From contig CAMWLE010000003.1 of NCBI GenBank assembly GCA_947175015.1, positions 20,888 to 84,887 of the forward strand: 64,000 bases of DNA, in the 5' to 3' direction. Positions 1 to 64,000 of this stretch are shown here, one piece after another. The translations under genes were made by a program, and so were the position numbers. Position 1 is the stretch's first letter. The number at the start of each line of letters is the position of its first letter. A model generated the notes under the pieces. The model was not told the DNA's origin, ran no database searches, and saw only the letters and a program-made list of their open reading frames with translations. This DNA is from an uncultured bacterium (GTDB taxonomy: Bacteria > Bacillota > Clostridia > Lachnospirales > Lachnospiraceae).

Positions 1-2
1 TA

Positions 3-1487
3 AAGGATGTTGTATTCACAGGGCGTATTGATGTACGGGAATATCTGGGAAGGATGGATTATACCATTTTGACCAGTATCAGTGAAGGGCAGCCGCTTAC
101 CATATTGGAGAGTTATGCCGCACGTAAGCCAGTGATCGCGACGGATGTGGGAAATTGTCGTGAGTTAATCTATGGTGAGGGTGATGGATGCGGTACGGCA
201 GGTATCCTGACACATATTATGAATATTGCGGAGCTTTCGTCTGCCATGTTGGAACTTGCCCGTTCCGGTCAGCTTCGGACTGCTATGGGAGAGTGCGGGT
301 ACCAGAGGGTTATGAAGGGATACCGGATACAGCAGATGAAGCAGTCCTATGAAGATATTTATGAGCAGATTGGCTGGGTATATGGAAAGCTTTGGCCGGC
401 GGAAACCTATCATATGGGCGAAGTGCGGGCCGGGAGGAAGTACGAAGAGAAGCCTTTGGCTGCTGCGTTGGGTTATGGTGCAGGGGCTTTGGATGGATAT
501 GATATTGAGGTGGAATTTGGTCCGGATTCTGGCAGCGGTTACGACATAGATTTCGATATTGATGCGGAAGGAAATACCACGAGTATCAGTACCAAGAGTC
601 ACTTGACTGATGTGAACAGGGCAGACGACAAGGATGTGAGGATTGGTACGGATAGTGACTATGAAAAGAAGTCAGAGTCCAGTATCAGCAGTGCTTATGG
701 CATGAATCAAATTGCGGCCATAGGTAAAGTTGTGGGTATTGAGAGCATTGCAGTCATGCAGGAAAGTCATGTCACAAGTGCTGCAGAAAGTATAGAAGAC
801 AGAGCTGTTGCGAAGAATGCCAATGCTGTGAAAGCGGACAATTCCCTGGAAGTTGTCAATCCTGCTGCATCAAATGACCATGAAATGTTGCGTGGTGTGG
901 GCAATGTGAATACTGCTGACAGATATGCGGATATTTCTGATAGCAGTGGGAATGGTGTTGTGATAGATTATGAGAATCTGATCAGCCGTCATGTAGGCAG
1001 AAATGGAAGAGCCAATGCTACTCCATTGACTAATGCTAATGGAGCAAACGGTATTTCCGCAACTGGAAATGTTGGCGGAACTGCCAGTACATTCGGAAAT
1101 AATGGTGTTATGGCCGCAGGTAACGCCGCAGCTATGGGTGGTGTGGGCAATAGTGATAGCAATACCTTGAACAATGTCATAAATAATGCTATCAATAATG
1201 CGCTGAACAGTGCCATTCATGATGCAGTGAACGATGCAGTGAATAATGCCGTGAATAATGTTGACAGCGCGTTGAATGTTATGATCAACAATGCGGTGAA
1301 TGATGCCCTGAACAATGCCATAAGCAATGTGGTAAATCAGGCAGTGAACAATGCTTTCAGCAACGCCCTCAATGATGCGTTGCACAATGCTTTCAGTAAT
1401 GCCTTGGAAAATGGTATCGGGAATACGTTGGCAGATACTATGGAGATGGAAGATGGAAAAATCAGCGGCTACGCCAAGGGACAATAG
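3..1487 (+). CDS. pelF: PelF-like GT4 glycosyltransferase, C-terminal part (gene starts upstream of window) with a ~350-aa low-complexity tail
   Basis: Frame is open to the window edge (KDVVFTGRIDVREYLGRMDYTILTSISEGQPLTILESYAARKPVIATDVGNCRELI), a typical GT4/PelF C-terminus; followed by pelG. Confidence 0.85.
   Translation, partial: KDVVFTGRIDVREYLGRMDYTILTSISEGQPLTILESYAARKPVIATDVGNCRELIYGEGDGCGTAGILTHIMNIAELSSAMLELARSGQLRTAMGECGYQRVMKGYRIQQMKQSYEDIYEQIGWVYGKLWPAETYHMGEVRAGRKYEEKPLAAALGYGAGALDGYDIEVEFGPDSGSGYDIDFDIDAEGNTTSISTKSHLTDVNRADDKDVRIGTDSDYEKKSESSISSAYGMNQIAAIGKVVGIESIAVMQESHVTSAAESIEDRAVAKNANAVKADNSLEVVNPAASNDHEMLRGVGNVNTADRYADISDSSGNGVVIDYENLISRHVGRNGRANATPLTNANGANGISATGNVGGTASTFGNNGVMAAGNAAAMGGVGNSDSNTLNNVINNAINNALNSAIHDAVNDAVNNAVNNVDSALNVMINNAVNDALNNAISNVVNQAVNNAFSNALNDALHNAFSNALENGIGNTLADTMEMEDGKISGYAKGQ
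1159..1437 (+). repeat. Degenerate 12-nt in-frame tandem repeat encoding x-N-A-hydrophobic tetrapeptides
   Basis: NNVINNAINNALNSAIHDAVNDAVNNAVNN...NNAVNDALNNAISNVVNQAVNNAFSNALNDALHNAFSNAL. Confidence 0.9.
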
Positions 1488-1603
1488 AAGCGGCTGACAA
1501 ATAATTGACGAAATCCTCTGGTTTTTATGTATGGCGGTGCCGCCGGCTGCATGAAAGGTCAGTACATAAGGCATAGAATGGTATGGGAATGGAGGTATGA
1601 TAT

Positions 1604-3079
1604 ATGGCCGGGATAGGCATCAGGCTGAATAGGATTTTCAGTAAAAATACTATCACTACAAATCTGTTTGGGTTTGGGTATAGTATGGTGATTACTATTG
1701 CTCCTATGTTTTTGGTCATTATAGCAGTCGTGCTTATGCAGTCGCTGTTAGGATTTTCTCAACTGGGATATGCGCCCAGAGAACTTTATTCTTGTACTGT
1801 TTTATATATTTTTATATTTGCCATGCTTACAGCATCGCCCTTTAATGCTGTTTTATCCAAGTATTTGTCAGATGTGATTTACAATGAAACATATGAAGAC
1901 ATTATACCCTGCTATTATGTGGGGTTGGTGATGAATATTATTTTCAGTTGTGCCTTGGGAATTCCATTTTGTGTCAGGGAGTACTTGGTCGGCGGTGTAG
2001 AATTATTCTTTGTATTTGCCGGATATTGTGGTTTTGTTGCGTTGGTGCTGGTGTTTTATTCTATGCTTTACTTAAATATCTGCAAGGATTACAAGAAGGT
2101 TTCTTTTTTCTTTCTGATTGGTATGGGAATATCCATTGTATTGTCTTTGATCCTGGTCTATCTGATAGGGATGGAAGTTATTTATGCCATGTTGATTTCT
2201 TTGGATGTGGGTTTTTGGGTGATAGGGAGCCTGGAACTTGCATTGATCAAAAGTTATTTCAGAGAAAATAGCGGTAAGTATAGAGAAGTACTACAGTATT
2301 TTAAGAAACATTGGCAGTTGATTGTAACCAATTTTTTATATACTTCCGGACTGTATGTTCATAATTTTGTGTTTTGGACAACAGATATGAAAATGGTTGT
2401 GGCAGATAGTTTTGTATGTATGACCACTTATGATATGGCATCCTGTATTGCGGTTTTTACCAACATTACCGCAAGTGTTATTTTTATTTCCAGGGTGGAG
2501 ATGCACTTTCATGAGCGTTATAAGGGGTATTCGGAAGCCGTGATTGGCGGAAGAGGTATTGATATTGAAAATGCAAAGCAAAGGATGTTCAGCCAGTTGG
2601 CAGAAGAGTTGATGAATCTGGTGCGCATTCAATTTATCATATCTGTGGTAATATTTTTTGTGTGTATTATTCTTCTGCCGCAGTTTGGTATGGGCGGCAT
2701 GGTAATGCGCATTTATCCGTGTCTTGCCGCAGGCTATTTTATTCTGTTTATCATGTATGCGGCAATTATTTTCCAGTATTATTACAATGATATGATAGGA
2801 GCTGTGATGACTTCTATAAGCTTTTTTGCGGCAACGCTGCTTGGCAGTATGTTAGCGACAAAACTGCCGTCTATCTGGTATGGTATTGGACTTGTAATAG
2901 GTTCCACAGTGGGGTGGGGCGTGTCTTATTATAGGCTGCGTGTGATGGAAAAAACGCTCGATATACATATTTTCTGTGCCGGAAATATTCTGAAAAAGGG
3001 GCGCGGGAAGAAACCTTCCAATAAGGTTTATGAAAAAAAGTTTTCTGTACAGGAGAATACGGCCCGGGATAACATGTGA
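1604..3079 (+). CDS. pelG: PelG-like exopolysaccharide transport membrane protein
   Basis: MAGIGIRLNRIFSKNTITTNLFGFGYSMVITIAPMF...; polytopic membrane protein directly after pelF. Confidence 0.88.
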   Translation: MAGIGIRLNRIFSKNTITTNLFGFGYSMVITIAPMFLVIIAVVLMQSLLGFSQLGYAPRELYSCTVLYIFIFAMLTASPFNAVLSKYLSDVIYNETYEDIIPCYYVGLVMNIIFSCALGIPFCVREYLVGGVELFFVFAGYCGFVALVLVFYSMLYLNICKDYKKVSFFFLIGMGISIVLSLILVYLIGMEVIYAMLISLDVGFWVIGSLELALIKSYFRENSGKYREVLQYFKKHWQLIVTNFLYTSGLYVHNFVFWTTDMKMVVADSFVCMTTYDMASCIAVFTNITASVIFISRVEMHFHERYKGYSEAVIGGRGIDIENAKQRMFSQLAEELMNLVRIQFIISVVIFFVCIILLPQFGMGGMVMRIYPCLAAGYFILFIMYAAIIFQYYYNDMIGAVMTSISFFAATLLGSMLATKLPSIWYGIGLVIGSTVGWGVSYYRLRVMEKTLDIHIFCAGNILKKGRGKKPSNKVYEKKFSVQENTARDNM

Positions 3080-3142
3080 GCAGGATCATTTGAAGCTCAA
3101 CATGGGAATTTTGAATACAGCAAGAGGGAGGAGGCGCTTAAA

Positions 3143-5545
3143 ATGTCTATGAATATGCTTACGCTTTTGCAGATGACAGGGGTTTTCTGCGCCTATTTGC
3201 TGGTCACGCTGGGGCTGCCTGCGTTTGTGCTGGAGCGTAAGCTGAAAGCACAGCACCGTCTGACGGAGAGAGTTCTGATTTATTTTATGTTGGGAAATTT
3301 CTATATCATGAATTTAGTATTTATGTTCCAACTTCTGAAAATATCTCATTTCTTTACATTAATTCTTGGCACACTGATACCTGTAATATGGGCGTGGGTG
3401 GCGCTGAATAAGATACCAGTGAAAAGCATTTTCATGGAATGGACCAAGACCATGCGAAGAGTCAGTACAGGGCTGATGGGATGGAAGACATTGACTTTAC
3501 GTATATGGTCTATTTTCAAGCGAAATCTGTTTCGATTTGGCCGCATGGTGGGACATTTCCTGTTTGGGCGGACGTTGGACACTTTCTTGGTGTTGCTGCT
3601 ATTAGCTGCATTATGTTATATCTACGGCAGTAATATTTTTCAGTATTATGGTTATAAGGAGTCTGACCTGTTAGTGCATAACTATTGGATCAATGCCATG
3701 AATGATAACCATATCTTTGCGGCAGGTGTTTATCCTTATGGTTTTCACTGTATCGTGTATTATCTTCATGCAGTCTTCGGATTTGATACCTATGTTATTC
3801 TGCGAGTATTTGCTTTCCCGCAGAATGTAATGATTCACTTCATGCTTTTCAGTTTTCTGAAGCTCTGCTGTAAGAGTAAATATGCGGCATATATAGGAAC
3901 TTTTTTGTATATCATGGGAGGTTTTTTTGCGGAAAATACATATTCGCGTTATTATGCCACACTGCCCCAGGAGTTTGGTATGCTTTTTATTTTGCCGGCT
4001 GTTTATTTTGGTTTTGCTTATTTTGCGGTGAGAAAAAAGGAACTGGCGGAAGAAATACATATAAGAAAGTCTCGTTTATATCTTGTGGAATTTGCCATGA
4101 GTTTTTCAATGACGTTGGCGGTACATTTTTATGATACGGTGATTGTCGGTTTGTTCTGTGCGGCAATGGCTCTGGGATATGGATTTCTGTTTTTTCGCAA
4201 AAAGTATTTCCGGGAGGTGGTCTGTACTTGTGCAATCGGCGTAGTCATTGCGGTGCTGCCTATGTTGTTGGCTTTTATAGGAGGTACCCCTCTGCAGGGG
4301 TCGCTGGGGTGGGGATGGAACGTAATCACAGGAGAAAATCATCTGACTACGGGCACTGAAAATTCCGAAACAGCAGACGACACTCAAACGGCCGCGTCAG
4401 GGGATACAGAAGATGGTGCTCAGGGTGGCGCATTGGGAAGTGCAGAAGATGGCGCCAGGGCTGAAACATCGGCAAGTGTCAGTGAGGGCTCCCAGGTTAT
4501 GCCAGATGTGTCAGGTGAGGAAATGGCTCCAAAGATGAGCTTTGGTGAGAAACTGCAGAATTTGGCAGCAAAAGTGAAGGACAAGCTGACATCAGGTTGG
4601 CAGGATATCTATGATGTTATTAATGCGTTTGTGCTACGGCTTAAGGTAAGAGAGGGAACCTATGGAATCATGTGTTCATTCCTGGGGTTAATTGTTTTAG
4701 GGGTGTTGTACTTTCTGCTAAAACAGAACTGTTATGGGGCAATGTTGATTTCGACGGGAATTTATATGATTTTTATCAGTGTAATGATGACAGCTCGTTC
4801 TTTTGGATTACCACCTTTGATGGATAAAAATCGAGGCAGTATTTATTTTGCATATTCGCTGCCCATCGTAGCTTCTTTTGTGACAGATGCTATATTGAAC
4901 CTGTGTTTTCTGCCAATGAAGCGTAAGTATGTGATGAACTTCCTGTCATTTGCATGTGTCGTTTTGGCTATGGGGTATTTGTGGCAGGAGCAGCGCTTAA
5001 AAAGGCCAAGGGATTCCCAGGCACAGATCATGAATGAAAATGTTGTATGTCTGACAAATATCATAAAGTCAGAAGAAGATTATACATGGACCATTGTTTC
5101 GGCCAATGATGAAACGCAGATGGGAATGGAGCATGGATATCATTATGAAACCATTGATTTTTTGGAGGCTATGGAAGAATCCGTTTCGCAGGCTATGATT
5201 CGGATTCCCACCAACACGGTTTATTTCTTTATAGAGAAGTGTCCTGTAGACTATGCGGTTAGATATGCGGAATCCGGTCAGTATGTATCGGAAGTGGGAG
5301 CTGCGAATCCATTGCCGGAGAATAATGGACTCAGAATGTATCAAGGAGATCAAAGGTTTATTGTTATGTCTCGTATGTATTATTGGGCGCAGGAATTTCA
5401 GCGGTTATATCCGAATGAGATGGAAGTGTATCTGGAGACGGATCAATTTGTATGTTACAGGATAGAGCAGAATCCATATCGCTTATACAATTTTGCCATT
5501 GATTATGGTTATAACACTGCCAATGAAACGGCAGAATCCTTTTGA
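3143..5545 (+). CDS. Polytopic membrane protein, GT-C-like, with a low-complexity acidic insert (~4360-4530)
   Basis: 800 aa, many TM segments, YPYGFHCIVYYLHAVFGFDTYVILRVFAFPQ motif region; lies in the Pel-type cluster. Confidence 0.65.
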   Translation: MSMNMLTLLQMTGVFCAYLLVTLGLPAFVLERKLKAQHRLTERVLIYFMLGNFYIMNLVFMFQLLKISHFFTLILGTLIPVIWAWVALNKIPVKSIFMEWTKTMRRVSTGLMGWKTLTLRIWSIFKRNLFRFGRMVGHFLFGRTLDTFLVLLLLAALCYIYGSNIFQYYGYKESDLLVHNYWINAMNDNHIFAAGVYPYGFHCIVYYLHAVFGFDTYVILRVFAFPQNVMIHFMLFSFLKLCCKSKYAAYIGTFLYIMGGFFAENTYSRYYATLPQEFGMLFILPAVYFGFAYFAVRKKELAEEIHIRKSRLYLVEFAMSFSMTLAVHFYDTVIVGLFCAAMALGYGFLFFRKKYFREVVCTCAIGVVIAVLPMLLAFIGGTPLQGSLGWGWNVITGENHLTTGTENSETADDTQTAASGDTEDGAQGGALGSAEDGARAETSASVSEGSQVMPDVSGEEMAPKMSFGEKLQNLAAKVKDKLTSGWQDIYDVINAFVLRLKVREGTYGIMCSFLGLIVLGVLYFLLKQNCYGAMLISTGIYMIFISVMMTARSFGLPPLMDKNRGSIYFAYSLPIVASFVTDAILNLCFLPMKRKYVMNFLSFACVVLAMGYLWQEQRLKRPRDSQAQIMNENVVCLTNIIKSEEDYTWTIVSANDETQMGMEHGYHYETIDFLEAMEESVSQAMIRIPTNTVYFFIEKCPVDYAVRYAESGQYVSEVGAANPLPENNGLRMYQGDQRFIVMSRMYYWAQEFQRLYPNEMEVYLETDQFVCYRIEQNPYRLYNFAIDYGYNTANETAESF

Positions 5546-5604
5546 AGTTCACAATCTTTGATATATCAATATCCAAAAGTAATGCTTTAGGAAAGGGTGG
5601 AGAG

Positions 5605-5997
5605 ATGGAACCAGGTATTGTGCTGCGAGTTATTGTGATATTGACAGGTGTGTTCCTGTTGTTTGTCACATTGTCTTCCCTTGCAAAAAGGAGGATGACC
5701 GAACCTTTTGTCCTCACATGGGGATTAATCAGTGTGATTATTGTATTGGGAGGAATTTTGCTGCGGCCTACTGAGTGGAATCGTTATATCAGCGGTACCG
5801 GAATGCTGTTGGTTGGGATGATAAGTTTCTGTGTGATATTTGGAACGTATTTTATCAGTGCCAGAGTATCTGAGCTGATGCGTAAAAATATGGAGTTGGC
5901 CATGCAATTATCTTTGATGAAACAGGAGAGCGATGAGATGAAAGAGCAGTTGGCGAAGCTGACAGAGGCTATGGGAAAGAGAGAGGCAGACTTGTGA
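5605..5997 (+). CDS. DUF2304 family small membrane protein
   Basis: Internal ATG at 5605 has RBS (aaagggtggagag); ILTGVFLLFVTLSSLAKRRMTEPFVLTWGLISVIIVLGGILL typical of DUF2304. Confidence 0.75.
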   Translation: MEPGIVLRVIVILTGVFLLFVTLSSLAKRRMTEPFVLTWGLISVIIVLGGILLRPTEWNRYISGTGMLLVGMISFCVIFGTYFISARVSELMRKNMELAMQLSLMKQESDEMKEQLAKLTEAMGKREADL

Positions 5998-6010
5998 GAA
6001 AGGCAAACCT

Positions 6011-7210
6011 ATGAAAGAGGTATTGTTTGTCATCAATACTTTGGGACGGGCCGGAGCAGAGACAGCGTTGCTGGAACTTCTGAACCGTATGAATCCGAAG
6101 GAGTATCATATTTCTCTGTATGTATTAATGAACCAGGGAGAGATGGTGCAGGAACTTCCCCAATATGTGAAGTTGCTGAACAGACATTATGCGGCGGTTT
6201 CCGTATTGAGCAGTGAAGGGCAGAAAGTATTGCGCAGGCAAGTTCTGAGAGCTATGTTCACTCGTATGACAGTGATAAAGTGCTTTCCATACATATGGAA
6301 GAATCTATGTGCTATGTTGGGGGAAAGGAGAGTGCTGCCGGATAAACTGTTATGGAGGGTATTGGCTGAGGGTGGACAGAGATTGGATAAACATTATGAT
6401 CTTGCGGTGGCTTTTTTAGAGGGTGGTTCCGCATATTATGTGGCAGAACATGTAAATGCAGACAAAAAAGCAGCTTTTATTCATGTAGATTATCAAAAAG
6501 CAGGATATACCAGAGCATTGGACAGGGATTGTTATATAAAGTATGACAGAATTTTTGCAGTGTCGGGGGAAGTCAGGGAGGCTTTTCTTACAGTATATCC
6601 GGAATGTGGGCCGCGGACAGATATTTTCCATAATCTGCTCAACAGGGATAAAATATACAGTAAGGCGAAGCTCTCCGGAGGGTTTGAGGATACATTTGCT
6701 GGACAGCGAATCTTGACCGTGGGCAGGTTGACGAAGCAGAAGGCTGTTGAGGTTTCCATAGAGGCGATGAAACTGTTAAAAGAGGCAGGATTACAGGCGA
6801 AATGGTATGTGTTGGGAGAGGGAGATCAGCGAAGTTTTCTGGAGGAAAGGATTAGAAAATTGGGGCTGGAGAGGGATTTTATTCTGCTTGGTGCGGTGGA
6901 TAATCCCTATCCCTATATGGTACAGGCGGATGTATATGTACATGCCAGCCGTTTTGAGGGTAAAAGCATTGCGATTCAGGAGGCGCAGATTCTTGGAAAG
7001 GCGATTCTGGTATCTGATTGCAGCGGAAATCGGGAACAGGTAGAGCATAATGTAGATGGAGTGATGTGCAGGCTGACTCCGGAGGAAATTGCGAAGGAGG
7101 TCGGAGCGCTTTTAGAGGATGCCGAAAAGAGAATGCGTCTGGGAAAGGCGGCAGCATTAAGAAAAATGACAGAAGAAGGGGAATTGGATAAATTGCTTTC
7201 ATTACTGTGA
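6011..7210 (+). CDS. GT4 family glycosyltransferase
   Basis: LFVINTLGRAGAETALLELLNRM ... ILTVGRLTKQKAVEVSIEAMKLL ... FEGKSIAIQEAQILGKAILVSDCSGNREQVEHNVDG. Confidence 0.9.
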   Translation: MKEVLFVINTLGRAGAETALLELLNRMNPKEYHISLYVLMNQGEMVQELPQYVKLLNRHYAAVSVLSSEGQKVLRRQVLRAMFTRMTVIKCFPYIWKNLCAMLGERRVLPDKLLWRVLAEGGQRLDKHYDLAVAFLEGGSAYYVAEHVNADKKAAFIHVDYQKAGYTRALDRDCYIKYDRIFAVSGEVREAFLTVYPECGPRTDIFHNLLNRDKIYSKAKLSGGFEDTFAGQRILTVGRLTKQKAVEVSIEAMKLLKEAGLQAKWYVLGEGDQRSFLEERIRKLGLERDFILLGAVDNPYPYMVQADVYVHASRFEGKSIAIQEAQILGKAILVSDCSGNREQVEHNVDGVMCRLTPEEIAKEVGALLEDAEKRMRLGKAAALRKMTEEGELDKLLSLL

Positions 7211-7330
7211 AAGTACCGAACCTCGTCAGCGGAAACAGCACAGTTTGAACAAGCTTCCTTGCTTATTTGGCAAGTGTGAACATGCAAGAATAGAAAACGT
7301 AGCTGACCATAGATAAAATGGGGTGGGGAA

Positions 7331-8107
7331 ATGGAACAGAAATCCTTATTGATTATTATTCCCGCGTATAATGAGGGAAAAAATATCGGAGCACTGTTGG
7401 AGCGGCTGGAACAGCCGGAAATTCGGGAAATTGCCGATATACTGGTGATGAATGATGCTTCTACGGATAACACTGGGGAAATTGTCAAGGCGCGGGGACA
7501 CAAGGTAGTAACACATGTATACAATCTTGGTTATGGTAGTGGACTTCAGGTGGGATATAAATATGCCGCAAACAAAGGGTATCGTTATGTCATTCAGATG
7601 GATGCCGATGGACAGCATGATGTGGACAATGTAAAGATATTGTATCAGAGGTTGTTGGTAACGGATGAGAATGGAAGGCATCCGGATATTGTACTTGGTT
7701 CGCGTTTTGTGGAGGGCAGTGTCACATATCCGATTTCTTTTGTGAAAAGGGTTGCATATGTAGTATTTCGTTTGTTGATACGTATGGGGACGGGCAGGAA
7801 AATCATGGACCCTACCACCGGACTGCAAGGATTGAGCCGAAGGGCTTTTTCCTTTTATTCCAAATACAATCATTTTGATGATAGATATCCGGATGCCAAT
7901 ATGATTATGCAGATGATGTTATTGGGATATTGGGTGGAGGAAGTGCCGGCAGTAATGCATGTCAGATCAGAAGGGATCAGTATGCATTCCGGACTGAAGC
8001 CGATAGTGTATATGTTTCGTATGGTATTTTCCATAATCGCAGTATGGGTCAGGATCAAATTGTTTCATGTGGATGTGGGGGCTGTCAATGAAGAATCTGT
8101 TTTGTAA
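7331..8107 (+). CDS. GT2 family glycosyltransferase (polyprenyl-phosphate sugar transferase-like)
   Basis: LLIIIPAYNEGKNIGALLERLE...ADILVMNDASTDNT...VIQMDADGQHD...MDPTTGLQG. Confidence 0.9.
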   Translation: MEQKSLLIIIPAYNEGKNIGALLERLEQPEIREIADILVMNDASTDNTGEIVKARGHKVVTHVYNLGYGSGLQVGYKYAANKGYRYVIQMDADGQHDVDNVKILYQRLLVTDENGRHPDIVLGSRFVEGSVTYPISFVKRVAYVVFRLLIRMGTGRKIMDPTTGLQGLSRRAFSFYSKYNHFDDRYPDANMIMQMMLLGYWVEEVPAVMHVRSEGISMHSGLKPIVYMFRMVFSIIAVWVRIKLFHVDVGAVNEESVL

Positions 8108-9410
8108 GTTGGGCACAGGCCGAAAAGGATGGCATTTTGATAAGGCGGATTTGACAGAGGTTACGGAGGAATTATCCAATCCGGCCAGGGGATGGTATCA
8201 GATACATACGTTCAGGATAGAGCAGGAGCCAGATTTTAATGAGTTGGAATGGTGTGTGAATAAAAGGGATACTCTGGTGCTGGTACTGATGGATATCGGA
8301 TTTTTTCAGGACAGGGATCTGGATGAAGAGGCATTGGAGCGAATAGGTAGAATTTTGCGTTTTTTTGCAGATAGAAAGTATGATTGCATTGTAAGGGCTG
8401 TCTATGATCATGAGGGCAGAGCAATGGAGAGGGAACCGTTTTTCTTTGGGCAGGTATTGAAGCATCTGCAGCAGATATGTGGTGTGTTGGAGCAGTATAG
8501 TGGTTCTGTTTTCGTGTATCAGGGGATGTTGGTGGGAAATTGGGGGGAGATGCATACTTCCCGTTTTCTCCATGAGGATAAGCTGGTACAGATGACAGAG
8601 GTGCTGCGGTCGTGCATTGGTGACAGGATGTATTTGGCAGTGAGACGGCCTGTTTGTTGGAGGCTGCTGCACCGAAGTATGGATGGGGTGAAATTGATCT
8701 GTTTTGATCATATGGGACTTTTTGATGATGGAATGTTTGGCTCTGCGAGTCATTTGGGTACCTTTGGAACTTTGTCTCGGGAAGAAGCGTCATGGAATGT
8801 TCCCTGGTCCAGAGAGGACGAGCTGGCATTTGAAAGAGAGCTTGGGCATTATGCTCCGAATGGCGGAGAAGCTGTGTATGGGGATGGATTTGTGGAGGGA
8901 ATGACACCGGAGAGGGTGATTCGTGAACTCAGGCAGATGCAGGTTACTTATTTGAACCGGGTCTATGATGCGAAGATTCTGGATGTATGGAAAGAGTGGA
9001 GTTGTCCGGGACACAGTGTATGGACGGATAAAAGTTTACTTGATTTCATTGGAGCACATCTGGGATATCGGCTGTTGGTGCGGAAAGCTTCGATGATAGT
9101 AAAAAAAGGAAATGGGAAAAGTCTGGTGGAGGTGGAGGTAGAAAATATTGGTTTTGGAGGGGTTTATCAGGAGGCAGAGCTTTATCTGGAAAGTCTGGAT
9201 GAAAGGGGGCAAAGGTGCCTTGTAGAGCCAGTGCAGCAGATGAAGGGATGGTGTAGTGGGGAAAAGAGGCAGCTTTCCTGGAAGATGGAACTTGGTAATT
9301 ATGAGTTGTATTTGGGGGCAAGAAGAAAATGGGATGGTATGAGAATTCGTTTTGCCAATCTTTCGGACAGTGAGGGAAGGACTCTTCTGGGGCGTATTTC
9401 TATGGAGTGA
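8088..9410 (+). CDS. DUF4874/DUF4832-type protein
   Basis: LSNPARGWYQIHTF...VLVLMDIGFFQDRDLDEEALERIGRILRFFADRKYDCIVRAVYDHEG...YQGMLVGNWGEMHTSRFL; start at 8088 is likelier than 8067. Confidence 0.7.
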   Translation: MKNLFCKLGTGRKGWHFDKADLTEVTEELSNPARGWYQIHTFRIEQEPDFNELEWCVNKRDTLVLVLMDIGFFQDRDLDEEALERIGRILRFFADRKYDCIVRAVYDHEGRAMEREPFFFGQVLKHLQQICGVLEQYSGSVFVYQGMLVGNWGEMHTSRFLHEDKLVQMTEVLRSCIGDRMYLAVRRPVCWRLLHRSMDGVKLICFDHMGLFDDGMFGSASHLGTFGTLSREEASWNVPWSREDELAFERELGHYAPNGGEAVYGDGFVEGMTPERVIRELRQMQVTYLNRVYDAKILDVWKEWSCPGHSVWTDKSLLDFIGAHLGYRLLVRKASMIVKKGNGKSLVEVEVENIGFGGVYQEAELYLESLDERGQRCLVEPVQQMKGWCSGEKRQLSWKMELGNYELYLGARRKWDGMRIRFANLSDSEGRTLLGRISME

Positions 9411-9452
9411 GGATACAACTGAATTTCGGTATGCTCGCTCGTCGATAAGTAT

Positions 9453-10562
9453 GTGGCGTCCATACGTCAGAAAACCATGTTGGAATGTCAGGTAGATATG
9501 TTGCATTTGGGATGCTCTCTGGTATGCGGAGGTGTAGATGTGGAGCAGATTGATTTTGTGATAACCTGGGTGGATGGACAGGATGAGGCATGGCGGAAGG
9601 AAAAGGCCAGGTATGCACACGGAGGGAAGAGGGTTGATGACAATGATGAGAGATATCGGGATTGGGAGCTTCTGAAATTTTGGTTCCGAGGGGTGGAGAA
9701 ATTTGCGCCATGGGTGAGAAAAATTCATTTTATCACTTGGGGACATTTTCCCAAATGGCTGGAGACGAATCACCCCAGGCTGCACATTGTTCGTCATGAA
9801 GATTATATCCCCAGAGAATTTCTGCCGGTGTTTAACTCTAATGTGCTGGAAATTTATATGCACAGGATAGAAGGATTGTCAGAGCAGTTTGTGTATTTTA
9901 ATGATGATATGTTATTAACCGGGGAAGTGGAACCTGAGACCTTTTTCGTCAGGGGAAAGCCTTGTGATATGCTGGCATTTCAGCCAGTGGTGGCAAATCC
10001 TGCAAATCCTGTTATGTCTCATTTATTTCTGAACAATACACTGATATTGGCAAAATATTTTAATAAACGGGAAAATGTGCGCAAGCATCCGGGAGATTAT
10101 TTTAAAATCGGTTATCCGCCATTGTATTTTTTCTATAATATATTGGAAATGGCGTTTCCATTGTATACAGGTTTTTATACGGTACATGGGCCTTTTCCGT
10201 TTTTAAAGAGTACTTTTGAAGAGATTTGGGAGAAGGAAGGGGAAGCTTTACGGCGCATGTCTGCCAATCGTTTCCGCAGTGAAGATGATTTGATGATCTA
10301 TTTGTTTCGTGAATGGCAGAAGCTGACAGGAAATTTTCATGCGAAAAATATGCACAAAGATTTTCGCTACTATAATTTGTCAGATGAGAATGGAAAACTG
10401 GAAGCGGATATCAGGAAGCAAAAGTATAAGATGATATGTATTAATGATGGAAAGATCAATGGTGATTATGAGCATATTAAGATGGGGCTCAGGGAGGCAT
10501 TTATGCAGATAATGCCACAGTCCTGTTCTTTTGAACGGAGTGTGAAGGGTGGCAGCGTTTGA
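9453..10562 (+). CDS. Stealth family capsular polysaccharide phosphotransferase
   Basis: IDFVITWVDGQDEAWRKEK...DDNDERYRDWELLKFWFRGVEKFAPWVRKIHFITWG...FNSNVLEIYMHRIEGLSEQFVYFNDDMLL (Stealth conserved regions). Confidence 0.9.
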   Translation: MASIRQKTMLECQVDMLHLGCSLVCGGVDVEQIDFVITWVDGQDEAWRKEKARYAHGGKRVDDNDERYRDWELLKFWFRGVEKFAPWVRKIHFITWGHFPKWLETNHPRLHIVRHEDYIPREFLPVFNSNVLEIYMHRIEGLSEQFVYFNDDMLLTGEVEPETFFVRGKPCDMLAFQPVVANPANPVMSHLFLNNTLILAKYFNKRENVRKHPGDYFKIGYPPLYFFYNILEMAFPLYTGFYTVHGPFPFLKSTFEEIWEKEGEALRRMSANRFRSEDDLMIYLFREWQKLTGNFHAKNMHKDFRYYNLSDENGKLEADIRKQKYKMICINDGKINGDYEHIKMGLREAFMQIMPQSCSFERSVKGGSV

Positions 10563-10580
10563 GAGCTGGGAGGAAGGGTT

Positions 10581-13500
10581 GTGACGGAAAATCTTGACAG
10601 GAGCAGAACGGAATACTCCGCAAGAAATACCACTGTGGCTATGGCGGCAAGGGTTGTGGCTATCTTGGCGGGATACTTTACCAGAGTGATATTTACGCAT
10701 ACGCTCAGTGAGGATTATGTAGGAATCAACGGATTATTTACGGATATTTTGAATGTGCTGGCACTTTCGGAATTAGGAGTGGGAACAGCAATTACGTATG
10801 CTCTTTATAAGCCTGTTTCGGAAAGAGATGTGGAAAAACAGAAGTCTCTGATGAGGATGTATCGGCAGTTTTACAGAATTGTGGCGGCCATTGTACTTGG
10901 GGGCGGGCTGCTTGTGATTCCGTTTATGGATGTGCTGATCAGAAACCAGACGCAGGTGGAACATTTGACAGTGATTTACCTGATGTATTTATTGAATTCC
11001 GTATTATCGTATCTGTTGATTTATAAGAGAACTTTGATAGATGCACATCAGCTCAGTTATATCGGGGTAATGTACCAGACAGTGTTTTTGCTGATACAGA
11101 ATGTGGTACAGGTTTTGATTCTGCTATGTACACGAAATTTCTTCCTCTTCGTGTCTGTGATGATTTTCTGCACTGTGGCCAATAATATCTGTATTTCCCG
11201 GAAGGCAGACAGGCTGTATCCCTATTTAAAAGAAAGAGAAGTGCAGGTGCTTCCCAGGGGAGAGAAGCAGTCTATCTATCAGAATATCCGGGCCATGCTG
11301 ATGCATAAAATCGGCAATGTCATTGTGAGTAACACAGATAATCTGTTGCTGTCATCTCTGGTGGGGATTGTCAGTGCCAGCAAATATTCCAATTATTTCC
11401 TGATAATCGGTTCTGTGCGTCAGGTGTTGAATCAGATGTTTCAGGGAATTACTGCCAGTGTGGGTAACTTGGGAGTGGAAGAGAGCAGAGAGCGGATTAG
11501 GAAGATTTTCGAGGCTTCTTTCTTCATGGGGCAATGGATGTTTGGGTTGGCAGCCATTTGTCTGTTTGCGCTGGTTGACATTTTTGTTGAGATTAGTTTT
11601 GGTGCCCAATATGTGTTTTCGCGGGATGTCACATTGATATTGTGTCTGAATTTTTATCTCACGGGAATGAGACAGGCAGTTTTGGTATTCAGGGATTCTA
11701 TGGGATTGTTTCGGTATGACAGGTATAAGTCGTTGGCAGAGGCGGCGATCAATTTAGCAGTATCCATTGTATTGGGGCAGAGATTGGGGGTTTTGGGGAT
11801 TTTCCTGGGAACTATGGTCAGTACGGTCACGACATCTTTATGGGTGGAGCCTTATATGCTGTATAAGCATTGGCTGAAAGTATCTTCAAAAAGTTATTTT
11901 CTGCGTTATGCTTTGTATGCCGGGGTGACTTTTTTGCTGTGGATGGGAGAAGATTGGCTGTGCCGGTATATAGTGAATTATTTCATAGTTGGCCAGAATG
12001 GTGCAATTGCTTCCAATAGAATAGTTGCCAATGGGATAGCTGTCAATGGAATAGTTGCCAATGAAATGGTATCAAATGGTATTATGGCTTCAAATGGCAT
12101 CTTGGGAACAAGTAATGTATTAAGGCAATGCAGTACAGTGACACTATGGAAGATATGTTGTCTAAGGTTGGCGGTTTGTTTCGTCATTACCAATCTGGCG
12201 TATTTTCTGCTTTATCACCGGACGAAGGAATTTCGCCTGCTGGTGCATAAGGGTTATGGCATTCTGCAACAGAAGTTACATCAGGGAGGAGGCAGTTCCA
12301 TTGCTGAGAATCCCGAAAAAGTCATGGAGAATTGTTTAGCGGAAGGCGAGAAAGCAGTAACAGAAGAGGATTTCCATAAGACGATAAACTCTTCGTGGGA
12401 TAAAAACAGGGAGAAAGAACGTTGTGCATATAAAGCGGAATTCACGCCGGAAGGGGATTTCCTGCTGTTTTTGCTTCGGGGGAACTCGTTATTTCAGGAA
12501 TCATTAAACGAACGTTTGGTGGATTGGGAAAAGTTTGCGGTTATGGCACAGCGACATGGAGTATTACCACTTCTATACGATCCCATCGCTGCGCCGCAGA
12601 TGAGTGGTATTGCAAGAGAGAGTAATGCTGATAGTTTTATTCCCGAAGAAATACGATATAAAACCATGGCAGCGGCGCGAAAAACAGTTATGCAGAGCTA
12701 TCGTTTGCTTTTCTTATGCAAATATTTAATTCACAGGCTGGAAGAAGCGGACATTCCTGTTATTTTATTGAAAGGTGTGGGTACGGCTTCTTATTATCCG
12801 GTGCCGGAATTACGAAAATCCGGAGATGTGGATTTGCTTCTGACAGATCCGGAAAAGCTGGAAGCAGCGTGTGAAGTGTTGGAGACATGTGGTTGTAAGA
12901 TACAGGAGAAGCAGTTGGCATTACATCATATAGTACTTATTTCTGGAGAGAGAATTGCCGTTGAGCTTCATACTATGATGGCAGAACCTTTTGATAATAA
13001 CCGAATGAATAGATATTTACAGGGAAAGCTTGCCGAATGTCAGACACACACGGTAAGGGCGGATGTGATGGGGGTGACATTGCCTATTTTGGCACCGGGT
13101 TATCATGCCTATGAGCTTTTGATTCATATGCTGCAGCATTTTCTTCGGGCAGGTTTCGGATTGAAACTTTTATATGATTGGGTAATGTTCTGGAATCATG
13201 AGGTGGATATATCGGAGAAAGAGCAGTATCTTGTACTTGTGGAAGAAAGTGGGATTAAAGGATTTTCAGATATGGTGACTTCAGTTTGTTGTAAATATTT
13301 GGGACTTCCGTGGGAAAAGGTGCGGTGGATGAGGATTGGTACAGAAGAAGCGGCCATACAGGAGTTTATGGCAGATGTTTTAGCGGCAGAGGAGTTTGGC
13401 AGATCGGAATCAAAACGTATGGTGTCCTTACGCAATGGAGGAGTGTCCGGATATGTCAGAGAATTTCAGCATCAAATGTATCTGAATTTTCCCAGAGCCA

Positions 13501-13658
13501 GTAGATATTTTCTATGTTGGCCTATATTATGGTCTATTACATTATTTCGATTTTTGTATAATAACCACAAAATTCGGAAAGTTTCCTGCCAGTCTATTCT
13601 GAAAAGCGCCGGCCAGAGAGGGCGCCTGATTCAGAAGATGAAACTTTGGAAACTATGA
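10581..13658 (+). CDS. Fusion: Wzx-like polysaccharide flippase (N-term) + uncharacterised nucleotidyltransferase (NTP_transf_5-like, C-term)
   Basis: N-term polytopic RVVAILAGYFTRVIFTHTLSEDYVGINGLFTDILNVLALSELGVGTAITYALYKP; C-term DIPVILLKGVGTASYYPVPELRKSGDVDLLLTDPEKL. Confidence 0.85.
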   Translation: MTENLDRSRTEYSARNTTVAMAARVVAILAGYFTRVIFTHTLSEDYVGINGLFTDILNVLALSELGVGTAITYALYKPVSERDVEKQKSLMRMYRQFYRIVAAIVLGGGLLVIPFMDVLIRNQTQVEHLTVIYLMYLLNSVLSYLLIYKRTLIDAHQLSYIGVMYQTVFLLIQNVVQVLILLCTRNFFLFVSVMIFCTVANNICISRKADRLYPYLKEREVQVLPRGEKQSIYQNIRAMLMHKIGNVIVSNTDNLLLSSLVGIVSASKYSNYFLIIGSVRQVLNQMFQGITASVGNLGVEESRERIRKIFEASFFMGQWMFGLAAICLFALVDIFVEISFGAQYVFSRDVTLILCLNFYLTGMRQAVLVFRDSMGLFRYDRYKSLAEAAINLAVSIVLGQRLGVLGIFLGTMVSTVTTSLWVEPYMLYKHWLKVSSKSYFLRYALYAGVTFLLWMGEDWLCRYIVNYFIVGQNGAIASNRIVANGIAVNGIVANEMVSNGIMASNGILGTSNVLRQCSTVTLWKICCLRLAVCFVITNLAYFLLYHRTKEFRLLVHKGYGILQQKLHQGGGSSIAENPEKVMENCLAEGEKAVTEEDFHKTINSSWDKNREKERCAYKAEFTPEGDFLLFLLRGNSLFQESLNERLVDWEKFAVMAQRHGVLPLLYDPIAAPQMSGIARESNADSFIPEEIRYKTMAAARKTVMQSYRLLFLCKYLIHRLEEADIPVILLKGVGTASYYPVPELRKSGDVDLLLTDPEKLEAACEVLETCGCKIQEKQLALHHIVLISGERIAVELHTMMAEPFDNNRMNRYLQGKLAECQTHTVRADVMGVTLPILAPGYHAYELLIHMLQHFLRAGFGLKLLYDWVMFWNHEVDISEKEQYLVLVEESGIKGFSDMVTSVCCKYLGLPWEKVRWMRIGTEEAAIQEFMADVLAAEEFGRSESKRMVSLRNGGVSGYVREFQHQMYLNFPRASRYFLCWPILWSITLFRFLYNNHKIRKVSCQSILKSAGQRGRLIQKMKLWKL
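11998..12110 (+). repeat. Degenerate ~15-nt in-frame repeat (VANGI-type pentapeptides) in the flippase
   Basis: NGAIASNRIVANGIAVNGIVANEMVSNGIMASNGI. Confidence 0.8.
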
Positions 13659-13772
13659 AGCGAGAGAATTCTGGTCAGATGCAGAACTGGAATATAAAAG
13701 AGCAACTGTCCGAAAATTATTCCCTGGCATGGGCTTGCGGGCAGTTGCGGAATTGGAATAGGAGAAAAAGGG

Positions 13773-14603
13773 ATGGATAGAAAAGCAGTTGCCAGAGAAA
13801 CAGTAGATATAATGGAAAAGGGATATTATGAGACAGAGGGAAGCAGAATTTTCATAGGAGAACTTCAGGAGCGTTCCATGAAGGGAAGTTTTCTTATGAC
13901 ACCCACACAGGGGGAGGCGTTATTAGAAGAATGTGAAAAATATACGAATCATTGCACCGGCGTTCAGAAAACGACCATTATTCAGACTTGGAATTGTTCT
14001 ACGGTGGATGCGCTTTTGCGGTTGGCGGCAGAGGAGAAGAAGGAGACAGGCATTCTGAATTTTGCCAGTGCGAAAAATCCGGGGGGCGGTTTTCTCAACG
14101 GAGCCATGGCACAGGAGGAAAGCATTGCGGCTTCCAGTTGCCTATATAAAACGCTGCTCCTGCATGAGGAGTATTATCGTAAGAATCGTGCCTGTGGTAC
14201 TATGATGTATACCAATCATGCAATTTATTCGCCGGAAGTGGTATTCTTCCGGGATGGAAAATTCAGGCTGCTGAAAGAACCTGTGACGGCATCTGTACTG
14301 ACACTGCCGGCAGTGAATATGGGTCAGGTAATGCTGCGAGGCGAGGATGTGGAACAGGCGGAGCAAGTGATGAAGCGGCGGATGAAACTGTCATTGGCTA
14401 TTTTTGCAAGACAGGAATGTAAATGTTTGATCCTGGGGGCCTATGGGTGCGGCGTATTTCGCAATGATCCGAAGAAAATTGCAAAGTGGTGGCAGGAACT
14501 TTTGAAGGATTCTTTTGCTGATACATTTGAAACCGTTGTATTTGCTGTTCTGGACAATTCTTCCTCCCAGGCTTGCATCAAAGCATTTCAGGAAATATTC
14601 TGA
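13773..14603 (+). CDS. TIGR02452 family / microbial-type poly(ADP-ribose) glycohydrolase
   Basis: LNFASAKNPGGGFLNGAMAQEESIAASSCLYKTLL: GGG-X-QEE PARG signature; ILGAYGCGVFRNDPKKIAKWWQELL. Confidence 0.9.
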   Translation: MDRKAVARETVDIMEKGYYETEGSRIFIGELQERSMKGSFLMTPTQGEALLEECEKYTNHCTGVQKTTIIQTWNCSTVDALLRLAAEEKKETGILNFASAKNPGGGFLNGAMAQEESIAASSCLYKTLLLHEEYYRKNRACGTMMYTNHAIYSPEVVFFRDGKFRLLKEPVTASVLTLPAVNMGQVMLRGEDVEQAEQVMKRRMKLSLAIFARQECKCLILGAYGCGVFRNDPKKIAKWWQELLKDSFADTFETVVFAVLDNSSSQACIKAFQEIF

Positions 14604-14668
14604 TACAAGCGGGGGATAAGATTCGGAAGGAAATGTGATATCATGCGCAAAATTGGTTGAAAAAAGCA

Positions 14669-16693
14669 TTAGGAAACACTGCTGTTTTGCAGCATCAGGC
14701 TCAGTATGGTTACACTATAACCGGGCAGCGTTAATTCTGGAAGACCAGAGGGCAGCAGGGTCAGCGTTCTTACGGCGGGATATACATTTGTGGGCTGAGC
14801 ATGGGAGTTGACTGCATTTAATTCCGCTGACAGTTCATGTAGTGTGCACTCGATGATGGGTCTGTCAGTGTGAATGCTTATATTTGCCGTATGCTCTGAC
14901 AAATTAATCAGTTTTACGTACAGGTGGTTTCCATCTTCCGATAGGGTGGAAGAATATGTACCTGTGAAGGTGCCGACCAACTTTGTTTCTACAAAAGAGG
15001 TTCCTACATGGTTGGAGAATAATTGCTGTACATAATAGCTGGGTGTTCCATACACACTGTCATTGTCAAACCAGATCAGGTTGGGCTGCCATTGTTGGTG
15101 GCCGGATCTTGCGAAGAGGGGAGCATAACATGCCATAACCACATGATCAGCGTTCTTTTCAAGACCGGTGAGGAAGGCGGCTTCACAAAGAGCGGCGTAC
15201 CAGTTGCTTTCGCGTTTCTCTACCTGTTTGCAGGTATGGGCGGCATATTCTCCGGCAAATACTTTGGGAAGTGATCTGTCATAATTGTCGTATCTGCATA
15301 TATTTTCCAGAAACCATTCCGGGGATTTGTAAAAATGTTCATCCACCGCATATGCTTTGTCTTTGTTGGCGTTCAGCCAGGCATAGGCAGTATCAAAGTC
15401 CTCGCCATCGGAAGTCCAGCCTGCGGATGTGATCAGTTTTATCTCAGGATATTTGTCTGAGATGGCTTTTTGAAAGGCTTCATAGCGTTCAAAGTATACA
15501 TCACCCCACTGTTCGTTGCCAATACCGATATATTCCAGACCAAAAGGAGCAGGATGGCCCATTTCGGCACGAATCCGTCCCCATGAACTGTCAGGAGAAC
15601 CGTTGGCAAACTCGATGAGGTCCATAACATCCTGAATCCATTGATTCAACTGATCCATGTCAACCAAAAGTCCTTCATGCCATTGGCAGGTCATACCGGC
15701 GTTGACAACAGGGATGGGTTTGGCGCCGATATCTTCACAGAGCTGAAAATATTCATAAAATCCCAAACCATAGGATTGGAAGTAATCTTCGGAAGAACGG
15801 CCGTTTAACTGATATTGTTCCACTTGCCAGCGGTTCCAGTTGGTACGGCGTTGGGTCAGGTCTCCTATGGTATCTTTCCAGTTGTACATATTTTCAAAGC
15901 TGCGCCCTTCTACGATACAGCCTCCCGGGAAGCGCATAAATTTGGGGGAGAGTGCCTGAAGCATTTGGGCGAGATCATTTCGCATACCGTTTTTACGTTG
16001 GAGAAAGGTATCCACAGGAAACAGGGAAATCATGTCAAGATCTACGGTTCCTTCTTTTCCCAGCAGGATTTCAGGGTAGACATATTTGCAATCCCCGGAA
16101 GAGATAAGGGTCATGGTATATTTTGTCCAGCCACGTCCAGTCCGCACTAATGAAAGCTTTTTTTCGCAGTAGAGATTGCCTTCCCTGTCTGTCAGCCGAA
16201 TGTGCAATGACATGGGTGAGGCATTCCTGGCATAGCAGGAGAAGCAGAATTCCATTCCATCTCTGACTGCAAGACCTTCCTGGCAGAAGCCAAGGTTGCG
16301 AATGCCGCTGTGAGCCTCGCCTGTCAGTCTGGCATAGTTGCTATGGGCGTGGCTTAAAGGGAATTTGGTGTTTATGGAAAAATTGCAGTCGCCTATGGTT
16401 TCCCAGCAAAGCTTTCGCAGGTCAGCCCATTCCTTTCCGTTATCATTGTCTTTCAGGTCGTAATTTTTCTTATTGTCGTAATCGTTATTATTGCTGCAAT
16501 ATTCTTTCTTGTCACAATTTTTATTTGGGCTGCAAACTTTATTTCTGTCATAATATTCAAAAGAGCGGTTGGCAATCAGTTCTGCATACAGACCGCCATC
16601 GCCGGCATAATTGATATCTTCAAAAAAAATGCCATAAAGAATGGGACTGACGGAAGAGAGTTTATTTGATGTATTGATTTTTATCTCTGTCAT
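14669..16693 (-). CDS. GH51 alpha-L-arabinofuranosidase with N/D/K-rich insert (~16433-16543)
   Basis: SPILYGIFFEDINYAGDGGLYAELIANRSFEYYD...RFPGGCIVEG...YIGIGNEQWG...FAGEYAAHT; start at internal ATG (MTEIKIN). Confidence 0.9.
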   Translation of the reverse strand: MTEIKINTSNKLSSVSPILYGIFFEDINYAGDGGLYAELIANRSFEYYDRNKVCSPNKNCDKKEYCSNNNDYDNKKNYDLKDNDNGKEWADLRKLCWETIGDCNFSINTKFPLSHAHSNYARLTGEAHSGIRNLGFCQEGLAVRDGMEFCFSCYARNASPMSLHIRLTDREGNLYCEKKLSLVRTGRGWTKYTMTLISSGDCKYVYPEILLGKEGTVDLDMISLFPVDTFLQRKNGMRNDLAQMLQALSPKFMRFPGGCIVEGRSFENMYNWKDTIGDLTQRRTNWNRWQVEQYQLNGRSSEDYFQSYGLGFYEYFQLCEDIGAKPIPVVNAGMTCQWHEGLLVDMDQLNQWIQDVMDLIEFANGSPDSSWGRIRAEMGHPAPFGLEYIGIGNEQWGDVYFERYEAFQKAISDKYPEIKLITSAGWTSDGEDFDTAYAWLNANKDKAYAVDEHFYKSPEWFLENICRYDNYDRSLPKVFAGEYAAHTCKQVEKRESNWYAALCEAAFLTGLEKNADHVVMACYAPLFARSGHQQWQPNLIWFDNDSVYGTPSYYVQQLFSNHVGTSFVETKLVGTFTGTYSSTLSEDGNHLYVKLINLSEHTANISIHTDRPIIECTLHELSAELNAVNSHAQPTNVYPAVRTLTLLPSGLPELTLPGYSVTILSLMLQNSSVS

Positions 16694-16909
16694 GGGCGTT
16701 TTATCCTTTCCTGGTTGTTTTTTTGTGCCTGTCATGCCATACACGATGGCCTGGCAATATGGCAATAAATGCAAGTTTTTCAGAAAAATAATATTGATTA
16801 TACCAATTTAGGGTAATATGGTCAATTGTGATTTGGCATTTTGCTCTGGTGAATTAAAAAATATACAAAGAATTTTATAAATTTCCTGTAATTTTAGTCA
16901 GACTTGTGT

Positions 16910-16915
16910 TATACT
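16910..16915 (+). promoter_or_regulatory. Extended -10 (TGtTATACT) ahead of the PocR-domain gene
   Basis: gacttgTGTTATACTgaatgc 33 nt upstream of the ATG; weak -35. Confidence 0.45.
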
Positions 16916-16948
16916 GAATGCAACAGCAAATAAATTGGAGGTTAGACT

Positions 16949-17722
16949 ATGAATATCAAAGATTTCACTGATATGGAACAATTTGAGAGAATTATGTCGA
17001 ACTGGGCGGAAGCTACCGGTCTCGCAACTGTGGCGGTGGGTATGGATGGAAAGTATATTTCGGAATGCTACAATTTCACGGATTTTTGTATTAAGCTTAC
17101 AAGAGGAAGCAGTAAGGGTTGTGCCAGATGTGAAAAGTGTGACAGGGAGGGAGAAGGTGTGTACCATTGTCATGCAGGTTTGATTGATTTTGGTCTGCCT
17201 TTAATGGTGAATGGTGAGAAAGTCGGTTCGGTGATCGGCGGACAGGTGCTTCCTGAAGAGCCTGATGATGAGAAATTCCGTGAGGTGGCAAGGGAGATTG
17301 GGGTTGATGAGAATCAGTACATAGAGGCACTGCATAGGGTGAATGTGCGTACAGAGAGTGCAATTCGGGCTTCTGCCGGACTTTTGGGCGAGGTGTTAAA
17401 TAATTTTATCAATGCGGAATATTCGAAGAAAGTAAACGGCGTTATCATTGATAAGCTTTCCAATGGTGTGACTGCAACACATGCGTTGTTGGAACAAATC
17501 ACTCTTAAGACCGCAGAATTGAAGGCACTGCAGAATAAGCAGAAGATATTGGCACTGAATGCCAGTATTGAAGCAGCCAGGGCAGGCGGCGGACAGGGAG
17601 CAGGATTTGCGGTTGTGGCAAAGGAAGTAGGGAAGCTTTCCGAGCAGAGTACTCTGGTGAATAAGGATATCGAAGAGATTGTCAAGAAGCTTTCCGAGGC
17701 AGTGGAAGCGATGCGGGAATGA
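16949..17722 (+). CDS. Soluble PocR-domain protein with truncated MCP signalling domain
   Basis: N-term PocR sensory domain (SSKGCARCEKCDREGEGVYHCHAGLIDFGLPLMVNGEKVGSVIGGQVL), C-term LNASIEAARAGGGQGAGFAVVAKEVGKLSEQS (MCP hairpin tip); no TM. Confidence 0.85.
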   Translation: MNIKDFTDMEQFERIMSNWAEATGLATVAVGMDGKYISECYNFTDFCIKLTRGSSKGCARCEKCDREGEGVYHCHAGLIDFGLPLMVNGEKVGSVIGGQVLPEEPDDEKFREVAREIGVDENQYIEALHRVNVRTESAIRASAGLLGEVLNNFINAEYSKKVNGVIIDKLSNGVTATHALLEQITLKTAELKALQNKQKILALNASIEAARAGGGQGAGFAVVAKEVGKLSEQSTLVNKDIEEIVKKLSEAVEAMRE

Positions 17723-17777
17723 TGAGTGAGGGCTGAGTTCATTTGGTATTGAAAAGGAAGAAGGAGAAAGACAGAAA

Positions 17778-19175
17778 ATGAATCCATATTATCTTGCAAT
17801 TGATATTGGAGCATCCAGCGGACGTCATATTTTAGGGCATCTTGAGGATGGAAAGATGGTGCTGGAAGAGGTTCATCGTTTTCCTAACGGAATGGTGGAA
17901 AAGGATGGGGAGAACATATGGGATGTAGATGAGTTGTTTGCGCAGATTAAGCTGGGAATGAAAAAGTGTGCGGAGTTAGGCAAAATTCCCGTCAGTGTGG
18001 GGGTAGATACCTGGGGGGTGGATTTTGTTCTGTTGGATGAAAACAATCAGCGCATCGGCAATGCTGTGGCATACAGGGACGGTCGTACCAAGGGCATGGA
18101 TGAGGAAGTATATAAGATTATTTCTGAAGATGATCTTTATGCCAGAACAGGAATCCAGAAAGCAATATTTAATACAATTTATCAATTGATGGCGTTAAAG
18201 GTGAAGAAACCCGAGCAGTTGCAGAAGGCAAAGACAATGCTGATGATGCCGGACTATTTTCATTATATGCTTTCCGGAGCGGCAGCGACGGAATATACCA
18301 ATGCAACCACGGGACAGTTGGTTAGCCCTGAGACGAAGGATTGGGACAGGGAACTGATTGAGAAACTGGGTTACCCGCAGGAGATTTTCCAGGAGTTGGT
18401 GCAGCCGGGAGCAGTGTTGGGTGAATTGACGAAGGAAGTGCAGAAGGAAGTGGGATATAGTTGTGAGGTAGTAGTACCTGCAACGCATGATACCGGTTCT
18501 GCGGTAATTGCGGTACCTACGGACAGTGATGCCGCTCTGTACATTAGTTCCGGTACATGGTCGCTTATGGGGACAGAGCTTTTTCAGGCGAATTGTTCAC
18601 CGGAAAGTAAAGCACACAATCTGACAAATGAGGGCGGATATGAATATCGCTTCCGTTATCTGAAAAATATCATGGGATTGTGGATGATTCAGTCTGTGAA
18701 AAAACAAATCGGCGGGGATCTTGGTTTCGGGGAAATCTGTGAGATGGCATCAAAATGTGAGATTGCTTCTATTGTGGATTGCAATGATGATCGCTTCCTT
18801 GCACCGGAGAATATGACGGAAGAGGTGCGCAAAGCCTGCGCGGAATCCGGACAGCAGGTGCCGGAAGGGATTGCGGAGGTTGCCTCTGTGATTTATAACA
18901 GTCTGGCAAAATGTTATGCCAAGACCATTGAGGAATTGGAGGAAATCACCGGGCGGAAGTATGATCGTATTCATATTGTAGGCGGCGGTGCCAATGCGGA
19001 TTATTTGAACAAGCTCACGTCGGAAGCAACAGGACGTTCCGTGTATGCGGGGCCTACGGAGGCCACAGCCATAGGGAATCTGGCAGCACAGATGATGGCG
19101 GCCGGTGCTTTGGCTGATTTGAAGGCAGCCAGGGCATGCGTTTTGCAATCCTTCCCTATCATGAAATATGAATAG
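17778..19175 (+). CDS. rhaB: Rhamnulokinase
   Basis: YYLAIDIGASSGRHILGHLEDGKMVLEEVHRFPNGM...; next to rhaA/rhaD. Confidence 0.93.
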   Translation: MNPYYLAIDIGASSGRHILGHLEDGKMVLEEVHRFPNGMVEKDGENIWDVDELFAQIKLGMKKCAELGKIPVSVGVDTWGVDFVLLDENNQRIGNAVAYRDGRTKGMDEEVYKIISEDDLYARTGIQKAIFNTIYQLMALKVKKPEQLQKAKTMLMMPDYFHYMLSGAAATEYTNATTGQLVSPETKDWDRELIEKLGYPQEIFQELVQPGAVLGELTKEVQKEVGYSCEVVVPATHDTGSAVIAVPTDSDAALYISSGTWSLMGTELFQANCSPESKAHNLTNEGGYEYRFRYLKNIMGLWMIQSVKKQIGGDLGFGEICEMASKCEIASIVDCNDDRFLAPENMTEEVRKACAESGQQVPEGIAEVASVIYNSLAKCYAKTIEELEEITGRKYDRIHIVGGGANADYLNKLTSEATGRSVYAGPTEATAIGNLAAQMMAAGALADLKAARACVLQSFPIMKYE

Positions 19176-19351
19176 ATATCATATAATCATTGTCCATGAT
19201 TCGATATAATATAGTATTATCAATTTATATTTATGATAATATCATTATAAATACCAACTTGATAAACGGTGTGCTTGCTGAAAGCGATGATATGTAGAAA
19301 TCAAACGCCGTTTATATAGAATAAATAAAAAAGAAAGGAAGAAATGAAGAA

Positions 19352-20611
19352 ATGACGAGCAAGGAAAGGTATGAATCTGCGAAAGAAATTTATGCATCCT
19401 ACGGTGTGGATACGGAGGCTGCGATTCAGGCGTGTATGGAGGCTCCGGTTTCCCTTCATTGCTGGCAGGGAGATGATGTGACTGGATTTGACCATGATGG
19501 TCCTTTGACCGGCGGTATCCAGACCACCGGCGATTATCCCGGTAAGGCTAAGACACCGGAGGAGCTGATGAAGGACATGGATAAGGCATTGAGTTTGATG
19601 CCCGGCAAAAAGAAGCTGAACCTGCATGCCAGCTATGCGATTTTTGAGCCCGGTGAGTTCGTGGATCGTGACAAAATCGAGCCGAAACACTTCCAGAAGT
19701 GGGTGGAATTTGCAAAGGAGAGGAATATGGGGATTGATTTTAACCCTACCTTTTTCTCTCATGATAAGGTGAAGGACGGTTTGACATTGTCCAGTCCTGA
19801 TGAAGAGACGAGGAAATTCTGGATCAATCATGGCAAGGCATGCGTGCGTATTTCTGAATATTTTGCCAAGGAGACAGGTGTTCCCTGTGTTATGAATATC
19901 TGGACCGGTGATGGATTCAAAGATGTTCCCGCAGATCGTATGGGACCAAGAATGAGATATAAGGATTCCATTGAACAGATTTTGTCTGAACCGTTTGACA
20001 AGAATTTGGTTAAGCCCTGTGTGGAGTCCAAGGTATTTGGTATTGGAGTAGAAGCCTTTACCGCCGGGAGTGCGGAGTTTACCCTGAGTTTTGCTGCTAC
20101 GCATGATGGTTGTCTGCCTTTGATGGATAACGGGCATTATCATCCCACAGAAGTGGTATCCGATAAGATTCCGGCATTGCTGTGTTTCTATCCGGAGATC
20201 GCATTACATATCACCCGTCCGATTCGTTGGGACAGCGACCATGTGGTGCTCTTTGATGATGAGACCAAGGAAATGGCAAAGGAAATTGTGAGATGTGAGA
20301 ATGGTTTAAAGCGTGTATACATGGCGTTGGACTATTTTGATGCAAGTATCAACCGTGTGTCTGCATGGGCTATGGGATTCCGTAGCTGGCAGAAGGCTCT
20401 GCTTACTGCGCTTTGTACCCCTCATGAACAGCTTAAGAAATTGCAGGATGAGAACAGGATGACAGAGTTGATGGTGGAGCAGGAAGCAGTCAAGACCCTG
20501 CCCTTCGGTGATATCTGGAATGAGTACTGTGAGCGCTGCGGTGTGGTATCCGATAAGGAATTCTATGGCGAAATCAAGAAATATGAGGATGAAGTTCAGC
20601 TCAAGAGGTAG
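19352..20611 (+). CDS. rhaA: L-rhamnose isomerase
   Basis: YGVDTEAAIQACMEAPVSLHCWQGDDVTGFD...; full length 419 aa. Confidence 0.95.
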   Translation: MTSKERYESAKEIYASYGVDTEAAIQACMEAPVSLHCWQGDDVTGFDHDGPLTGGIQTTGDYPGKAKTPEELMKDMDKALSLMPGKKKLNLHASYAIFEPGEFVDRDKIEPKHFQKWVEFAKERNMGIDFNPTFFSHDKVKDGLTLSSPDEETRKFWINHGKACVRISEYFAKETGVPCVMNIWTGDGFKDVPADRMGPRMRYKDSIEQILSEPFDKNLVKPCVESKVFGIGVEAFTAGSAEFTLSFAATHDGCLPLMDNGHYHPTEVVSDKIPALLCFYPEIALHITRPIRWDSDHVVLFDDETKEMAKEIVRCENGLKRVYMALDYFDASINRVSAWAMGFRSWQKALLTALCTPHEQLKKLQDENRMTELMVEQEAVKTLPFGDIWNEYCERCGVVSDKEFYGEIKKYEDEVQLKR

Positions 20612-20677
20612 TAAAATGATTTTTGCATACTGACTTATGACAGCTTTGAAGCAAGGGCTGGATAGTAATGTAGGGAT

Positions 20678-20709
20678 AGTCGGGGGGCCTTGCGGCGCCC
20701 CGATTTTTA
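20678..20709 (+). terminator. Rho-independent terminator-like hairpin between rhaA and rhaD
   Basis: tCGGGGGGCcttgcgGCGCCCCGattttta. Confidence 0.7.
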
Positions 20710-20754
20710 AGTATGACGAGGGTATTTGTGGAATTTTTAGTAGGAGGGATTGGG

Positions 20755-21615
20755 ATGAACAATATTTTTGGTGTAAAGGTAATGGAGGAATATATCCGTA
20801 TGTGCCATGATGGTGTAAGGCAGGGATGGCATGAGAGGAATGGCGGAAACCTGACTTACCGTATGAAAGAAGAGGAAGTGGCAGAGTGTCGTCCGTATTT
20901 TAAGGAGGAAGCAGGTCCTTGGGTAAAACTTGGAGTACAGGCGGATAATCTGGCAGGAGAGTATTTTATATCCACGGGCAGCGGTAAGTTCTTGCAGAAT
21001 GTGGGATTGGAACCTCAGAACAGCATTTGTATTGTGGAAATCAGCAATACCGGTGATGCCTACCGCATTGTATGGGGATTGGAAAATGGCGGCAGACCTA
21101 CCAGCGAATTCCCGACACATTTTATGAACCATTCTGTCAGAAAGCGTGTCACCAATGGAGCAAACCGGGTGATTTATCATGCGCATACGCCATATGTGAT
21201 CGCGCTGACATATGTGCTGCCTTTGAAGTCGGAAGTATTTACCAGGATGCTTTGGAAGAGTGCCACAGAGTGCTGTGTGGTTTTTCCTGGTGGTGTAGGG
21301 GTCGTGCCCTGGATGGTGCCCGGCGGTCCTGAGATAGCAAAGGCTACCTGTGTTTTGATGGAGAAATTTGATGCGGCAATCTGGGCTTTTCATGGATTAT
21401 TTGTATCCGGTCCTGACTTCGACACTGCCTTTGGTCTGATGCATACCATAGAGAAAGCGGCGCAGATTGCGTCTATTGCATTGGCGGCAACCGGAGGCAA
21501 AGCGCCCCGACAGGTGATTACGGATGATAATCTTCGTGATATAGGCAGGGATTTTGGTGTGTCATTAAATGAAGAAATCCTGGAATATCATTGTGAAGAT
21601 GATTTGTACTATTGA
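20755..21615 (+). CDS. rhaD: Rhamnulose-1-phosphate aldolase
   Basis: Class II aldolase: ISTGSGKFLQNV...NGANRVIYHAHTPYVIALTYVLP...; ATG at 20755 preferred. Confidence 0.92.
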   Translation: MNNIFGVKVMEEYIRMCHDGVRQGWHERNGGNLTYRMKEEEVAECRPYFKEEAGPWVKLGVQADNLAGEYFISTGSGKFLQNVGLEPQNSICIVEISNTGDAYRIVWGLENGGRPTSEFPTHFMNHSVRKRVTNGANRVIYHAHTPYVIALTYVLPLKSEVFTRMLWKSATECCVVFPGGVGVVPWMVPGGPEIAKATCVLMEKFDAAIWAFHGLFVSGPDFDTAFGLMHTIEKAAQIASIALAATGGKAPRQVITDDNLRDIGRDFGVSLNEEILEYHCEDDLYY

Positions 21616-21728
21616 TGTGGAAGTGGGGATAGTGAAGCATTCAGGAAACTGCGTGATGGCACGTACGTGGCTGCCTCTGTCAGGATGGACCATGATAGGA
21701 TATGGGGATGGTCCATCCTGATACTTAT

Positions 21729-21860
21729 CTATTGTTGTTTTTTCGTTACAGGAATCCATACTTCGTATTGTGCGTTTTGCGGGTCAGGATTCAGGTAGAC
21801 CTCTACGTCAGGGGCATAGGCATATTCATATCCGGATGTGGGAAGCCACTCGGTAACCTG
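21729..21860 (-). pseudogene. Remnant of a GyrI-like/AraC effector-binding domain protein (C-terminal ~44 codons only)
   Basis: Reverse strand reads QVTEWLPTSGYEYAYAPDVEVYLNPDPQNAQYEVWIPVTKKQQ*, a typical C-terminus of this fold; no N-terminal part. Confidence 0.75.
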
Positions 21861-21890
21861 TCCTCTCTTTATCCGCACAAAAAAGAGAGG
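21861..21890. terminator. Hairpin CCTCTCTTT...AAAGAGAGG
   Basis: Inverted repeat next to the GyrI-like remnant. Confidence 0.4.
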
Positions 21891-21904
21891 TGAAATACAA
21901 AGGG

Positions 21905-22735
21905 TTAGAAATGTAGGTTATTGCAGGGCATTTGGGCATGAATTAATCTATGTGGGAAATGTAGTTCGTTTATAAGCTTTAATGATTCTGTCATATCTCC
22001 AATATGTTCTCTGCCATGACTGTCACTGGACAGGATGATGGGGCAGGAGAGCGTTTCACATAATTGCAGCAGTCGAACCGCATTTGGTCGGCAGTTTTGG
22101 CGATAACTGTCGGGCAGAAGCGAAACATTGTTGAGTTCCGGCATAACACCATGAGAAAGGGCAGCATTTACAAGTTCCTGATAGTCTACAGGAAAACGGG
22201 AATCATCACAGTGTCCAATGATTTTGACATGGGGATGTTTCATGGCGCGGATATAGGCTTTTGTGTTTTCAGTAACGGAGCCGGAAGTGTAGACAGGACG
22301 GTGCATGCTGATAATGCAATAGTCCAAAGTCTGCAAAATGTCGTCAGGAATATCCAGGTGTCCGGCCGCATCCAGAATATTTGCCTCAACACCATAATAT
22401 AGACGCACGCCAAAGCGGTTGCGTTCGCAGAGAAACAGACTGCGGAAATAGGATAAATCCGCACTTCCCAGGCTGGCAGGTCCATGGTCGCTGATGCCCA
22501 GGAATTTCATCTGCCGTAAGGCTGCTTCTCTGGCCAAATCCGTAATGCTGTCCTTTGTTCCATGACCACTGGCGCAAGTGTGAGTATGTAAGTCTGTTTC
22601 GCAATATATTTTTTCTGTGCTGTCTGAAATCGTATTCATTATTGTGTCTCCTGGCTGCAAATCATATTGTCGGATGGTGTTATGCGTTATATTGTCCGGC
22701 TTGTTTTTCATTATACTATATTTACGGCATATCAC
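21905..22735 (-). CDS. PHP-domain metal-dependent hydrolase (YcdX-like)
   Basis: ETDLHTHTCASGHGTKDSI...LGISDHGPA...IISMHRP...IGHCDDSRFPVDY...ILSSDSHGREHIG. Confidence 0.88.
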   Translation of the reverse strand: MICRKYSIMKNKPDNITHNTIRQYDLQPGDTIMNTISDSTEKIYCETDLHTHTCASGHGTKDSITDLAREAALRQMKFLGISDHGPASLGSADLSYFRSLFLCERNRFGVRLYYGVEANILDAAGHLDIPDDILQTLDYCIISMHRPVYTSGSVTENTKAYIRAMKHPHVKIIGHCDDSRFPVDYQELVNAALSHGVMPELNNVSLLPDSYRQNCRPNAVRLLQLCETLSCPIILSSDSHGREHIGDMTESLKLINELHFPHRLIHAQMPCNNLHF

Positions 22736-22854
22736 AAGGATTTTTTCTTTAATATAATTTTGATTTTAGAAGGAGAATTAGAATGAATACACTTGAGAAT
22801 ACGATTTCTATGATGAGAGTATTGCCAGAAACGGAACAGAATCAAACCCACAGA

Positions 22855-22900
22855 AATCCGTGACACCTCGGTGTTCACGGATTTCCTATTTTTAGCATCC
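22855..22900 (+). terminator. Strong hairpin followed by a T-rich tract
   Basis: GAAATCCGTGAcacctcggtgtTCACGGATTTCctattttt (11-bp perfect arms). Confidence 0.7.
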
Positions 22901-22949
22901 AACCACTTATCAAATTTTGGGGGTCAGGGTTGGATTAACGACTTTCTGA

Positions 22950-23023
22950 TGGAAGCAAAGGGGTTCGAACCCTTGGCCTCCCGCTAGTCAGGCGAGCGCT
23001 CATCCCAGCTGAGCTATGCTTCC
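22950..23023 (-). tRNA. tRNA, apparent anticodon GAC (Val), atypical, no encoded CCA
   Basis: GGAAGCA-TA-GCTC-AGCTGGGAT-GAGC-G-CTCGC-CTGACTA-GCGGG-AGGCC-AAGGG-TTCGAAC-CCCTT-TGCTTCC; all four stems pair. Confidence 0.8.
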
Positions 23024-23122
23024 ATGTCTCTACTATAACACAGTTGAGGGAAAAAGGGAAGAGGAAAATGCGCTTGACAGAATAGAAGTTTCAACAGATA
23101 ATTTTATGGGAGGGAGGATGTT

Positions 23123-24097
23123 ATGGGAGTAAGCAGTGGTATTGAAGTGAAGAAAATTCGCGTTGGAAATTTGCTGCTGCCGTCCAATGTGTTGATGGCA
23201 CCGCTTGCAGGATATACTTGTTATCCGTTTCGGATGCTTGCATATGAGTTGGGGGCCGGATTATGTTTTACGGAGATGTGCAGCGCCAATGCGTTAAAAT
23301 ATGAAGATAGAGCTACAAAGCGTCTGCTGGTGACTACAGAGGATGAGAAGATAAAAGCGGTACAGTTACTTGGCGGTAATCCGGCGGTGATGGAGCGGAT
23401 GGCGGGAAGTGAGCTTCTGAAGGATTTTGACGTGATTGATATCAATATGGGCTGTCCAGTGCCCAATGTATTTAAGAGCGGCGAGGGCAGCGCGCTGATG
23501 CTGGATTGGAAAAGGGCATCTGCGATTATCCGTGGATGTAAAAAGAGCGGAAAAACAGTGTCGGTGAAATGTCGTACCGGTATCCGTGAAGATGATATGT
23601 TTGCAGCGGAATTCGCACGAATGTGTGAAGCTTCCGGGGCGGATATGATTACGATCCATGGCAGGAGCCGAAGTATGATGTATGACGGAAAACCATATGT
23701 AAAAGAAATTGCTTTGGCGAAGGCTGCGGTGTCCATACCGGTGATTGCCAATGGCGGAATCTTTTCTGTGGAAGATGCGGAAAAAATGATGGAGCAGACA
23801 GGGGCGGACGGGGTGATGCTGGCTCGTTACGGACTGGAACATCCGTTTATATTCAGCGAACTGACCGGGAAGTCTTGTGAAAAGACTGCATTGCAGATTT
23901 TGATGGAACAAATAGAATTGACCACGCGGTATTATGATGAGACTTTTACCTTGGGATATATGAAAAAAATTGCATCATATATGATGAAGAAGCGTAAAGG
24001 AACCAAGAAATATAAGGAACAGTTGTTTAAGAGCGGAAGTTTGGAAGAGTTGCGTGAAGTTATAACATTGATTTTTCATGATCGGGAAGAGAATTGA
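23123..24097 (+). CDS. dus: tRNA-dihydrouridine synthase
   Basis: NVLMAPLAGYTCYPFRMLAYELGAGLCFTEM...DVIDINMGCPVPNVFKSGEGSALM...ITIHGRSRSMMYDG. Confidence 0.93.
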   Translation: MGVSSGIEVKKIRVGNLLLPSNVLMAPLAGYTCYPFRMLAYELGAGLCFTEMCSANALKYEDRATKRLLVTTEDEKIKAVQLLGGNPAVMERMAGSELLKDFDVIDINMGCPVPNVFKSGEGSALMLDWKRASAIIRGCKKSGKTVSVKCRTGIREDDMFAAEFARMCEASGADMITIHGRSRSMMYDGKPYVKEIALAKAAVSIPVIANGGIFSVEDAEKMMEQTGADGVMLARYGLEHPFIFSELTGKSCEKTALQILMEQIELTTRYYDETFTLGYMKKIASYMMKKRKGTKKYKEQLFKSGSLEELREVITLIFHDREEN

Positions 24098-24128
24098 TTG
24101 TAACCATATCATTGAGAGTGGAGTTATT

Positions 24129-27100
24129 ATGGAAAAGTATCATATAAAAGACGGAAAATTAGAGTCTTATACAGGAAGAGAAGAAAATATCACAGTTCCG
24201 GAAGGAATCCATACCATTGGGGAAGGGGCATTTAAAGGATGTGTATCATTGCGGAAAGTGGTATTGCCTTCAGGCCTTCGATATATTATGGGGGATGCTT
24301 TTAAGGGATGCAGGAAACTGGAGGAGGTAGAAATTCCGGAAGGTGTCATATATATTGGGAGCTATGCTTTCCACCGTTGTCATGCGCTGAAACGGGTACT
24401 TCTGCCGCAATCTGTGGAAGAGCTGGGGGATTGTGCGTTTCTGTACTGTGACAGTTTGAAAGAAGTGCGAATACCAGGTGTGAAGCGGCTTGGAACACAG
24501 GCGTTCGCAAATGGAATATCCTTAGAAAGGCTTGAAGTATCTGAGAAGTTGGAGGAAAGCTGTATTTGTGATGTTTTTACAGGATGTGGGAAAGTAACGG
24601 AGATTTCCTTTGCGGGTGGGGCATGTGTTCGGATGCCGAATGTAGTGGAGGTGGCAGCGGGTGGGATGCAGGTGCCGCCTCTTGTGCTGCTGATTGTGCG
24701 GGACATTCTGCGTATGATGGAATTGGAAGGCAGGTGTCTGATTCGTTTTCGGGTCAACATTAAGCATGTGGAGGTGCCGGAAGGGATAACATGTCTGGCC
24801 AAAAGTTGTTTTTATGATATGCGGGGCATTATTACCGTGAAACTTCCCAAGTCTCTAAAAAGCATTGAAAGCAGAGCATTTCGCAATTGTATCAGTCTGG
24901 AAAAGGTGTGCTTTGGCGGGGCACAGGTGCAGATTCATAAGGATGCGTTTAGAAACTGTACCTCCCTGAAAACTGTCAGAACATGTGACGGGAAAGAGTA
25001 TACTTTTGAGGGGATATCCCATATTAAAATGATGAACACAGGGAATACAGGTGCAGATGGGGCCTTAGAGAAAGTGTTGGAAGCAGGAGAGGCTTGTGCT
25101 ATATCTGTGGGACAGAAGGTATCAGGGAGAGCTGGGGACTTGGAGGTAAATGTGGTTTCCGATTTGATTCTGGATTTGGTCCGCGTGGTGCATAAACAGG
25201 TACTGGGAAATTTCAGGTTAAGCGGTACAATGCTTCTAAAATATCTTGGTGCGGAATCCAGGGTAATTGTTCCTGAAGGTGTCACCAGGATTGCGGAAGA
25301 GGCGTTTGCGGGAAAGGAAAATATTGATAAGGTAATATTGCCGGAGAGTTTGCGCGAGATCGGGGCAGAGGCATTCCGAGATTGTCTGTTGCTGCAGACA
25401 ATTACCTTGCCTGAGGGATTGGAACGAATTGGGAAAGGCGCTTTTGAGAATTGTGTGAAACTGCTCCGTATCAGTCTGCCGTCCAAAATCAGTACATTGG
25501 AGGCAAGGGTATTTCGGCATTGTCGGGCATTACAGGAGGTACAGTTTTCGGAAAGGCTTTTGACAATTGAAGAAAGCGCTTTTTATGGTTGTTTTGCGTT
25601 AAGAAAGGTACAGTTCCCGGAAAGTCTGACATTTATCGGCGAGATGGCATTTTATCGTTGCAGTGGTTTGAAGGAGGTGCGTATTCCGGCAAAGGCTTCT
25701 TATGTGAAAAGTCTTGCTTTTGCAAAAAGCGGATTGCGGAAAGTGTGGGTGTCCGGAAGGGTGGATGGGATTCCCAATGGCAGGATGTATGGAGAAGGTG
25801 TGTTTGCGGATTGCATGAAATTGAAGACGTTATTATTGGAGGAAGGGGTACAACATATTCCGGATAAATTTGCTTGTGGTTGTGCTGCTCTGGATCGAGT
25901 GGTATTGCCTAAGTCTCTGAAATCTGTGGGGAGACATCCTTGGGAGGGAACAGCGTTCCTGGCGCAATGGCGTAGCAAGCAGGCAGAACAAATGCAATTG
26001 GAAGCAGGTCGAAATCAGCAGACAATGCAGTTGGATGTCAATCAAAACCAGCAGACATTGAAAAAGGACACAAGTCAAGACTGGCAACATTTGGATGGAA
26101 TGCGGTTAAGCAATGTACAAAGGGAAGCGGCGCCGGATACAGATGAGGGCATTTTTTGGGATGGGCGGCATCTGGAGGGAGAAGTATGGCTTTCGGATTC
26201 TGTGCGCATTGTGTCAGGAGGTGCCTTTTACGGTAACAGGAAAGTGACTGAGATTCATTTGCCGGATAGTGTACAGTTTATTGGTGCGGCAGCGTTTAAG
26301 GGGTGCAGGGAATTGCGTCGGGTGTGGCTGCCGGCAGGGATAAAGCATTTGGAAGCGGAGGTGTTCGCCGGGTGCGGTGAACTGGAAGAAATATGTCTGG
26401 TGCAAACGCCTGTGTCGGATGTAGAAAGGTCTGCGTTGGACGAAATGCCTGCTGCGGAAGAAACATTTGTGTCGGCCGATTTATCGGCAAGAGGCCGAAC
26501 AGTTGGGGCCAAACTTTTTCCGGTCTGGGATACAATAGGGGAACGGGCTTTTTATCAGTGTAGAAAATTGAAAGTGTTGCGGCTGGAGCAGGCAAAAAGT
26601 ATTGGGAAAGAGGCTTTGGCAGGGTGTACTGCTCTGGGACGGAGTAATGTGGCGGTCAATCTTCAGATAGGGGAGAGGGCCTTTGAGAATACTCAATTTC
26701 TGGAGAATAGGGAAGACGGCTTTTCTATTGTAGGGAATGTTATAGTGGCTGGTGAGGCATGCAGCGGAGAGGTGTGTCTGCCGGAAGGCGTGATTGGGAT
26801 TGCACCCTATTCATTTTCAGGAAACAGAGAGATAACAAAACTGGTATTGCCGGATAGTCTTCAATGGATAGGAGAAGGCGCCTTTTTTGGATGCAGCGGA
26901 CTGTATGCTGTGAAATTCCCGAAAGGGCTGCGCAGGATAGGAGCCAGAGCTTTTGAAAAGTGTATTTCTTTACAGGAGATAGAATGTAGTGCATGGCAGG
27001 CAGGCCCTTTGGCTTTTTCCGGTTGTATTTCCATTAGAAGGGCAGTGCTTCCGGAGCTGCAAATTCTGGAGAAGCGTCTTTTTGCCGGTTGCTGTAACCT

Positions 27101-28511
27101 GGAAGAATGTATCTGTGAAAAAGCGAAAGCGGTACAGTCTTTTTGCTTCAGCGGCTGCAGAAAACTGAGAGGATTTTCTTTTGACAAGCTTTATGTTGTG
27201 CGGGAGTATGCGTTTGAAGGATGTGAAAGCATAAAAAGCGCGGCATTTGGAGATGGGATTTGTCTTGGAGAGCATGCGTTGGAGGACTGCTGTGGACTTG
27301 AAAAAATCATTCTGACAGGAGAACAGGGAACCATGCAATTACGGGAATATGCTTTTTCCGGCTGCACGTCATTGCGGCAGGTGGTGCATCGGGGAAAAGA
27401 ATGGATGTTTAAATGCTATGGAGATATTCTTTCGGAACATATTCCTGAGACAGTGAGACTTCTGTTCCATAGTGCATTTAGCTGTTTTGAGGTGGAAGAA
27501 GAGAAATCTCTATGCGGCTATCGTGGAGCGGCCCGGAGGGTGAGGATTCCGGAGGGTATCTGCCGGATAGAAGCAGAGGTGTTCCGGGATTGCTTGCTGC
27601 TGCAAGAAGTGATATTTCCGCAGAGTGTGGAATATATCGGTGCAAGGGCATTTCATGGAACGGCCTGGATGGAACGGCGCAGGAAAGAATCTCCTATGGT
27701 GGTGGTAAAGGATATGCTTTTGGATGGGTCCGGATGTGAGGGAGCGGTAGAGGTTTCGGCAGAGATTCGTCTGGTATGCGGATGGGCGTTTGCGAACGGT
27801 CTGGGGATAGAGAGGATTCGTTTCGCATCTGCAAGAGTACAGGTGGAAGAATATGCGTTCCGAAACTGTATCCATTTGCGGGAAATGGTGCTGCCGGATG
27901 GGGCCAGTGTAAAATTTACGGGAATCGGAGATCGGGAGAAGGATTTGCCGCCTCTGGCAAAACAGGCAGTGATGGACAGCATGAATTGTTTTAAGACGAA
28001 CCAGGAAGGTGTGCTTATGGAGTGTACCGGAAATATCTCCAGGCTTACGCTGGCCTATGGTATTACTGCTGTAGGTGAAGGCGCTTTTCAGGACGGAAAT
28101 CTGCTGACGGAGATTACATTTCCGGATACAGTCAAGACAATTGGAAAGCGTGCTTTTGCAGGTTGTAAATGGTTGAGTGAGGTCAGGCAGGCGAAAGGGG
28201 TGGAGTGTATTGGCGAAATGGCATTTTCGGGTTGCGGGGTACTGAGATTTGTAGAGTTATCGGAGCAGCTACGGCAGATAGGAGCAAGGGCATTTGAAAA
28301 CTGTACCTCATTGGAGGAAATACAGATACCGGAAGGTGTGGAAGAAATTCCGGAAAGGGCATTTTATCGTTGTCACAGCCTGAAAAGTGTTCGGCTTCCC
28401 GCCAGTTTGAGAAGAATTGGTAAAGAAGCATTTGCGTTTTGCAGAGAGTTGAGGAAAATCCAGATGCCGGAAGGCGTACATGTGGAAGAAAGGGCGTTCT
28501 TTTTTGACTGA
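24129..28511 (+). CDS. Giant LRR_5 (BspA-type) leucine-rich repeat protein without an evident signal peptide
   Basis: Dozens of IxxxAFxxCxxLxxVxLPxxLxxI repeats; N-terminus MEKYHIKDGKLESYTGREENITVPEGIHTIGEGAFKGC. Confidence 0.9.
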   Translation: MEKYHIKDGKLESYTGREENITVPEGIHTIGEGAFKGCVSLRKVVLPSGLRYIMGDAFKGCRKLEEVEIPEGVIYIGSYAFHRCHALKRVLLPQSVEELGDCAFLYCDSLKEVRIPGVKRLGTQAFANGISLERLEVSEKLEESCICDVFTGCGKVTEISFAGGACVRMPNVVEVAAGGMQVPPLVLLIVRDILRMMELEGRCLIRFRVNIKHVEVPEGITCLAKSCFYDMRGIITVKLPKSLKSIESRAFRNCISLEKVCFGGAQVQIHKDAFRNCTSLKTVRTCDGKEYTFEGISHIKMMNTGNTGADGALEKVLEAGEACAISVGQKVSGRAGDLEVNVVSDLILDLVRVVHKQVLGNFRLSGTMLLKYLGAESRVIVPEGVTRIAEEAFAGKENIDKVILPESLREIGAEAFRDCLLLQTITLPEGLERIGKGAFENCVKLLRISLPSKISTLEARVFRHCRALQEVQFSERLLTIEESAFYGCFALRKVQFPESLTFIGEMAFYRCSGLKEVRIPAKASYVKSLAFAKSGLRKVWVSGRVDGIPNGRMYGEGVFADCMKLKTLLLEEGVQHIPDKFACGCAALDRVVLPKSLKSVGRHPWEGTAFLAQWRSKQAEQMQLEAGRNQQTMQLDVNQNQQTLKKDTSQDWQHLDGMRLSNVQREAAPDTDEGIFWDGRHLEGEVWLSDSVRIVSGGAFYGNRKVTEIHLPDSVQFIGAAAFKGCRELRRVWLPAGIKHLEAEVFAGCGELEEICLVQTPVSDVERSALDEMPAAEETFVSADLSARGRTVGAKLFPVWDTIGERAFYQCRKLKVLRLEQAKSIGKEALAGCTALGRSNVAVNLQIGERAFENTQFLENREDGFSIVGNVIVAGEACSGEVCLPEGVIGIAPYSFSGNREITKLVLPDSLQWIGEGAFFGCSGLYAVKFPKGLRRIGARAFEKCISLQEIECSAWQAGPLAFSGCISIRRAVLPELQILEKRLFAGCCNLEECICEKAKAVQSFCFSGCRKLRGFSFDKLYVVREYAFEGCESIKSAAFGDGICLGEHALEDCCGLEKIILTGEQGTMQLREYAFSGCTSLRQVVHRGKEWMFKCYGDILSEHIPETVRLLFHSAFSCFEVEEEKSLCGYRGAARRVRIPEGICRIEAEVFRDCLLLQEVIFPQSVEYIGARAFHGTAWMERRRKESPMVVVKDMLLDGSGCEGAVEVSAEIRLVCGWAFANGLGIERIRFASARVQVEEYAFRNCIHLREMVLPDGASVKFTGIGDREKDLPPLAKQAVMDSMNCFKTNQEGVLMECTGNISRLTLAYGITAVGEGAFQDGNLLTEITFPDTVKTIGKRAFAGCKWLSEVRQAKGVECIGEMAFSGCGVLRFVELSEQLRQIGARAFENCTSLEEIQIPEGVEEIPERAFYRCHSLKSVRLPASLRRIGKEAFAFCRELRKIQMPEGVHVEERAFFFD

Positions 28512-28583
28512 TAGTAATTCAAAAACCGGCAGGGCACACAGAGGAAAACGGATAGAGAATAGATAGAAAGAAGTGATATTGAG

Positions 28584-29669
28584 ATGTATTATCGGAAACT
28601 GGGAAATACAGGGTTGATGATTTCGGAGATAGGCTTTGGGACAATCCCTGTCTTGCAGGGCAGTGTGCCGGTTTTGCCGGAGTATTTTAATCTGGAGGAA
28701 GAAGAGGCGCTTGCGGTGATGGAACACGGATTTTCACTTGGTTGTAATCTCTTTGACACAGCCATTGTGCCGGAGTATGGAGATGCGGAAGTGAAACTGG
28801 GAAAATTTGCGGAGCGTGTGGGCAGAGAGCGGATTATTATTTCGGATAAGGCGCGTTTTTATGATGGCAATGAAATGTATCAGGCAGTAGAGTGTTCCTG
28901 TGAAACTATGGGAACGACACCGGATATCTATTTTGTACATCAGGTGGATGGAGAACATGAGGATGAGGTGTTTCGGAAGGGCGGTGCGCTGGATGCGCTT
29001 ACCGAGCTGAAAGGTGAGGGGAAAATCCGGTTTACGGGGATTGCCTCTCACTATTATGATACCTTGTTGCGTGGTGCAATGGATGAACGGGTGGATGTGC
29101 TGCAGGGCAGCGGCAATCTATTGGAGCGTGGGATGCTGGATCGGATGCGGGAGGAGAGGCAATTTCGGGAGAAGGGGCTATTGATCAATAAGGTTTACGC
29201 GGCAGGACTTCTTCCGGCACGATTTCCGGTGAGAACTTTAATCGGCTCGGTGCTTGCCTATCCTGTGTCCGGTGTGCTGATTGGGCTGGGAACCATAGAA
29301 CAGATAGATGCAGCAATGGATTGGGATGTAAAGAAGGAAACGGGAGAGCTGCTTTCCTTTGACGAGGTGTTGACCGTTTTGGAAAGGGAGTATGCGCCGA
29401 TTCCCTGTGATCGCTGCCAGAGATGTATATGTCCACATGGAACGGAAATTCATACGTTATTCCGACAGTATCAATACTTTTTCCTGGGAAAGGATTACTG
29501 GGCATTGAAGAAGATGGGGCTGGGGATAGCAAAAAGCGCTGCATATTGCCGAAAATGTACCCGGATGTCCTGTCTGGAGATGTGCCCAAAGAAGATACGT
29601 ATTCCTGATGAAATGCAGAAATTGGAGAGACTGGTCAATGCGCATCCCATTGTCAGGAAAGAGGAATAA
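28584..29669 (+). CDS. Aldo/keto reductase with C-terminal 4Fe-4S ferredoxin-like domain
   Basis: MYYRKLGNTGLMISEIGFGTIP...; CDRCQRCICPHG...CRKCTRMSCLEMCPKKI. Confidence 0.88.
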   Translation: MYYRKLGNTGLMISEIGFGTIPVLQGSVPVLPEYFNLEEEEALAVMEHGFSLGCNLFDTAIVPEYGDAEVKLGKFAERVGRERIIISDKARFYDGNEMYQAVECSCETMGTTPDIYFVHQVDGEHEDEVFRKGGALDALTELKGEGKIRFTGIASHYYDTLLRGAMDERVDVLQGSGNLLERGMLDRMREERQFREKGLLINKVYAAGLLPARFPVRTLIGSVLAYPVSGVLIGLGTIEQIDAAMDWDVKKETGELLSFDEVLTVLEREYAPIPCDRCQRCICPHGTEIHTLFRQYQYFFLGKDYWALKKMGLGIAKSAAYCRKCTRMSCLEMCPKKIRIPDEMQKLERLVNAHPIVRKEE

Positions 29670-29907
29670 GGGCTTCGTCACGTTCTGTTTCCATGAAGCC
29701 AAGTTTTTCATAAAGACATTTGGCAGCAATGTTTCCCTCGATATAACAAAGGATTACTTTATTATATTTGCCGTCGTGTTTCATATTGTCCAGTACGAGC
29801 TTTGCTGCGGCAAGGCCGTATCCGTTTCCCTGGTATTGCTCGTCTATAAACAGAAGTGTTTTTGTTTCTTCTGACAATTCGACATAAGAAAACGACATTT
29901 CATCCAT
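29653..29907 (-). pseudogene. GNAT acetyltransferase C-terminal remnant
   Basis: 84 aa: IDEQYQGNGYGLAAAKLVLDNM...NIAAKCLYEKLGFMETERDE; N-terminal half missing, in-frame stop just upstream, overlaps the AKR 3' end. Confidence 0.65.
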
Positions 29908-29971
29908 TTCATATATTCAATATCTCATAAAGCATGTATGATATAGAAAATGGTATCAGGAAAGGAGGAGC

Positions 29972-30697
29972 ATGAGAGGAGTTTTATATTTTTGTCTGAT
30001 GGTAGTGGTGATTTTGATGATTTGCTTGATTTGGATGTTGCTGCTGTATGAAAAAATGCGCAGACAATATGAAAATCTGAGTATCAGCTACCAGCAATTG
30101 CAGAACATGAATGAAACCCTGCGAAGCCAACGCCATGATTATCTGAATCATATGCAGATAGTATACGGAATGCTGGAGTTACAGGAATATGAAGAGCTTC
30201 ATGGTTATCTGGAGCCGATTTACACCAGTATGATGAAGACAGGGAAGGCAATTCGGACTTCGATTCCTGCAGTGAATGCATTGCTTATGGCAAAATTGGG
30301 AGAGGCGGAGAAGGAAGGGATCGATTTCTACATAGAGGTGAAATCGGATCTGAAAAAGCTGAGGATAGAGCCCTGGGAACTATGTAAAGTGCTGTCTAAT
30401 CTGATTGATAATGCCATCACGGCGCTGCATGATAAGATGGGAGAACGGAAATTGGTATTGGATATCAGTGAAAGCAAAGAAGCATATGTATTTGCAGTCA
30501 GTAATAATGGCGCTCCCATACCAAAGGAGAAACAGACAGCAATTTTTCTGCCGGGTGTGACTACCAAGCAGGGAGATGGACATGGAATGGGATTGTTTAT
30601 TGTGTCAAATGTGTTAAAAGCTAATCAAGGAAGCATTCGGCTGCAGTCAGACGAAGAGGAAACACTATTTGTTGTGCAGATACAGAAGGAGGTGTAG
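29972..30697 (+). CDS. Sensor histidine kinase (SpoOB/GHKL type), single TM, no obvious sensor domain
   Basis: LRSQRHDYLNHMQIVYGMLELQEYEELHGYL (H-box), NLIDNAITAL (N-box), HGMGLFIVSNVLKANQGSI (G-box). Confidence 0.88.
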   Translation: MRGVLYFCLMVVVILMICLIWMLLLYEKMRRQYENLSISYQQLQNMNETLRSQRHDYLNHMQIVYGMLELQEYEELHGYLEPIYTSMMKTGKAIRTSIPAVNALLMAKLGEAEKEGIDFYIEVKSDLKKLRIEPWELCKVLSNLIDNAITALHDKMGERKLVLDISESKEAYVFAVSNNGAPIPKEKQTAIFLPGVTTKQGDGHGMGLFIVSNVLKANQGSIRLQSDEEETLFVVQIQKEV

Positions 30698-30702
30698 TCA
30701 AA

Positions 30703-31182
30703 ATGGAAATTAGCACGATCATAGGAATTATCATATTGATCGTTGGTTTTGTGTTGGTGGCGCTTGAGTTGGTGCTGCCGGGATTCGGCCTGCCAGGTAT
30801 TGCAGGCGGCATATGTCTGTTAGCAGGGATATTTCTTACGGCGCGGACAGTGGAAGAAGGTATTCTGATTGCCATAGTTGTCATCGTGATATTGGGAATA
30901 CTGATGACTGTCATATTAGGGCTTCTGGCCCATCAGAAAGTGAAATCACCTATTATTTTGGACAGTGAGGTAAAAGGGACAGAATCTTTTTTAAATTCCT
31001 CCGATCTGGAGTATCTGCTGAATCGGGAGGGAATTGCACTGACGGATCTTAGGCCGGTGGGTAAGGGGGAGTTTGACGGAATTGGATTGGATATTTATTC
31101 CGATGATGCCTATATTGAGAAAGGAACTCATGTTGTGATCTGTAAAATCAGCGAAAACAGATTACTTGTAAAGAAAAAGTAA
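30703..31182 (+). CDS. NfeD family membrane protein (short form)
   Basis: [41 protein letters not shown]; adjacent floA. Confidence 0.88.
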
Positions 31183-31210
31183 ACGGGAAAGTGGAAGTGA
31201 GGGAGAAAGT

Positions 31211-32170
31211 ATGATCGCGAAAATTATTATATTATGTGTGATATTATTGTTGGTAGTGTTATTTTTCTGTATCGTTCCGGTTGGTATCTGGATATCGGCC
31301 ATAGCGTCCAATGTGAAGGTAAGTATATTTAACCTGGTGGGAATGAAGCTGCGCAGGGTGCCTCCGGCCAAGATTGTTTTTCCGTTGACAAAAGCCGTAA
31401 AGGCAGGAATCGATGTAAAGGTGAACCAATTAGAGGCACATTACATGGCAGGTGGAAATGTGGACAGTGTGGTAAATGCGCTGATCGCGGCAGCGAGAGC
31501 AGGAATGAACTTATCCTTTGAGAAGGCATCTGCAATTGACCTGGCCGGACGTGATGTGTTTGAGGCTGTGACCATGAGCGTCACCCCGAAAGTGATAGAG
31601 ACGGACATGATATCGGCTGTGGCAAAGGATGGCATTGAGCTTCTGGTGAAGGCCAGAGTAACAGTGAGGACAAATCTGGAGAGACTGATCGGCGGCGCAG
31701 GCGAGGCTACAGTGCTTGCCCGTATTGGAGAAGGCATTGTCACTACCGTGGGCTCTTCAAAAACACACAGTGAAGTGTTGGAGAATCCGGATGATATTTC
31801 TAGAGTGGTTCTGGAAAAGGGGCTGGATTCCGGTACGGCATTTGAGATTATTTCCATTGATGTAGCCGATATTGATGTGGGAAGAAATATCGGTGCCAAT
31901 CTGCAAAGTATGCAGGCGGAAGCAGATAATAAGATTGCCCAGGCCAGGGCGGAAGAGCGACGTGCAATGGCTGTGGCTCTGGAACAGGAGATGCGGGCTG
32001 CCGTGGTGCAGGCGGAAGCAGAGGTGCCCAAGGCAATGGCGGAGGCACTTAGAAGCGGGAATATAGGTGTGTTGGATTATTACAAGCTGCAGAATGTTAT
32101 GGCGGATACGGAAATGAAACAGAGTATCGGAAACGGTGCCAATGCCTATGCAGAAAGCAAAGGACAATAA
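31211..32170 (+). CDS. floA: Flotillin-like protein FloA
   Basis: [39 protein letters not shown]...[21 protein letters not shown]. Confidence 0.93.
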
Positions 32171-32278
32171 GGAAAACTAAGAGGGGTGGGTGCGGCCGTA
32201 TGAATTTTGCGGTCGTAAATCCATCCCATGCTTGGGTGCGGAAGGACGGTTGCGGAACTGGAATGAAAGGACATAAAC

Positions 32279-33010
32279 ATGATAAAAGCAATGATTGTGG
32301 ATGATGAACCACAGATATGTGAGCTTCTGCGTAAAATGGTAGAGAGACAGCCGGATTATGAGGTAGTAGCCGAATGTGGCAGTTTCTCCCAGGCGGTGGT
32401 GGAATTTTCCAGGAAAAGGCCGGATGTGGCCTTTGTGGATATCGACTTAAATGGTGAGAATGGTTTGGAATGTGCGAAAGTGTTCACGGAATTGAATCCG
32501 AAAGTCAAAATCATCTTTGCCACCGCTCACAGTGAGTATATGGCAAATGCCTTTGAAATTTATGCTTTTGATTATCTGGTCAAACCTTTTAATATGGAGC
32601 GGGTGGTACGGACGCTTCAGCGCATCCGTGGTGACAGGGAAGAAAATAATTTTCAGGAAAGGATAGCGCAGTCCGAGCAGCACAAGGGAAAATTGCTTAT
32701 CAAGGGAAAAGAACGTGCATATCTTATCGACGCAGCGGAGATTATTCTGGTGGAACGGGTGGAGGGCGCCACCAACATTGTCACCCGGACAGAAAACTTC
32801 CGTACTTCTATCTCGCTTTCCGAAATGGAAGAAAAGCTGAAAGCCATGGATTTTATGCGCTGTCATAAATCCTATTTGGTCAATTTGACGAAAATCAGCC
32901 GGATAGAACCCTATGGGCGATGGACCTATATCGTGAAATTCCGTGAGACAGATGCCACGGCACTGATGACGGCGCAGAATTTTGAAGAAGTAAAAAGGTT
33001 GTTTGCATAA
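32279..33010 (+). CDS. LytTR-family response regulator
   Basis: Receiver MIKAMIVDDEPQICELLRKM...FVDIDLNGENGLE...FDYLVKPF plus LytTR FMRCHKSYLVNLTKISRIEPYGRWTYIVKF. Confidence 0.93.
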   Translation: MIKAMIVDDEPQICELLRKMVERQPDYEVVAECGSFSQAVVEFSRKRPDVAFVDIDLNGENGLECAKVFTELNPKVKIIFATAHSEYMANAFEIYAFDYLVKPFNMERVVRTLQRIRGDREENNFQERIAQSEQHKGKLLIKGKERAYLIDAAEIILVERVEGATNIVTRTENFRTSISLSEMEEKLKAMDFMRCHKSYLVNLTKISRIEPYGRWTYIVKFRETDATALMTAQNFEEVKRLFA

Positions 33011-33142
33011 TGTATGGGCTGATTTGATGAAACAGTCTAAATCCCCCGGTAGAGCCAGTGGTTGAGCCGGTGGCCGTGATTTGTAAATGGAATATGTAAA
33101 TGGAATATGTAAAGGGATGGAAAGAATCATTTTGATTCCTGG

Positions 33143-33171
33143 TTGACGAAGGTGTTGCACCATGTTAGACT
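33143..33171 (+). promoter_or_regulatory. Putative promoter TTGACG-17-TAGACT for the first AAA/PD-DEXK copy
   Basis: ttgacg aaggtgttgcaccatgt tagact. Confidence 0.5.
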
Positions 33172-33205
33172 AGCATTGACGCATAATTTCCTGGGAGGTG
33201 GCGGT

Positions 33206-34795
33206 GTGGGAAGGTTTTTAAACAGCGGAAATGAAAAATTTGCGGAATTTTCTAAAACAAAATACTTTGTGGACAAGACAGAGATGATTAATGTATTGCT
33301 GGAAAAGGACGCAGATGAGAAATTTATCTGCAGCAGCAGACCGCGCAGGTTTGGCAAGTCCGTAACCGCCAACATGCTGACTGCCTATTTCAGCAGAGGG
33401 ACCGACTCCAGGAGTTTGTTTGCGTCGTTAAAGTGTGTGAAAAATGAGCTGTTCATAGAGAATATGAATCAGTATGATACCATATTTGTGGATATTCAGG
33501 CGCAGTATGTTGAGGCCATCAGTGTTGAAACCGATCCCAATAAATACATCTGGAAAAGTATTGTGGAAGAACTGCAAGAAGAATACCCGGCGCTCATATC
33601 GGAGGATATGCCGTTGACAGCAGTGCTGGGGAAAATAAACAGAGAGACCGGCAACAAGTTTGTCTTCATTTTTGATGAATGGGATTATCCCATTCGAGAG
33701 CTTGCCGAAGACAGCAGAGAGCGTTTTGAGTATATTGAATTGTTGCGGGGGCTGTTCAAGAGCAGTGATGCTATGGCTTATGTGAGGCTGGCCTACCTGA
33801 CTGGTATCCTGCCCATGGTGAGGGCAAAGGGGCAGTCGGCAGTGAACAATTTCCATGAATATACGATGATTCGTCCGAAGGATTTAGGACAGTATATCGG
33901 CTTTACCGAGAAGGATGTGGCCTGGCTGTGCGAGAAGTACCAGGCGGATTTCGTGAAGATGAAGGAATGGTACAATGGCTACAAATTAAATGATATGGCA
34001 ATCTACAATCCTTTATCGGTGGTAAGGGCGATTGCGGAGAAGGAGCTTGGACCGTATTGGACGGAGACGGGAACTTATGAGGATATCGGGGAACTGATCA
34101 ACCGGAATTTTGACGGGCTTCGGGAGGCAGTCATCCGTATGCTGTCCGGAAATCGAATACCCGTCAATGTAACAGGGTGCAAAAATGATATGTATACCTT
34201 TGCGGATAAGGACCAGGTGATTACAACATTGATTCATCTTGGATATTTCGCATATGACAAGCAGGCCCAGGAAGCATATGTGCCGAATAAAGAAATCAGA
34301 GAAGTGTTCTACAAATATATGGAAAATGATGCGGATGATAATCTGTCGAAGTTCATGAAATATTCCGAAGAAATTGCGAGGGCAGTGCTGGAAATGGATG
34401 AAAACCGGGTTGCCGGACTGGTGCAGGAGGTGCATAACGATTTCATTTCCAGCATCGAGTATAATGATGAGAATTCCCTGAGCTGTACGATTACGGTGGC
34501 GCTGCTGGCTTTCTTCATGTATTACCACAAGCCCATCAGGGAGTTTCCCTGTGGGAAAGGGTTTGCGGATATTGTTTATTTACCGCTGGCAAAATACCCC
34601 AACAGGCCGGTGGTAGTAGTAGAATTGAAATGGGATAAAAGTGCCCGGACAGCGCTTACACAGATGAAAGAGAGACAGTATCCGGAAGTATTAAAGGAGT
34701 ATGCCGGAGAAATCTTATTAGTGGGCATCAATTATGACAAAAGGACAAAAGAGCATCAGTGCATCATTGAAAGTTATGAGAAAAAAGAAGGTTGA
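33206..34795 (+). CDS. AAA-ATPase-like / PD-(D/E)XK nuclease superfamily protein, copy 1
   Basis: SSRPRRFGKSVTANMLTAYF (AAA-ATPase_like) and C-term EFPCGKGFADIVYLPLAKYPNRPVVVVELKWD (PD-(D/E)XK); GTG start after gggaggtgg RBS. Confidence 0.85.
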   Translation: MGRFLNSGNEKFAEFSKTKYFVDKTEMINVLLEKDADEKFICSSRPRRFGKSVTANMLTAYFSRGTDSRSLFASLKCVKNELFIENMNQYDTIFVDIQAQYVEAISVETDPNKYIWKSIVEELQEEYPALISEDMPLTAVLGKINRETGNKFVFIFDEWDYPIRELAEDSRERFEYIELLRGLFKSSDAMAYVRLAYLTGILPMVRAKGQSAVNNFHEYTMIRPKDLGQYIGFTEKDVAWLCEKYQADFVKMKEWYNGYKLNDMAIYNPLSVVRAIAEKELGPYWTETGTYEDIGELINRNFDGLREAVIRMLSGNRIPVNVTGCKNDMYTFADKDQVITTLIHLGYFAYDKQAQEAYVPNKEIREVFYKYMENDADDNLSKFMKYSEEIARAVLEMDENRVAGLVQEVHNDFISSIEYNDENSLSCTITVALLAFFMYYHKPIREFPCGKGFADIVYLPLAKYPNRPVVVVELKWDKSARTALTQMKERQYPEVLKEYAGEILLVGINYDKRTKEHQCIIESYEKKEG

Positions 34796-34805
34796 AATAA
34801 TCATA

Positions 34806-34835
34806 TTGACGTATAGGAAAATGGTACATTATAAT
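34806..34835 (+). promoter_or_regulatory. Putative promoter TTGACG-18-TATAAT for the second copy
   Basis: ttgacg tataggaaaatggtacat tataat. Confidence 0.55.
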
Positions 34836-34909
34836 GGATTTAGATGAAAGTTAAGTGTTATTCTAGGTCAAAAGGACATGAAATCATCATTTCCTGGGAG
34901 GTGGTCGGT

Positions 34910-36499
34910 GTGGGAAGGTTTTTAAACAGCGGAAATGAAAAGTTTGCGGAATTTGCTAAAACAAAATACTTTGTGGACAAGACAGAGATGATTAATGTAT
35001 TGCTGGAAAAGGACGCAGATGAGAAATTTATCTGCAGCAGCAGACCGCGCAGGTTTGGCAAGTCCGTAACCGCCAACATGCTGACTGCCTATTTCAGCAG
35101 AGGGACCGACTCCAGGAGTTTGTTTGCGTCGTTAAAGTGTGTGAAAAATGAGCTGTTCATAGAGAATATGAATCAGTATGATACCATATTTGTGGATATT
35201 CAGGCGCAGTATGTTGAGGCCATCAGTGTTGAAACCGATCCCAATAAATACATCTGGAAAAGTATTGTGGAAGAACTGCAAGAAGAATACCCGGCGCTCA
35301 TATCGGAGGATATGCCGTTGACAGCAGTGCTGGGGAAAATAAACAGAGAGACCGGCAACAAGTTTGTCTTCATTTTTGATGAATGGGATTATCCCATTCG
35401 AGAGCTTGCCGAAGACAGCAGAGAGCGTTTTGAGTATATTGAATTGTTGCGGGGGCTGTTCAAGAGCAGTGATGCTATGGCTTATGTGAGGCTGGCCTAC
35501 CTGACTGGTATCCTGCCCATGGTGAGGGCAAAGGGGCAGTCGGCAGTGAACAATTTCCATGAATATACGATGATTCGTCCGAAGGATTTAGGACAGTATA
35601 TCGGCTTTACCGAGAAGGATGTGGCCTGGCTGTGCGAGAAGTACCAGGCGGATTTCGTGAAGATGAAGGAATGGTACAATGGCTACAAATTAAATGATAT
35701 GGCAATCTACAATCCTTTATCGGTGGTAAGGGCGATTGCGGAGAAGGAGCTTGGACCGTATTGGACGGAGACGGGAACTTATGAGGATATCGGGGAACTG
35801 ATCAACCGGAATTTTGACGGGCTTCGGGAGGCAGTCATCCGTATGCTGTCCGGAAATCGAATACCCGTCAATGTAACAGGGTGCAAAAATGATATGTATA
35901 CCTTTGCGGATAAGGACCAGGTGATTACAACATTGATTCATCTTGGATATTTCGCATATGACAAGCAGGCCCAGGAAGCATATGTGCCGAATAAAGAAAT
36001 CAGAGAAGTGTTCTACAAATATATGGAAAATGATGCGGATGATAATCTGTCGAAGTTCATGAAATATTCCGAAGAAATTGCGAGGGCAGTGCTGGAAATG
36101 GATGAAAACCGGGTTGCCGGACTGGTGCAGGAGGTGCATAACGATTTCATTTCCAGCATCGAGTATAATGATGAGAATTCCCTGAGCTGTACGATTACGG
36201 TGGCGCTGCTGGCTTTCTTCATGTATTACCACAAGCCCATCAGGGAGTTTCCCTGTGGGAAAGGGTTTGCGGATATTGTTTATTTACCGCTGGCAAAATA
36301 CCCCAACAGGCCGGTGGTAGTAGTAGAATTGAAATGGGATAAAAGTGCCCGGACAGCGCTTACACAGATGAAAGAGAGACAGTATCCGGAAGTATTAAAG
36401 GAGTATGCCGGAGAAATCTTATTAGTGGGCATCAATTATGACAAAAAGACAAAAGAGCATCAGTGTATCATTGAAAGTTATGAGAAAAAAGAAGGTTGA
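34910..36499 (+). CDS. AAA-ATPase-like / PD-(D/E)XK nuclease superfamily protein, copy 2
   Basis: As copy 1; protein differs only at FSKTK/FAKTK and YDKRTK/YDKKTK. Confidence 0.85.
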   Translation: MGRFLNSGNEKFAEFAKTKYFVDKTEMINVLLEKDADEKFICSSRPRRFGKSVTANMLTAYFSRGTDSRSLFASLKCVKNELFIENMNQYDTIFVDIQAQYVEAISVETDPNKYIWKSIVEELQEEYPALISEDMPLTAVLGKINRETGNKFVFIFDEWDYPIRELAEDSRERFEYIELLRGLFKSSDAMAYVRLAYLTGILPMVRAKGQSAVNNFHEYTMIRPKDLGQYIGFTEKDVAWLCEKYQADFVKMKEWYNGYKLNDMAIYNPLSVVRAIAEKELGPYWTETGTYEDIGELINRNFDGLREAVIRMLSGNRIPVNVTGCKNDMYTFADKDQVITTLIHLGYFAYDKQAQEAYVPNKEIREVFYKYMENDADDNLSKFMKYSEEIARAVLEMDENRVAGLVQEVHNDFISSIEYNDENSLSCTITVALLAFFMYYHKPIREFPCGKGFADIVYLPLAKYPNRPVVVVELKWDKSARTALTQMKERQYPEVLKEYAGEILLVGINYDKKTKEHQCIIESYEKKEG

Positions 36500-36524
36500 C
36501 TTTTCATGGTTTGAGGTGTATATT
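36496..36524 (+). promoter_or_regulatory. Promoter TTGACT-17-TATATT for T-box/glyQS; -35 overlaps the stop codon of copy 2
   Basis: ttgact tttcatggtttgaggtg tatatt. Confidence 0.7.
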
Positions 36525-36544
36525 ATCAATAAAAAATTCAAATG

Positions 36545-36815
36545 CAATGAGAAGAAGTAGTACATTAGTTTTGAACTTTCAGAGAGAGGATGGCAGGTGT
36601 GAATCCTTACGAAGAACTTTTGGAAGGCGTCTTTTAGCAGCGGAGCGAATGAAGTAGTATCCGACGGAGGTCCACCGTTACAGGGAATATGATATAAGGC
36701 AGTCTGCTGCTTGTATCAGAAAAGAGCAGATTTTGAATCTGAAATTAGGTGGAACCGCGGTAGAATCATCGCCCTAAGCATAGGTAAAGGACTTATGCTT
36801 AGGGTTTTTTGTTGT
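36545..36815 (+). ncRNA. T-box leader (glycyl) with terminator
   Basis: AGGTGGAACCGCGG T-box sequence; terminator CCCTAAGCATAggtaaaggacTTATGCTTAGGGttttttg; upstream of glyQS. Confidence 0.93.
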
Positions 36816-36869
36816 CAGGAGATTTCGCCAATAATCAAAAAATTACAAAAAGAAAGGAATAGGATTGAG

Positions 36870-38240
36870 ATGGAGAAAAGAAATTTTTCAATGGAAGAGG
36901 TAGTGGCTTATTGTAATCAATATGGATTCATTTTTCAGGGAAGTGAAATATATGGAGGTCTGGCTAATACATGGGATTATGGACCGCTTGGAACAAGATT
37001 AAAAAATCAGTTAAAAGATGAATGGCGAAAGTATTTTATACAGCAAAGAGAAAATAGCTATGAAGTGGATGCAGATATTCTTATGAACCCAAGAGTGTGG
37101 GAAGCAAGCGGTCATTTAGCCGGATTTTCAGATCCGCTATTGGATTGTAAAGAGTGCAAAACAAGGCATCGTGCAGATAACCTGATACAGGACTTTGATG
37201 CGTCTGTAAATGCGGATGCTATGTCAGAAGAGGAGATGATGGGGTTTATTCGAAAAAGACAGATTCCATGTCCGGTATGTGGGAAGTCAAATTATACAGA
37301 TATAAGGCAGTTTAACCTGATGTTTGAAACAAAAAGAGGGGTAACGGATGATAGAGCAAATACAATTTATCTTCGGCCGGAGAATGCACAGGGAGAATAT
37401 GTAAATTACTTAAATGTAATGCGTTCTATGCGTGCAAAGCTTCCATTTAGTATCGGACAAATTGGAAAAGCTTTTAGAAATGAGATTACACCGAAGAACT
37501 TTACCTTCCGCACGATAGAATTTGAGCAAATGGAATTTCAAACTTTCTGTCGGGAAGGGGAGGATATAGAATTATATGAGTATTTTAAGGAATATGGGAA
37601 GTCGTTTTTCGAGTCCCTGGGACTCCCGTCTGATAAATTAAGATTTCACGATCATGAGAAGCTTGCACATTATGCGAAAGCTGCATGTGATATTGAGTAC
37701 TTGTTTCCATTTGGCTGGGGAGAAATAAATGGAACACATAATAGAACTAATTTTGATCTGTTACATCATCAAGAGTATTCAGGAAAAACAATGGAATATT
37801 ATGATGACATTACAAAAGAAAAATTTATTCCGTTTATTATTGAATCCACCTATGGATTGGATCGCCTGGTGTTGGCTTTGCTGTTTGAAGGACTTCATGA
37901 GGAAAAAATCAACGAAACGGACACACGTATTGTATTTCAAATTAAACCTGCATTGGCACCTATAAAAGTTAATATTTTGCCTCTAATTAAAAAAAGACAT
38001 TCGAATAAAGCAAAAGAGATACAGAGGATGTTATCTCAATGCTTTATGGTACAGTATGATGAAGCCGGAAGTATTGGAAAACGATATAGACGTGGAGATG
38101 CAATAGGAGTTCCGTTTGCTGTCACTGTTGATGATGATACACTGGAAACTGCTACCGTGACAGTTCGGGACAGGGATACGATGGAGCAGCAGAGAATTCC
38201 GATAGATGATTTATTGAATTATATATGCAGTCATTTATAA
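36870..38240 (+). CDS. glyQS: Glycyl-tRNA synthetase (class II, single chain)
   Basis: MEKRNFSMEEVVAYCNQYGFIFQGSEIYGGLANTWDYGPLGTRLKNQLKDEWRK; listed ORF start 36711 lies inside the T-box. Confidence 0.95.
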   Translation: MEKRNFSMEEVVAYCNQYGFIFQGSEIYGGLANTWDYGPLGTRLKNQLKDEWRKYFIQQRENSYEVDADILMNPRVWEASGHLAGFSDPLLDCKECKTRHRADNLIQDFDASVNADAMSEEEMMGFIRKRQIPCPVCGKSNYTDIRQFNLMFETKRGVTDDRANTIYLRPENAQGEYVNYLNVMRSMRAKLPFSIGQIGKAFRNEITPKNFTFRTIEFEQMEFQTFCREGEDIELYEYFKEYGKSFFESLGLPSDKLRFHDHEKLAHYAKAACDIEYLFPFGWGEINGTHNRTNFDLLHHQEYSGKTMEYYDDITKEKFIPFIIESTYGLDRLVLALLFEGLHEEKINETDTRIVFQIKPALAPIKVNILPLIKKRHSNKAKEIQRMLSQCFMVQYDEAGSIGKRYRRGDAIGVPFAVTVDDDTLETATVTVRDRDTMEQQRIPIDDLLNYICSHL

Positions 38241-38332
38241 TAAAATATGCTTGATAAAGGGCAACACAAGTGTTATTGTGTTAAGATAGATGACAATAGG
38301 AATTTGATATAAAGCAGAAAAGGAAGAAAAGC

Positions 38333-39019
38333 ATGAATCAGGATGAAAAATTGGCATCAGAGCAGCAGCCAATGATGTTATCAACAATGCAAAGCCCGGA
38401 AACACAGACGCAACAGGATACTTCACAACACATGGCATCACATGAGGAATCAAGCATAAGTCATAATGCAGAACACAATCCTGTACATGCGCCGATTCCG
38501 GGGCTGGGCCTCAGAAGTATGAAAACGGCTCTGGCAGCGGTGCTTACGGCGCTGTTCTATGGCTTTTTTCAGAACAACAATCCCACCTTTGCCTGTATTG
38601 GAGCCATTTTCGGCATGGGTGCAGATATGGAAGAATCCCGGCGGAGCGGCGGAAACCGTTTTTTTGGAACAATTATCGGCGGTTTTATCGGTATTGGGCT
38701 TTATTGGCTGGAACATCGGATTTTTCCGGAAGGATGCTATTGGCTGCGGCTGCCGTTGATTTTTGTGGGGATAATTATTATGATTTCATTGTGCGTGCTG
38801 TTTCACTGGCCGGGTGGTGTACAACCTGGAGGTGTGGTATTGTGCATCATTTTGTTTAATACACCACCGCACCATATTGATTATGCAGTGAGTCGTATGA
38901 TTGATACCGGAGTGGGTGTGGTCATTGCGCTGCTGGTGAATTATCTGCTTCCTCGGAGCAGATTGGAACACTGGTTTCATCTGAGTCAGAAGCGAAAGGA
39001 TGGCGAATGTAAGCGATAA
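38333..39019 (+). CDS. FUSC/aromatic acid exporter (ArAE)-like membrane protein
   Basis: MKTALAAVLTALFYGFFQNNNPTFACIGAIFGMGADMEESRRSGGNRFFGTIIGGFIG. Confidence 0.8.
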   Translation: MNQDEKLASEQQPMMLSTMQSPETQTQQDTSQHMASHEESSISHNAEHNPVHAPIPGLGLRSMKTALAAVLTALFYGFFQNNNPTFACIGAIFGMGADMEESRRSGGNRFFGTIIGGFIGIGLYWLEHRIFPEGCYWLRLPLIFVGIIIMISLCVLFHWPGGVQPGGVVLCIILFNTPPHHIDYAVSRMIDTGVGVVIALLVNYLLPRSRLEHWFHLSQKRKDGECKR

Positions 39020-39199
39020 AGAAGCAGATACAGATCCCTGGCGCCTGCCGAAAAAGCGATAAGCAGTTTGGTTTCGTGGGCAGCAAAACAGACTGCTAAG
39101 ATAGAAACTACAGATAGAAATCACAGATAGAAACCACATAAAACCAACAAAAATCAAAACAATCCCACAAAAAAAGAAATTAAAAAAGCGTCAGATTTG

Positions 39200-39228
39200 T
39201 TGACATTTCTCTCTGATAGGCATATACT
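39200..39228 (+). promoter_or_regulatory. Near-consensus sigma-A promoter of the microcompartment operon
   Basis: TTGACA-tttctctctgataggca(17)-TATACT, 45 nt before the GRE start. Confidence 0.8.
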
Positions 39229-39272
39229 TAGAGATAAGGAATTTTGTGCAAATTGATCAGAAAGGAGCAGCA

Positions 39273-41798
39273 ATGGAAAAATATTATACTCAGGAAATTT
39301 CCAAATCTGACAGGATTCCCAGGCTGGTAGCGCATTTATATGCCAAAATGCCGGAGATAGAGTCCGCCAGGGCAAAATTAATTACAGAAAGTTACAGGGC
39401 AACTGAGGACAAGCCCGTCATTATGCGGCGTGCGCTTGCTTTTGAACATATTCTTGACAATATCCCCATTATTATCAGAGAGGAAGAACTGGTTGTGGGC
39501 AGCACCACCATTGCTCCCAGAGGATGCCAGACTTATCCGGAGTTCTCGTTCAAATGGCTGGAAGCGGAATTTGAAACGGTGGCAACTCGTAAGGCAGATC
39601 CTTTTTACATAGCGGAGCAGACCAAAAAAGAGTTGCGGGAGGCAGATGCTTACTGGGAAGGCAAGACCACCAGCGAACTGGCCACAGCATTGATGACAGA
39701 GGAAACGAAAAAAGCCATTGAACACAATATCTTTACACCGGGTAATTATTTTTACAATGGTGTGGGACATGTGACGGTACAATATGATAAGGTGTTGGCT
39801 GTCGGGTACAGAGGCATTATTGCACAGATGCAGGAAGAATTGGCAAAATGTAATCCCGGCGATGCTGATTATTGCACGAAAAGTCAATTCCTAAAAGCTG
39901 CCATCATCAGTTGTGAGGCAGTGATTCGTTATGCCAACAGATATGCTGATTTGGCGGAGAAGGAAGCTGCGGCCTGTTCCGATGGAATCAGAAAGCAGGA
40001 GCTTCTGCAAATAGCATCCAATTGCCGCAGGGTGCCTGAGCATGGGGCAGAATCTTTTTATGAGGCATGTCAGAGCTTCTGGTTTGTACAGCAGCTTTTG
40101 CAGCTGGAATCCAGCGGGCATTCCATTTCTCCCGGACGTTTTGATCAATATATGTATCCTTATTATAAGAAGGATCTGGATGCAGGGAAATGTACCCGTG
40201 AATTTGCGCAGGAGCTGATTGATTGTATCTGGGTCAAATTAAATGACTTGAACAAGTGCCGCGACGCTGCAAGTGCAGAAGGCTTTGCAGGATATAGTCT
40301 GTTCCAGAATCTGATTGTGGGCGGACAGGACAAGTATGGATGTGATGTGACCAATGATTTATCATTTATGTGTATCACAGCTTCCAAGCATGTATTTCTG
40401 CCCCAGCCGTCACTTTCCATACGTGTGTGGAACAAATCGCCCCATGATTTGTTGCTGAAGGCAGCGGATCTGACCAGGACAGGTATCGGACTTCCGGCCT
40501 ATTATAATGACGAGGTAATCATACCTTCCCTGATGAGCCGGGGCCTGACATTGGAGGATGCCAGAGAGTATAATATCATCGGCTGTGTGGAGCCGCAGAA
40601 GGCGGGCAAGACAGAAGGATGGCATGATGCGGCGTTCTATAATATGTGCCGTCCTTTGGAACTGGTATTCTCCAACGGATGGGACAAGGGTGAGAAAATC
40701 AGCATAGAGACCGGCCGGGTGGAGGATATGACCACCTTTGAGGAATTCTATGATGCGTATAAGAAGCAGATGGATTACAATATTTCCCTGTTGGTAAATG
40801 CGGACAATGCCATTGACGTGGCTCATGCCACCCGCTGTCCGCTGCCGTACCTTTCCTGTATGGTGGATGACTGTATCAAGAGAGGGAAAACGGTTCAGGA
40901 GGGCGGTGCCGTTTATAATTTCACAGGGCCGCAGGGCTTCGGCATTGCCAATATGGCAGATTCTCTTTATGCCGTCAAGAAGCTGGTATTTGATGAGAAG
41001 AAAGTAACGCTTGCGGACTATAAGCGTGCGCTGGCTATGAATTATGGACAGGGCTTTGATGCGGTAAGCGCCGGAGAAATTGTTGCGGAGATTCTGCGTG
41101 AGATGGAAAGCAATGGAATATCCGCAGATGAAAATCAGATTGCAGGTATGATCACAGCGGTAATGAATATGGAACTGCCTGCAGAAGATAAGAAAAAGTA
41201 TGAAGATTTGCTGGCTATGATCAATGAAGTTCCCAAATTTGGGAATGATATTGAAGAAGTGGACATGTTTGCCAGAGATGTGGCATATACCTATACCAGG
41301 CCGCTGTTAAACTATTACAATCCCAGGGGGGGACAGTTCCAGGCAGGATTGTATCCGGTATCTGCAAATGTGCCTTTGGGCGCTCAGACCGGAGCCACGC
41401 CGGATGGCAGGCTGGCACATACTCCCGTAGCGGATGGTGTGTCACCTTCGGCAGGCAAGGATGTGTATGGCCCTACGGCGGCAGCGAATTCCGTTTCCAA
41501 GCTGGATCACGGAATCGCTTCCAATGGCACCCTGTTTAACCAGAAATTCCACCCTACGGCTCTGAGCGGAGAGAAGGGATTGGAGAATTTTGTGGCGTTG
41601 ATCAGATCGTATTTTGACCAGAAGGGAAGCCATATGCAGTTTAATGTGGTGGATCGGGAGACATTGCTGGATGCACAGGCACATCCTGAGAAATATGCCC
41701 ATCTGGTAGTGCGGGTGGCCGGTTACAGCGCATTGTTCACCACACTTTCCAAGTCATTGCAGGATGACATTATCCGCAGGACGGAGCAGGGATTCTAG
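39273..41798 (+). CDS. Glycyl radical enzyme, probable B12-independent 1,2-propanediol dehydratase
   Basis: GRE fold sequence with C-terminal glycyl loop VVRVAGYSALFTTLSKSLQDDII; inside a PduP/PduL/BMC locus. Confidence 0.88.
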   Translation: MEKYYTQEISKSDRIPRLVAHLYAKMPEIESARAKLITESYRATEDKPVIMRRALAFEHILDNIPIIIREEELVVGSTTIAPRGCQTYPEFSFKWLEAEFETVATRKADPFYIAEQTKKELREADAYWEGKTTSELATALMTEETKKAIEHNIFTPGNYFYNGVGHVTVQYDKVLAVGYRGIIAQMQEELAKCNPGDADYCTKSQFLKAAIISCEAVIRYANRYADLAEKEAAACSDGIRKQELLQIASNCRRVPEHGAESFYEACQSFWFVQQLLQLESSGHSISPGRFDQYMYPYYKKDLDAGKCTREFAQELIDCIWVKLNDLNKCRDAASAEGFAGYSLFQNLIVGGQDKYGCDVTNDLSFMCITASKHVFLPQPSLSIRVWNKSPHDLLLKAADLTRTGIGLPAYYNDEVIIPSLMSRGLTLEDAREYNIIGCVEPQKAGKTEGWHDAAFYNMCRPLELVFSNGWDKGEKISIETGRVEDMTTFEEFYDAYKKQMDYNISLLVNADNAIDVAHATRCPLPYLSCMVDDCIKRGKTVQEGGAVYNFTGPQGFGIANMADSLYAVKKLVFDEKKVTLADYKRALAMNYGQGFDAVSAGEIVAEILREMESNGISADENQIAGMITAVMNMELPAEDKKKYEDLLAMINEVPKFGNDIEEVDMFARDVAYTYTRPLLNYYNPRGGQFQAGLYPVSANVPLGAQTGATPDGRLAHTPVADGVSPSAGKDVYGPTAAANSVSKLDHGIASNGTLFNQKFHPTALSGEKGLENFVALIRSYFDQKGSHMQFNVVDRETLLDAQAHPEKYAHLVVRVAGYSALFTTLSKSLQDDIIRRTEQGF

Positions 41799-41949
41799 TG
41801 AGCAGAGATTTTCCAAGTCATTGCGTTTTGGGGTGCCGTATAGCGGCGAAATGTGAGTTGATGTGAAGAATATAATGTTCGCAACCCTGATTTGAGCTGC
41901 TTACCAGTGGCGGGAAAATGAAGGCCAGGGTGAAAAATGAGGGATAGAA

Positions 41950-42741
41950 ATGGATTATTTACAGACAAAAGGTCGGATATTTGATATACAGCGCTATTCT
42001 ATCCATGACGGAACGGGAATCCGCACAATCTGTTTTCTGAAAGGATGCGTGCTGCGGTGTAAGTGGTGCTGCAACCCGGAATCTCAGGAATATGGGATAC
42101 AGGAAATGATGGTGCAAGGAAAGGTAAAAATCATTGGGCAGGATGTGACAGTGGCGGATGTCATGGAGACCGTGGAGAAAGACAGGCCGTATTACTTACG
42201 TTCCGGCGGAGGGTTGACACTTTCCGGTGGAGAGAGTCTCTGCCAGCCGGAGTTTGCCAGGGATTTGCTTCATGCGGCGAAAGCGGTGGGAATTAATACA
42301 GCCATGGAAAGCATGGCTTGCGCTAAGTGGAATGTGATTGAAGAAATATTGCCGTATCTTGACCATTATCTTATGGATATTAAACATATGGACAGTGATA
42401 AACATAAGAGATTTACAGGGAAGGGGAATGAGCTGATGCTGGAAAACGCGGGGAAAATTGCGGCTTCCGGGCAGACGCGTCTCAGTATTCGTGTACCTGT
42501 GATTCCCACTTTTAATGATACCGCAGCAGAAATCAGGGAAATTGCGCAGTTTGCGGAAAGGCTTCCCGGTGTGGAAGAGATTTATCTGCTTCCTTATCAC
42601 AGACTGGGGCAGGATAAGTATGAGGGATTGGGCAGAACTTACGAATTGCCGGATATCCTGCCGCCTGCTCCGGAACATATGCAGATGTTGAAGAAGACGG
42701 TGGAGACAAGCACAGGTTTAAGATGTCAGATCGGAGGATAA
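41950..42741 (+). CDS. Glycyl radical enzyme activase (radical SAM), short form
   Basis: GRIFDIQRYSIHDGTGIRTICFLKGCVLRCKWCCNPESQ (CxxxCxxC); directly downstream of the GRE. Confidence 0.9.
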   Translation: MDYLQTKGRIFDIQRYSIHDGTGIRTICFLKGCVLRCKWCCNPESQEYGIQEMMVQGKVKIIGQDVTVADVMETVEKDRPYYLRSGGGLTLSGGESLCQPEFARDLLHAAKAVGINTAMESMACAKWNVIEEILPYLDHYLMDIKHMDSDKHKRFTGKGNELMLENAGKIAASGQTRLSIRVPVIPTFNDTAAEIREIAQFAERLPGVEEIYLLPYHRLGQDKYEGLGRTYELPDILPPAPEHMQMLKKTVETSTGLRCQIGG

Positions 42742-42784
42742 GTAATTGTTTTGATCGACACGTACTTGGTAGGGAGGAGTTTTT

Positions 42785-43552
42785 ATGTTGTTTGGTAAGA
42801 ATGCACACACAGAAAAGGCGGCTTCAGGTCATCTGCACAGGATTTCCATTTTTGACACAGATTACCCAATAGATAAGTCAAACTGGTTTCAGGTATATTC
42901 TGCCTGCCTGGGTAAGGTAATGGTAATTCAGAATGCCTGTGCGGAGCAGGTGGTAAAAAACAGGAATTGGTATGTTGATTTTGGTGCGGGTACATTGTCT
43001 TTTGGAAACGACAGTTATCCGGTACAATTCCTTGGCAGCGAATCTTCTTACAGCAATACATGGATGTGGGGTTGGAATAATATCAACGGATTTGACGAGA
43101 AACTTATCAGGCTGGCAGAGGAAACGAAGAAGACAGGAGAGGCATGGAATCTGGAGCCATTGACGGTGGATACCTTCGACCTTGATGATACCTTTAACGG
43201 GCATAACCTTTCTATTGTGGCATGTGGGATTTCAAAAGAGAATTATTGTTATTACAGGGGCCCCCATGACAATGGCGCAGTGTTTATGGCATTTTCCGGT
43301 GTGACGGAGTCCGTTTTCAGTCCGGTGAACGCAGATGATTTTATTTCCACTGTTTTGGATTGTATACAGAAAGTATCCGTAGAGCACAGGATTTTTACAG
43401 AGAGTTTTCTGATGTGGAACGGCACAAAATACGATTGGGAGGGAAATGATTTAATTGCACATTTCCCTCAGGATGTGGTAATTACTTTTGAACAGGCGGA
43501 GGATTTATGGCGGATTGCTTCGATGAAAACAGTGAAGCAGGCAGAGGGATGA
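42785..43552 (+). CDS. DUF6882-like protein of unknown function
   Basis: WYVDFGAGTLSFGNDSYPVQFLGSESSYSNTWMWGWNNINGFDEKLI. Confidence 0.65.
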   Translation: MLFGKNAHTEKAASGHLHRISIFDTDYPIDKSNWFQVYSACLGKVMVIQNACAEQVVKNRNWYVDFGAGTLSFGNDSYPVQFLGSESSYSNTWMWGWNNINGFDEKLIRLAEETKKTGEAWNLEPLTVDTFDLDDTFNGHNLSIVACGISKENYCYYRGPHDNGAVFMAFSGVTESVFSPVNADDFISTVLDCIQKVSVEHRIFTESFLMWNGTKYDWEGNDLIAHFPQDVVITFEQAEDLWRIASMKTVKQAEG

Positions 43553-43923
43553 CAATGGATTGGCTTGATGACAGGACGAAACAGAGAATTGTGCAGGAGT
43601 TGGTACCAGGCAAACAGATCACGCTGGCGCATATCATTGCCAGTCCGGATTCAATTTTATATGAAAAGCTGGGGCTGAATCCCAGTATAGATTATGCCCG
43701 GGCGGCCATCGGCATCATGACGGTTTCGCCAGCGGAGACTGCTATTATCATGGCGGACGTGGGTATGAAGGCTGCTGCGATTGACCTGGGATTTGTGGAC
43801 AGGTTCAGCGGCTCACTGATCATTTCCGGTACTGTGTCAGAAGTAGAAGCTTCCGAACAGGCAATTTTGGACTATGTGAAAAATGAACTGAAATATGCGG
43901 TCTGCGGAATTACCCGCACTTGA
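43549..43923 (+). CDS. EutS/PduU-type (permuted BMC) shell protein
   Basis: KQRIVQELVPGKQITLAHIIASP...AIGIMTVSPAETAIIMADVGMKAAAIDLGFVDRFSGSLIISG; ATGA overlap with the preceding gene. Confidence 0.85.
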   Translation: MTMDWLDDRTKQRIVQELVPGKQITLAHIIASPDSILYEKLGLNPSIDYARAAIGIMTVSPAETAIIMADVGMKAAAIDLGFVDRFSGSLIISGTVSEVEASEQAILDYVKNELKYAVCGITRT

Positions 43924-43966
43924 TGTTATGTGTGATTTCATTGATTGACAGCAGGAGGAGAAGCTT

Positions 43967-44326
43967 ATGAAAATAGGTGAGGTCGGATTATTGACAAATG
44001 ATGTGGTCAGGCTTGCGGATTTTTATAAACGATTATTGGGTATAGAGAATGTCAGTGAGGATGAAGTGCATCAGACATTGATAAAGGAAGAAACAATGCT
44101 GACTGTATATAACGACGGTTCGAACAAGAATAACCTGAATCAGAACATTTGCCTGGTGTTTACGGTTGATAATGTGGACGAAGAATATCAAAAGGTTTTG
44201 GATATGGGGGCGGAAATCATTCAGGAGCCAAGGGTCCAGCCATGGGGAACAATTAATATGAGCTTTTATGATCCTGATAGAAATATTGTCTATCTCAGAA
44301 GCTTTGTGAAAGAGAATTTGGATTGA
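43967..44326 (+). CDS. VOC/glyoxalase-like protein
   Basis: KIGEVGLLTNDVVRLADFYKRLLGIE...FTVDNVDEEYQKVLDMGAEIIQEPRVQPWGTINMSFYDPDRNIVYL. Confidence 0.85.
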   Translation: MKIGEVGLLTNDVVRLADFYKRLLGIENVSEDEVHQTLIKEETMLTVYNDGSNKNNLNQNICLVFTVDNVDEEYQKVLDMGAEIIQEPRVQPWGTINMSFYDPDRNIVYLRSFVKENLD

Positions 44327-44364
44327 AGTTGATTCGGGATTGCTCAGGAAGAGGGGAGAAGACG

Positions 44365-44826
44365 ATGGAATCTATGTTCAAAAAGGATTACCCGGTGGGA
44401 AGACTGGATGATATTACCTTCGTGGCCATCTTTGCAAATTATCAGGGTAAGTGGGTATATTGTTGGCATAAGCGCAGGGGCAGTTATGAACATCCGGGCG
44501 GACATGTCGAAGCGGGAGAAACGCCGATGCAGGCTGCAAAACGTGAGCTGTTTGAAGAATCCGGAATTACAGATTGCAAAATAACTCCTCTGTGGGATTA
44601 TCAGCAAATATGGGGGAATGGTGCGGGACAGAATAATGGCAGAGTGTTTTATGCGGAAGTATATTCGCTGGGGCAAATGCCGGAAAGCGAGATGAGTTCC
44701 ATTGCATTATTTGATTCTGTTCCGGATAATTACACTTATGATTCCGAGGAAGAAGCACAGGATTTGAAATTGGTGCGGAAAATGATGCAGGCATTTCAAG
44801 AGGATACAGCAGATCGGGCAATATAA
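44365..44826 (+). CDS. Nudix hydrolase
   Basis: GGHVEAGETPMQAAKRELFEESGI Nudix box. Confidence 0.92.
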   Translation: MESMFKKDYPVGRLDDITFVAIFANYQGKWVYCWHKRRGSYEHPGGHVEAGETPMQAAKRELFEESGITDCKITPLWDYQQIWGNGAGQNNGRVFYAEVYSLGQMPESEMSSIALFDSVPDNYTYDSEEEAQDLKLVRKMMQAFQEDTADRAI

Positions 44827-44827
44827 G

Positions 44828-45307
44828 ATGAGAAAGCTGATATTAATGGGCCGCAGCGAGAGCGGCAAGACTACCTTGAAACAGGCACTTTCAGGGGAAA
44901 AAATAAATTATTACAAAACGCAGTATATTCACTATCAGGATGTATTGATTGATACTCCCAGTGAATATGCCCAGACACATCACTTAGGATATGCGTTGGC
45001 CTTGTATTCCTATGAGGCGGATGTGGTGGGATTGTTGGTGGCAGCGACAGAAAGTTATACTTTATTCCCGCCCAATATTACTTGTATGGTGAATCGGGAT
45101 GTGATTGGGATTGTCACCAAGATAAATGAGCCCAAGGCAAACAGAGCTCTGGCGGAATTGTGGCTTCGCAATGCGGGGTGTAAAGATATCTTTTTTGTGG
45201 ATTCGGTGACGGGGGAAGGTGTGGATGCTATTTTGGAGTATTTGCATCAGCCGAAGAAGAAACGTCAGCTTCGACCTATGGAAGAAGCGAAGGCCAGGGA
45301 AGAATAG
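44828..45307 (+). CDS. EutP/PduV-like GTPase
   Basis: MRKLILMGRSESGKTTLKQALSGEKINYYKTQYIHYQDVLIDTPSEY...GIVTKINEPKANRALAELWLRNAG. Confidence 0.88.
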   Translation: MRKLILMGRSESGKTTLKQALSGEKINYYKTQYIHYQDVLIDTPSEYAQTHHLGYALALYSYEADVVGLLVAATESYTLFPPNITCMVNRDVIGIVTKINEPKANRALAELWLRNAGCKDIFFVDSVTGEGVDAILEYLHQPKKKRQLRPMEEAKAREE

Positions 45308-45311
45308 ATTT

Positions 45312-45461
45312 TCCAAGGAAAAAGAGCATTTCAAGGAAAAAGGGAATTCCAAGGGGAAAGAGCATTCCAAGGAAAAGGGGAATTCCATGAAAAAAGAGAA
45401 TTCTAAGGAAGAGGGACATTCCATGGAAAAAGAGAATTTCAAGGAAGAGGGATATTCCATG
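45312..45461 (+). repeat. 18-nt minisatellite, ~8.5 degenerate copies, immediately after the eutP-like stop codon
   Basis: ttccaaggaaaaagagca / tttcaaggaaaaagggaa / ttccaaggggaaagagca / ttccaaggaaaaggggaa / ttccatgaaaaaagagaa / ttctaaggaagagggaca / ttccatggaaaaagagaa / tttcaaggaagagggata. Confidence 0.95.
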
Positions 45462-45534
45462 GATAATTTGAAAAGGGTTGAACGAGGAAAACCACAAAAA
45501 TAAAACAAAAACGACACAAATCAACATGATTTTG

Positions 45535-45563
45535 TTGACTTGTCTTATGAATAGGACTATAAT
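45535..45563 (+). promoter_or_regulatory. Sigma-A promoter ahead of the fucA-like gene
   Basis: TTGACT-tgtcttatgaataggac(17)-TATAAT. Confidence 0.8.
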
Positions 45564-45793
45564 AGTAGGTATGGAATAGGAGCTTTTTCTGGCAGATTGC
45601 TTGTGCCGCCCAAAGAGGTAGGCGTTGCCCCCTCTTGGCGGCATGAGTGGAAGTGTGATAACTGTTCAGCAAGTGCCATGGCTTGGAATACAGGGCATGT
45701 TGCTGAGTAGAAATATAAGATTGCCGAACAATGTGAGTTTCATCACAGGAAAACGGTGACACAACAAAGAATAACAAATCAGGAGGAATCGAA

Positions 45794-46600
45794 ATGCAAA
45801 ACGAGTATGAAATCAAAAAAGAGATTTGCGACATCGGAAAGAGAATCTACAACAGGAATATGGTTGCTGCAAATGACGGCAATATTTCCGTGAAGATCAG
45901 CGATAACGAATTTCTTTGCACACCTACCGGTGTGTCCAAGGGATTTATGACCCCGGAGTATATCTGTAAGGTGGATGCACAGGGCAATGTAATCCAGGCA
46001 AACGGCAATTTTAAGCCTTCCAGCGAGATTAAGATGCATATGAGAGTGTATCAGGAGAGACCTGATGTAAAGAGTGTTGTGCATGCACATCCTGTATATG
46101 CTACCAGCTTTGCAATCGCAGGGATTCCTTTGACACAGCCCATTATGCCGGAAGCAGTGATCGCTCTTGGCTGTGTGCCTATCGCAAAATACGGCAGACC
46201 TTCCACCATGGAGATTCCGGATGCCGTATCTGAGTATGTACAATACTTTGATGCTGTATTGTTGGAGAATCATGGTGCTTTGACCTATTCTGATTCCTTG
46301 TTGAGTGCATATCTGAAGATGGAATCTGTGGAATTTTATGCACAGCTTTTGTATCAGTCAAGACTCTTGGGCGGCCCTAAGGAATTCACGCCTCAGCAGG
46401 TGGAAGATCTCTACGAGATCAGGAGACAGTTTGGCATGAAGGGACGTCATCCTGCAAATCTTTGTCCGAATGCAAAGGAAGGCAAGCCCAGCTGTCATAC
46501 CTGTGGCGGCGGATGCTCCAGCAAGAAAGAAAACGTGCAGGCTTCACCTGAACTGGTAGCAGAGATTACCAAGAAGATTCTTGAGCAATTAGGAAAATGA
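45794..46600 (+). CDS. fucA: Class II aldolase (L-fuculose-1-phosphate aldolase-like) with C-terminal encapsulation-peptide-like helix
   Basis: NRNMVAANDGNISVKISDNEFLCTPTGVSKGFM...VHAHPVYATSFAIAG; C-term SPELVAEITKKILEQLGK. Confidence 0.88.
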   Translation: MQNEYEIKKEICDIGKRIYNRNMVAANDGNISVKISDNEFLCTPTGVSKGFMTPEYICKVDAQGNVIQANGNFKPSSEIKMHMRVYQERPDVKSVVHAHPVYATSFAIAGIPLTQPIMPEAVIALGCVPIAKYGRPSTMEIPDAVSEYVQYFDAVLLENHGALTYSDSLLSAYLKMESVEFYAQLLYQSRLLGGPKEFTPQQVEDLYEIRRQFGMKGRHPANLCPNAKEGKPSCHTCGGGCSSKKENVQASPELVAEITKKILEQLGK

Positions 46601-47301
46601 TGGATAAAAGAGAACTGGAAAACATTGTACGCGAAGTTTTGAGTAGAACAATGGATGAAACCAGGGCCGCCGGGACTTTATTTCCGGAACAGGAATGCAA
46701 AGAGACTATGTTGCATACGCCAGACTTTAGTCAGGTGCAGGCATCGGGTGTTTCTGTATCAAACAATGGCAGAGTAGTCCAGAATGGTGAGGTTTTGTCA
46801 ACAACGCATAGGGGGACAAAGAAAGCCATGGGTACTCTGACCAACGCAAATGGTGGTCTGGTACAGGTATCCATGCCCCTTGCTCTGGCGGTAAAGTTGA
46901 TTGAACAGATTGAGGCAAAAGCGGCGGAGTGGAATATGAGAGTTGTCACCGCTGTGTCAGATGCCTCCGGCAGGCCGGTGGCGGTTCATTGTATGGATGG
47001 TGCCTACATGGGAAGTTTTGATGTGGCATTGAATAAGACTTATACATCTATTGCGTTTCAGATGTCTACCGCAGAGCTTGGAAAATTAAGCCAGCCGGGA
47101 ATGAGCCTTTATGGAATACAGTTCACAAATGAGGGCAGAATTGTCATTTTTGGCGGAGGCGAAGTATTGACGCAGAATGGTGTCATCATAGGCGCGTTGG
47201 GTGTCAGTGGAGGAAGTGCACAGCAGGACACGGAACTGGCGGCTTATGGGAAGAAGATGTTTGAGTCAGAATTAGAACAGGAGGTAATCAAGTGCTTGTA
47301 A
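46597..47301 (+). CDS. GlcG/HbpS-like (PduO C-terminal-like) protein with N-terminal encapsulation-peptide-like helix
   Basis: MDKRELENIVREVLSRTMDE N-term; SMPLALAVKLIEQIEAKAAEWNMRVVTAVSDASGRPVAVHCMDGAYMGSFDVALNKTYTSIAF. Confidence 0.85.
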   Translation: MMDKRELENIVREVLSRTMDETRAAGTLFPEQECKETMLHTPDFSQVQASGVSVSNNGRVVQNGEVLSTTHRGTKKAMGTLTNANGGLVQVSMPLALAVKLIEQIEAKAAEWNMRVVTAVSDASGRPVAVHCMDGAYMGSFDVALNKTYTSIAFQMSTAELGKLSQPGMSLYGIQFTNEGRIVIFGGGEVLTQNGVIIGALGVSGGSAQQDTELAAYGKKMFESELEQEVIKCL

Positions 47302-48680
47302 ATGAGAGCCTGGTACAGGATATTGTACAGGAAGTGGTTGCAAAATTGCAGATTGCGGAGCCAGCCGGGAAAATGCATGGTGTATTTACCGATATGAATG
47401 ATGCGATTGCAGCGGCAAAAGCATCACAGGCGATTATTCGTAGAATGTCTCTTGACCAGAGGGAACAGATTATCAGTAATATCCGCAGAAAAACACATGA
47501 AAATGCGGAAGTAATAGCCAGAATGGGCGTAAATGAAACAGGAATGGGCAATGTGGGGCATAAGATTTTAAAACATCATCTTGTAGCCGACAAGACGCCG
47601 GGGACGGAAGACTTAAAGACAACAGCATGGTCCGGAGACAGAGGGTTGACGTTGATTGAGATGGGGCCTTTCGGTGTGATTGGCGCGATTACACCTTGCA
47701 CAAATCCCAGTGAGACAGTTATCTGTAATTCGATTGGAATGATTGCGGCAGGGAATACGGTAGTATTTAATCCCCATCCGCAGGCCATTAAGACTTCTAT
47801 TTTTGCATTGAATATGATCAATGAAGCGTCTCTGGAGGCAGGCGGCCCGGATAATGTGGCTTGTACCGTGGAAAATCCTACCTTAGAGAGCAGTAATATT
47901 ATGATGAAGCATAAGGATATTCCCTTGATTGCGGCTACCGGCGGCCCAGGCGTTGTTACGGCGGTGCTTTCTTCAGGAAAGAGAGGCATTGGTGCAGGCG
48001 CCGGTAATCCGCCGGCAGTGGTGGATGAGACAGCTGATATCAGGAAAGCGGCAGAAGATATTGTAAATGGTTGTACCTTTGACAATAATCTCCCTTGTAT
48101 TGCGGAGAAAGAAATTGTGGCGGTGGACTCCATTGCGGATGAGCTGATGCACTATATGATTTCCGAGCAGGGCTGTTATTTGGCTTCCAAGGAAGAACAG
48201 GACAAGTTGGTAGCGACGGTTCTGACACCAAAGGGATTGAATCGTAAATGTGTGGGCCGTGATGCCAAGACATTGCTGGGAATGATCGGCGTGACAGTAC
48301 CTGATAATATCCGCTGTATTGTATTTGAAGGTGAGAAAGAACATCCTTTGATCGCAGAAGAACTGATGATGCCTATCCTTGGGTTGGTTCGTGCCAAGGA
48401 TATTGATGATGCCATTGAGAAGGCTGTATGGCTGGAGCATGGCAATCGTCATTCCGCACATATTCATTCTAAGAACATAGATAATATCACAAAGTATGCA
48501 AGGGAAATTGATACGGCAATTCTGGTGAAGAATGCACCGTCCTATGCGGCGTTGGGCTTCGGAGGAGAAGGGTATTGTACCTTTACCATTGCCAGCCGTA
48601 CCGGAGAGGGATTGACCAGTGCAAAATCATTTACCAAGAGCAGAAGATGTGTTATGGCGGATAGCCTTTGCATACGGTAA
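47292..48680 (+). CDS. pduP: CoA-acylating propionaldehyde dehydrogenase
   Basis: N-term EP VNESLVQDIVQEVVAKLQIAE; aldehyde dehydrogenase with GPFGVIGAITPCTNPSETVICNSIGMIAAGN...NNLPCIAEKEI. Confidence 0.93.
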   Translation: MLVNESLVQDIVQEVVAKLQIAEPAGKMHGVFTDMNDAIAAAKASQAIIRRMSLDQREQIISNIRRKTHENAEVIARMGVNETGMGNVGHKILKHHLVADKTPGTEDLKTTAWSGDRGLTLIEMGPFGVIGAITPCTNPSETVICNSIGMIAAGNTVVFNPHPQAIKTSIFALNMINEASLEAGGPDNVACTVENPTLESSNIMMKHKDIPLIAATGGPGVVTAVLSSGKRGIGAGAGNPPAVVDETADIRKAAEDIVNGCTFDNNLPCIAEKEIVAVDSIADELMHYMISEQGCYLASKEEQDKLVATVLTPKGLNRKCVGRDAKTLLGMIGVTVPDNIRCIVFEGEKEHPLIAEELMMPILGLVRAKDIDDAIEKAVWLEHGNRHSAHIHSKNIDNITKYAREIDTAILVKNAPSYAALGFGGEGYCTFTIASRTGEGLTSAKSFTKSRRCVMADSLCIR

Positions 48681-48840
48681 AAGTGTGTAAAGAATTTCTA
48701 AGCTGTCAAAGTACGCCAGCTAAGAATTTCCAGGTCTGCACAGCAGAGCTTTTACACACTGAAGAATGCCAAGTGAGCAAGCTCACTTTGTACAGGCATT
48801 CTTTCACGGGTTGTTTGTGCCGCCGTTGGAGGCGGTAATA
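48681..48840 (+). other. Intercistronic region with a chain of strong hairpins
   Basis: AGTGTGTAAAG/CTTTTACACACT outer stem; GAATTTCTAAGCTG/CAGCTAAGAATTTC; AAGTGAGC-AA-GCTCACTT; GAAGAATGCC/GGCATTCTTTC; CCGCC/GGCGG. Confidence 0.75.
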
Positions 48841-48879
48841 GAGGATTAAAACTTAAATTCAGAGAGAGGAGAGCAGAAA

Positions 48880-50088
48880 ATGGCTGATACAGCACAGATT
48901 GAGGAGATAGTAAAGCAAGTGTTGGCGAGTATGTCCGGCGGTACAGCGGCAGCTCCGGCAGGGAACAGTGCAGCAGGTAATACCATCCCCAAGACAGCTC
49001 ATGTAGCAATGCTTACAAGTCTGGAACATTTTGATGTAAAAGAGTTCCCCATGCCGGAAGTGGGTGATGACGATATTCTGGTAAAGGTAGAGGGATGCGG
49101 TGTCTGCGGTACGGATGCCCATGAGTTCAAGAGAGATCCCTTTGGTCTGATTCCCGTTGCGCTTGGACATGAGGGCACCGGCGAGATTGTGAAGATGGGA
49201 AAAAATGTCAAAAAGGACAGTGCCGGTAAGGATCTGAAGCTGGGAGATAAAGTGGTTACCTGTATGATATTCAAGGATAACCCGGATATTACCATGTTTG
49301 ATTTGAATAAGCAGAATGTAGGAGGCGCCGATGTATACGGACTTCTTCCGGATGATGACATTCATCTCAATGGATGGTTCTCCGATTACATATTGATTCG
49401 GGGCGGTTCCACGGTATTTAACGTAAGTGATCTTGATCTGTATTCCAGAGTGTTGATTGAGCCCTGTGCAGTGCTGATACATGCTGTGGAAAGAGCTAAG
49501 AGCACAGGAATTCTTCGGTTTAACAGCAGAGTTGTGGTGCAGGGATGCGGTCCTATCGGTTTGATCTGTATTGCAATCCTGCGCACTATGGGAATTAATA
49601 AGATTGTGGCAGTGGATGGAGAGCAGAAGCGTCTTGATTTTGCAAAAGAGCTGGGGGCTTCTGATGGTGTGAATTTTAAGGATCACAAGGGCATTGAAGC
49701 ATTGACCGCAGCGGTTGAAGAAAAGTGTGAAGGACATTTGGCAGATTTCGCATTCCAGTGTACCGGTTCACCGGCAGGACATTCCAATATTTATAAGTTC
49801 ATCCGCAACGGCGGTGGACTTTGCGAACTGGGATTCTTTATCAATGGCGGTGATGCAACGATTAATCCGCACTTTGATATTTGTTCTAAGGAAATTACCA
49901 CTGTAGGTTCCTGGGTATATACGCTGAGAGACTATGCGACCACCTTTGATTTCCTTAAGAGTGCAAAGAAGATTGGTCTGCCCATGGATAAGCTGATTAC
50001 ACATACTTATTCTTTAGAGGAAATCAATGAGGCGTTGAAGACAAATCTGGCTATGACAGGACTTAAGATTGCGATCATCAACAAGTAA
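48880..50088 (+). CDS. Zinc-type (MDR) alcohol dehydrogenase with N-terminal encapsulation-peptide-like helix
   Basis: MADTAQIEEIVKQVLASMSGG; GCGVCGTDAHEFKRDPFGLIPVALGHEGTGEIVKMG; VVQGCGPIGLICIAILRTMG. Confidence 0.88.
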   Translation: MADTAQIEEIVKQVLASMSGGTAAAPAGNSAAGNTIPKTAHVAMLTSLEHFDVKEFPMPEVGDDDILVKVEGCGVCGTDAHEFKRDPFGLIPVALGHEGTGEIVKMGKNVKKDSAGKDLKLGDKVVTCMIFKDNPDITMFDLNKQNVGGADVYGLLPDDDIHLNGWFSDYILIRGGSTVFNVSDLDLYSRVLIEPCAVLIHAVERAKSTGILRFNSRVVVQGCGPIGLICIAILRTMGINKIVAVDGEQKRLDFAKELGASDGVNFKDHKGIEALTAAVEEKCEGHLADFAFQCTGSPAGHSNIYKFIRNGGGLCELGFFINGGDATINPHFDICSKEITTVGSWVYTLRDYATTFDFLKSAKKIGLPMDKLITHTYSLEEINEALKTNLAMTGLKIAIINK

Positions 50089-50125
50089 GGGTTGGCAGTT
50101 GACTGAGAAAAAGAGGAAATAATCT

Positions 50126-50449
50126 ATGGAAGCTAGGGAAGAAGCAGTAGGACTGTTGGAGGTATACGGGCTGACCTGCGCATTCCTTGCAGCCGACGCA
50201 GGCTGTAAGGCAGCCGATGTCAGGCTGGAGACCTTTGACAAAAATAAACCCGCGAATGCAGATGCGCTGCCGGTACCTTTGTTGGTGACAGTTAAATTCC
50301 GCGGGAGTGTGGCCGCAGTGGAGGCTGCCATGGAGGCTGGTGAGGAAATGGCAAAATCCCTTACCGGTGTGGTACAAAGGCATATTATTGCAAGACCTAC
50401 CGGGGACACGGAAAAAATGTTGAAGTTGAATGCTTTTGATAAAAATTGA
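50126..50449 (+). CDS. BMC-domain shell protein (BMC-H)
   Basis: EAVGLLEVYGLTCAFLAADAGCKAADVRLETFDKN...VTVKFRGSVAAVEAAMEAGEEMA. Confidence 0.88.
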   Translation: MEAREEAVGLLEVYGLTCAFLAADAGCKAADVRLETFDKNKPANADALPVPLLVTVKFRGSVAAVEAAMEAGEEMAKSLTGVVQRHIIARPTGDTEKMLKLNAFDKN

Positions 50450-50477
50450 TCAGATGGTGATGTGAAAGGAGAATATT

Positions 50478-50753
50478 ATGGCACAGGAAGCATTGGGAAT
50501 GGTAGAAACAAGAGGATTGACAGCAGCCATTGAAGCGGCTGATGCAATGACTAAGTCCGCAGAGGTAACTCTGGTAGGAACGGAAAAAATCGGTTCCGGA
50601 CTGGTAACTGTGATGGTACGCGGTGATGTAGGGGCTGTGAAAGCTTCTGTGGAGAGTGGTTCTGCTGCAGCAAGCAGATTAGGTGAACTGGTAGCTGCAC
50701 ATGTGATTCCGAGACCTCATACCGATGTGGAGAAGATTTTACCTAAGATTTGA
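50478..50753 (+). CDS. BMC-H shell protein (PduA/J-like)
   Basis: [61 protein letters not shown]. Confidence 0.95.
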
Positions 50754-50807
50754 GAACAGGAAAGGTTACTGTTTCACGGTAACTGACATAAGTAAAGGAG
50801 CCGATCA

Positions 50808-51146
50808 ATGGGCAATACATCATTAGGCTTTATCGAAATTTCAGGTGTGGTGGCAGCGGTGGATGCACTGGATATCATGTGCAAAACATCCGGTGTGGAA
50901 CTGGCTACCTGGGAAAGAAAACTGGGCGGACGGCTTGTTACCATTGTAATCAAAGGTGATGTGGCTTCTGTCACGGAGGCTGTGGCGACGGCGGCAGAAA
51001 AGGCCATCAAAAAGCCGGTGGCAAAAGGTGTCATTGCAAATCCCCATAGTGAGATTATGAAACTGGTGGAGTTAAGTGCCAGCAGGTTTATGAGCAAAGC
51101 AGCGGAGGAGAGTACGCTTGATGCCCAGACGATTCAGGAAGTGTAA
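50808..51146 (+). CDS. BMC-domain shell protein with C-terminal extension
   Basis: TSLGFIEISGVVAAVDALDIMCKTSGVELATWERKLGGRLVTIVIKGDVASVTEAV. Confidence 0.9.
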   Translation: MGNTSLGFIEISGVVAAVDALDIMCKTSGVELATWERKLGGRLVTIVIKGDVASVTEAVATAAEKAIKKPVAKGVIANPHSEIMKLVELSASRFMSKAAEESTLDAQTIQEV

Positions 51147-51191
51147 CAGATAAACAACAAATTGCCGTACAAGGCAAAAAACTGTATAACA

Positions 51192-51297
51192 GCATCCGGT
51201 CGGATGCGGAACTAAAAACAGTCTCGGAACGGAAGGCCCCGGGAGAATTTTCAGAAGCTTCCTTTGCTGCTGAAAATTGCTCCCTGTACATGGGGCC
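51192..51297 (+). other. Intercistronic hairpins upstream of the second PduA-like gene
   Basis: GCATCCG-gt-CGGATGC (51192-51207) and long three-helix hairpin GGCCCC/GGAG/AATTTTCAG ... CTGAAAATT/CTCC/GGGGCC (51235-51297). Confidence 0.85.
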
Positions 51298-51336
51298 AGG
51301 AGAGTAGAGACGGAACTAATATTAGGAGGAAAAGAA

Positions 51337-51618
51337 ATGGCACAGGAAGCATTGGGAATGGTGGAAACAAGAGGTTTGGTGGCGGCAATCGAGGCAGCAG
51401 ATGCTATGTGCAAAGCAGCAAATGTTGCGCTGGTTGGCACAGAGAAGATTGGTTCCGGATTGGTAACTGTTATGGTACGTGGTGATGTGGGCGCAGTGAA
51501 GTCTTCCGTAGAGGCCGGCGCATCCAGCGCATCCAAGCTGGGTGAACTGGTGGCTACCCATGTAATCCCTCGTCCTCATACAGACGTTGAGATGATTCTT
51601 CCCAAGGTAAAAGAGTGA
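51337..51618 (+). CDS. BMC-H shell protein (PduA/J-like paralogue)
   Basis: [61 protein letters not shown]. Confidence 0.95.
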
Positions 51619-51742
51619 GAAACTGATCATTTACAATTTACTCCACGGCTGTTGCTGCCGGAAGATATAAAAGGAACGGAAGGCTGACAAGGCTGTGGAG
51701 TGGTTGCAGTTCTGATTTCATCATGCAGACCGGAGGGAAGAC

Positions 51743-52387
51743 ATGGAACAGCAGACAGTTGAATTAATTACACAGATGGTACTTCAGACCATCAACAGGA
51801 TGGAAGAAAAGAGCAATGGCTATCAGGTACCGGTTGGAGTATCTGCCAGGCATATCCATTTGACACAGGAGCATGTGGAAGCATTGTTCGGAGAAGGCTA
51901 TCAGCTTACAAAGAAAAAAGATCTCATGGGTGGGCAGTATGCCTGCAACGAAACTGTTACCATAGTAGGGCTGAAGCTGCGTGCTATTGAAAATGTGCGA
52001 GTTCTCGGACCGGTCAGAAAGGCTTCACAAGTGGAAATATCCGCAACAGATGCTATGAAGCTGGGAATTGCGGCGCCTGTCAGGGAATCCGGTAATATTG
52101 CCGGAAGTGCACCCATAGCGGTAGTAGGACCGAAGGGTGTTCTCTATCTGAAGGAAGGCTGTATTATTGCAATGCGTCATATACATATGTCACCTGCAGA
52201 TGCTATGGCGGCAGGTGTGAAAGACGGCGATATCGTATCCGTGAAAGCGGATAATGAGAGAGGCACCATTTTCAATCAGGTGAAGATTCGTGTCAATGAC
52301 AGTTTTACACTGGAAATGCACATTGATACGGATGAAGCAAATGCCAGCAAGATCAAAACTGGTGATAAGGTGACAATTATCAAATAG
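51743..52387 (+). CDS. pduL: Phosphate propanoyltransferase with N-terminal EP
   Basis: VELITQMVLQTINRMEEKSNGYQVPVGVSARHIHLTQEHVEALFGEGYQLTKKKDLMGGQYACNETV...GCIIAMRHIHMSPADA. Confidence 0.95.
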   Translation: MEQQTVELITQMVLQTINRMEEKSNGYQVPVGVSARHIHLTQEHVEALFGEGYQLTKKKDLMGGQYACNETVTIVGLKLRAIENVRVLGPVRKASQVEISATDAMKLGIAAPVRESGNIAGSAPIAVVGPKGVLYLKEGCIIAMRHIHMSPADAMAAGVKDGDIVSVKADNERGTIFNQVKIRVNDSFTLEMHIDTDEANASKIKTGDKVTIIK

Positions 52388-52541
52388 TTTGGAGAGAGCA
52401 GGAGAGTTGTAATATTGTGATGGGTATCATGTCGCTCTTGGTGGTTGAATTCTAATGTAAAACAAATACATATCATCAGAATGGATGCCGCTGAGAGTGG
52501 CAGGTCTGTCACTGCTGTTCTACCTGATAGGAGAAGGTGCC

Positions 52542-52787
52542 ATGATTGTAGGGAAGGTAATAGGAAGTATTGTTTCTACACGTAAGTGTGAAAATTTGAT
52601 TGGAAATAAGTTCATGATTATTGAACCGTTAGAAGAGATGGCGGGCAATGCTGCACAATTTGTTGCAATAGACAATATTGGGGCAGGTATCGGCGAAACG
52701 GTGCTGGTGGCAACGGGAAGCGCGGCGCGAGTGGGCATGGAAGGAGCGCCTGTGGATGCTGCGATTGTCGGGATTGTTGATGAGTGA
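52542..52787 (+). CDS. EutN/CcmL-type pentameric vertex protein (BMC-P)
   Basis: MIVGKVIGSIVSTRKCENLIGNKFMIIEPL...IDNIGAGIGETVLVATGSAARV. Confidence 0.93.
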   Translation: MIVGKVIGSIVSTRKCENLIGNKFMIIEPLEEMAGNAAQFVAIDNIGAGIGETVLVATGSAARVGMEGAPVDAAIVGIVDE

Positions 52788-52878
52788 TTTAAGTTCATTG
52801 GATACAGGAGAATGAGTGGAATTCAATTAGAAAGAACATTTCATATAAGAAAGGTATTTCATGAAAAAGGAGTGTTTC

Positions 52879-54222
52879 ATGGAGATTCAGACTTTAAAGC
52901 AGATTTTGCAGGAAAATGGAATTGTTGGTGCTGGCGGCGCAGGATTTCCCACTTATGCCAAGCTGGATGAGCGGGCAGAAATTATTTTGATGAATTGTGC
53001 GGAATGTGAACCATTGCTGAAACTTCACAGACAGCTATTGGAACAGCATGCGGATGAGATTTTGAAGGCCTTTGATATGATTGCCGGGGCAGTAGGGGCA
53101 AAAGAGGCTGTTATCGGAATTAAAAGAGAATATAAAGCGACATTAAAAGCTATAGATAGATATATTGATTCCTATCCTCATATGCGAGTGCAGTTATTGG
53201 ACAGTGCATATCCTATGGGGGATGAGGTGGTGCTTATCTATGAAGCAACAGGAAGAGTGATTCGTCCGGGAGGACTTCCCATTGAGGAAGGCGTGGCGGT
53301 GTTCAATGTGGAGACAGTCTACAATGTATACCGCGCCATGGAACAGAATACACCTGTGGTAGATAAGTTGGTGTCCGTGGTAGGTGAGGTAGAGCATCCT
53401 GTTACGGTGCGGGTACCGATTGGCGCGGCAATCAAAGATGTCATTGCCTATGCAGGAGAGGTTACGGTGAAACATCCGGTTTATCTGATTGGCGGTCCTA
53501 TGATGGGGAATTTGGCGGATGAAACGGCACTGGTAACGAAAACGACCAATGCGGTGATTGTATTGGACCGTTCCCATACTTTGGTGCAGCGTAAGAACAG
53601 GAATACCGCCATTGACCTGAAACGTGCGGCCTCTTCCTGTTGTCAGTGCGAGACATGTACAAATCTCTGTCCAAGACATGCGTTGGGGCATCCTATTGAA
53701 CCTCATAAGTTTATGCGCAGTGCTGCAAATAAAGATTTTCAGGACACAAATGTATTTTTGAATACATTATTTTGCAGTTCCTGCGGATTGTGTGAGAATT
53801 TTTCCTGTCCCCAGGGGCTTGCACCCAGAAGTTTGATTGCGGAGTATAAATTGGGATTGCGCAAAGCAGGAGTAAAACCGCCGGCAGATGTAGTGCCTGC
53901 CCCGGTAAAAGAGAGTAGAGCATACCGCAAGGTGCCGGAAGAAAGACTGGAAGCAAGGCTTGGGCTGGCGAAATATGATGTGGATGCGCCTTTACAGTCT
54001 GATGATTATTGGATGGAAGAGCACTTCATTCATAAAGTCAGGATATTGCTTAGTCAGCATATTGGTGCGCCTGCGGTGGCATCTGTGGGAAAAGGTGATT
54101 CGGTCAGAGTGGGTGATTGCATAGCAAAGCCTGGAAACGGATTGAGTGTAGGAATCCATGCTTCCCTGGAAGGTATTGTACAGGAAGTGACCGATAAATA
54201 TATTACGATTGCAGAAAGGTAG
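52879..54222 (+). CDS. pduS: PduS-like (RnfC-related) Fe-S flavoprotein
   Basis: LQENGIVGAGGAGFPTYAKLDERAEIILMNCAECEPLLKLHRQLL; CCQCETCTNLCPRHALG and CSSCGLCENFSCPQGLAP. Confidence 0.93.
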   Translation: MEIQTLKQILQENGIVGAGGAGFPTYAKLDERAEIILMNCAECEPLLKLHRQLLEQHADEILKAFDMIAGAVGAKEAVIGIKREYKATLKAIDRYIDSYPHMRVQLLDSAYPMGDEVVLIYEATGRVIRPGGLPIEEGVAVFNVETVYNVYRAMEQNTPVVDKLVSVVGEVEHPVTVRVPIGAAIKDVIAYAGEVTVKHPVYLIGGPMMGNLADETALVTKTTNAVIVLDRSHTLVQRKNRNTAIDLKRAASSCCQCETCTNLCPRHALGHPIEPHKFMRSAANKDFQDTNVFLNTLFCSSCGLCENFSCPQGLAPRSLIAEYKLGLRKAGVKPPADVVPAPVKESRAYRKVPEERLEARLGLAKYDVDAPLQSDDYWMEEHFIHKVRILLSQHIGAPAVASVGKGDSVRVGDCIAKPGNGLSVGIHASLEGIVQEVTDKYITIAER

Positions 54223-54230
54223 GGAGCTCC

Positions 54231-54779
54231 ATGAGCAAGGCGTTGGGAATGATAGAGTTTAAGACGGTGTCTGCCGGAGTGACTGCGGCGGATGCCATGG
54301 TCAAGACGGCTGCCGTAGAGTTGATTGAAGCACAGACTGTATGCCCCGGCAAGTACATAGCTCTGATTACAGGGGATTTGAGCGCTGTAGATGCGGCAGT
54401 TGACACGGCGAAAGTACAGTATGGAGAGCAGCTGATCGATAGTTTTGTACTGGGCAATCCCCATGAGGGCATTTTTCCTGCAATCTATGGAACCACTCAT
54501 GTGGAGCATATCAGCTCTTTGGGGATTTTGGAAACTTTTGATGCGGCGGCAATTATTGTTGCGGCAGATGTGGCGGCGAAGACCGCGGATGTGGAGCTGA
54601 TCGAACTTCGGATTGCAAAGGGAATGTGCGGTAAGTCTTATGTGTTCCTGTGCGGAGAGGTGTCTGCTGTGGAAGCGGCCATTGCCAGGGCGAAAGCAAG
54701 TGTATCCGAGGGCGGTATGTACCTGGATTCCACCGTGATTGCCCATCCTGACCCACAAATCTGCAAGTCGATTTTATAG
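54231..54779 (+). CDS. pduT: PduT-like tandem-BMC (BMC-T) shell protein
   Basis: Two BMC domains; CPGKY motif matching the PduT Fe-S cysteine region. Confidence 0.88.
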   Translation: MSKALGMIEFKTVSAGVTAADAMVKTAAVELIEAQTVCPGKYIALITGDLSAVDAAVDTAKVQYGEQLIDSFVLGNPHEGIFPAIYGTTHVEHISSLGILETFDAAAIIVAADVAAKTADVELIELRIAKGMCGKSYVFLCGEVSAVEAAIARAKASVSEGGMYLDSTVIAHPDPQICKSIL

Positions 54780-55141
54780 TCTGTACAGAAATAATTCTAA
54801 TTTGAATGTGAGAGGATGATGGAATCCTCTTATATGGCTGGGCAGACAATAGATGGGTATGGGTGTGTCTGTGTCCTTTGAGGGGCGAAGTGAGAGCTCC
54901 GCACAGGAGGAGACAGATATTAGACGTGTACAGGTATATTTGTTGTTCTTAGACAGGTGATTTTGGTTCAGGATTAAGGCGTTGGTTCATAGTACAAAAG
55001 TGAGCATGCAGAGATTTTGGATGTGCTTTAGTGATTTTTGTTTTATTGTTTATTGATTGTAGGTATTATGATACAGCGTGCTGAAAACATAAGTATTGAT
55101 TGGTTGATGACATAAGAGAAGAGGCGAGGAGTGGGCGGCAG

Positions 55142-55936
55142 ATGCTTGCTGTAGAGCGGAGAAATCTGATTTTGGAAAAACTGCAGGATGAGAAAAAAGT
55201 GGTAGTCAGCGAGCTGAGTATCCTTTTTGACGTTTCAGAAGAGACAATTCGACGGGATTTAGATAAACTGGACAAGGAAGGTCTCGCAACGAAGAGTTAT
55301 GGCGGCGCGGTATTGAACGAGAATACCAGTCTTGATATGCCCTTCAATGTCCGCAAGAAACGGAATATGCGAGGCAAGCAGGCGATCGCGGAGTTGGTAA
55401 GTGAGCTTATCGGAGAAGGGGAACATATTATTGTAGACCCCAGTACTACGGCAGTGGCAATTGTAAAGGCTCTGAAAAGCAGAAAGCGTTTGACAGTGAT
55501 TACCAATTCCATTGAAGTGCTGGTGGAGTTGTCAGATGTCAGCGGTTGGGATGTCATCTGTACAGGAGGCACTCTGCGGGAAAATTATCTGGCGCTGGTG
55601 GGCCCAAAAGCAACGGATCTCATCAATTCTTTTCATGCGGACAAGGTCATTTTGTCCTGTAAAGGAATTGCCAGGGAAAACGGGATCACAGATTCCAATG
55701 AAATGTTCTCTCAGGTAAAGCAAACTATGCTGAAATCTGCAAAACAGCGTATTTTGGCAGTGGATTATACGAAATTTGACAATGTGGCATTTTCACAGAT
55801 ATGTGAACTTTCGGCCATTGATATGGTGGTGACTGATGTGCGTCCTTCCGGTGAGTGGATGGATTACTTTGCAGAGAAAGGGATAGAGTGCCTCTATGGC
55901 AAAGAAGATGACGAAGACCATAGCCTTTGCGAATAA
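55142..55936 (+). CDS. DeoR-family transcriptional regulator
   Basis: AVERRNLILEKLQDEKKVVVSELSILFDVSEETIRRDLDKLDKEGLATKSYGGAVL; ATG at 55142 preferred. Confidence 0.92.
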   Translation: MLAVERRNLILEKLQDEKKVVVSELSILFDVSEETIRRDLDKLDKEGLATKSYGGAVLNENTSLDMPFNVRKKRNMRGKQAIAELVSELIGEGEHIIVDPSTTAVAIVKALKSRKRLTVITNSIEVLVELSDVSGWDVICTGGTLRENYLALVGPKATDLINSFHADKVILSCKGIARENGITDSNEMFSQVKQTMLKSAKQRILAVDYTKFDNVAFSQICELSAIDMVVTDVRPSGEWMDYFAEKGIECLYGKEDDEDHSLCE

Positions 55937-56699
55937 TAAGGGCGGGAGTGGTAAGACGACGAGCTGTGCCAATGTGGGATATTCATTATCTACACTTGGA
56001 AAAAAAGTACTTATGATCGACGGTGATATGCAGCTAAATTTGTCCCTCTCTTTTTTTTCGGAGGAGACGATATTGGAATTTGCAGCAGGGGATAAAAATC
56101 TATATCATGCTGTGAAAAAAGAAGAAGATTTGTTGGATTATGTGGTGCATACACCTTATGAAAATCTGGATCTGATTCCTTCTTCAACACTTATGAGCAG
56201 TATTGAGTATGAGCTTTTTGCCAAATGGCAGAGAGAATTGATATTGTCAAAGAGCCTTGAGAAAATTAAGGAGAGCGGGGAGTATGATTATATTTTGATC
56301 GATGCACCGCCTACTTTGGGAGGCTGGGTTATGAATATCCTATGTGCCTCTGATTATGTGCTTATTCCGGTGGAAGCGAGTCCATGGGGACTGTTTGGTG
56401 TAGCAAATATGTTTGAGTTTCTGGATAGTGTGAAAAGGCTGGCACCAAAGTTAGTTCTTTTGGGTGTAGTGATAACCAAATTGGATGCCAGGAAAAATTA
56501 TGGAAAACAGACTTTGGATGTTCTGCATGAGTATCAGGAAGTGACTGTGTTTGATACAGTGATTCGAGTTGACAGTGAGATTGAATGGGCGCAGGATAAT
56601 TCCAAACCTGTTATGGTACACAAGAAGAGCGCCAGAAGTGCAGGTGAATATCTGGAGTTGGCAAAGGAGGTAGAGGAACATGTCCGTAGGAGCAGGTAG
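55896..56699 (+). CDS. ParA/MinD-type partition ATPase (candidate McdA-like)
   Basis: TIAFANNKGGSGKTTSCANVGYSLSTLGKKVLMIDGDMQLNLSLSFF (deviant Walker A); YDYILIDAPPTLGGWVMNILCASDYVLIPVEASPWG. Confidence 0.92.
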   Translation: MAKKMTKTIAFANNKGGSGKTTSCANVGYSLSTLGKKVLMIDGDMQLNLSLSFFSEETILEFAAGDKNLYHAVKKEEDLLDYVVHTPYENLDLIPSSTLMSSIEYELFAKWQRELILSKSLEKIKESGEYDYILIDAPPTLGGWVMNILCASDYVLIPVEASPWGLFGVANMFEFLDSVKRLAPKLVLLGVVITKLDARKNYGKQTLDVLHEYQEVTVFDTVIRVDSEIEWAQDNSKPVMVHKKSARSAGEYLELAKEVEEHVRRSR

Positions 56700-57303
56700 T
56701 ATCAAAAGAGCGGCAAATGCCGTAAATACAGCAAATTCCATGAATGCAGTTGGTGCCCCCAATACCACAGGTACAGAAATAAAAGGAACGGAAAGTGTGG
56801 AAGAGACTACAACAAGGGCGGAATCAATCATACAAAAGGCGGAGAGCAGGCTTGCGGCCAGAAAAGCAGCAGAAGGGAAGCCTGTGAGTCAGAAGGGACC
56901 GGTTCCGTCTGCAGGTAGGACCCAGGCAACAGGTAAATCCGCAGCAGAAAAGTCCCGGATAACGGGAAAGGCACAGCCGGAGCTAGAGTCAGGCACAGTA
57001 GGGGCAGCACAGTCGGAGCTAAAGTCAGGCACAGCAGGGGCAGCACAGTCGGAGTTAAAGTCAGACACAGTAGTGGCAGTACAGCCGGAGCTAAAGTCAG
57101 ACACAGCAGTGGCAGTTCAGTCAGAGGCAAAGTTGGCTGCATCAGGGAAGTCAGAAGATGCACAAACATTGTCAAAGGCTGAGAATGTTGAAATCGAAAT
57201 GACAATGGAAGCGATGGGAGAAATGGAGACTGCTGCAGAGAGTGGAACCCATACATACATCATATATGGAATAGGACAGGAACTCCCCATATATCTTTTA
57301 TAG
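56680..57303 (+). CDS. Low-complexity repeat protein, candidate ParA partner (McdB-like)
   Basis: Overlaps the parA-like gene by 20 bp; basic N-term MSVGAGSIKRAANAV; four 12-aa repeats; C-term HTYIIYGIGQELPIYLL. Confidence 0.6.
   Translation: MSVGAGSIKRAANAVNTANSMNAVGAPNTTGTEIKGTESVEETTTRAESIIQKAESRLAARKAAEGKPVSQKGPVPSAGRTQATGKSAAEKSRITGKAQPELESGTVGAAQSELKSGTAGAAQSELKSDTVVAVQPELKSDTAVAVQSEAKLAASGKSEDAQTLSKAENVEIEMTMEAMGEMETAAESGTHTYIIYGIGQELPIYLL
56971..57132 (+). repeat. 36-nt in-frame tandem repeat, ~4.5 copies
   Basis: AQPELESGTVGA/AQSELKSGTAGA/AQSELKSDTVVA/VQPELKSDTAVA/VQSEAK. Confidence 0.95.
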
Positions 57304-57370
57304 AACAAAAGTATTTCATGAGTTGTAGTGAGGAATACATTTTGGGGAATAATTAATGTAGAAGGGTAAG

Positions 57371-57817
57371 GTGAATGTGATGGAATTAGAAGAGTTAAGG
57401 AAAGATATGGTTGCTGCTATGAAGGCAAGGGATAAGGAGCGCAAAGATGCGATTTCTTCTCTGGTATCTGCAGTGAAAAAAGCAGCAATTGATGAGGGAT
57501 GCCGGGATGATGTTCCTGCAGAGTTGGTTGAGAGGGTACTCATCAAAGAACTGAAGACAGCGAAAGAGCAGTTGGATACTTGTCCTGCAGATCGGGAAGA
57601 GTTAAGGGCAGAATATCAAAAGCGTTATGATGTAATTGCAGAGTATGCACCTAAAATGATGTCTCCTGAGGAAGTAAGGGCATATATTGAAGAAAATTTT
57701 GCAGAATTGGTTGCCACTAAGAATAAAGGACAAATCATGAAGGCTGTTATGGCTGTGCTGAAAGGGAAAGCTGACGGTAAAGTAATCAATGAAACCGTGG
57801 CAGAATTATGTAAATAG
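57371..57817 (+). CDS. GatB/YqeY domain protein
   Basis: LRKDMVAAMKARDKERKDAISSLVSAVKKAAIDEG...MKAVMAVLKGKADGKVINETVAELCK. Confidence 0.92.
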   Translation: MNVMELEELRKDMVAAMKARDKERKDAISSLVSAVKKAAIDEGCRDDVPAELVERVLIKELKTAKEQLDTCPADREELRAEYQKRYDVIAEYAPKMMSPEEVRAYIEENFAELVATKNKGQIMKAVMAVLKGKADGKVINETVAELCK

Positions 57818-57828
57818 AGATGATCGTG

Positions 57829-57875
57829 AAAAAGTCAATGAAATGTTGATAAAGATAACATTTCATTGGCTTTTT
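57829..57875. terminator. Bidirectional-type terminator after yqeY-like gene
   Basis: AAAAAGTCAATGAAATGTTgataaagatAACATTTCATTGGCTTTTT. Confidence 0.85.
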
Positions 57876-58074
57876 GATTGGGAAGAGATACTGTTGGAAA
57901 AAAGAAAGGAAAAGGGGAAATAGAGGCTGTTGTTGCGACTGTTTTCGTGATAAAATATATGCAAGAAGGCAGAGACAGGGAGATGAAGTTGGTTTTAATA
58001 TGGAGTATACGTAGCCGCTGAAGAGGCATAATGGGAAGTGTGTCGCGGAAGAAAGTTATGTCAGGAGGAAAGAT

Positions 58075-61000
58075 ATGATCGGAAGGGATAAAATAGATGA
58101 AGAGATACGTCAGGCATTGCTTGACGCTATGCAACTTTCAAAAACAAATCTGCAGATTGCGGAGGAATACCTGGATATGGATTTCCAGGAAGAGCCGGAA
58201 CTTCTTAAAAAGGTAGAGTCGCAGGATTTCAAATTTGCGCATTTTGGAGGAAGGGTTTCTTATCTGGAATGGTTGCAAAAGAAAAAGAGGAAGGAAGAAC
58301 TGGGGCGTTATGTACGTTTTATAGTAGAGGTGGGCGGTTCCACGGCATGGAGGATGCTTGTGGGACCATATATTGGCCAGGCGACAGGTACAGATTTGAA
58401 TAGATTGCTTTTATTACATACAGGAGAGCACGCTTCTGAACAAAAAATTGCAGTGCTGGCAGGAGCTTTTGTAGCATTTCTCAGCACCAGTTCATGTGAT
58501 GCGAAACTTTTGTGCCAGTCGGAAAAGGAGAATCCGGAGATTTTTCTGCGTGCCATGGACTATTGCCATGAGTGTGATGGATATGGGGCTGCCGGAAAAA
58601 GGAGCAATGCCAAATTGCTTCTTGCTGCGATGTATCTGCATCATATGCCAGTGGGAACGGCACTGGAAACAGTGGAATACCTGCGGGAAAGTTTGATTGC
58701 AGCCATTGAGGATATTATGGCATTTGAACCCCAGGAACTTGAGAGAATACAGAATTTTGCAAGAACTGCGGAAAAGGATACACCATTTCCACAACAAATA
58801 TTGTCTATTTTCAGCGAAAGAAAAGGGTCGGAGAATCCAGTAGTTCTTGCCGGATGTGCATTTCTTGCGATCAGGCATTCTGTGTGTTTTGAAATCATTC
58901 TTCGGATTCTGGTAGCAGTGGATTATAGATATCAAGGGAGAGACAAGGTTCTGAATGTCTGCAAGGATATTACGGAGGAAGCGTGGTTCCAGGACAGGAT
59001 GGAGGAGATAGAAGAGATGCTGCCCATCCAGGATGATCGGTATGTCCGTTGGAGCCTGAAGGCAGGATGCGAGGCTACGGTGGCACGTATGGCGGTAAAG
59101 CGCCCGGAAATTATTCAGGCAGTAGCAACTATGATTGAGTCAGAAGGCTACGAAAAATTGATTGGTATTATACAAAATTCAAACTATGTACTCTATGAGG
59201 AAATGAAAACCACTTATAAGGAAAGTCTGCGCAATAAAATTGTCTCTGAATTGCTGGTTCGCTGTTATACGGGCAGAGTAGAGGCGAAGAAATATCTTGC
59301 CGGGGAATGTTCGGTGGAAACACTGGAGCTTTATGTGGAAGAATGGGGCAATGATGTGTATCCGGAAAAGGAGAGGTATCGGAAGATAGAGCATTTAAAG
59401 GAAATAGGAGAAATTTCTGTGTATCGCCGTGTGTTGGTGTTGGAGATTTTAAAGAAGGAAACGGGATATTTTGAAGTTTACAGAGTATATACAGGGCAGA
59501 ATGGTTCTGGTCAGGCAATTGAAGAAATATGCGCTGACAATACTGGCAACAATGCTCTGTTGTATCACAGAAATCAGATGAAAGGAATGCTTCAGATTTT
59601 AGAAGAAGAAGGGGTTCCTATTTGGATGCAGACAAATGCTTTGGGTGGTTTCTGTGAAAATATAGGTGATAAGAAGAAAAAAACTATGCTGCTTGAGCAG
59701 TGTGTGGATATATTTGCTGAAAGCTTGCAAAAGAGACAATCAGCAGGAAAATTAGAGAGGGGACAAGCAGCAGGAGAATTAGAAAAGAGACAAGCAGCAG
59801 AAAAATTAGAAGGGAGGCAATCAGCAGGAAATTTACAGGGGCAATACTTTGCGGAAAAACTGCAGGGGCAACAGAATGCGGAACAATGGGAAGTCGGTAT
59901 GGAAGAAGCGGTTCGCAGGGGAAATGCCGCAGCTCGTGTGTTTTGTTTTATGGTTTTCAAGAGGCTTGGGGCGGGACAGTACAGGGATGTCTATTTATCC
60001 TGCGCAGAGGATAGTACAAAGCAGGTAAGAAAATTGCTTTTGGAAATCTGTAAGGAGCATAAAGAATGGGAAGCGGAAATACTGGTACTGCTTCAGTCGA
60101 AAAAGCTAAAGGTCAGGGAGTTTGCCGTTTTGGTACTGGAAGAATGGGGGGAGGTTTCCTGCCTTGAGAAAGTTAAGTCGGCGTTGGAACGGGAGAAGAA
60201 CAAGAAATTAGCCAAGTTGCTGCGAGAATTGGTGGAGGAACTGGAGGCGGAGAGATCAGAGAAACAGGAAGCCAAGATAACGGAAGGGCAGGAAGCCAAG
60301 AGAACGGAAGAGCAGGAAGCAGAGAGAACGGAAGGGCAGAAGCACGAGAGAGCGGAAGGGCAGGAAGCCAAGGGAACGGAAGGTCAGGAAGCAGAGAGCG
60401 CAGAAGGGAAGAAAGAAAAGGAAACGGAGGAAGGTACACACGAACGAAGCAGCTTGAAGCGAGCGGAAGAAAGGCTTGCTGTACGGATATACAGGGGTGC
60501 CAGGAAGCGGAAGGTGGAATGGGTGCAAGGTTTGGCATTGCCGGAAGTCCATCGTCAAGACGGCGAGTTGGTTTCACAGGAATATATGCTTGCAATGCTG
60601 GCTGCCTATGCGGACATGGATGAGGCAGGAATCAATCAGGATGCAGTAAAGCTGGCAGCGCCATTGAATCCCAAAGAAATTTCTATGTATATGCAGTCAT
60701 TGTATGAAGAATGGAAGCAATTGGGGGCGGAAGCTAAGAAGCGTTGGGTACTGTATCCGGTTGCGATTCATGGCGGCGCAATAATGGTATCTGTGTTGTA
60801 TGCTCAGATCAAAGAATGGGCGGAGCATTCCAGGGGAGTCATAGCAGCGGAAGCAGTGAGGGCATTGGCATTCAACGGCAGTTCAGAAGCATTGGTTTTG
60901 GTAGATCAAATGTCCAGGAAATTTAAGTTTCGCCAGATCAAAAATGCGGCAGGAGAGGCAATTTCCGATGCAGCGTCAGCATTGGGAATTGAGCGTGAGG

Positions 61001-62049
61001 AATTGGAGGATAGGCTGGTACCGGATATGGGATTTGATGAACAGATGGAGCGTACTTTTGATTATGGCAGTCGAAAATTTACAGTTCGTTTGAATCCGGC
61101 ATTGGAAATGGAGGTCTATGACGGAAATGGAAAACGCTTGAAAAGTCTGCCGTCTCCTGGGAAACAGGACGATTCTGACAAAGCGGAACAGGCGGCCGAA
61201 GCGTTTAAGCAGATGAAAAAGCAGCTAAAGGTTGTGGTACAAACGCAGAAACTGAGGCTGGAACAGGCGCTTAGTATGGCAAGATTCTGGAAGATACAGG
61301 ACTGGAGGGAATTATTTGTTAAAAACCCTATCATGCATCAATTTGCTATGGGGCTTATATGGGGTGTATATGAGAATGGTATTTTGAAAGAAACTTTTCG
61401 ATATATGGAAGATGGAAGTTTTAATACGGCAGAAGAAGAGGAATATTTCTTGCCAGAATATGTGGAATTTGAGCCATTGGGCCAGAAATCCGCAGGCCAA
61501 AAAATAGCAGGCCCAATCTCCGAAAGTCTGTACAGAATTGGCTTAGTACATCCGCTGGAGTTGTCAAAAGAGGATCTTTTGGCATGGCAGAATCAGCTAG
61601 CAGACTATGAGGTGATACAGCCGTTTCACCAGATCAACCGTCCGGTTTATGTAACAGAGGAGGAGGAAGAAGAGCGGTTTGAACTTGAACGATTTCATGG
61701 CAAAATGCTGAACGGGCTGTCGCTTTCAGGAAAACTGCTGGGTATGGGGTGGTATCGCGGCGAGATTATGGATGGAGGATTTTTTGATAGTTATTATCAC
61801 AACGATGGTAACATAGGCGCAAAGCTTACATTTTCTGGTAGTTCGATGGGGGATGAGAATGAAGAAGTAACGGTGTATAACATATATTTATATAAATTAT
61901 CAGATACAGAACCGAAGCTTTTGCCGCCCTATCTATTTTCGGAAGAACACAAGTGTAAAATGAAGGATGTGAATCCAAGATATTTCAGTGAAATCATTCT
62001 GCAGATTGCGAAAGCAACACAGAATACACTACATCAAAATGGCATGTAA
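58075..62049 (+). CDS. DUF4132-domain giant protein with two in-frame repeat inserts
   Basis: C-terminal MARFWKIQDWRELFVKNPIMHQFAMGLIWGVYENG...YEVIQPFHQINRPVY...GMGWYRGEIMDGGFFDSYYH (DUF4132); upstream helical-repeat region. Confidence 0.8.
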   Translation: MIGRDKIDEEIRQALLDAMQLSKTNLQIAEEYLDMDFQEEPELLKKVESQDFKFAHFGGRVSYLEWLQKKKRKEELGRYVRFIVEVGGSTAWRMLVGPYIGQATGTDLNRLLLLHTGEHASEQKIAVLAGAFVAFLSTSSCDAKLLCQSEKENPEIFLRAMDYCHECDGYGAAGKRSNAKLLLAAMYLHHMPVGTALETVEYLRESLIAAIEDIMAFEPQELERIQNFARTAEKDTPFPQQILSIFSERKGSENPVVLAGCAFLAIRHSVCFEIILRILVAVDYRYQGRDKVLNVCKDITEEAWFQDRMEEIEEMLPIQDDRYVRWSLKAGCEATVARMAVKRPEIIQAVATMIESEGYEKLIGIIQNSNYVLYEEMKTTYKESLRNKIVSELLVRCYTGRVEAKKYLAGECSVETLELYVEEWGNDVYPEKERYRKIEHLKEIGEISVYRRVLVLEILKKETGYFEVYRVYTGQNGSGQAIEEICADNTGNNALLYHRNQMKGMLQILEEEGVPIWMQTNALGGFCENIGDKKKKTMLLEQCVDIFAESLQKRQSAGKLERGQAAGELEKRQAAEKLEGRQSAGNLQGQYFAEKLQGQQNAEQWEVGMEEAVRRGNAAARVFCFMVFKRLGAGQYRDVYLSCAEDSTKQVRKLLLEICKEHKEWEAEILVLLQSKKLKVREFAVLVLEEWGEVSCLEKVKSALEREKNKKLAKLLRELVEELEAERSEKQEAKITEGQEAKRTEEQEAERTEGQKHERAEGQEAKGTEGQEAESAEGKKEKETEEGTHERSSLKRAEERLAVRIYRGARKRKVEWVQGLALPEVHRQDGELVSQEYMLAMLAAYADMDEAGINQDAVKLAAPLNPKEISMYMQSLYEEWKQLGAEAKKRWVLYPVAIHGGAIMVSVLYAQIKEWAEHSRGVIAAEAVRALAFNGSSEALVLVDQMSRKFKFRQIKNAAGEAISDAASALGIEREELEDRLVPDMGFDEQMERTFDYGSRKFTVRLNPALEMEVYDGNGKRLKSLPSPGKQDDSDKAEQAAEAFKQMKKQLKVVVQTQKLRLEQALSMARFWKIQDWRELFVKNPIMHQFAMGLIWGVYENGILKETFRYMEDGSFNTAEEEEYFLPEYVEFEPLGQKSAGQKIAGPISESLYRIGLVHPLELSKEDLLAWQNQLADYEVIQPFHQINRPVYVTEEEEEERFELERFHGKMLNGLSLSGKLLGMGWYRGEIMDGGFFDSYYHNDGNIGAKLTFSGSSMGDENEEVTVYNIYLYKLSDTEPKLLPPYLFSEEHKCKMKDVNPRYFSEIILQIAKATQNTLHQNGM
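59725..59886 (+). repeat. 27-nt in-frame tandem repeat, ~6 copies
   Basis: LQKRQSAGK/LERGQAAGE/LEKRQAAEK/LEGRQSAGN/LQGQYFAEK/LQGQQNAEQ. Confidence 0.85.
60265..60408 (+). repeat. 24-nt in-frame tandem repeat, 6 copies
   Basis: QEAKITEG/QEAKRTEE/QEAERTEG/QKHERAEG/QEAKGTEG/QEAESAEG. Confidence 0.92.
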
Positions 62050-62091
62050 AACTGCTTTGGTCAAAAATGTTACAGTAAAAAGCAGTAAGTA

Positions 62092-62198
62092 TGCCGTCTT
62101 CTCGTATCATATGTTTATAGCCAAGAAAAACAGGCATTCCTTGGCGGCGTCCAAATAGTGCCTGGTATCAAAAAACTAACTTATGCGAAGGGACGGCA
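62092..62198 (+). other. Candidate structured 5' leader upstream of the GT39-like gene
   Basis: 16-nt arms TGCCGTCTTCTCGTAT (62092-62107) / ATGCGAAGGGACGGCA (62183-62198) pair with wobble and one mismatch; internal CAGGCA/TGCCTG and GCCAAG/CTTGGC. Confidence 0.45.
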
Positions 62199-62247
62199 AG
62201 ATGATTATTGAGAGACGTTAAAAAGTATTAGCATAAGGGGTAAGCAG

Positions 62248-63876
62248 ATGGCAGATATCAATAGGAAGAATCGAAATATGAAAATAGTATTCTGGGGGAT
62301 TTTTCTCTTGGGAGTATTGATTCGCTGTATTCGTTTTGGGCAGGTGCCTTGCGGAGTGAATCAGGATGAGGCTATGGCGGCAGTGGACGCATGGGCACTG
62401 TCAAAATATGGAACAGATCGATACGGGATGTTTCTGCCGGTTCATTTTACCGCATGGAAGGTGAGCCAGATGAGCGTGTTGTTGTCTTATCTTATGATTC
62501 CTTTTCTGAAGCTGTTTGGATTGCAGAGTGTGGCAGTGCGCATGCCCATGCTGCTTGTAAGCTGCGGCGCTGTTGTATTAATGTATTTGGTAGGAAAGAA
62601 GGTATTTTCACAGCGGACAGGATTGATTCTCATGGCGTTGTGTGCTGTGAATCCATGGCATTTTATGCAGAGCAGGTGGTCTTTGGACTGTAATTTGTTT
62701 CCCCATGTGTTTTTGCTGGCGTTATATTTGCTGCTGACAGGTTTGGAGAAGCGTAAGTACTTATATCTTTCCATGATATTTTTCGGGCTGACCTTTTATT
62801 GCTATGGTGTGGCGGTGTATTCGGTAATTCCGTTTCTGGTTGTGTTTGCCGCGTGGTGTCTGTGGAGAAAACAATTGAAACCGGCGCAGGTTCTACTGTG
62901 CATATGTATTTTTTCAGCAATAGCATTGCCGGAAATCCTGGTGATGGCAATTAATTTCTTTGGATGGGACACAATGGAAACGCCGTTATTTACCATGCCG
63001 CGATTTCCGGAGAGCAGTAGGGCCAATGATATTTTGTTTATGAATTTTTCGTTCAGACAATTACTGAATAATATATGGTTTATGGTGCGGCAGGTCTTTT
63101 TGCAGATGCCGGATCATTTGTTTAATGCGCTTCCGGAGTTTGGCCCTTTGTATCATATATCCATTCCTTTTACAGTGATTGGAATTGCAGCATTTATACG
63201 GCAATTGTTCAGGGAGCAGGACAGGCAGATTCAGACAAGGTATATGGCAATATTGGGCTTTCTACTGACAGGGATTTGGGTGGGCATCATTACCTTTGAG
63301 GTCAATATTAACAGGATTAATATTATCTTTTATCCCATGATTATGTTATGCGGTTATGGCATAGAGTGGCTGGCACAGCATATCAAATGGCGTAAGCTGC
63401 CGATGGCGGTGGCTGCTTTGTATGGAATTTGTGCGGTGTTGTTTTTGGTCAGATATTTTACTTTTTATCAGGTGGAAAGCAGAACATATTATAATGAGGA
63501 CTTTCTAAATGCGGTTGTCAGGGCGGATTCCATGGAGGAATATGAGCAGTTGTATATTACGGGGAATATGGGATGGCAGTTTAATTGCAGTATGGCAGAA
63601 ATCCTGACACAGTATGCGTGCGGAATTGATGCACGATACTATCAGGAGAAAACGAATATCACAAACGGCAGGGAACTGCTGCCTTATTCGCAGAGGTATC
63701 ATTTTGTTGATAACAAGTATCTGGCGGAACAGGATGTTTTGGAAGGAGAAGCATCCATGCTGTTTCTGATACATGAAACGGATCTGTCATATATGGATTG
63801 TGGTGTAGAAATTCTGGAAACAGAGGGACAATTTCTGATAGTGGTACCCATGAAGGAAGAGGGAAAAGGTAAATAA
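62248..63876 (+). CDS. GT39/ArnT-like GT-C glycosyltransferase (PMT_2)
   Basis: GVLIRCIRFGQVPCGVNQDEAMAAVDAWALSKYGTDRYGMFLPVHFTAW...NPWHFMQSRWSLDCNLFP. Confidence 0.88.
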   Translation: MADINRKNRNMKIVFWGIFLLGVLIRCIRFGQVPCGVNQDEAMAAVDAWALSKYGTDRYGMFLPVHFTAWKVSQMSVLLSYLMIPFLKLFGLQSVAVRMPMLLVSCGAVVLMYLVGKKVFSQRTGLILMALCAVNPWHFMQSRWSLDCNLFPHVFLLALYLLLTGLEKRKYLYLSMIFFGLTFYCYGVAVYSVIPFLVVFAAWCLWRKQLKPAQVLLCICIFSAIALPEILVMAINFFGWDTMETPLFTMPRFPESSRANDILFMNFSFRQLLNNIWFMVRQVFLQMPDHLFNALPEFGPLYHISIPFTVIGIAAFIRQLFREQDRQIQTRYMAILGFLLTGIWVGIITFEVNINRINIIFYPMIMLCGYGIEWLAQHIKWRKLPMAVAALYGICAVLFLVRYFTFYQVESRTYYNEDFLNAVVRADSMEEYEQLYITGNMGWQFNCSMAEILTQYACGIDARYYQEKTNITNGRELLPYSQRYHFVDNKYLAEQDVLEGEASMLFLIHETDLSYMDCGVEILETEGQFLIVVPMKEEGKGK

Positions 63877-63895
63877 GTTGAAGTTGTGGCTGATA

Positions 63896-63991
63896 CCTCG
63901 TAGTAAGCTACGGGGAGTGTTACTTTTCATGGGTAGGGAATGCCCATAAATGAAAACCCTAATCCCCCAGCTATGCTGGGGAGAATAGGGT
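63896..63991. repeat. Three consecutive hairpins at the window edge
   Basis: CCTCGTAG-taag-CTACGGGG; TTTTCATGGG...CCCataaATGAAAA; ACCCTA-CCCCAGC-tat-GCTGGGG-TAGGGT. Confidence 0.55.
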
Positions 63992-64000
63992 AAGCAGGAG

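Follow-up and report, generated by a model that had tools for sequence, protein, structure and literature searches.

The window, as we call the whole stretch of 64,000 nucleotides analysed here, holds a complete microcompartment (BMC) operon, which begins with a glycyl radical enzyme gene (39246) and ends with a BMC-T shell gene (54779). Behind the BMC-T gene follow, in this order, deoR, parA, an ORF for a 207-aa partner protein, and yqeY (57371). The deoR and parA genes overlap by 41 bp, close to the 40 bp or so of the preliminary description, and the 20-bp overlap of parA with the partner ORF is exactly as given there. No convincing terminator was found between deoR, parA, and the partner gene (three terminator-like matches against 2.2 expected). 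The genome assembly is 66% complete, and the closest relative of the window is the Lachnospiraceae MAG L033, with 92% identity in ParA. On the 3′ side of yqeY lies a gene for a 1324-aa protein (58075-62049) with an internal Glu/Gln-rich repeat of EGQEAK type. The main features are collected in Table 1.

Table 1. Features of the microcompartment operon and the adjoining ParA pair in the window
Feature	Coordinates	Strand	Basis or remark
Glycyl radical enzyme, 1,2-propanediol dehydratase type	39246..41798	+	TIGR01774 above cut-off
Glycyl radical enzyme activase	41950..42741	+	TIGR02494 above cut-off
EutS-like BMC shell protein	43507..43923	+	NF012012, below its cut-off
EutP/PduV-like GTPase	44828..45307	+	PF10662 E=8.7e-47
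Class II aldolase, fuculose/rhamnulose-1-P aldolase type, GRM5 marker	45794..46600	+	PF00596
BMC aldehyde dehydrogenase, PduP/EutE type	47292..48680	+	NF011927 above cut-off
Zn alcohol dehydrogenase, lactaldehyde reductase type, GRM5 marker	48880..50088	+	PF00107, PF08240
Four BMC-H-type shell genes (starts 50126, 50478, 50808, 51277)	50126..51618	+	
PduL phosphotransacylase	51743..52387	+	NF011652 above cut-off
EutN/CcmL-like pentamer (vertex) shell protein	52485..52787	+	by sequence
PduS-like flavin/Fe-S protein	52861..54222	+	PF01512, PF13534, SLBB, RnfC_N
BMC-T shell protein, two BMC domains	54231..54779	+	PF00936, two stretches
DeoR-family regulator	55100..55936	+	PF00455, PF08220; overlaps parA, directly upstream
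ParA-family ATPase, 267 aa, KGGSGKTT	55896..56699	+	PF13614 E=1.5e-53
Adaptor/partner, 207 aa: N-terminal helix, low-complexity linker, conserved C-terminal tail	56680..57303	+	
N-terminal motif MSVGAGSIKRAA, proposed ParA-contacting helix	56680..56715	+	
Tandem repeat in linker, 36 bp x 4.5 (= 4.5 x 12 aa)	56971..57133	+	87% matches
C-terminal motif IIYGIGQELPIYLL, proposed cargo-binding peptide	57259..57300	+	

The locus was at first taken for the GRM3 type. This assignment is ruled out: GRM3 is recognised by having neither fuculose-P aldolase nor lactaldehyde reductase genes, and the window has both. In the scheme of PMC6325248 the fuculose-P aldolase is a marker of GRM5, the fucose/rhamnose-to-propanediol type, and the operon is GRM5 because the class II aldolase, the Zn alcohol dehydrogenase of lactaldehyde reductase type, and PduS are all present. 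Among the BMC-H-type genes the first and the fourth matched PF00936, and the two middle ones were assigned by their conserved position and by the BMC profile in relatives. The profile built from the EutN/CcmL-like protein of the window finds one copy per complete relative operon. The operon also encloses genes for a DUF6882 protein (42785-43552), a VOC/glyoxalase-like protein (43967-44326), and a NUDIX-like protein (44323-44826), the latter two named by sequence only; all three are absent at L055 and L083, where the activase, EutS, and EutP genes are tightly packed.

The ParA protein has the deviant Walker A motif, which in an alignment of 25 relatives reads KGGSGK followed by T or S. The signature Lys15, the Walker Lys20, and Asp44 are invariant in this alignment, and so are Arg199 and Lys200. 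We take Asp44 to be the catalytic Asp of Soj, and Arg199/Lys200 are presumably the basic residues for non-specific DNA binding. The conservation of Lys15, Lys20, and Asp44 suggests that ParA is a working ATPase. The nearest solved chains are ParA/Soj proteins (E from 1e-22 down to 7e-29, the best chains at 1e-26 to 1e-29), and solved McdA (6noo/6non) gives E=2e-14 in a comparison without alpha-McdA sequences.

The partner protein begins with GSIKRAANAV in its N-terminal part, ends with TYIIYGIGQELPIYLL, and carries the twelve-residue repeats between, all as the preliminary description had it. Profile searches place it in no protein family above cut-off, the comparison with solved structures gave no match, and domain searches detected neither ParB_N nor a helix-turn-helix DNA-binding domain in the window's copy. 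Pfam matches of partners in the family to HC2 histone-like proteins, YtkA, and mucin were rejected as composition-driven and weak or below cut-off. The structure model (mean pLDDT 55, pTM 0.19) has helices at residues 5-20 and 44-64 with the rest at low confidence; it points to an N-terminal helix followed mostly by disorder.

GTDB contigs supplied 51 loci with relatives, and others came from a set of 298 family genomes, about one per genus; some species may occur in both sources. ParA is at least 50% identical in 82 loci, and 81 of these have enough downstream sequence to judge. The partner gene lies directly behind parA in 74 of these 81, usually with an overlap of 10-26 nt. Its two ends were compared independently. 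When candidates were picked by the C-terminal motif alone, the N-terminal motif was present in 74/74, and the reverse test gave the same result; this rules out a chance ORF. The N-terminal consensus of the 74 partners is M-x-V-G-x-G-S-I-K-R-A-A-K, with G4, S7, and R10 each found in 99% of the partners picked by their C-terminus only. The C-terminal consensus, LPx[Y/H]LL, stands at the extreme end and is in most partners directly preceded by an acidic residue. In the 74 partners picked by their N-terminus only, Pro at -5 reaches 100%, Tyr or His at -3 reaches 99%, and Leu at -2 reaches 97%; the residue at -3 is Tyr in 77%, His in 22%, and Phe in 1%.

The linker between these ends, about 22% Ala, 19% Lys, and 12% Glu with rare Leu, Ile, Met, and Phe, varies among relatives in sequence and length, and whole partners range from 69 to 232 aa. 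The repeat core which the preliminary description put at the centre of the protein is real in the window, but it is peculiar to this copy and is not the conserved part in relatives, which rules it out as a functional unit.

In the tree of 91 ParA proteins a long branch (92/92) separates all 83 clade members from the rest. The seven ParA without a partner (L088, L090, L095, L098, L099, L103, L108) form a single clade (100/92, and 98/91 in a second tree), and L129, a relative from outside the family, also keeps ParA with no recognisable partner. Thus the expectation that relatives keep the partner together with ParA holds for most loci but fails for these. A search for displaced partners in the seven genomes and one control found the C-terminal DNA pattern at about the control level, with no partner at the 30 of 55 pattern sites inspected. 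In this clade ParA may use another adaptor or may have lost its role. Some of these ParA genes lie within rhamnose operons (ParA-AraC-RhaB-RhaA).

How closely does this family follow microcompartments? With the ParA clade called present at E<=1e-79 and identity of at least 52%, it was detected in 34 of the 298 genomes, and all 34 carry BMC genes, as against 92 of 298 overall (hypergeometric p=2.8e-20). GRM5 genes are present in 33 of the 34, and the pair of the remaining genome lies beside an EUT operon. An orthologue of the window-type dehydratase occurs in 32 of the 34 and in 55 of the 298. The two exceptions for the dehydratase are G080, the genome with the copy beside the EUT operon, and G203. 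The latter has GRM5 shell genes, the alcohol dehydrogenase, and PduL; its assembly is 89% complete, and the dehydratase may simply be missing from it. BMC genes are absent from the five genomes whose only matches were of Soj type, at about 34-40% identity and each with ParB as the next gene. ParA occurs together with GRM5 shell genes also in two genomes of another family of the same class, so that BMC genes accompany the sampled clade in 36/36 genomes. The association is not reciprocal: 23 of the 55 genomes with the GRM5-type enzyme are without the ParA clade, and ParA is thus not essential for the organelle. A complete genome of the same genus, G022, has neither BMC genes nor this ParA, so that the presence of the entire module varies among members of the genus.

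At the level of single loci the picture is more varied. At least four GRM5 genes lie within 10 kb in 42 of the 82 loci, and several of the remaining loci are truncated contigs. In 11 loci with no shell genes nearby, a PduQ-like Fe-alcohol dehydrogenase gene stands downstream of the pair. An AraC regulator and/or rhamnose genes adjoin ParA in six loci; rhaB/rhaA are beside it in L080, L088, L103, and L108, and the last has rhaM as well. No gene of the pathway lies within 10 kb of about 15 copies, L067-L072 among them. At L143 and L144, which are GRM5 loci without this ParA, the slot directly behind deoR is filled by a PduQ-like Fe-alcohol dehydrogenase, and nine ParA-less GRM5 loci contain no nearby ORF with the C-terminal motif. 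The ParA tree requires 17 changes of context, compared with 39 in shuffles, and on this ground the ParA unit has moved repeatedly, often within one pathway. The pair is therefore not one that resides mostly away from microcompartments: every genome of the clade among the 298 bears BMC genes, and many of the unlinked copies stand beside genes of the same pathway.

The copy beside the EUT operon (L111, in G080) is divergent from it; EutB was identified there above cut-off and EutA/EutL by sequence. Its partner ends with WDMPDYLL, and a change of cargo is possible in this genome.

What could such a pair do for the microcompartment? To our knowledge, placement and inheritance of metabolosomes are largely obscure, and carboxysomes are the only case with a proven ATPase-driven system. 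The preliminary description proposed a dedicated McdAB-like pair for a glycyl-radical propanediol microcompartment, and we consider it probable that the pair is a dedicated, McdAB-like module that serves to position and partition microcompartments of the GRM5 fucose/rhamnose-propanediol type. The conserved pair with its motifs and ATPase residues and its strict link to BMC genomes are observed here; nucleoid binding, direct contacts, and motion would complete the mechanism as follows. ParA-ATP dimers would bind the nucleoid non-specifically, and the LPx[Y/H]LL peptide of the adaptor would dock to the microcompartment, either to its shell or to an exposed core. The basic N-terminal helix would touch ParA, boost ATP hydrolysis, and detach it from DNA. 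A gradient of ParA would result, which could move and space the organelles and distribute them to both daughter cells in the way that McdAB handles carboxysomes.

This positioning reading is supported by the presence of BMC genes in all 34 genomes of the clade and their absence from the Soj-type-only genomes, and by the unlinked copies beside the Fe-alcohol dehydrogenase or rhaM/rhaB/rhaA. The near-invariant partner ends flanking a variable A/K/E linker, a model of helix plus disorder that resembles McdB of H. neapolitanus, and the invariance of Lys15, Lys20, and Asp44 point the same way. Against it count the partner-less ParA of the clade of seven and of L129, the 23 of 55 GRM5-enzyme genomes without ParA, His at -3 in 22% of partners, and the copies that stand apart from any pathway gene, as at L067-L072. 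The EutP/PduV-like GTPase of the same operon is a second candidate positioning factor, which also counts against the role of the pair.

Other explanations have to be weighed against a positioning role. The partner could be an assembly or condensation factor, a scaffold between core and shell, with ParA controlling assembly or disassembly rather than position. The disorder, repetition, and multivalency of the linker, together with the conserved ends, would suit such a factor, and McdB proteins form condensates (PMC8262871, PMC11321042). However, the absence of the pair from many genomes with GRM5 genes means that it is dispensable for assembly, and a basic N-terminal helix with the gene order parA-partner is typical of ParA cargo adaptors. 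We regard this explanation as unlikely.

That the pair places or organises a soluble pathway enzyme, such as the PduQ-like Fe-alcohol dehydrogenase, instead of the organelle is very unlikely. The 11 loci mentioned above with this gene just 3′ of the pair would agree with it, but most linked loci end the shell operon with no Fe-alcohol dehydrogenase nearby, and one copy adjoins the EUT operon. It is highly improbable that the pair is regulatory and acts together with DeoR or AraC regulators encoded nearby: the DeoR association, so tight in the window, is lost at many loci while the association with the pathway is kept, and no domain for DNA binding or regulation is recognised in the partner, although most members of the partner-less clade do have AraC behind ParA. 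A partition system of a plasmid, phage, or integrated element that landed beside the operon by chance is scarcely credible, even though the nearest ParA outside the clade have ParB next and three partners contain ParB_N, since the best plasmid or phage record has 41% identity and none reaches 60%, no parS-like 16-mer occurs in the window at up to three mismatches, in agreement with the preliminary description, no DNA-binding domain was detected among the partners scanned, and the link to BMC genomes is strict over 30 genera.

The same observations on ParB bear on the ancestry of the pair. The three partners in question (L091, L100, and L130) carry ParB_N between both motifs (E=1e-13, 6e-10, and 6e-9, respectively), with no DNA-binding domain found in them. 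L130 branches off deepest in the ParA clade, the base of the tree being moderately supported (89/83 and 87/87), and a P-x-x-W stretch is common to L091, L100, and the ParB beside the outside relatives. These sequence features fit an adaptor that descended from ParB and lost DNA binding; three separate gains of the domain could also explain them. We propose tentatively, as a possible history, that a chromosome or plasmid ParA-ParB pair was converted to an organelle-positioning pair. In this conversion ParB would have lost its DNA-binding part and kept the ParA-contacting N-terminus, with ParB_N retained in a few lineages, and a short tag for binding the microcompartment would have been added at its C-terminus. 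Decay of ParB_N would then have left the repeat linker, and the tag could be re-aimed, perhaps as in the copy beside the EUT operon. If true, this would be a way in which a system for partitioning DNA evolved into one for organelles.

Three known systems can be compared with the pair. It resembles clostridial ParA-ParB of Soj-Spo0J type in its closest ParA outside the clade and in the ParB_N domain kept by the three partners. It differs in that most partners are without ParB_N and had no DNA-binding domain found, and in the new C-terminal tag and the association with microcompartments. The PduV/EutP GTPase has been suggested to position the metabolosome; it is likewise an NTPase of the same operon, but a Ras-like GTPase without a ParA-type partner.

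The closest likeness is to McdAB, both alpha and beta: a ParA-family ATPase whose gene is followed by that of a disordered, repetitive adaptor, the link to a BMC operon, a basic N-terminal helix, and, close to the C-terminus, an aromatic residue flanked by acidic ones. The partner shares with McdB its predicted disorder (pLDDT 55), variable length, repetitive and biased composition, and low hydrophobicity. The charged N-terminus of McdB binds McdA, for which the first 20 residues are enough in H. neapolitanus (PMC12204374), and the partner has a conserved basic N-terminus predicted to be helical. However, the adaptor matches no described family and ends with LPx[Y/H]LL where McdB has an invariant C-terminal Trp, ParA is nearer to Soj than to solved McdA, and the cargo would be a GRM5 metabolosome. 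Because of the affinity of ParA and the missing Trp, the pair is by sequence not McdAB, though its way of working is probably similar.

Several papers describe putative McdAB-like pairs in the vicinity of GRM, PDU, and EUT operons (PMC8262871, PMC13052382, PMC11321042; MacCready and Vecchiarelli 2021; Basalla et al. 2024), so this kind of system is already predicted in print. PMC11321042 reports Tyr/Phe within the last five residues of McdB-like proteins of non-carboxysome (GRM/PDU) microcompartments and near-normal function of S. elongatus McdB after a W-to-Y replacement, and some members of our family may be among the published examples. The idea, which the preliminary description put forward as a new or little-described instance, is therefore not entirely new. 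New in comparison with the published pairs are the strict co-occurrence, the two-motif anatomy, and the ParB_N domain inside three partners, and beyond them the family is delimited here, its end motifs are quantified, and many unlinked copies are explained. The two short motifs are testable as peptides, and natural genomes with and without the pair exist. The family thereby offers a well-defined pair strictly linked in genomes to a common gut metabolosome.
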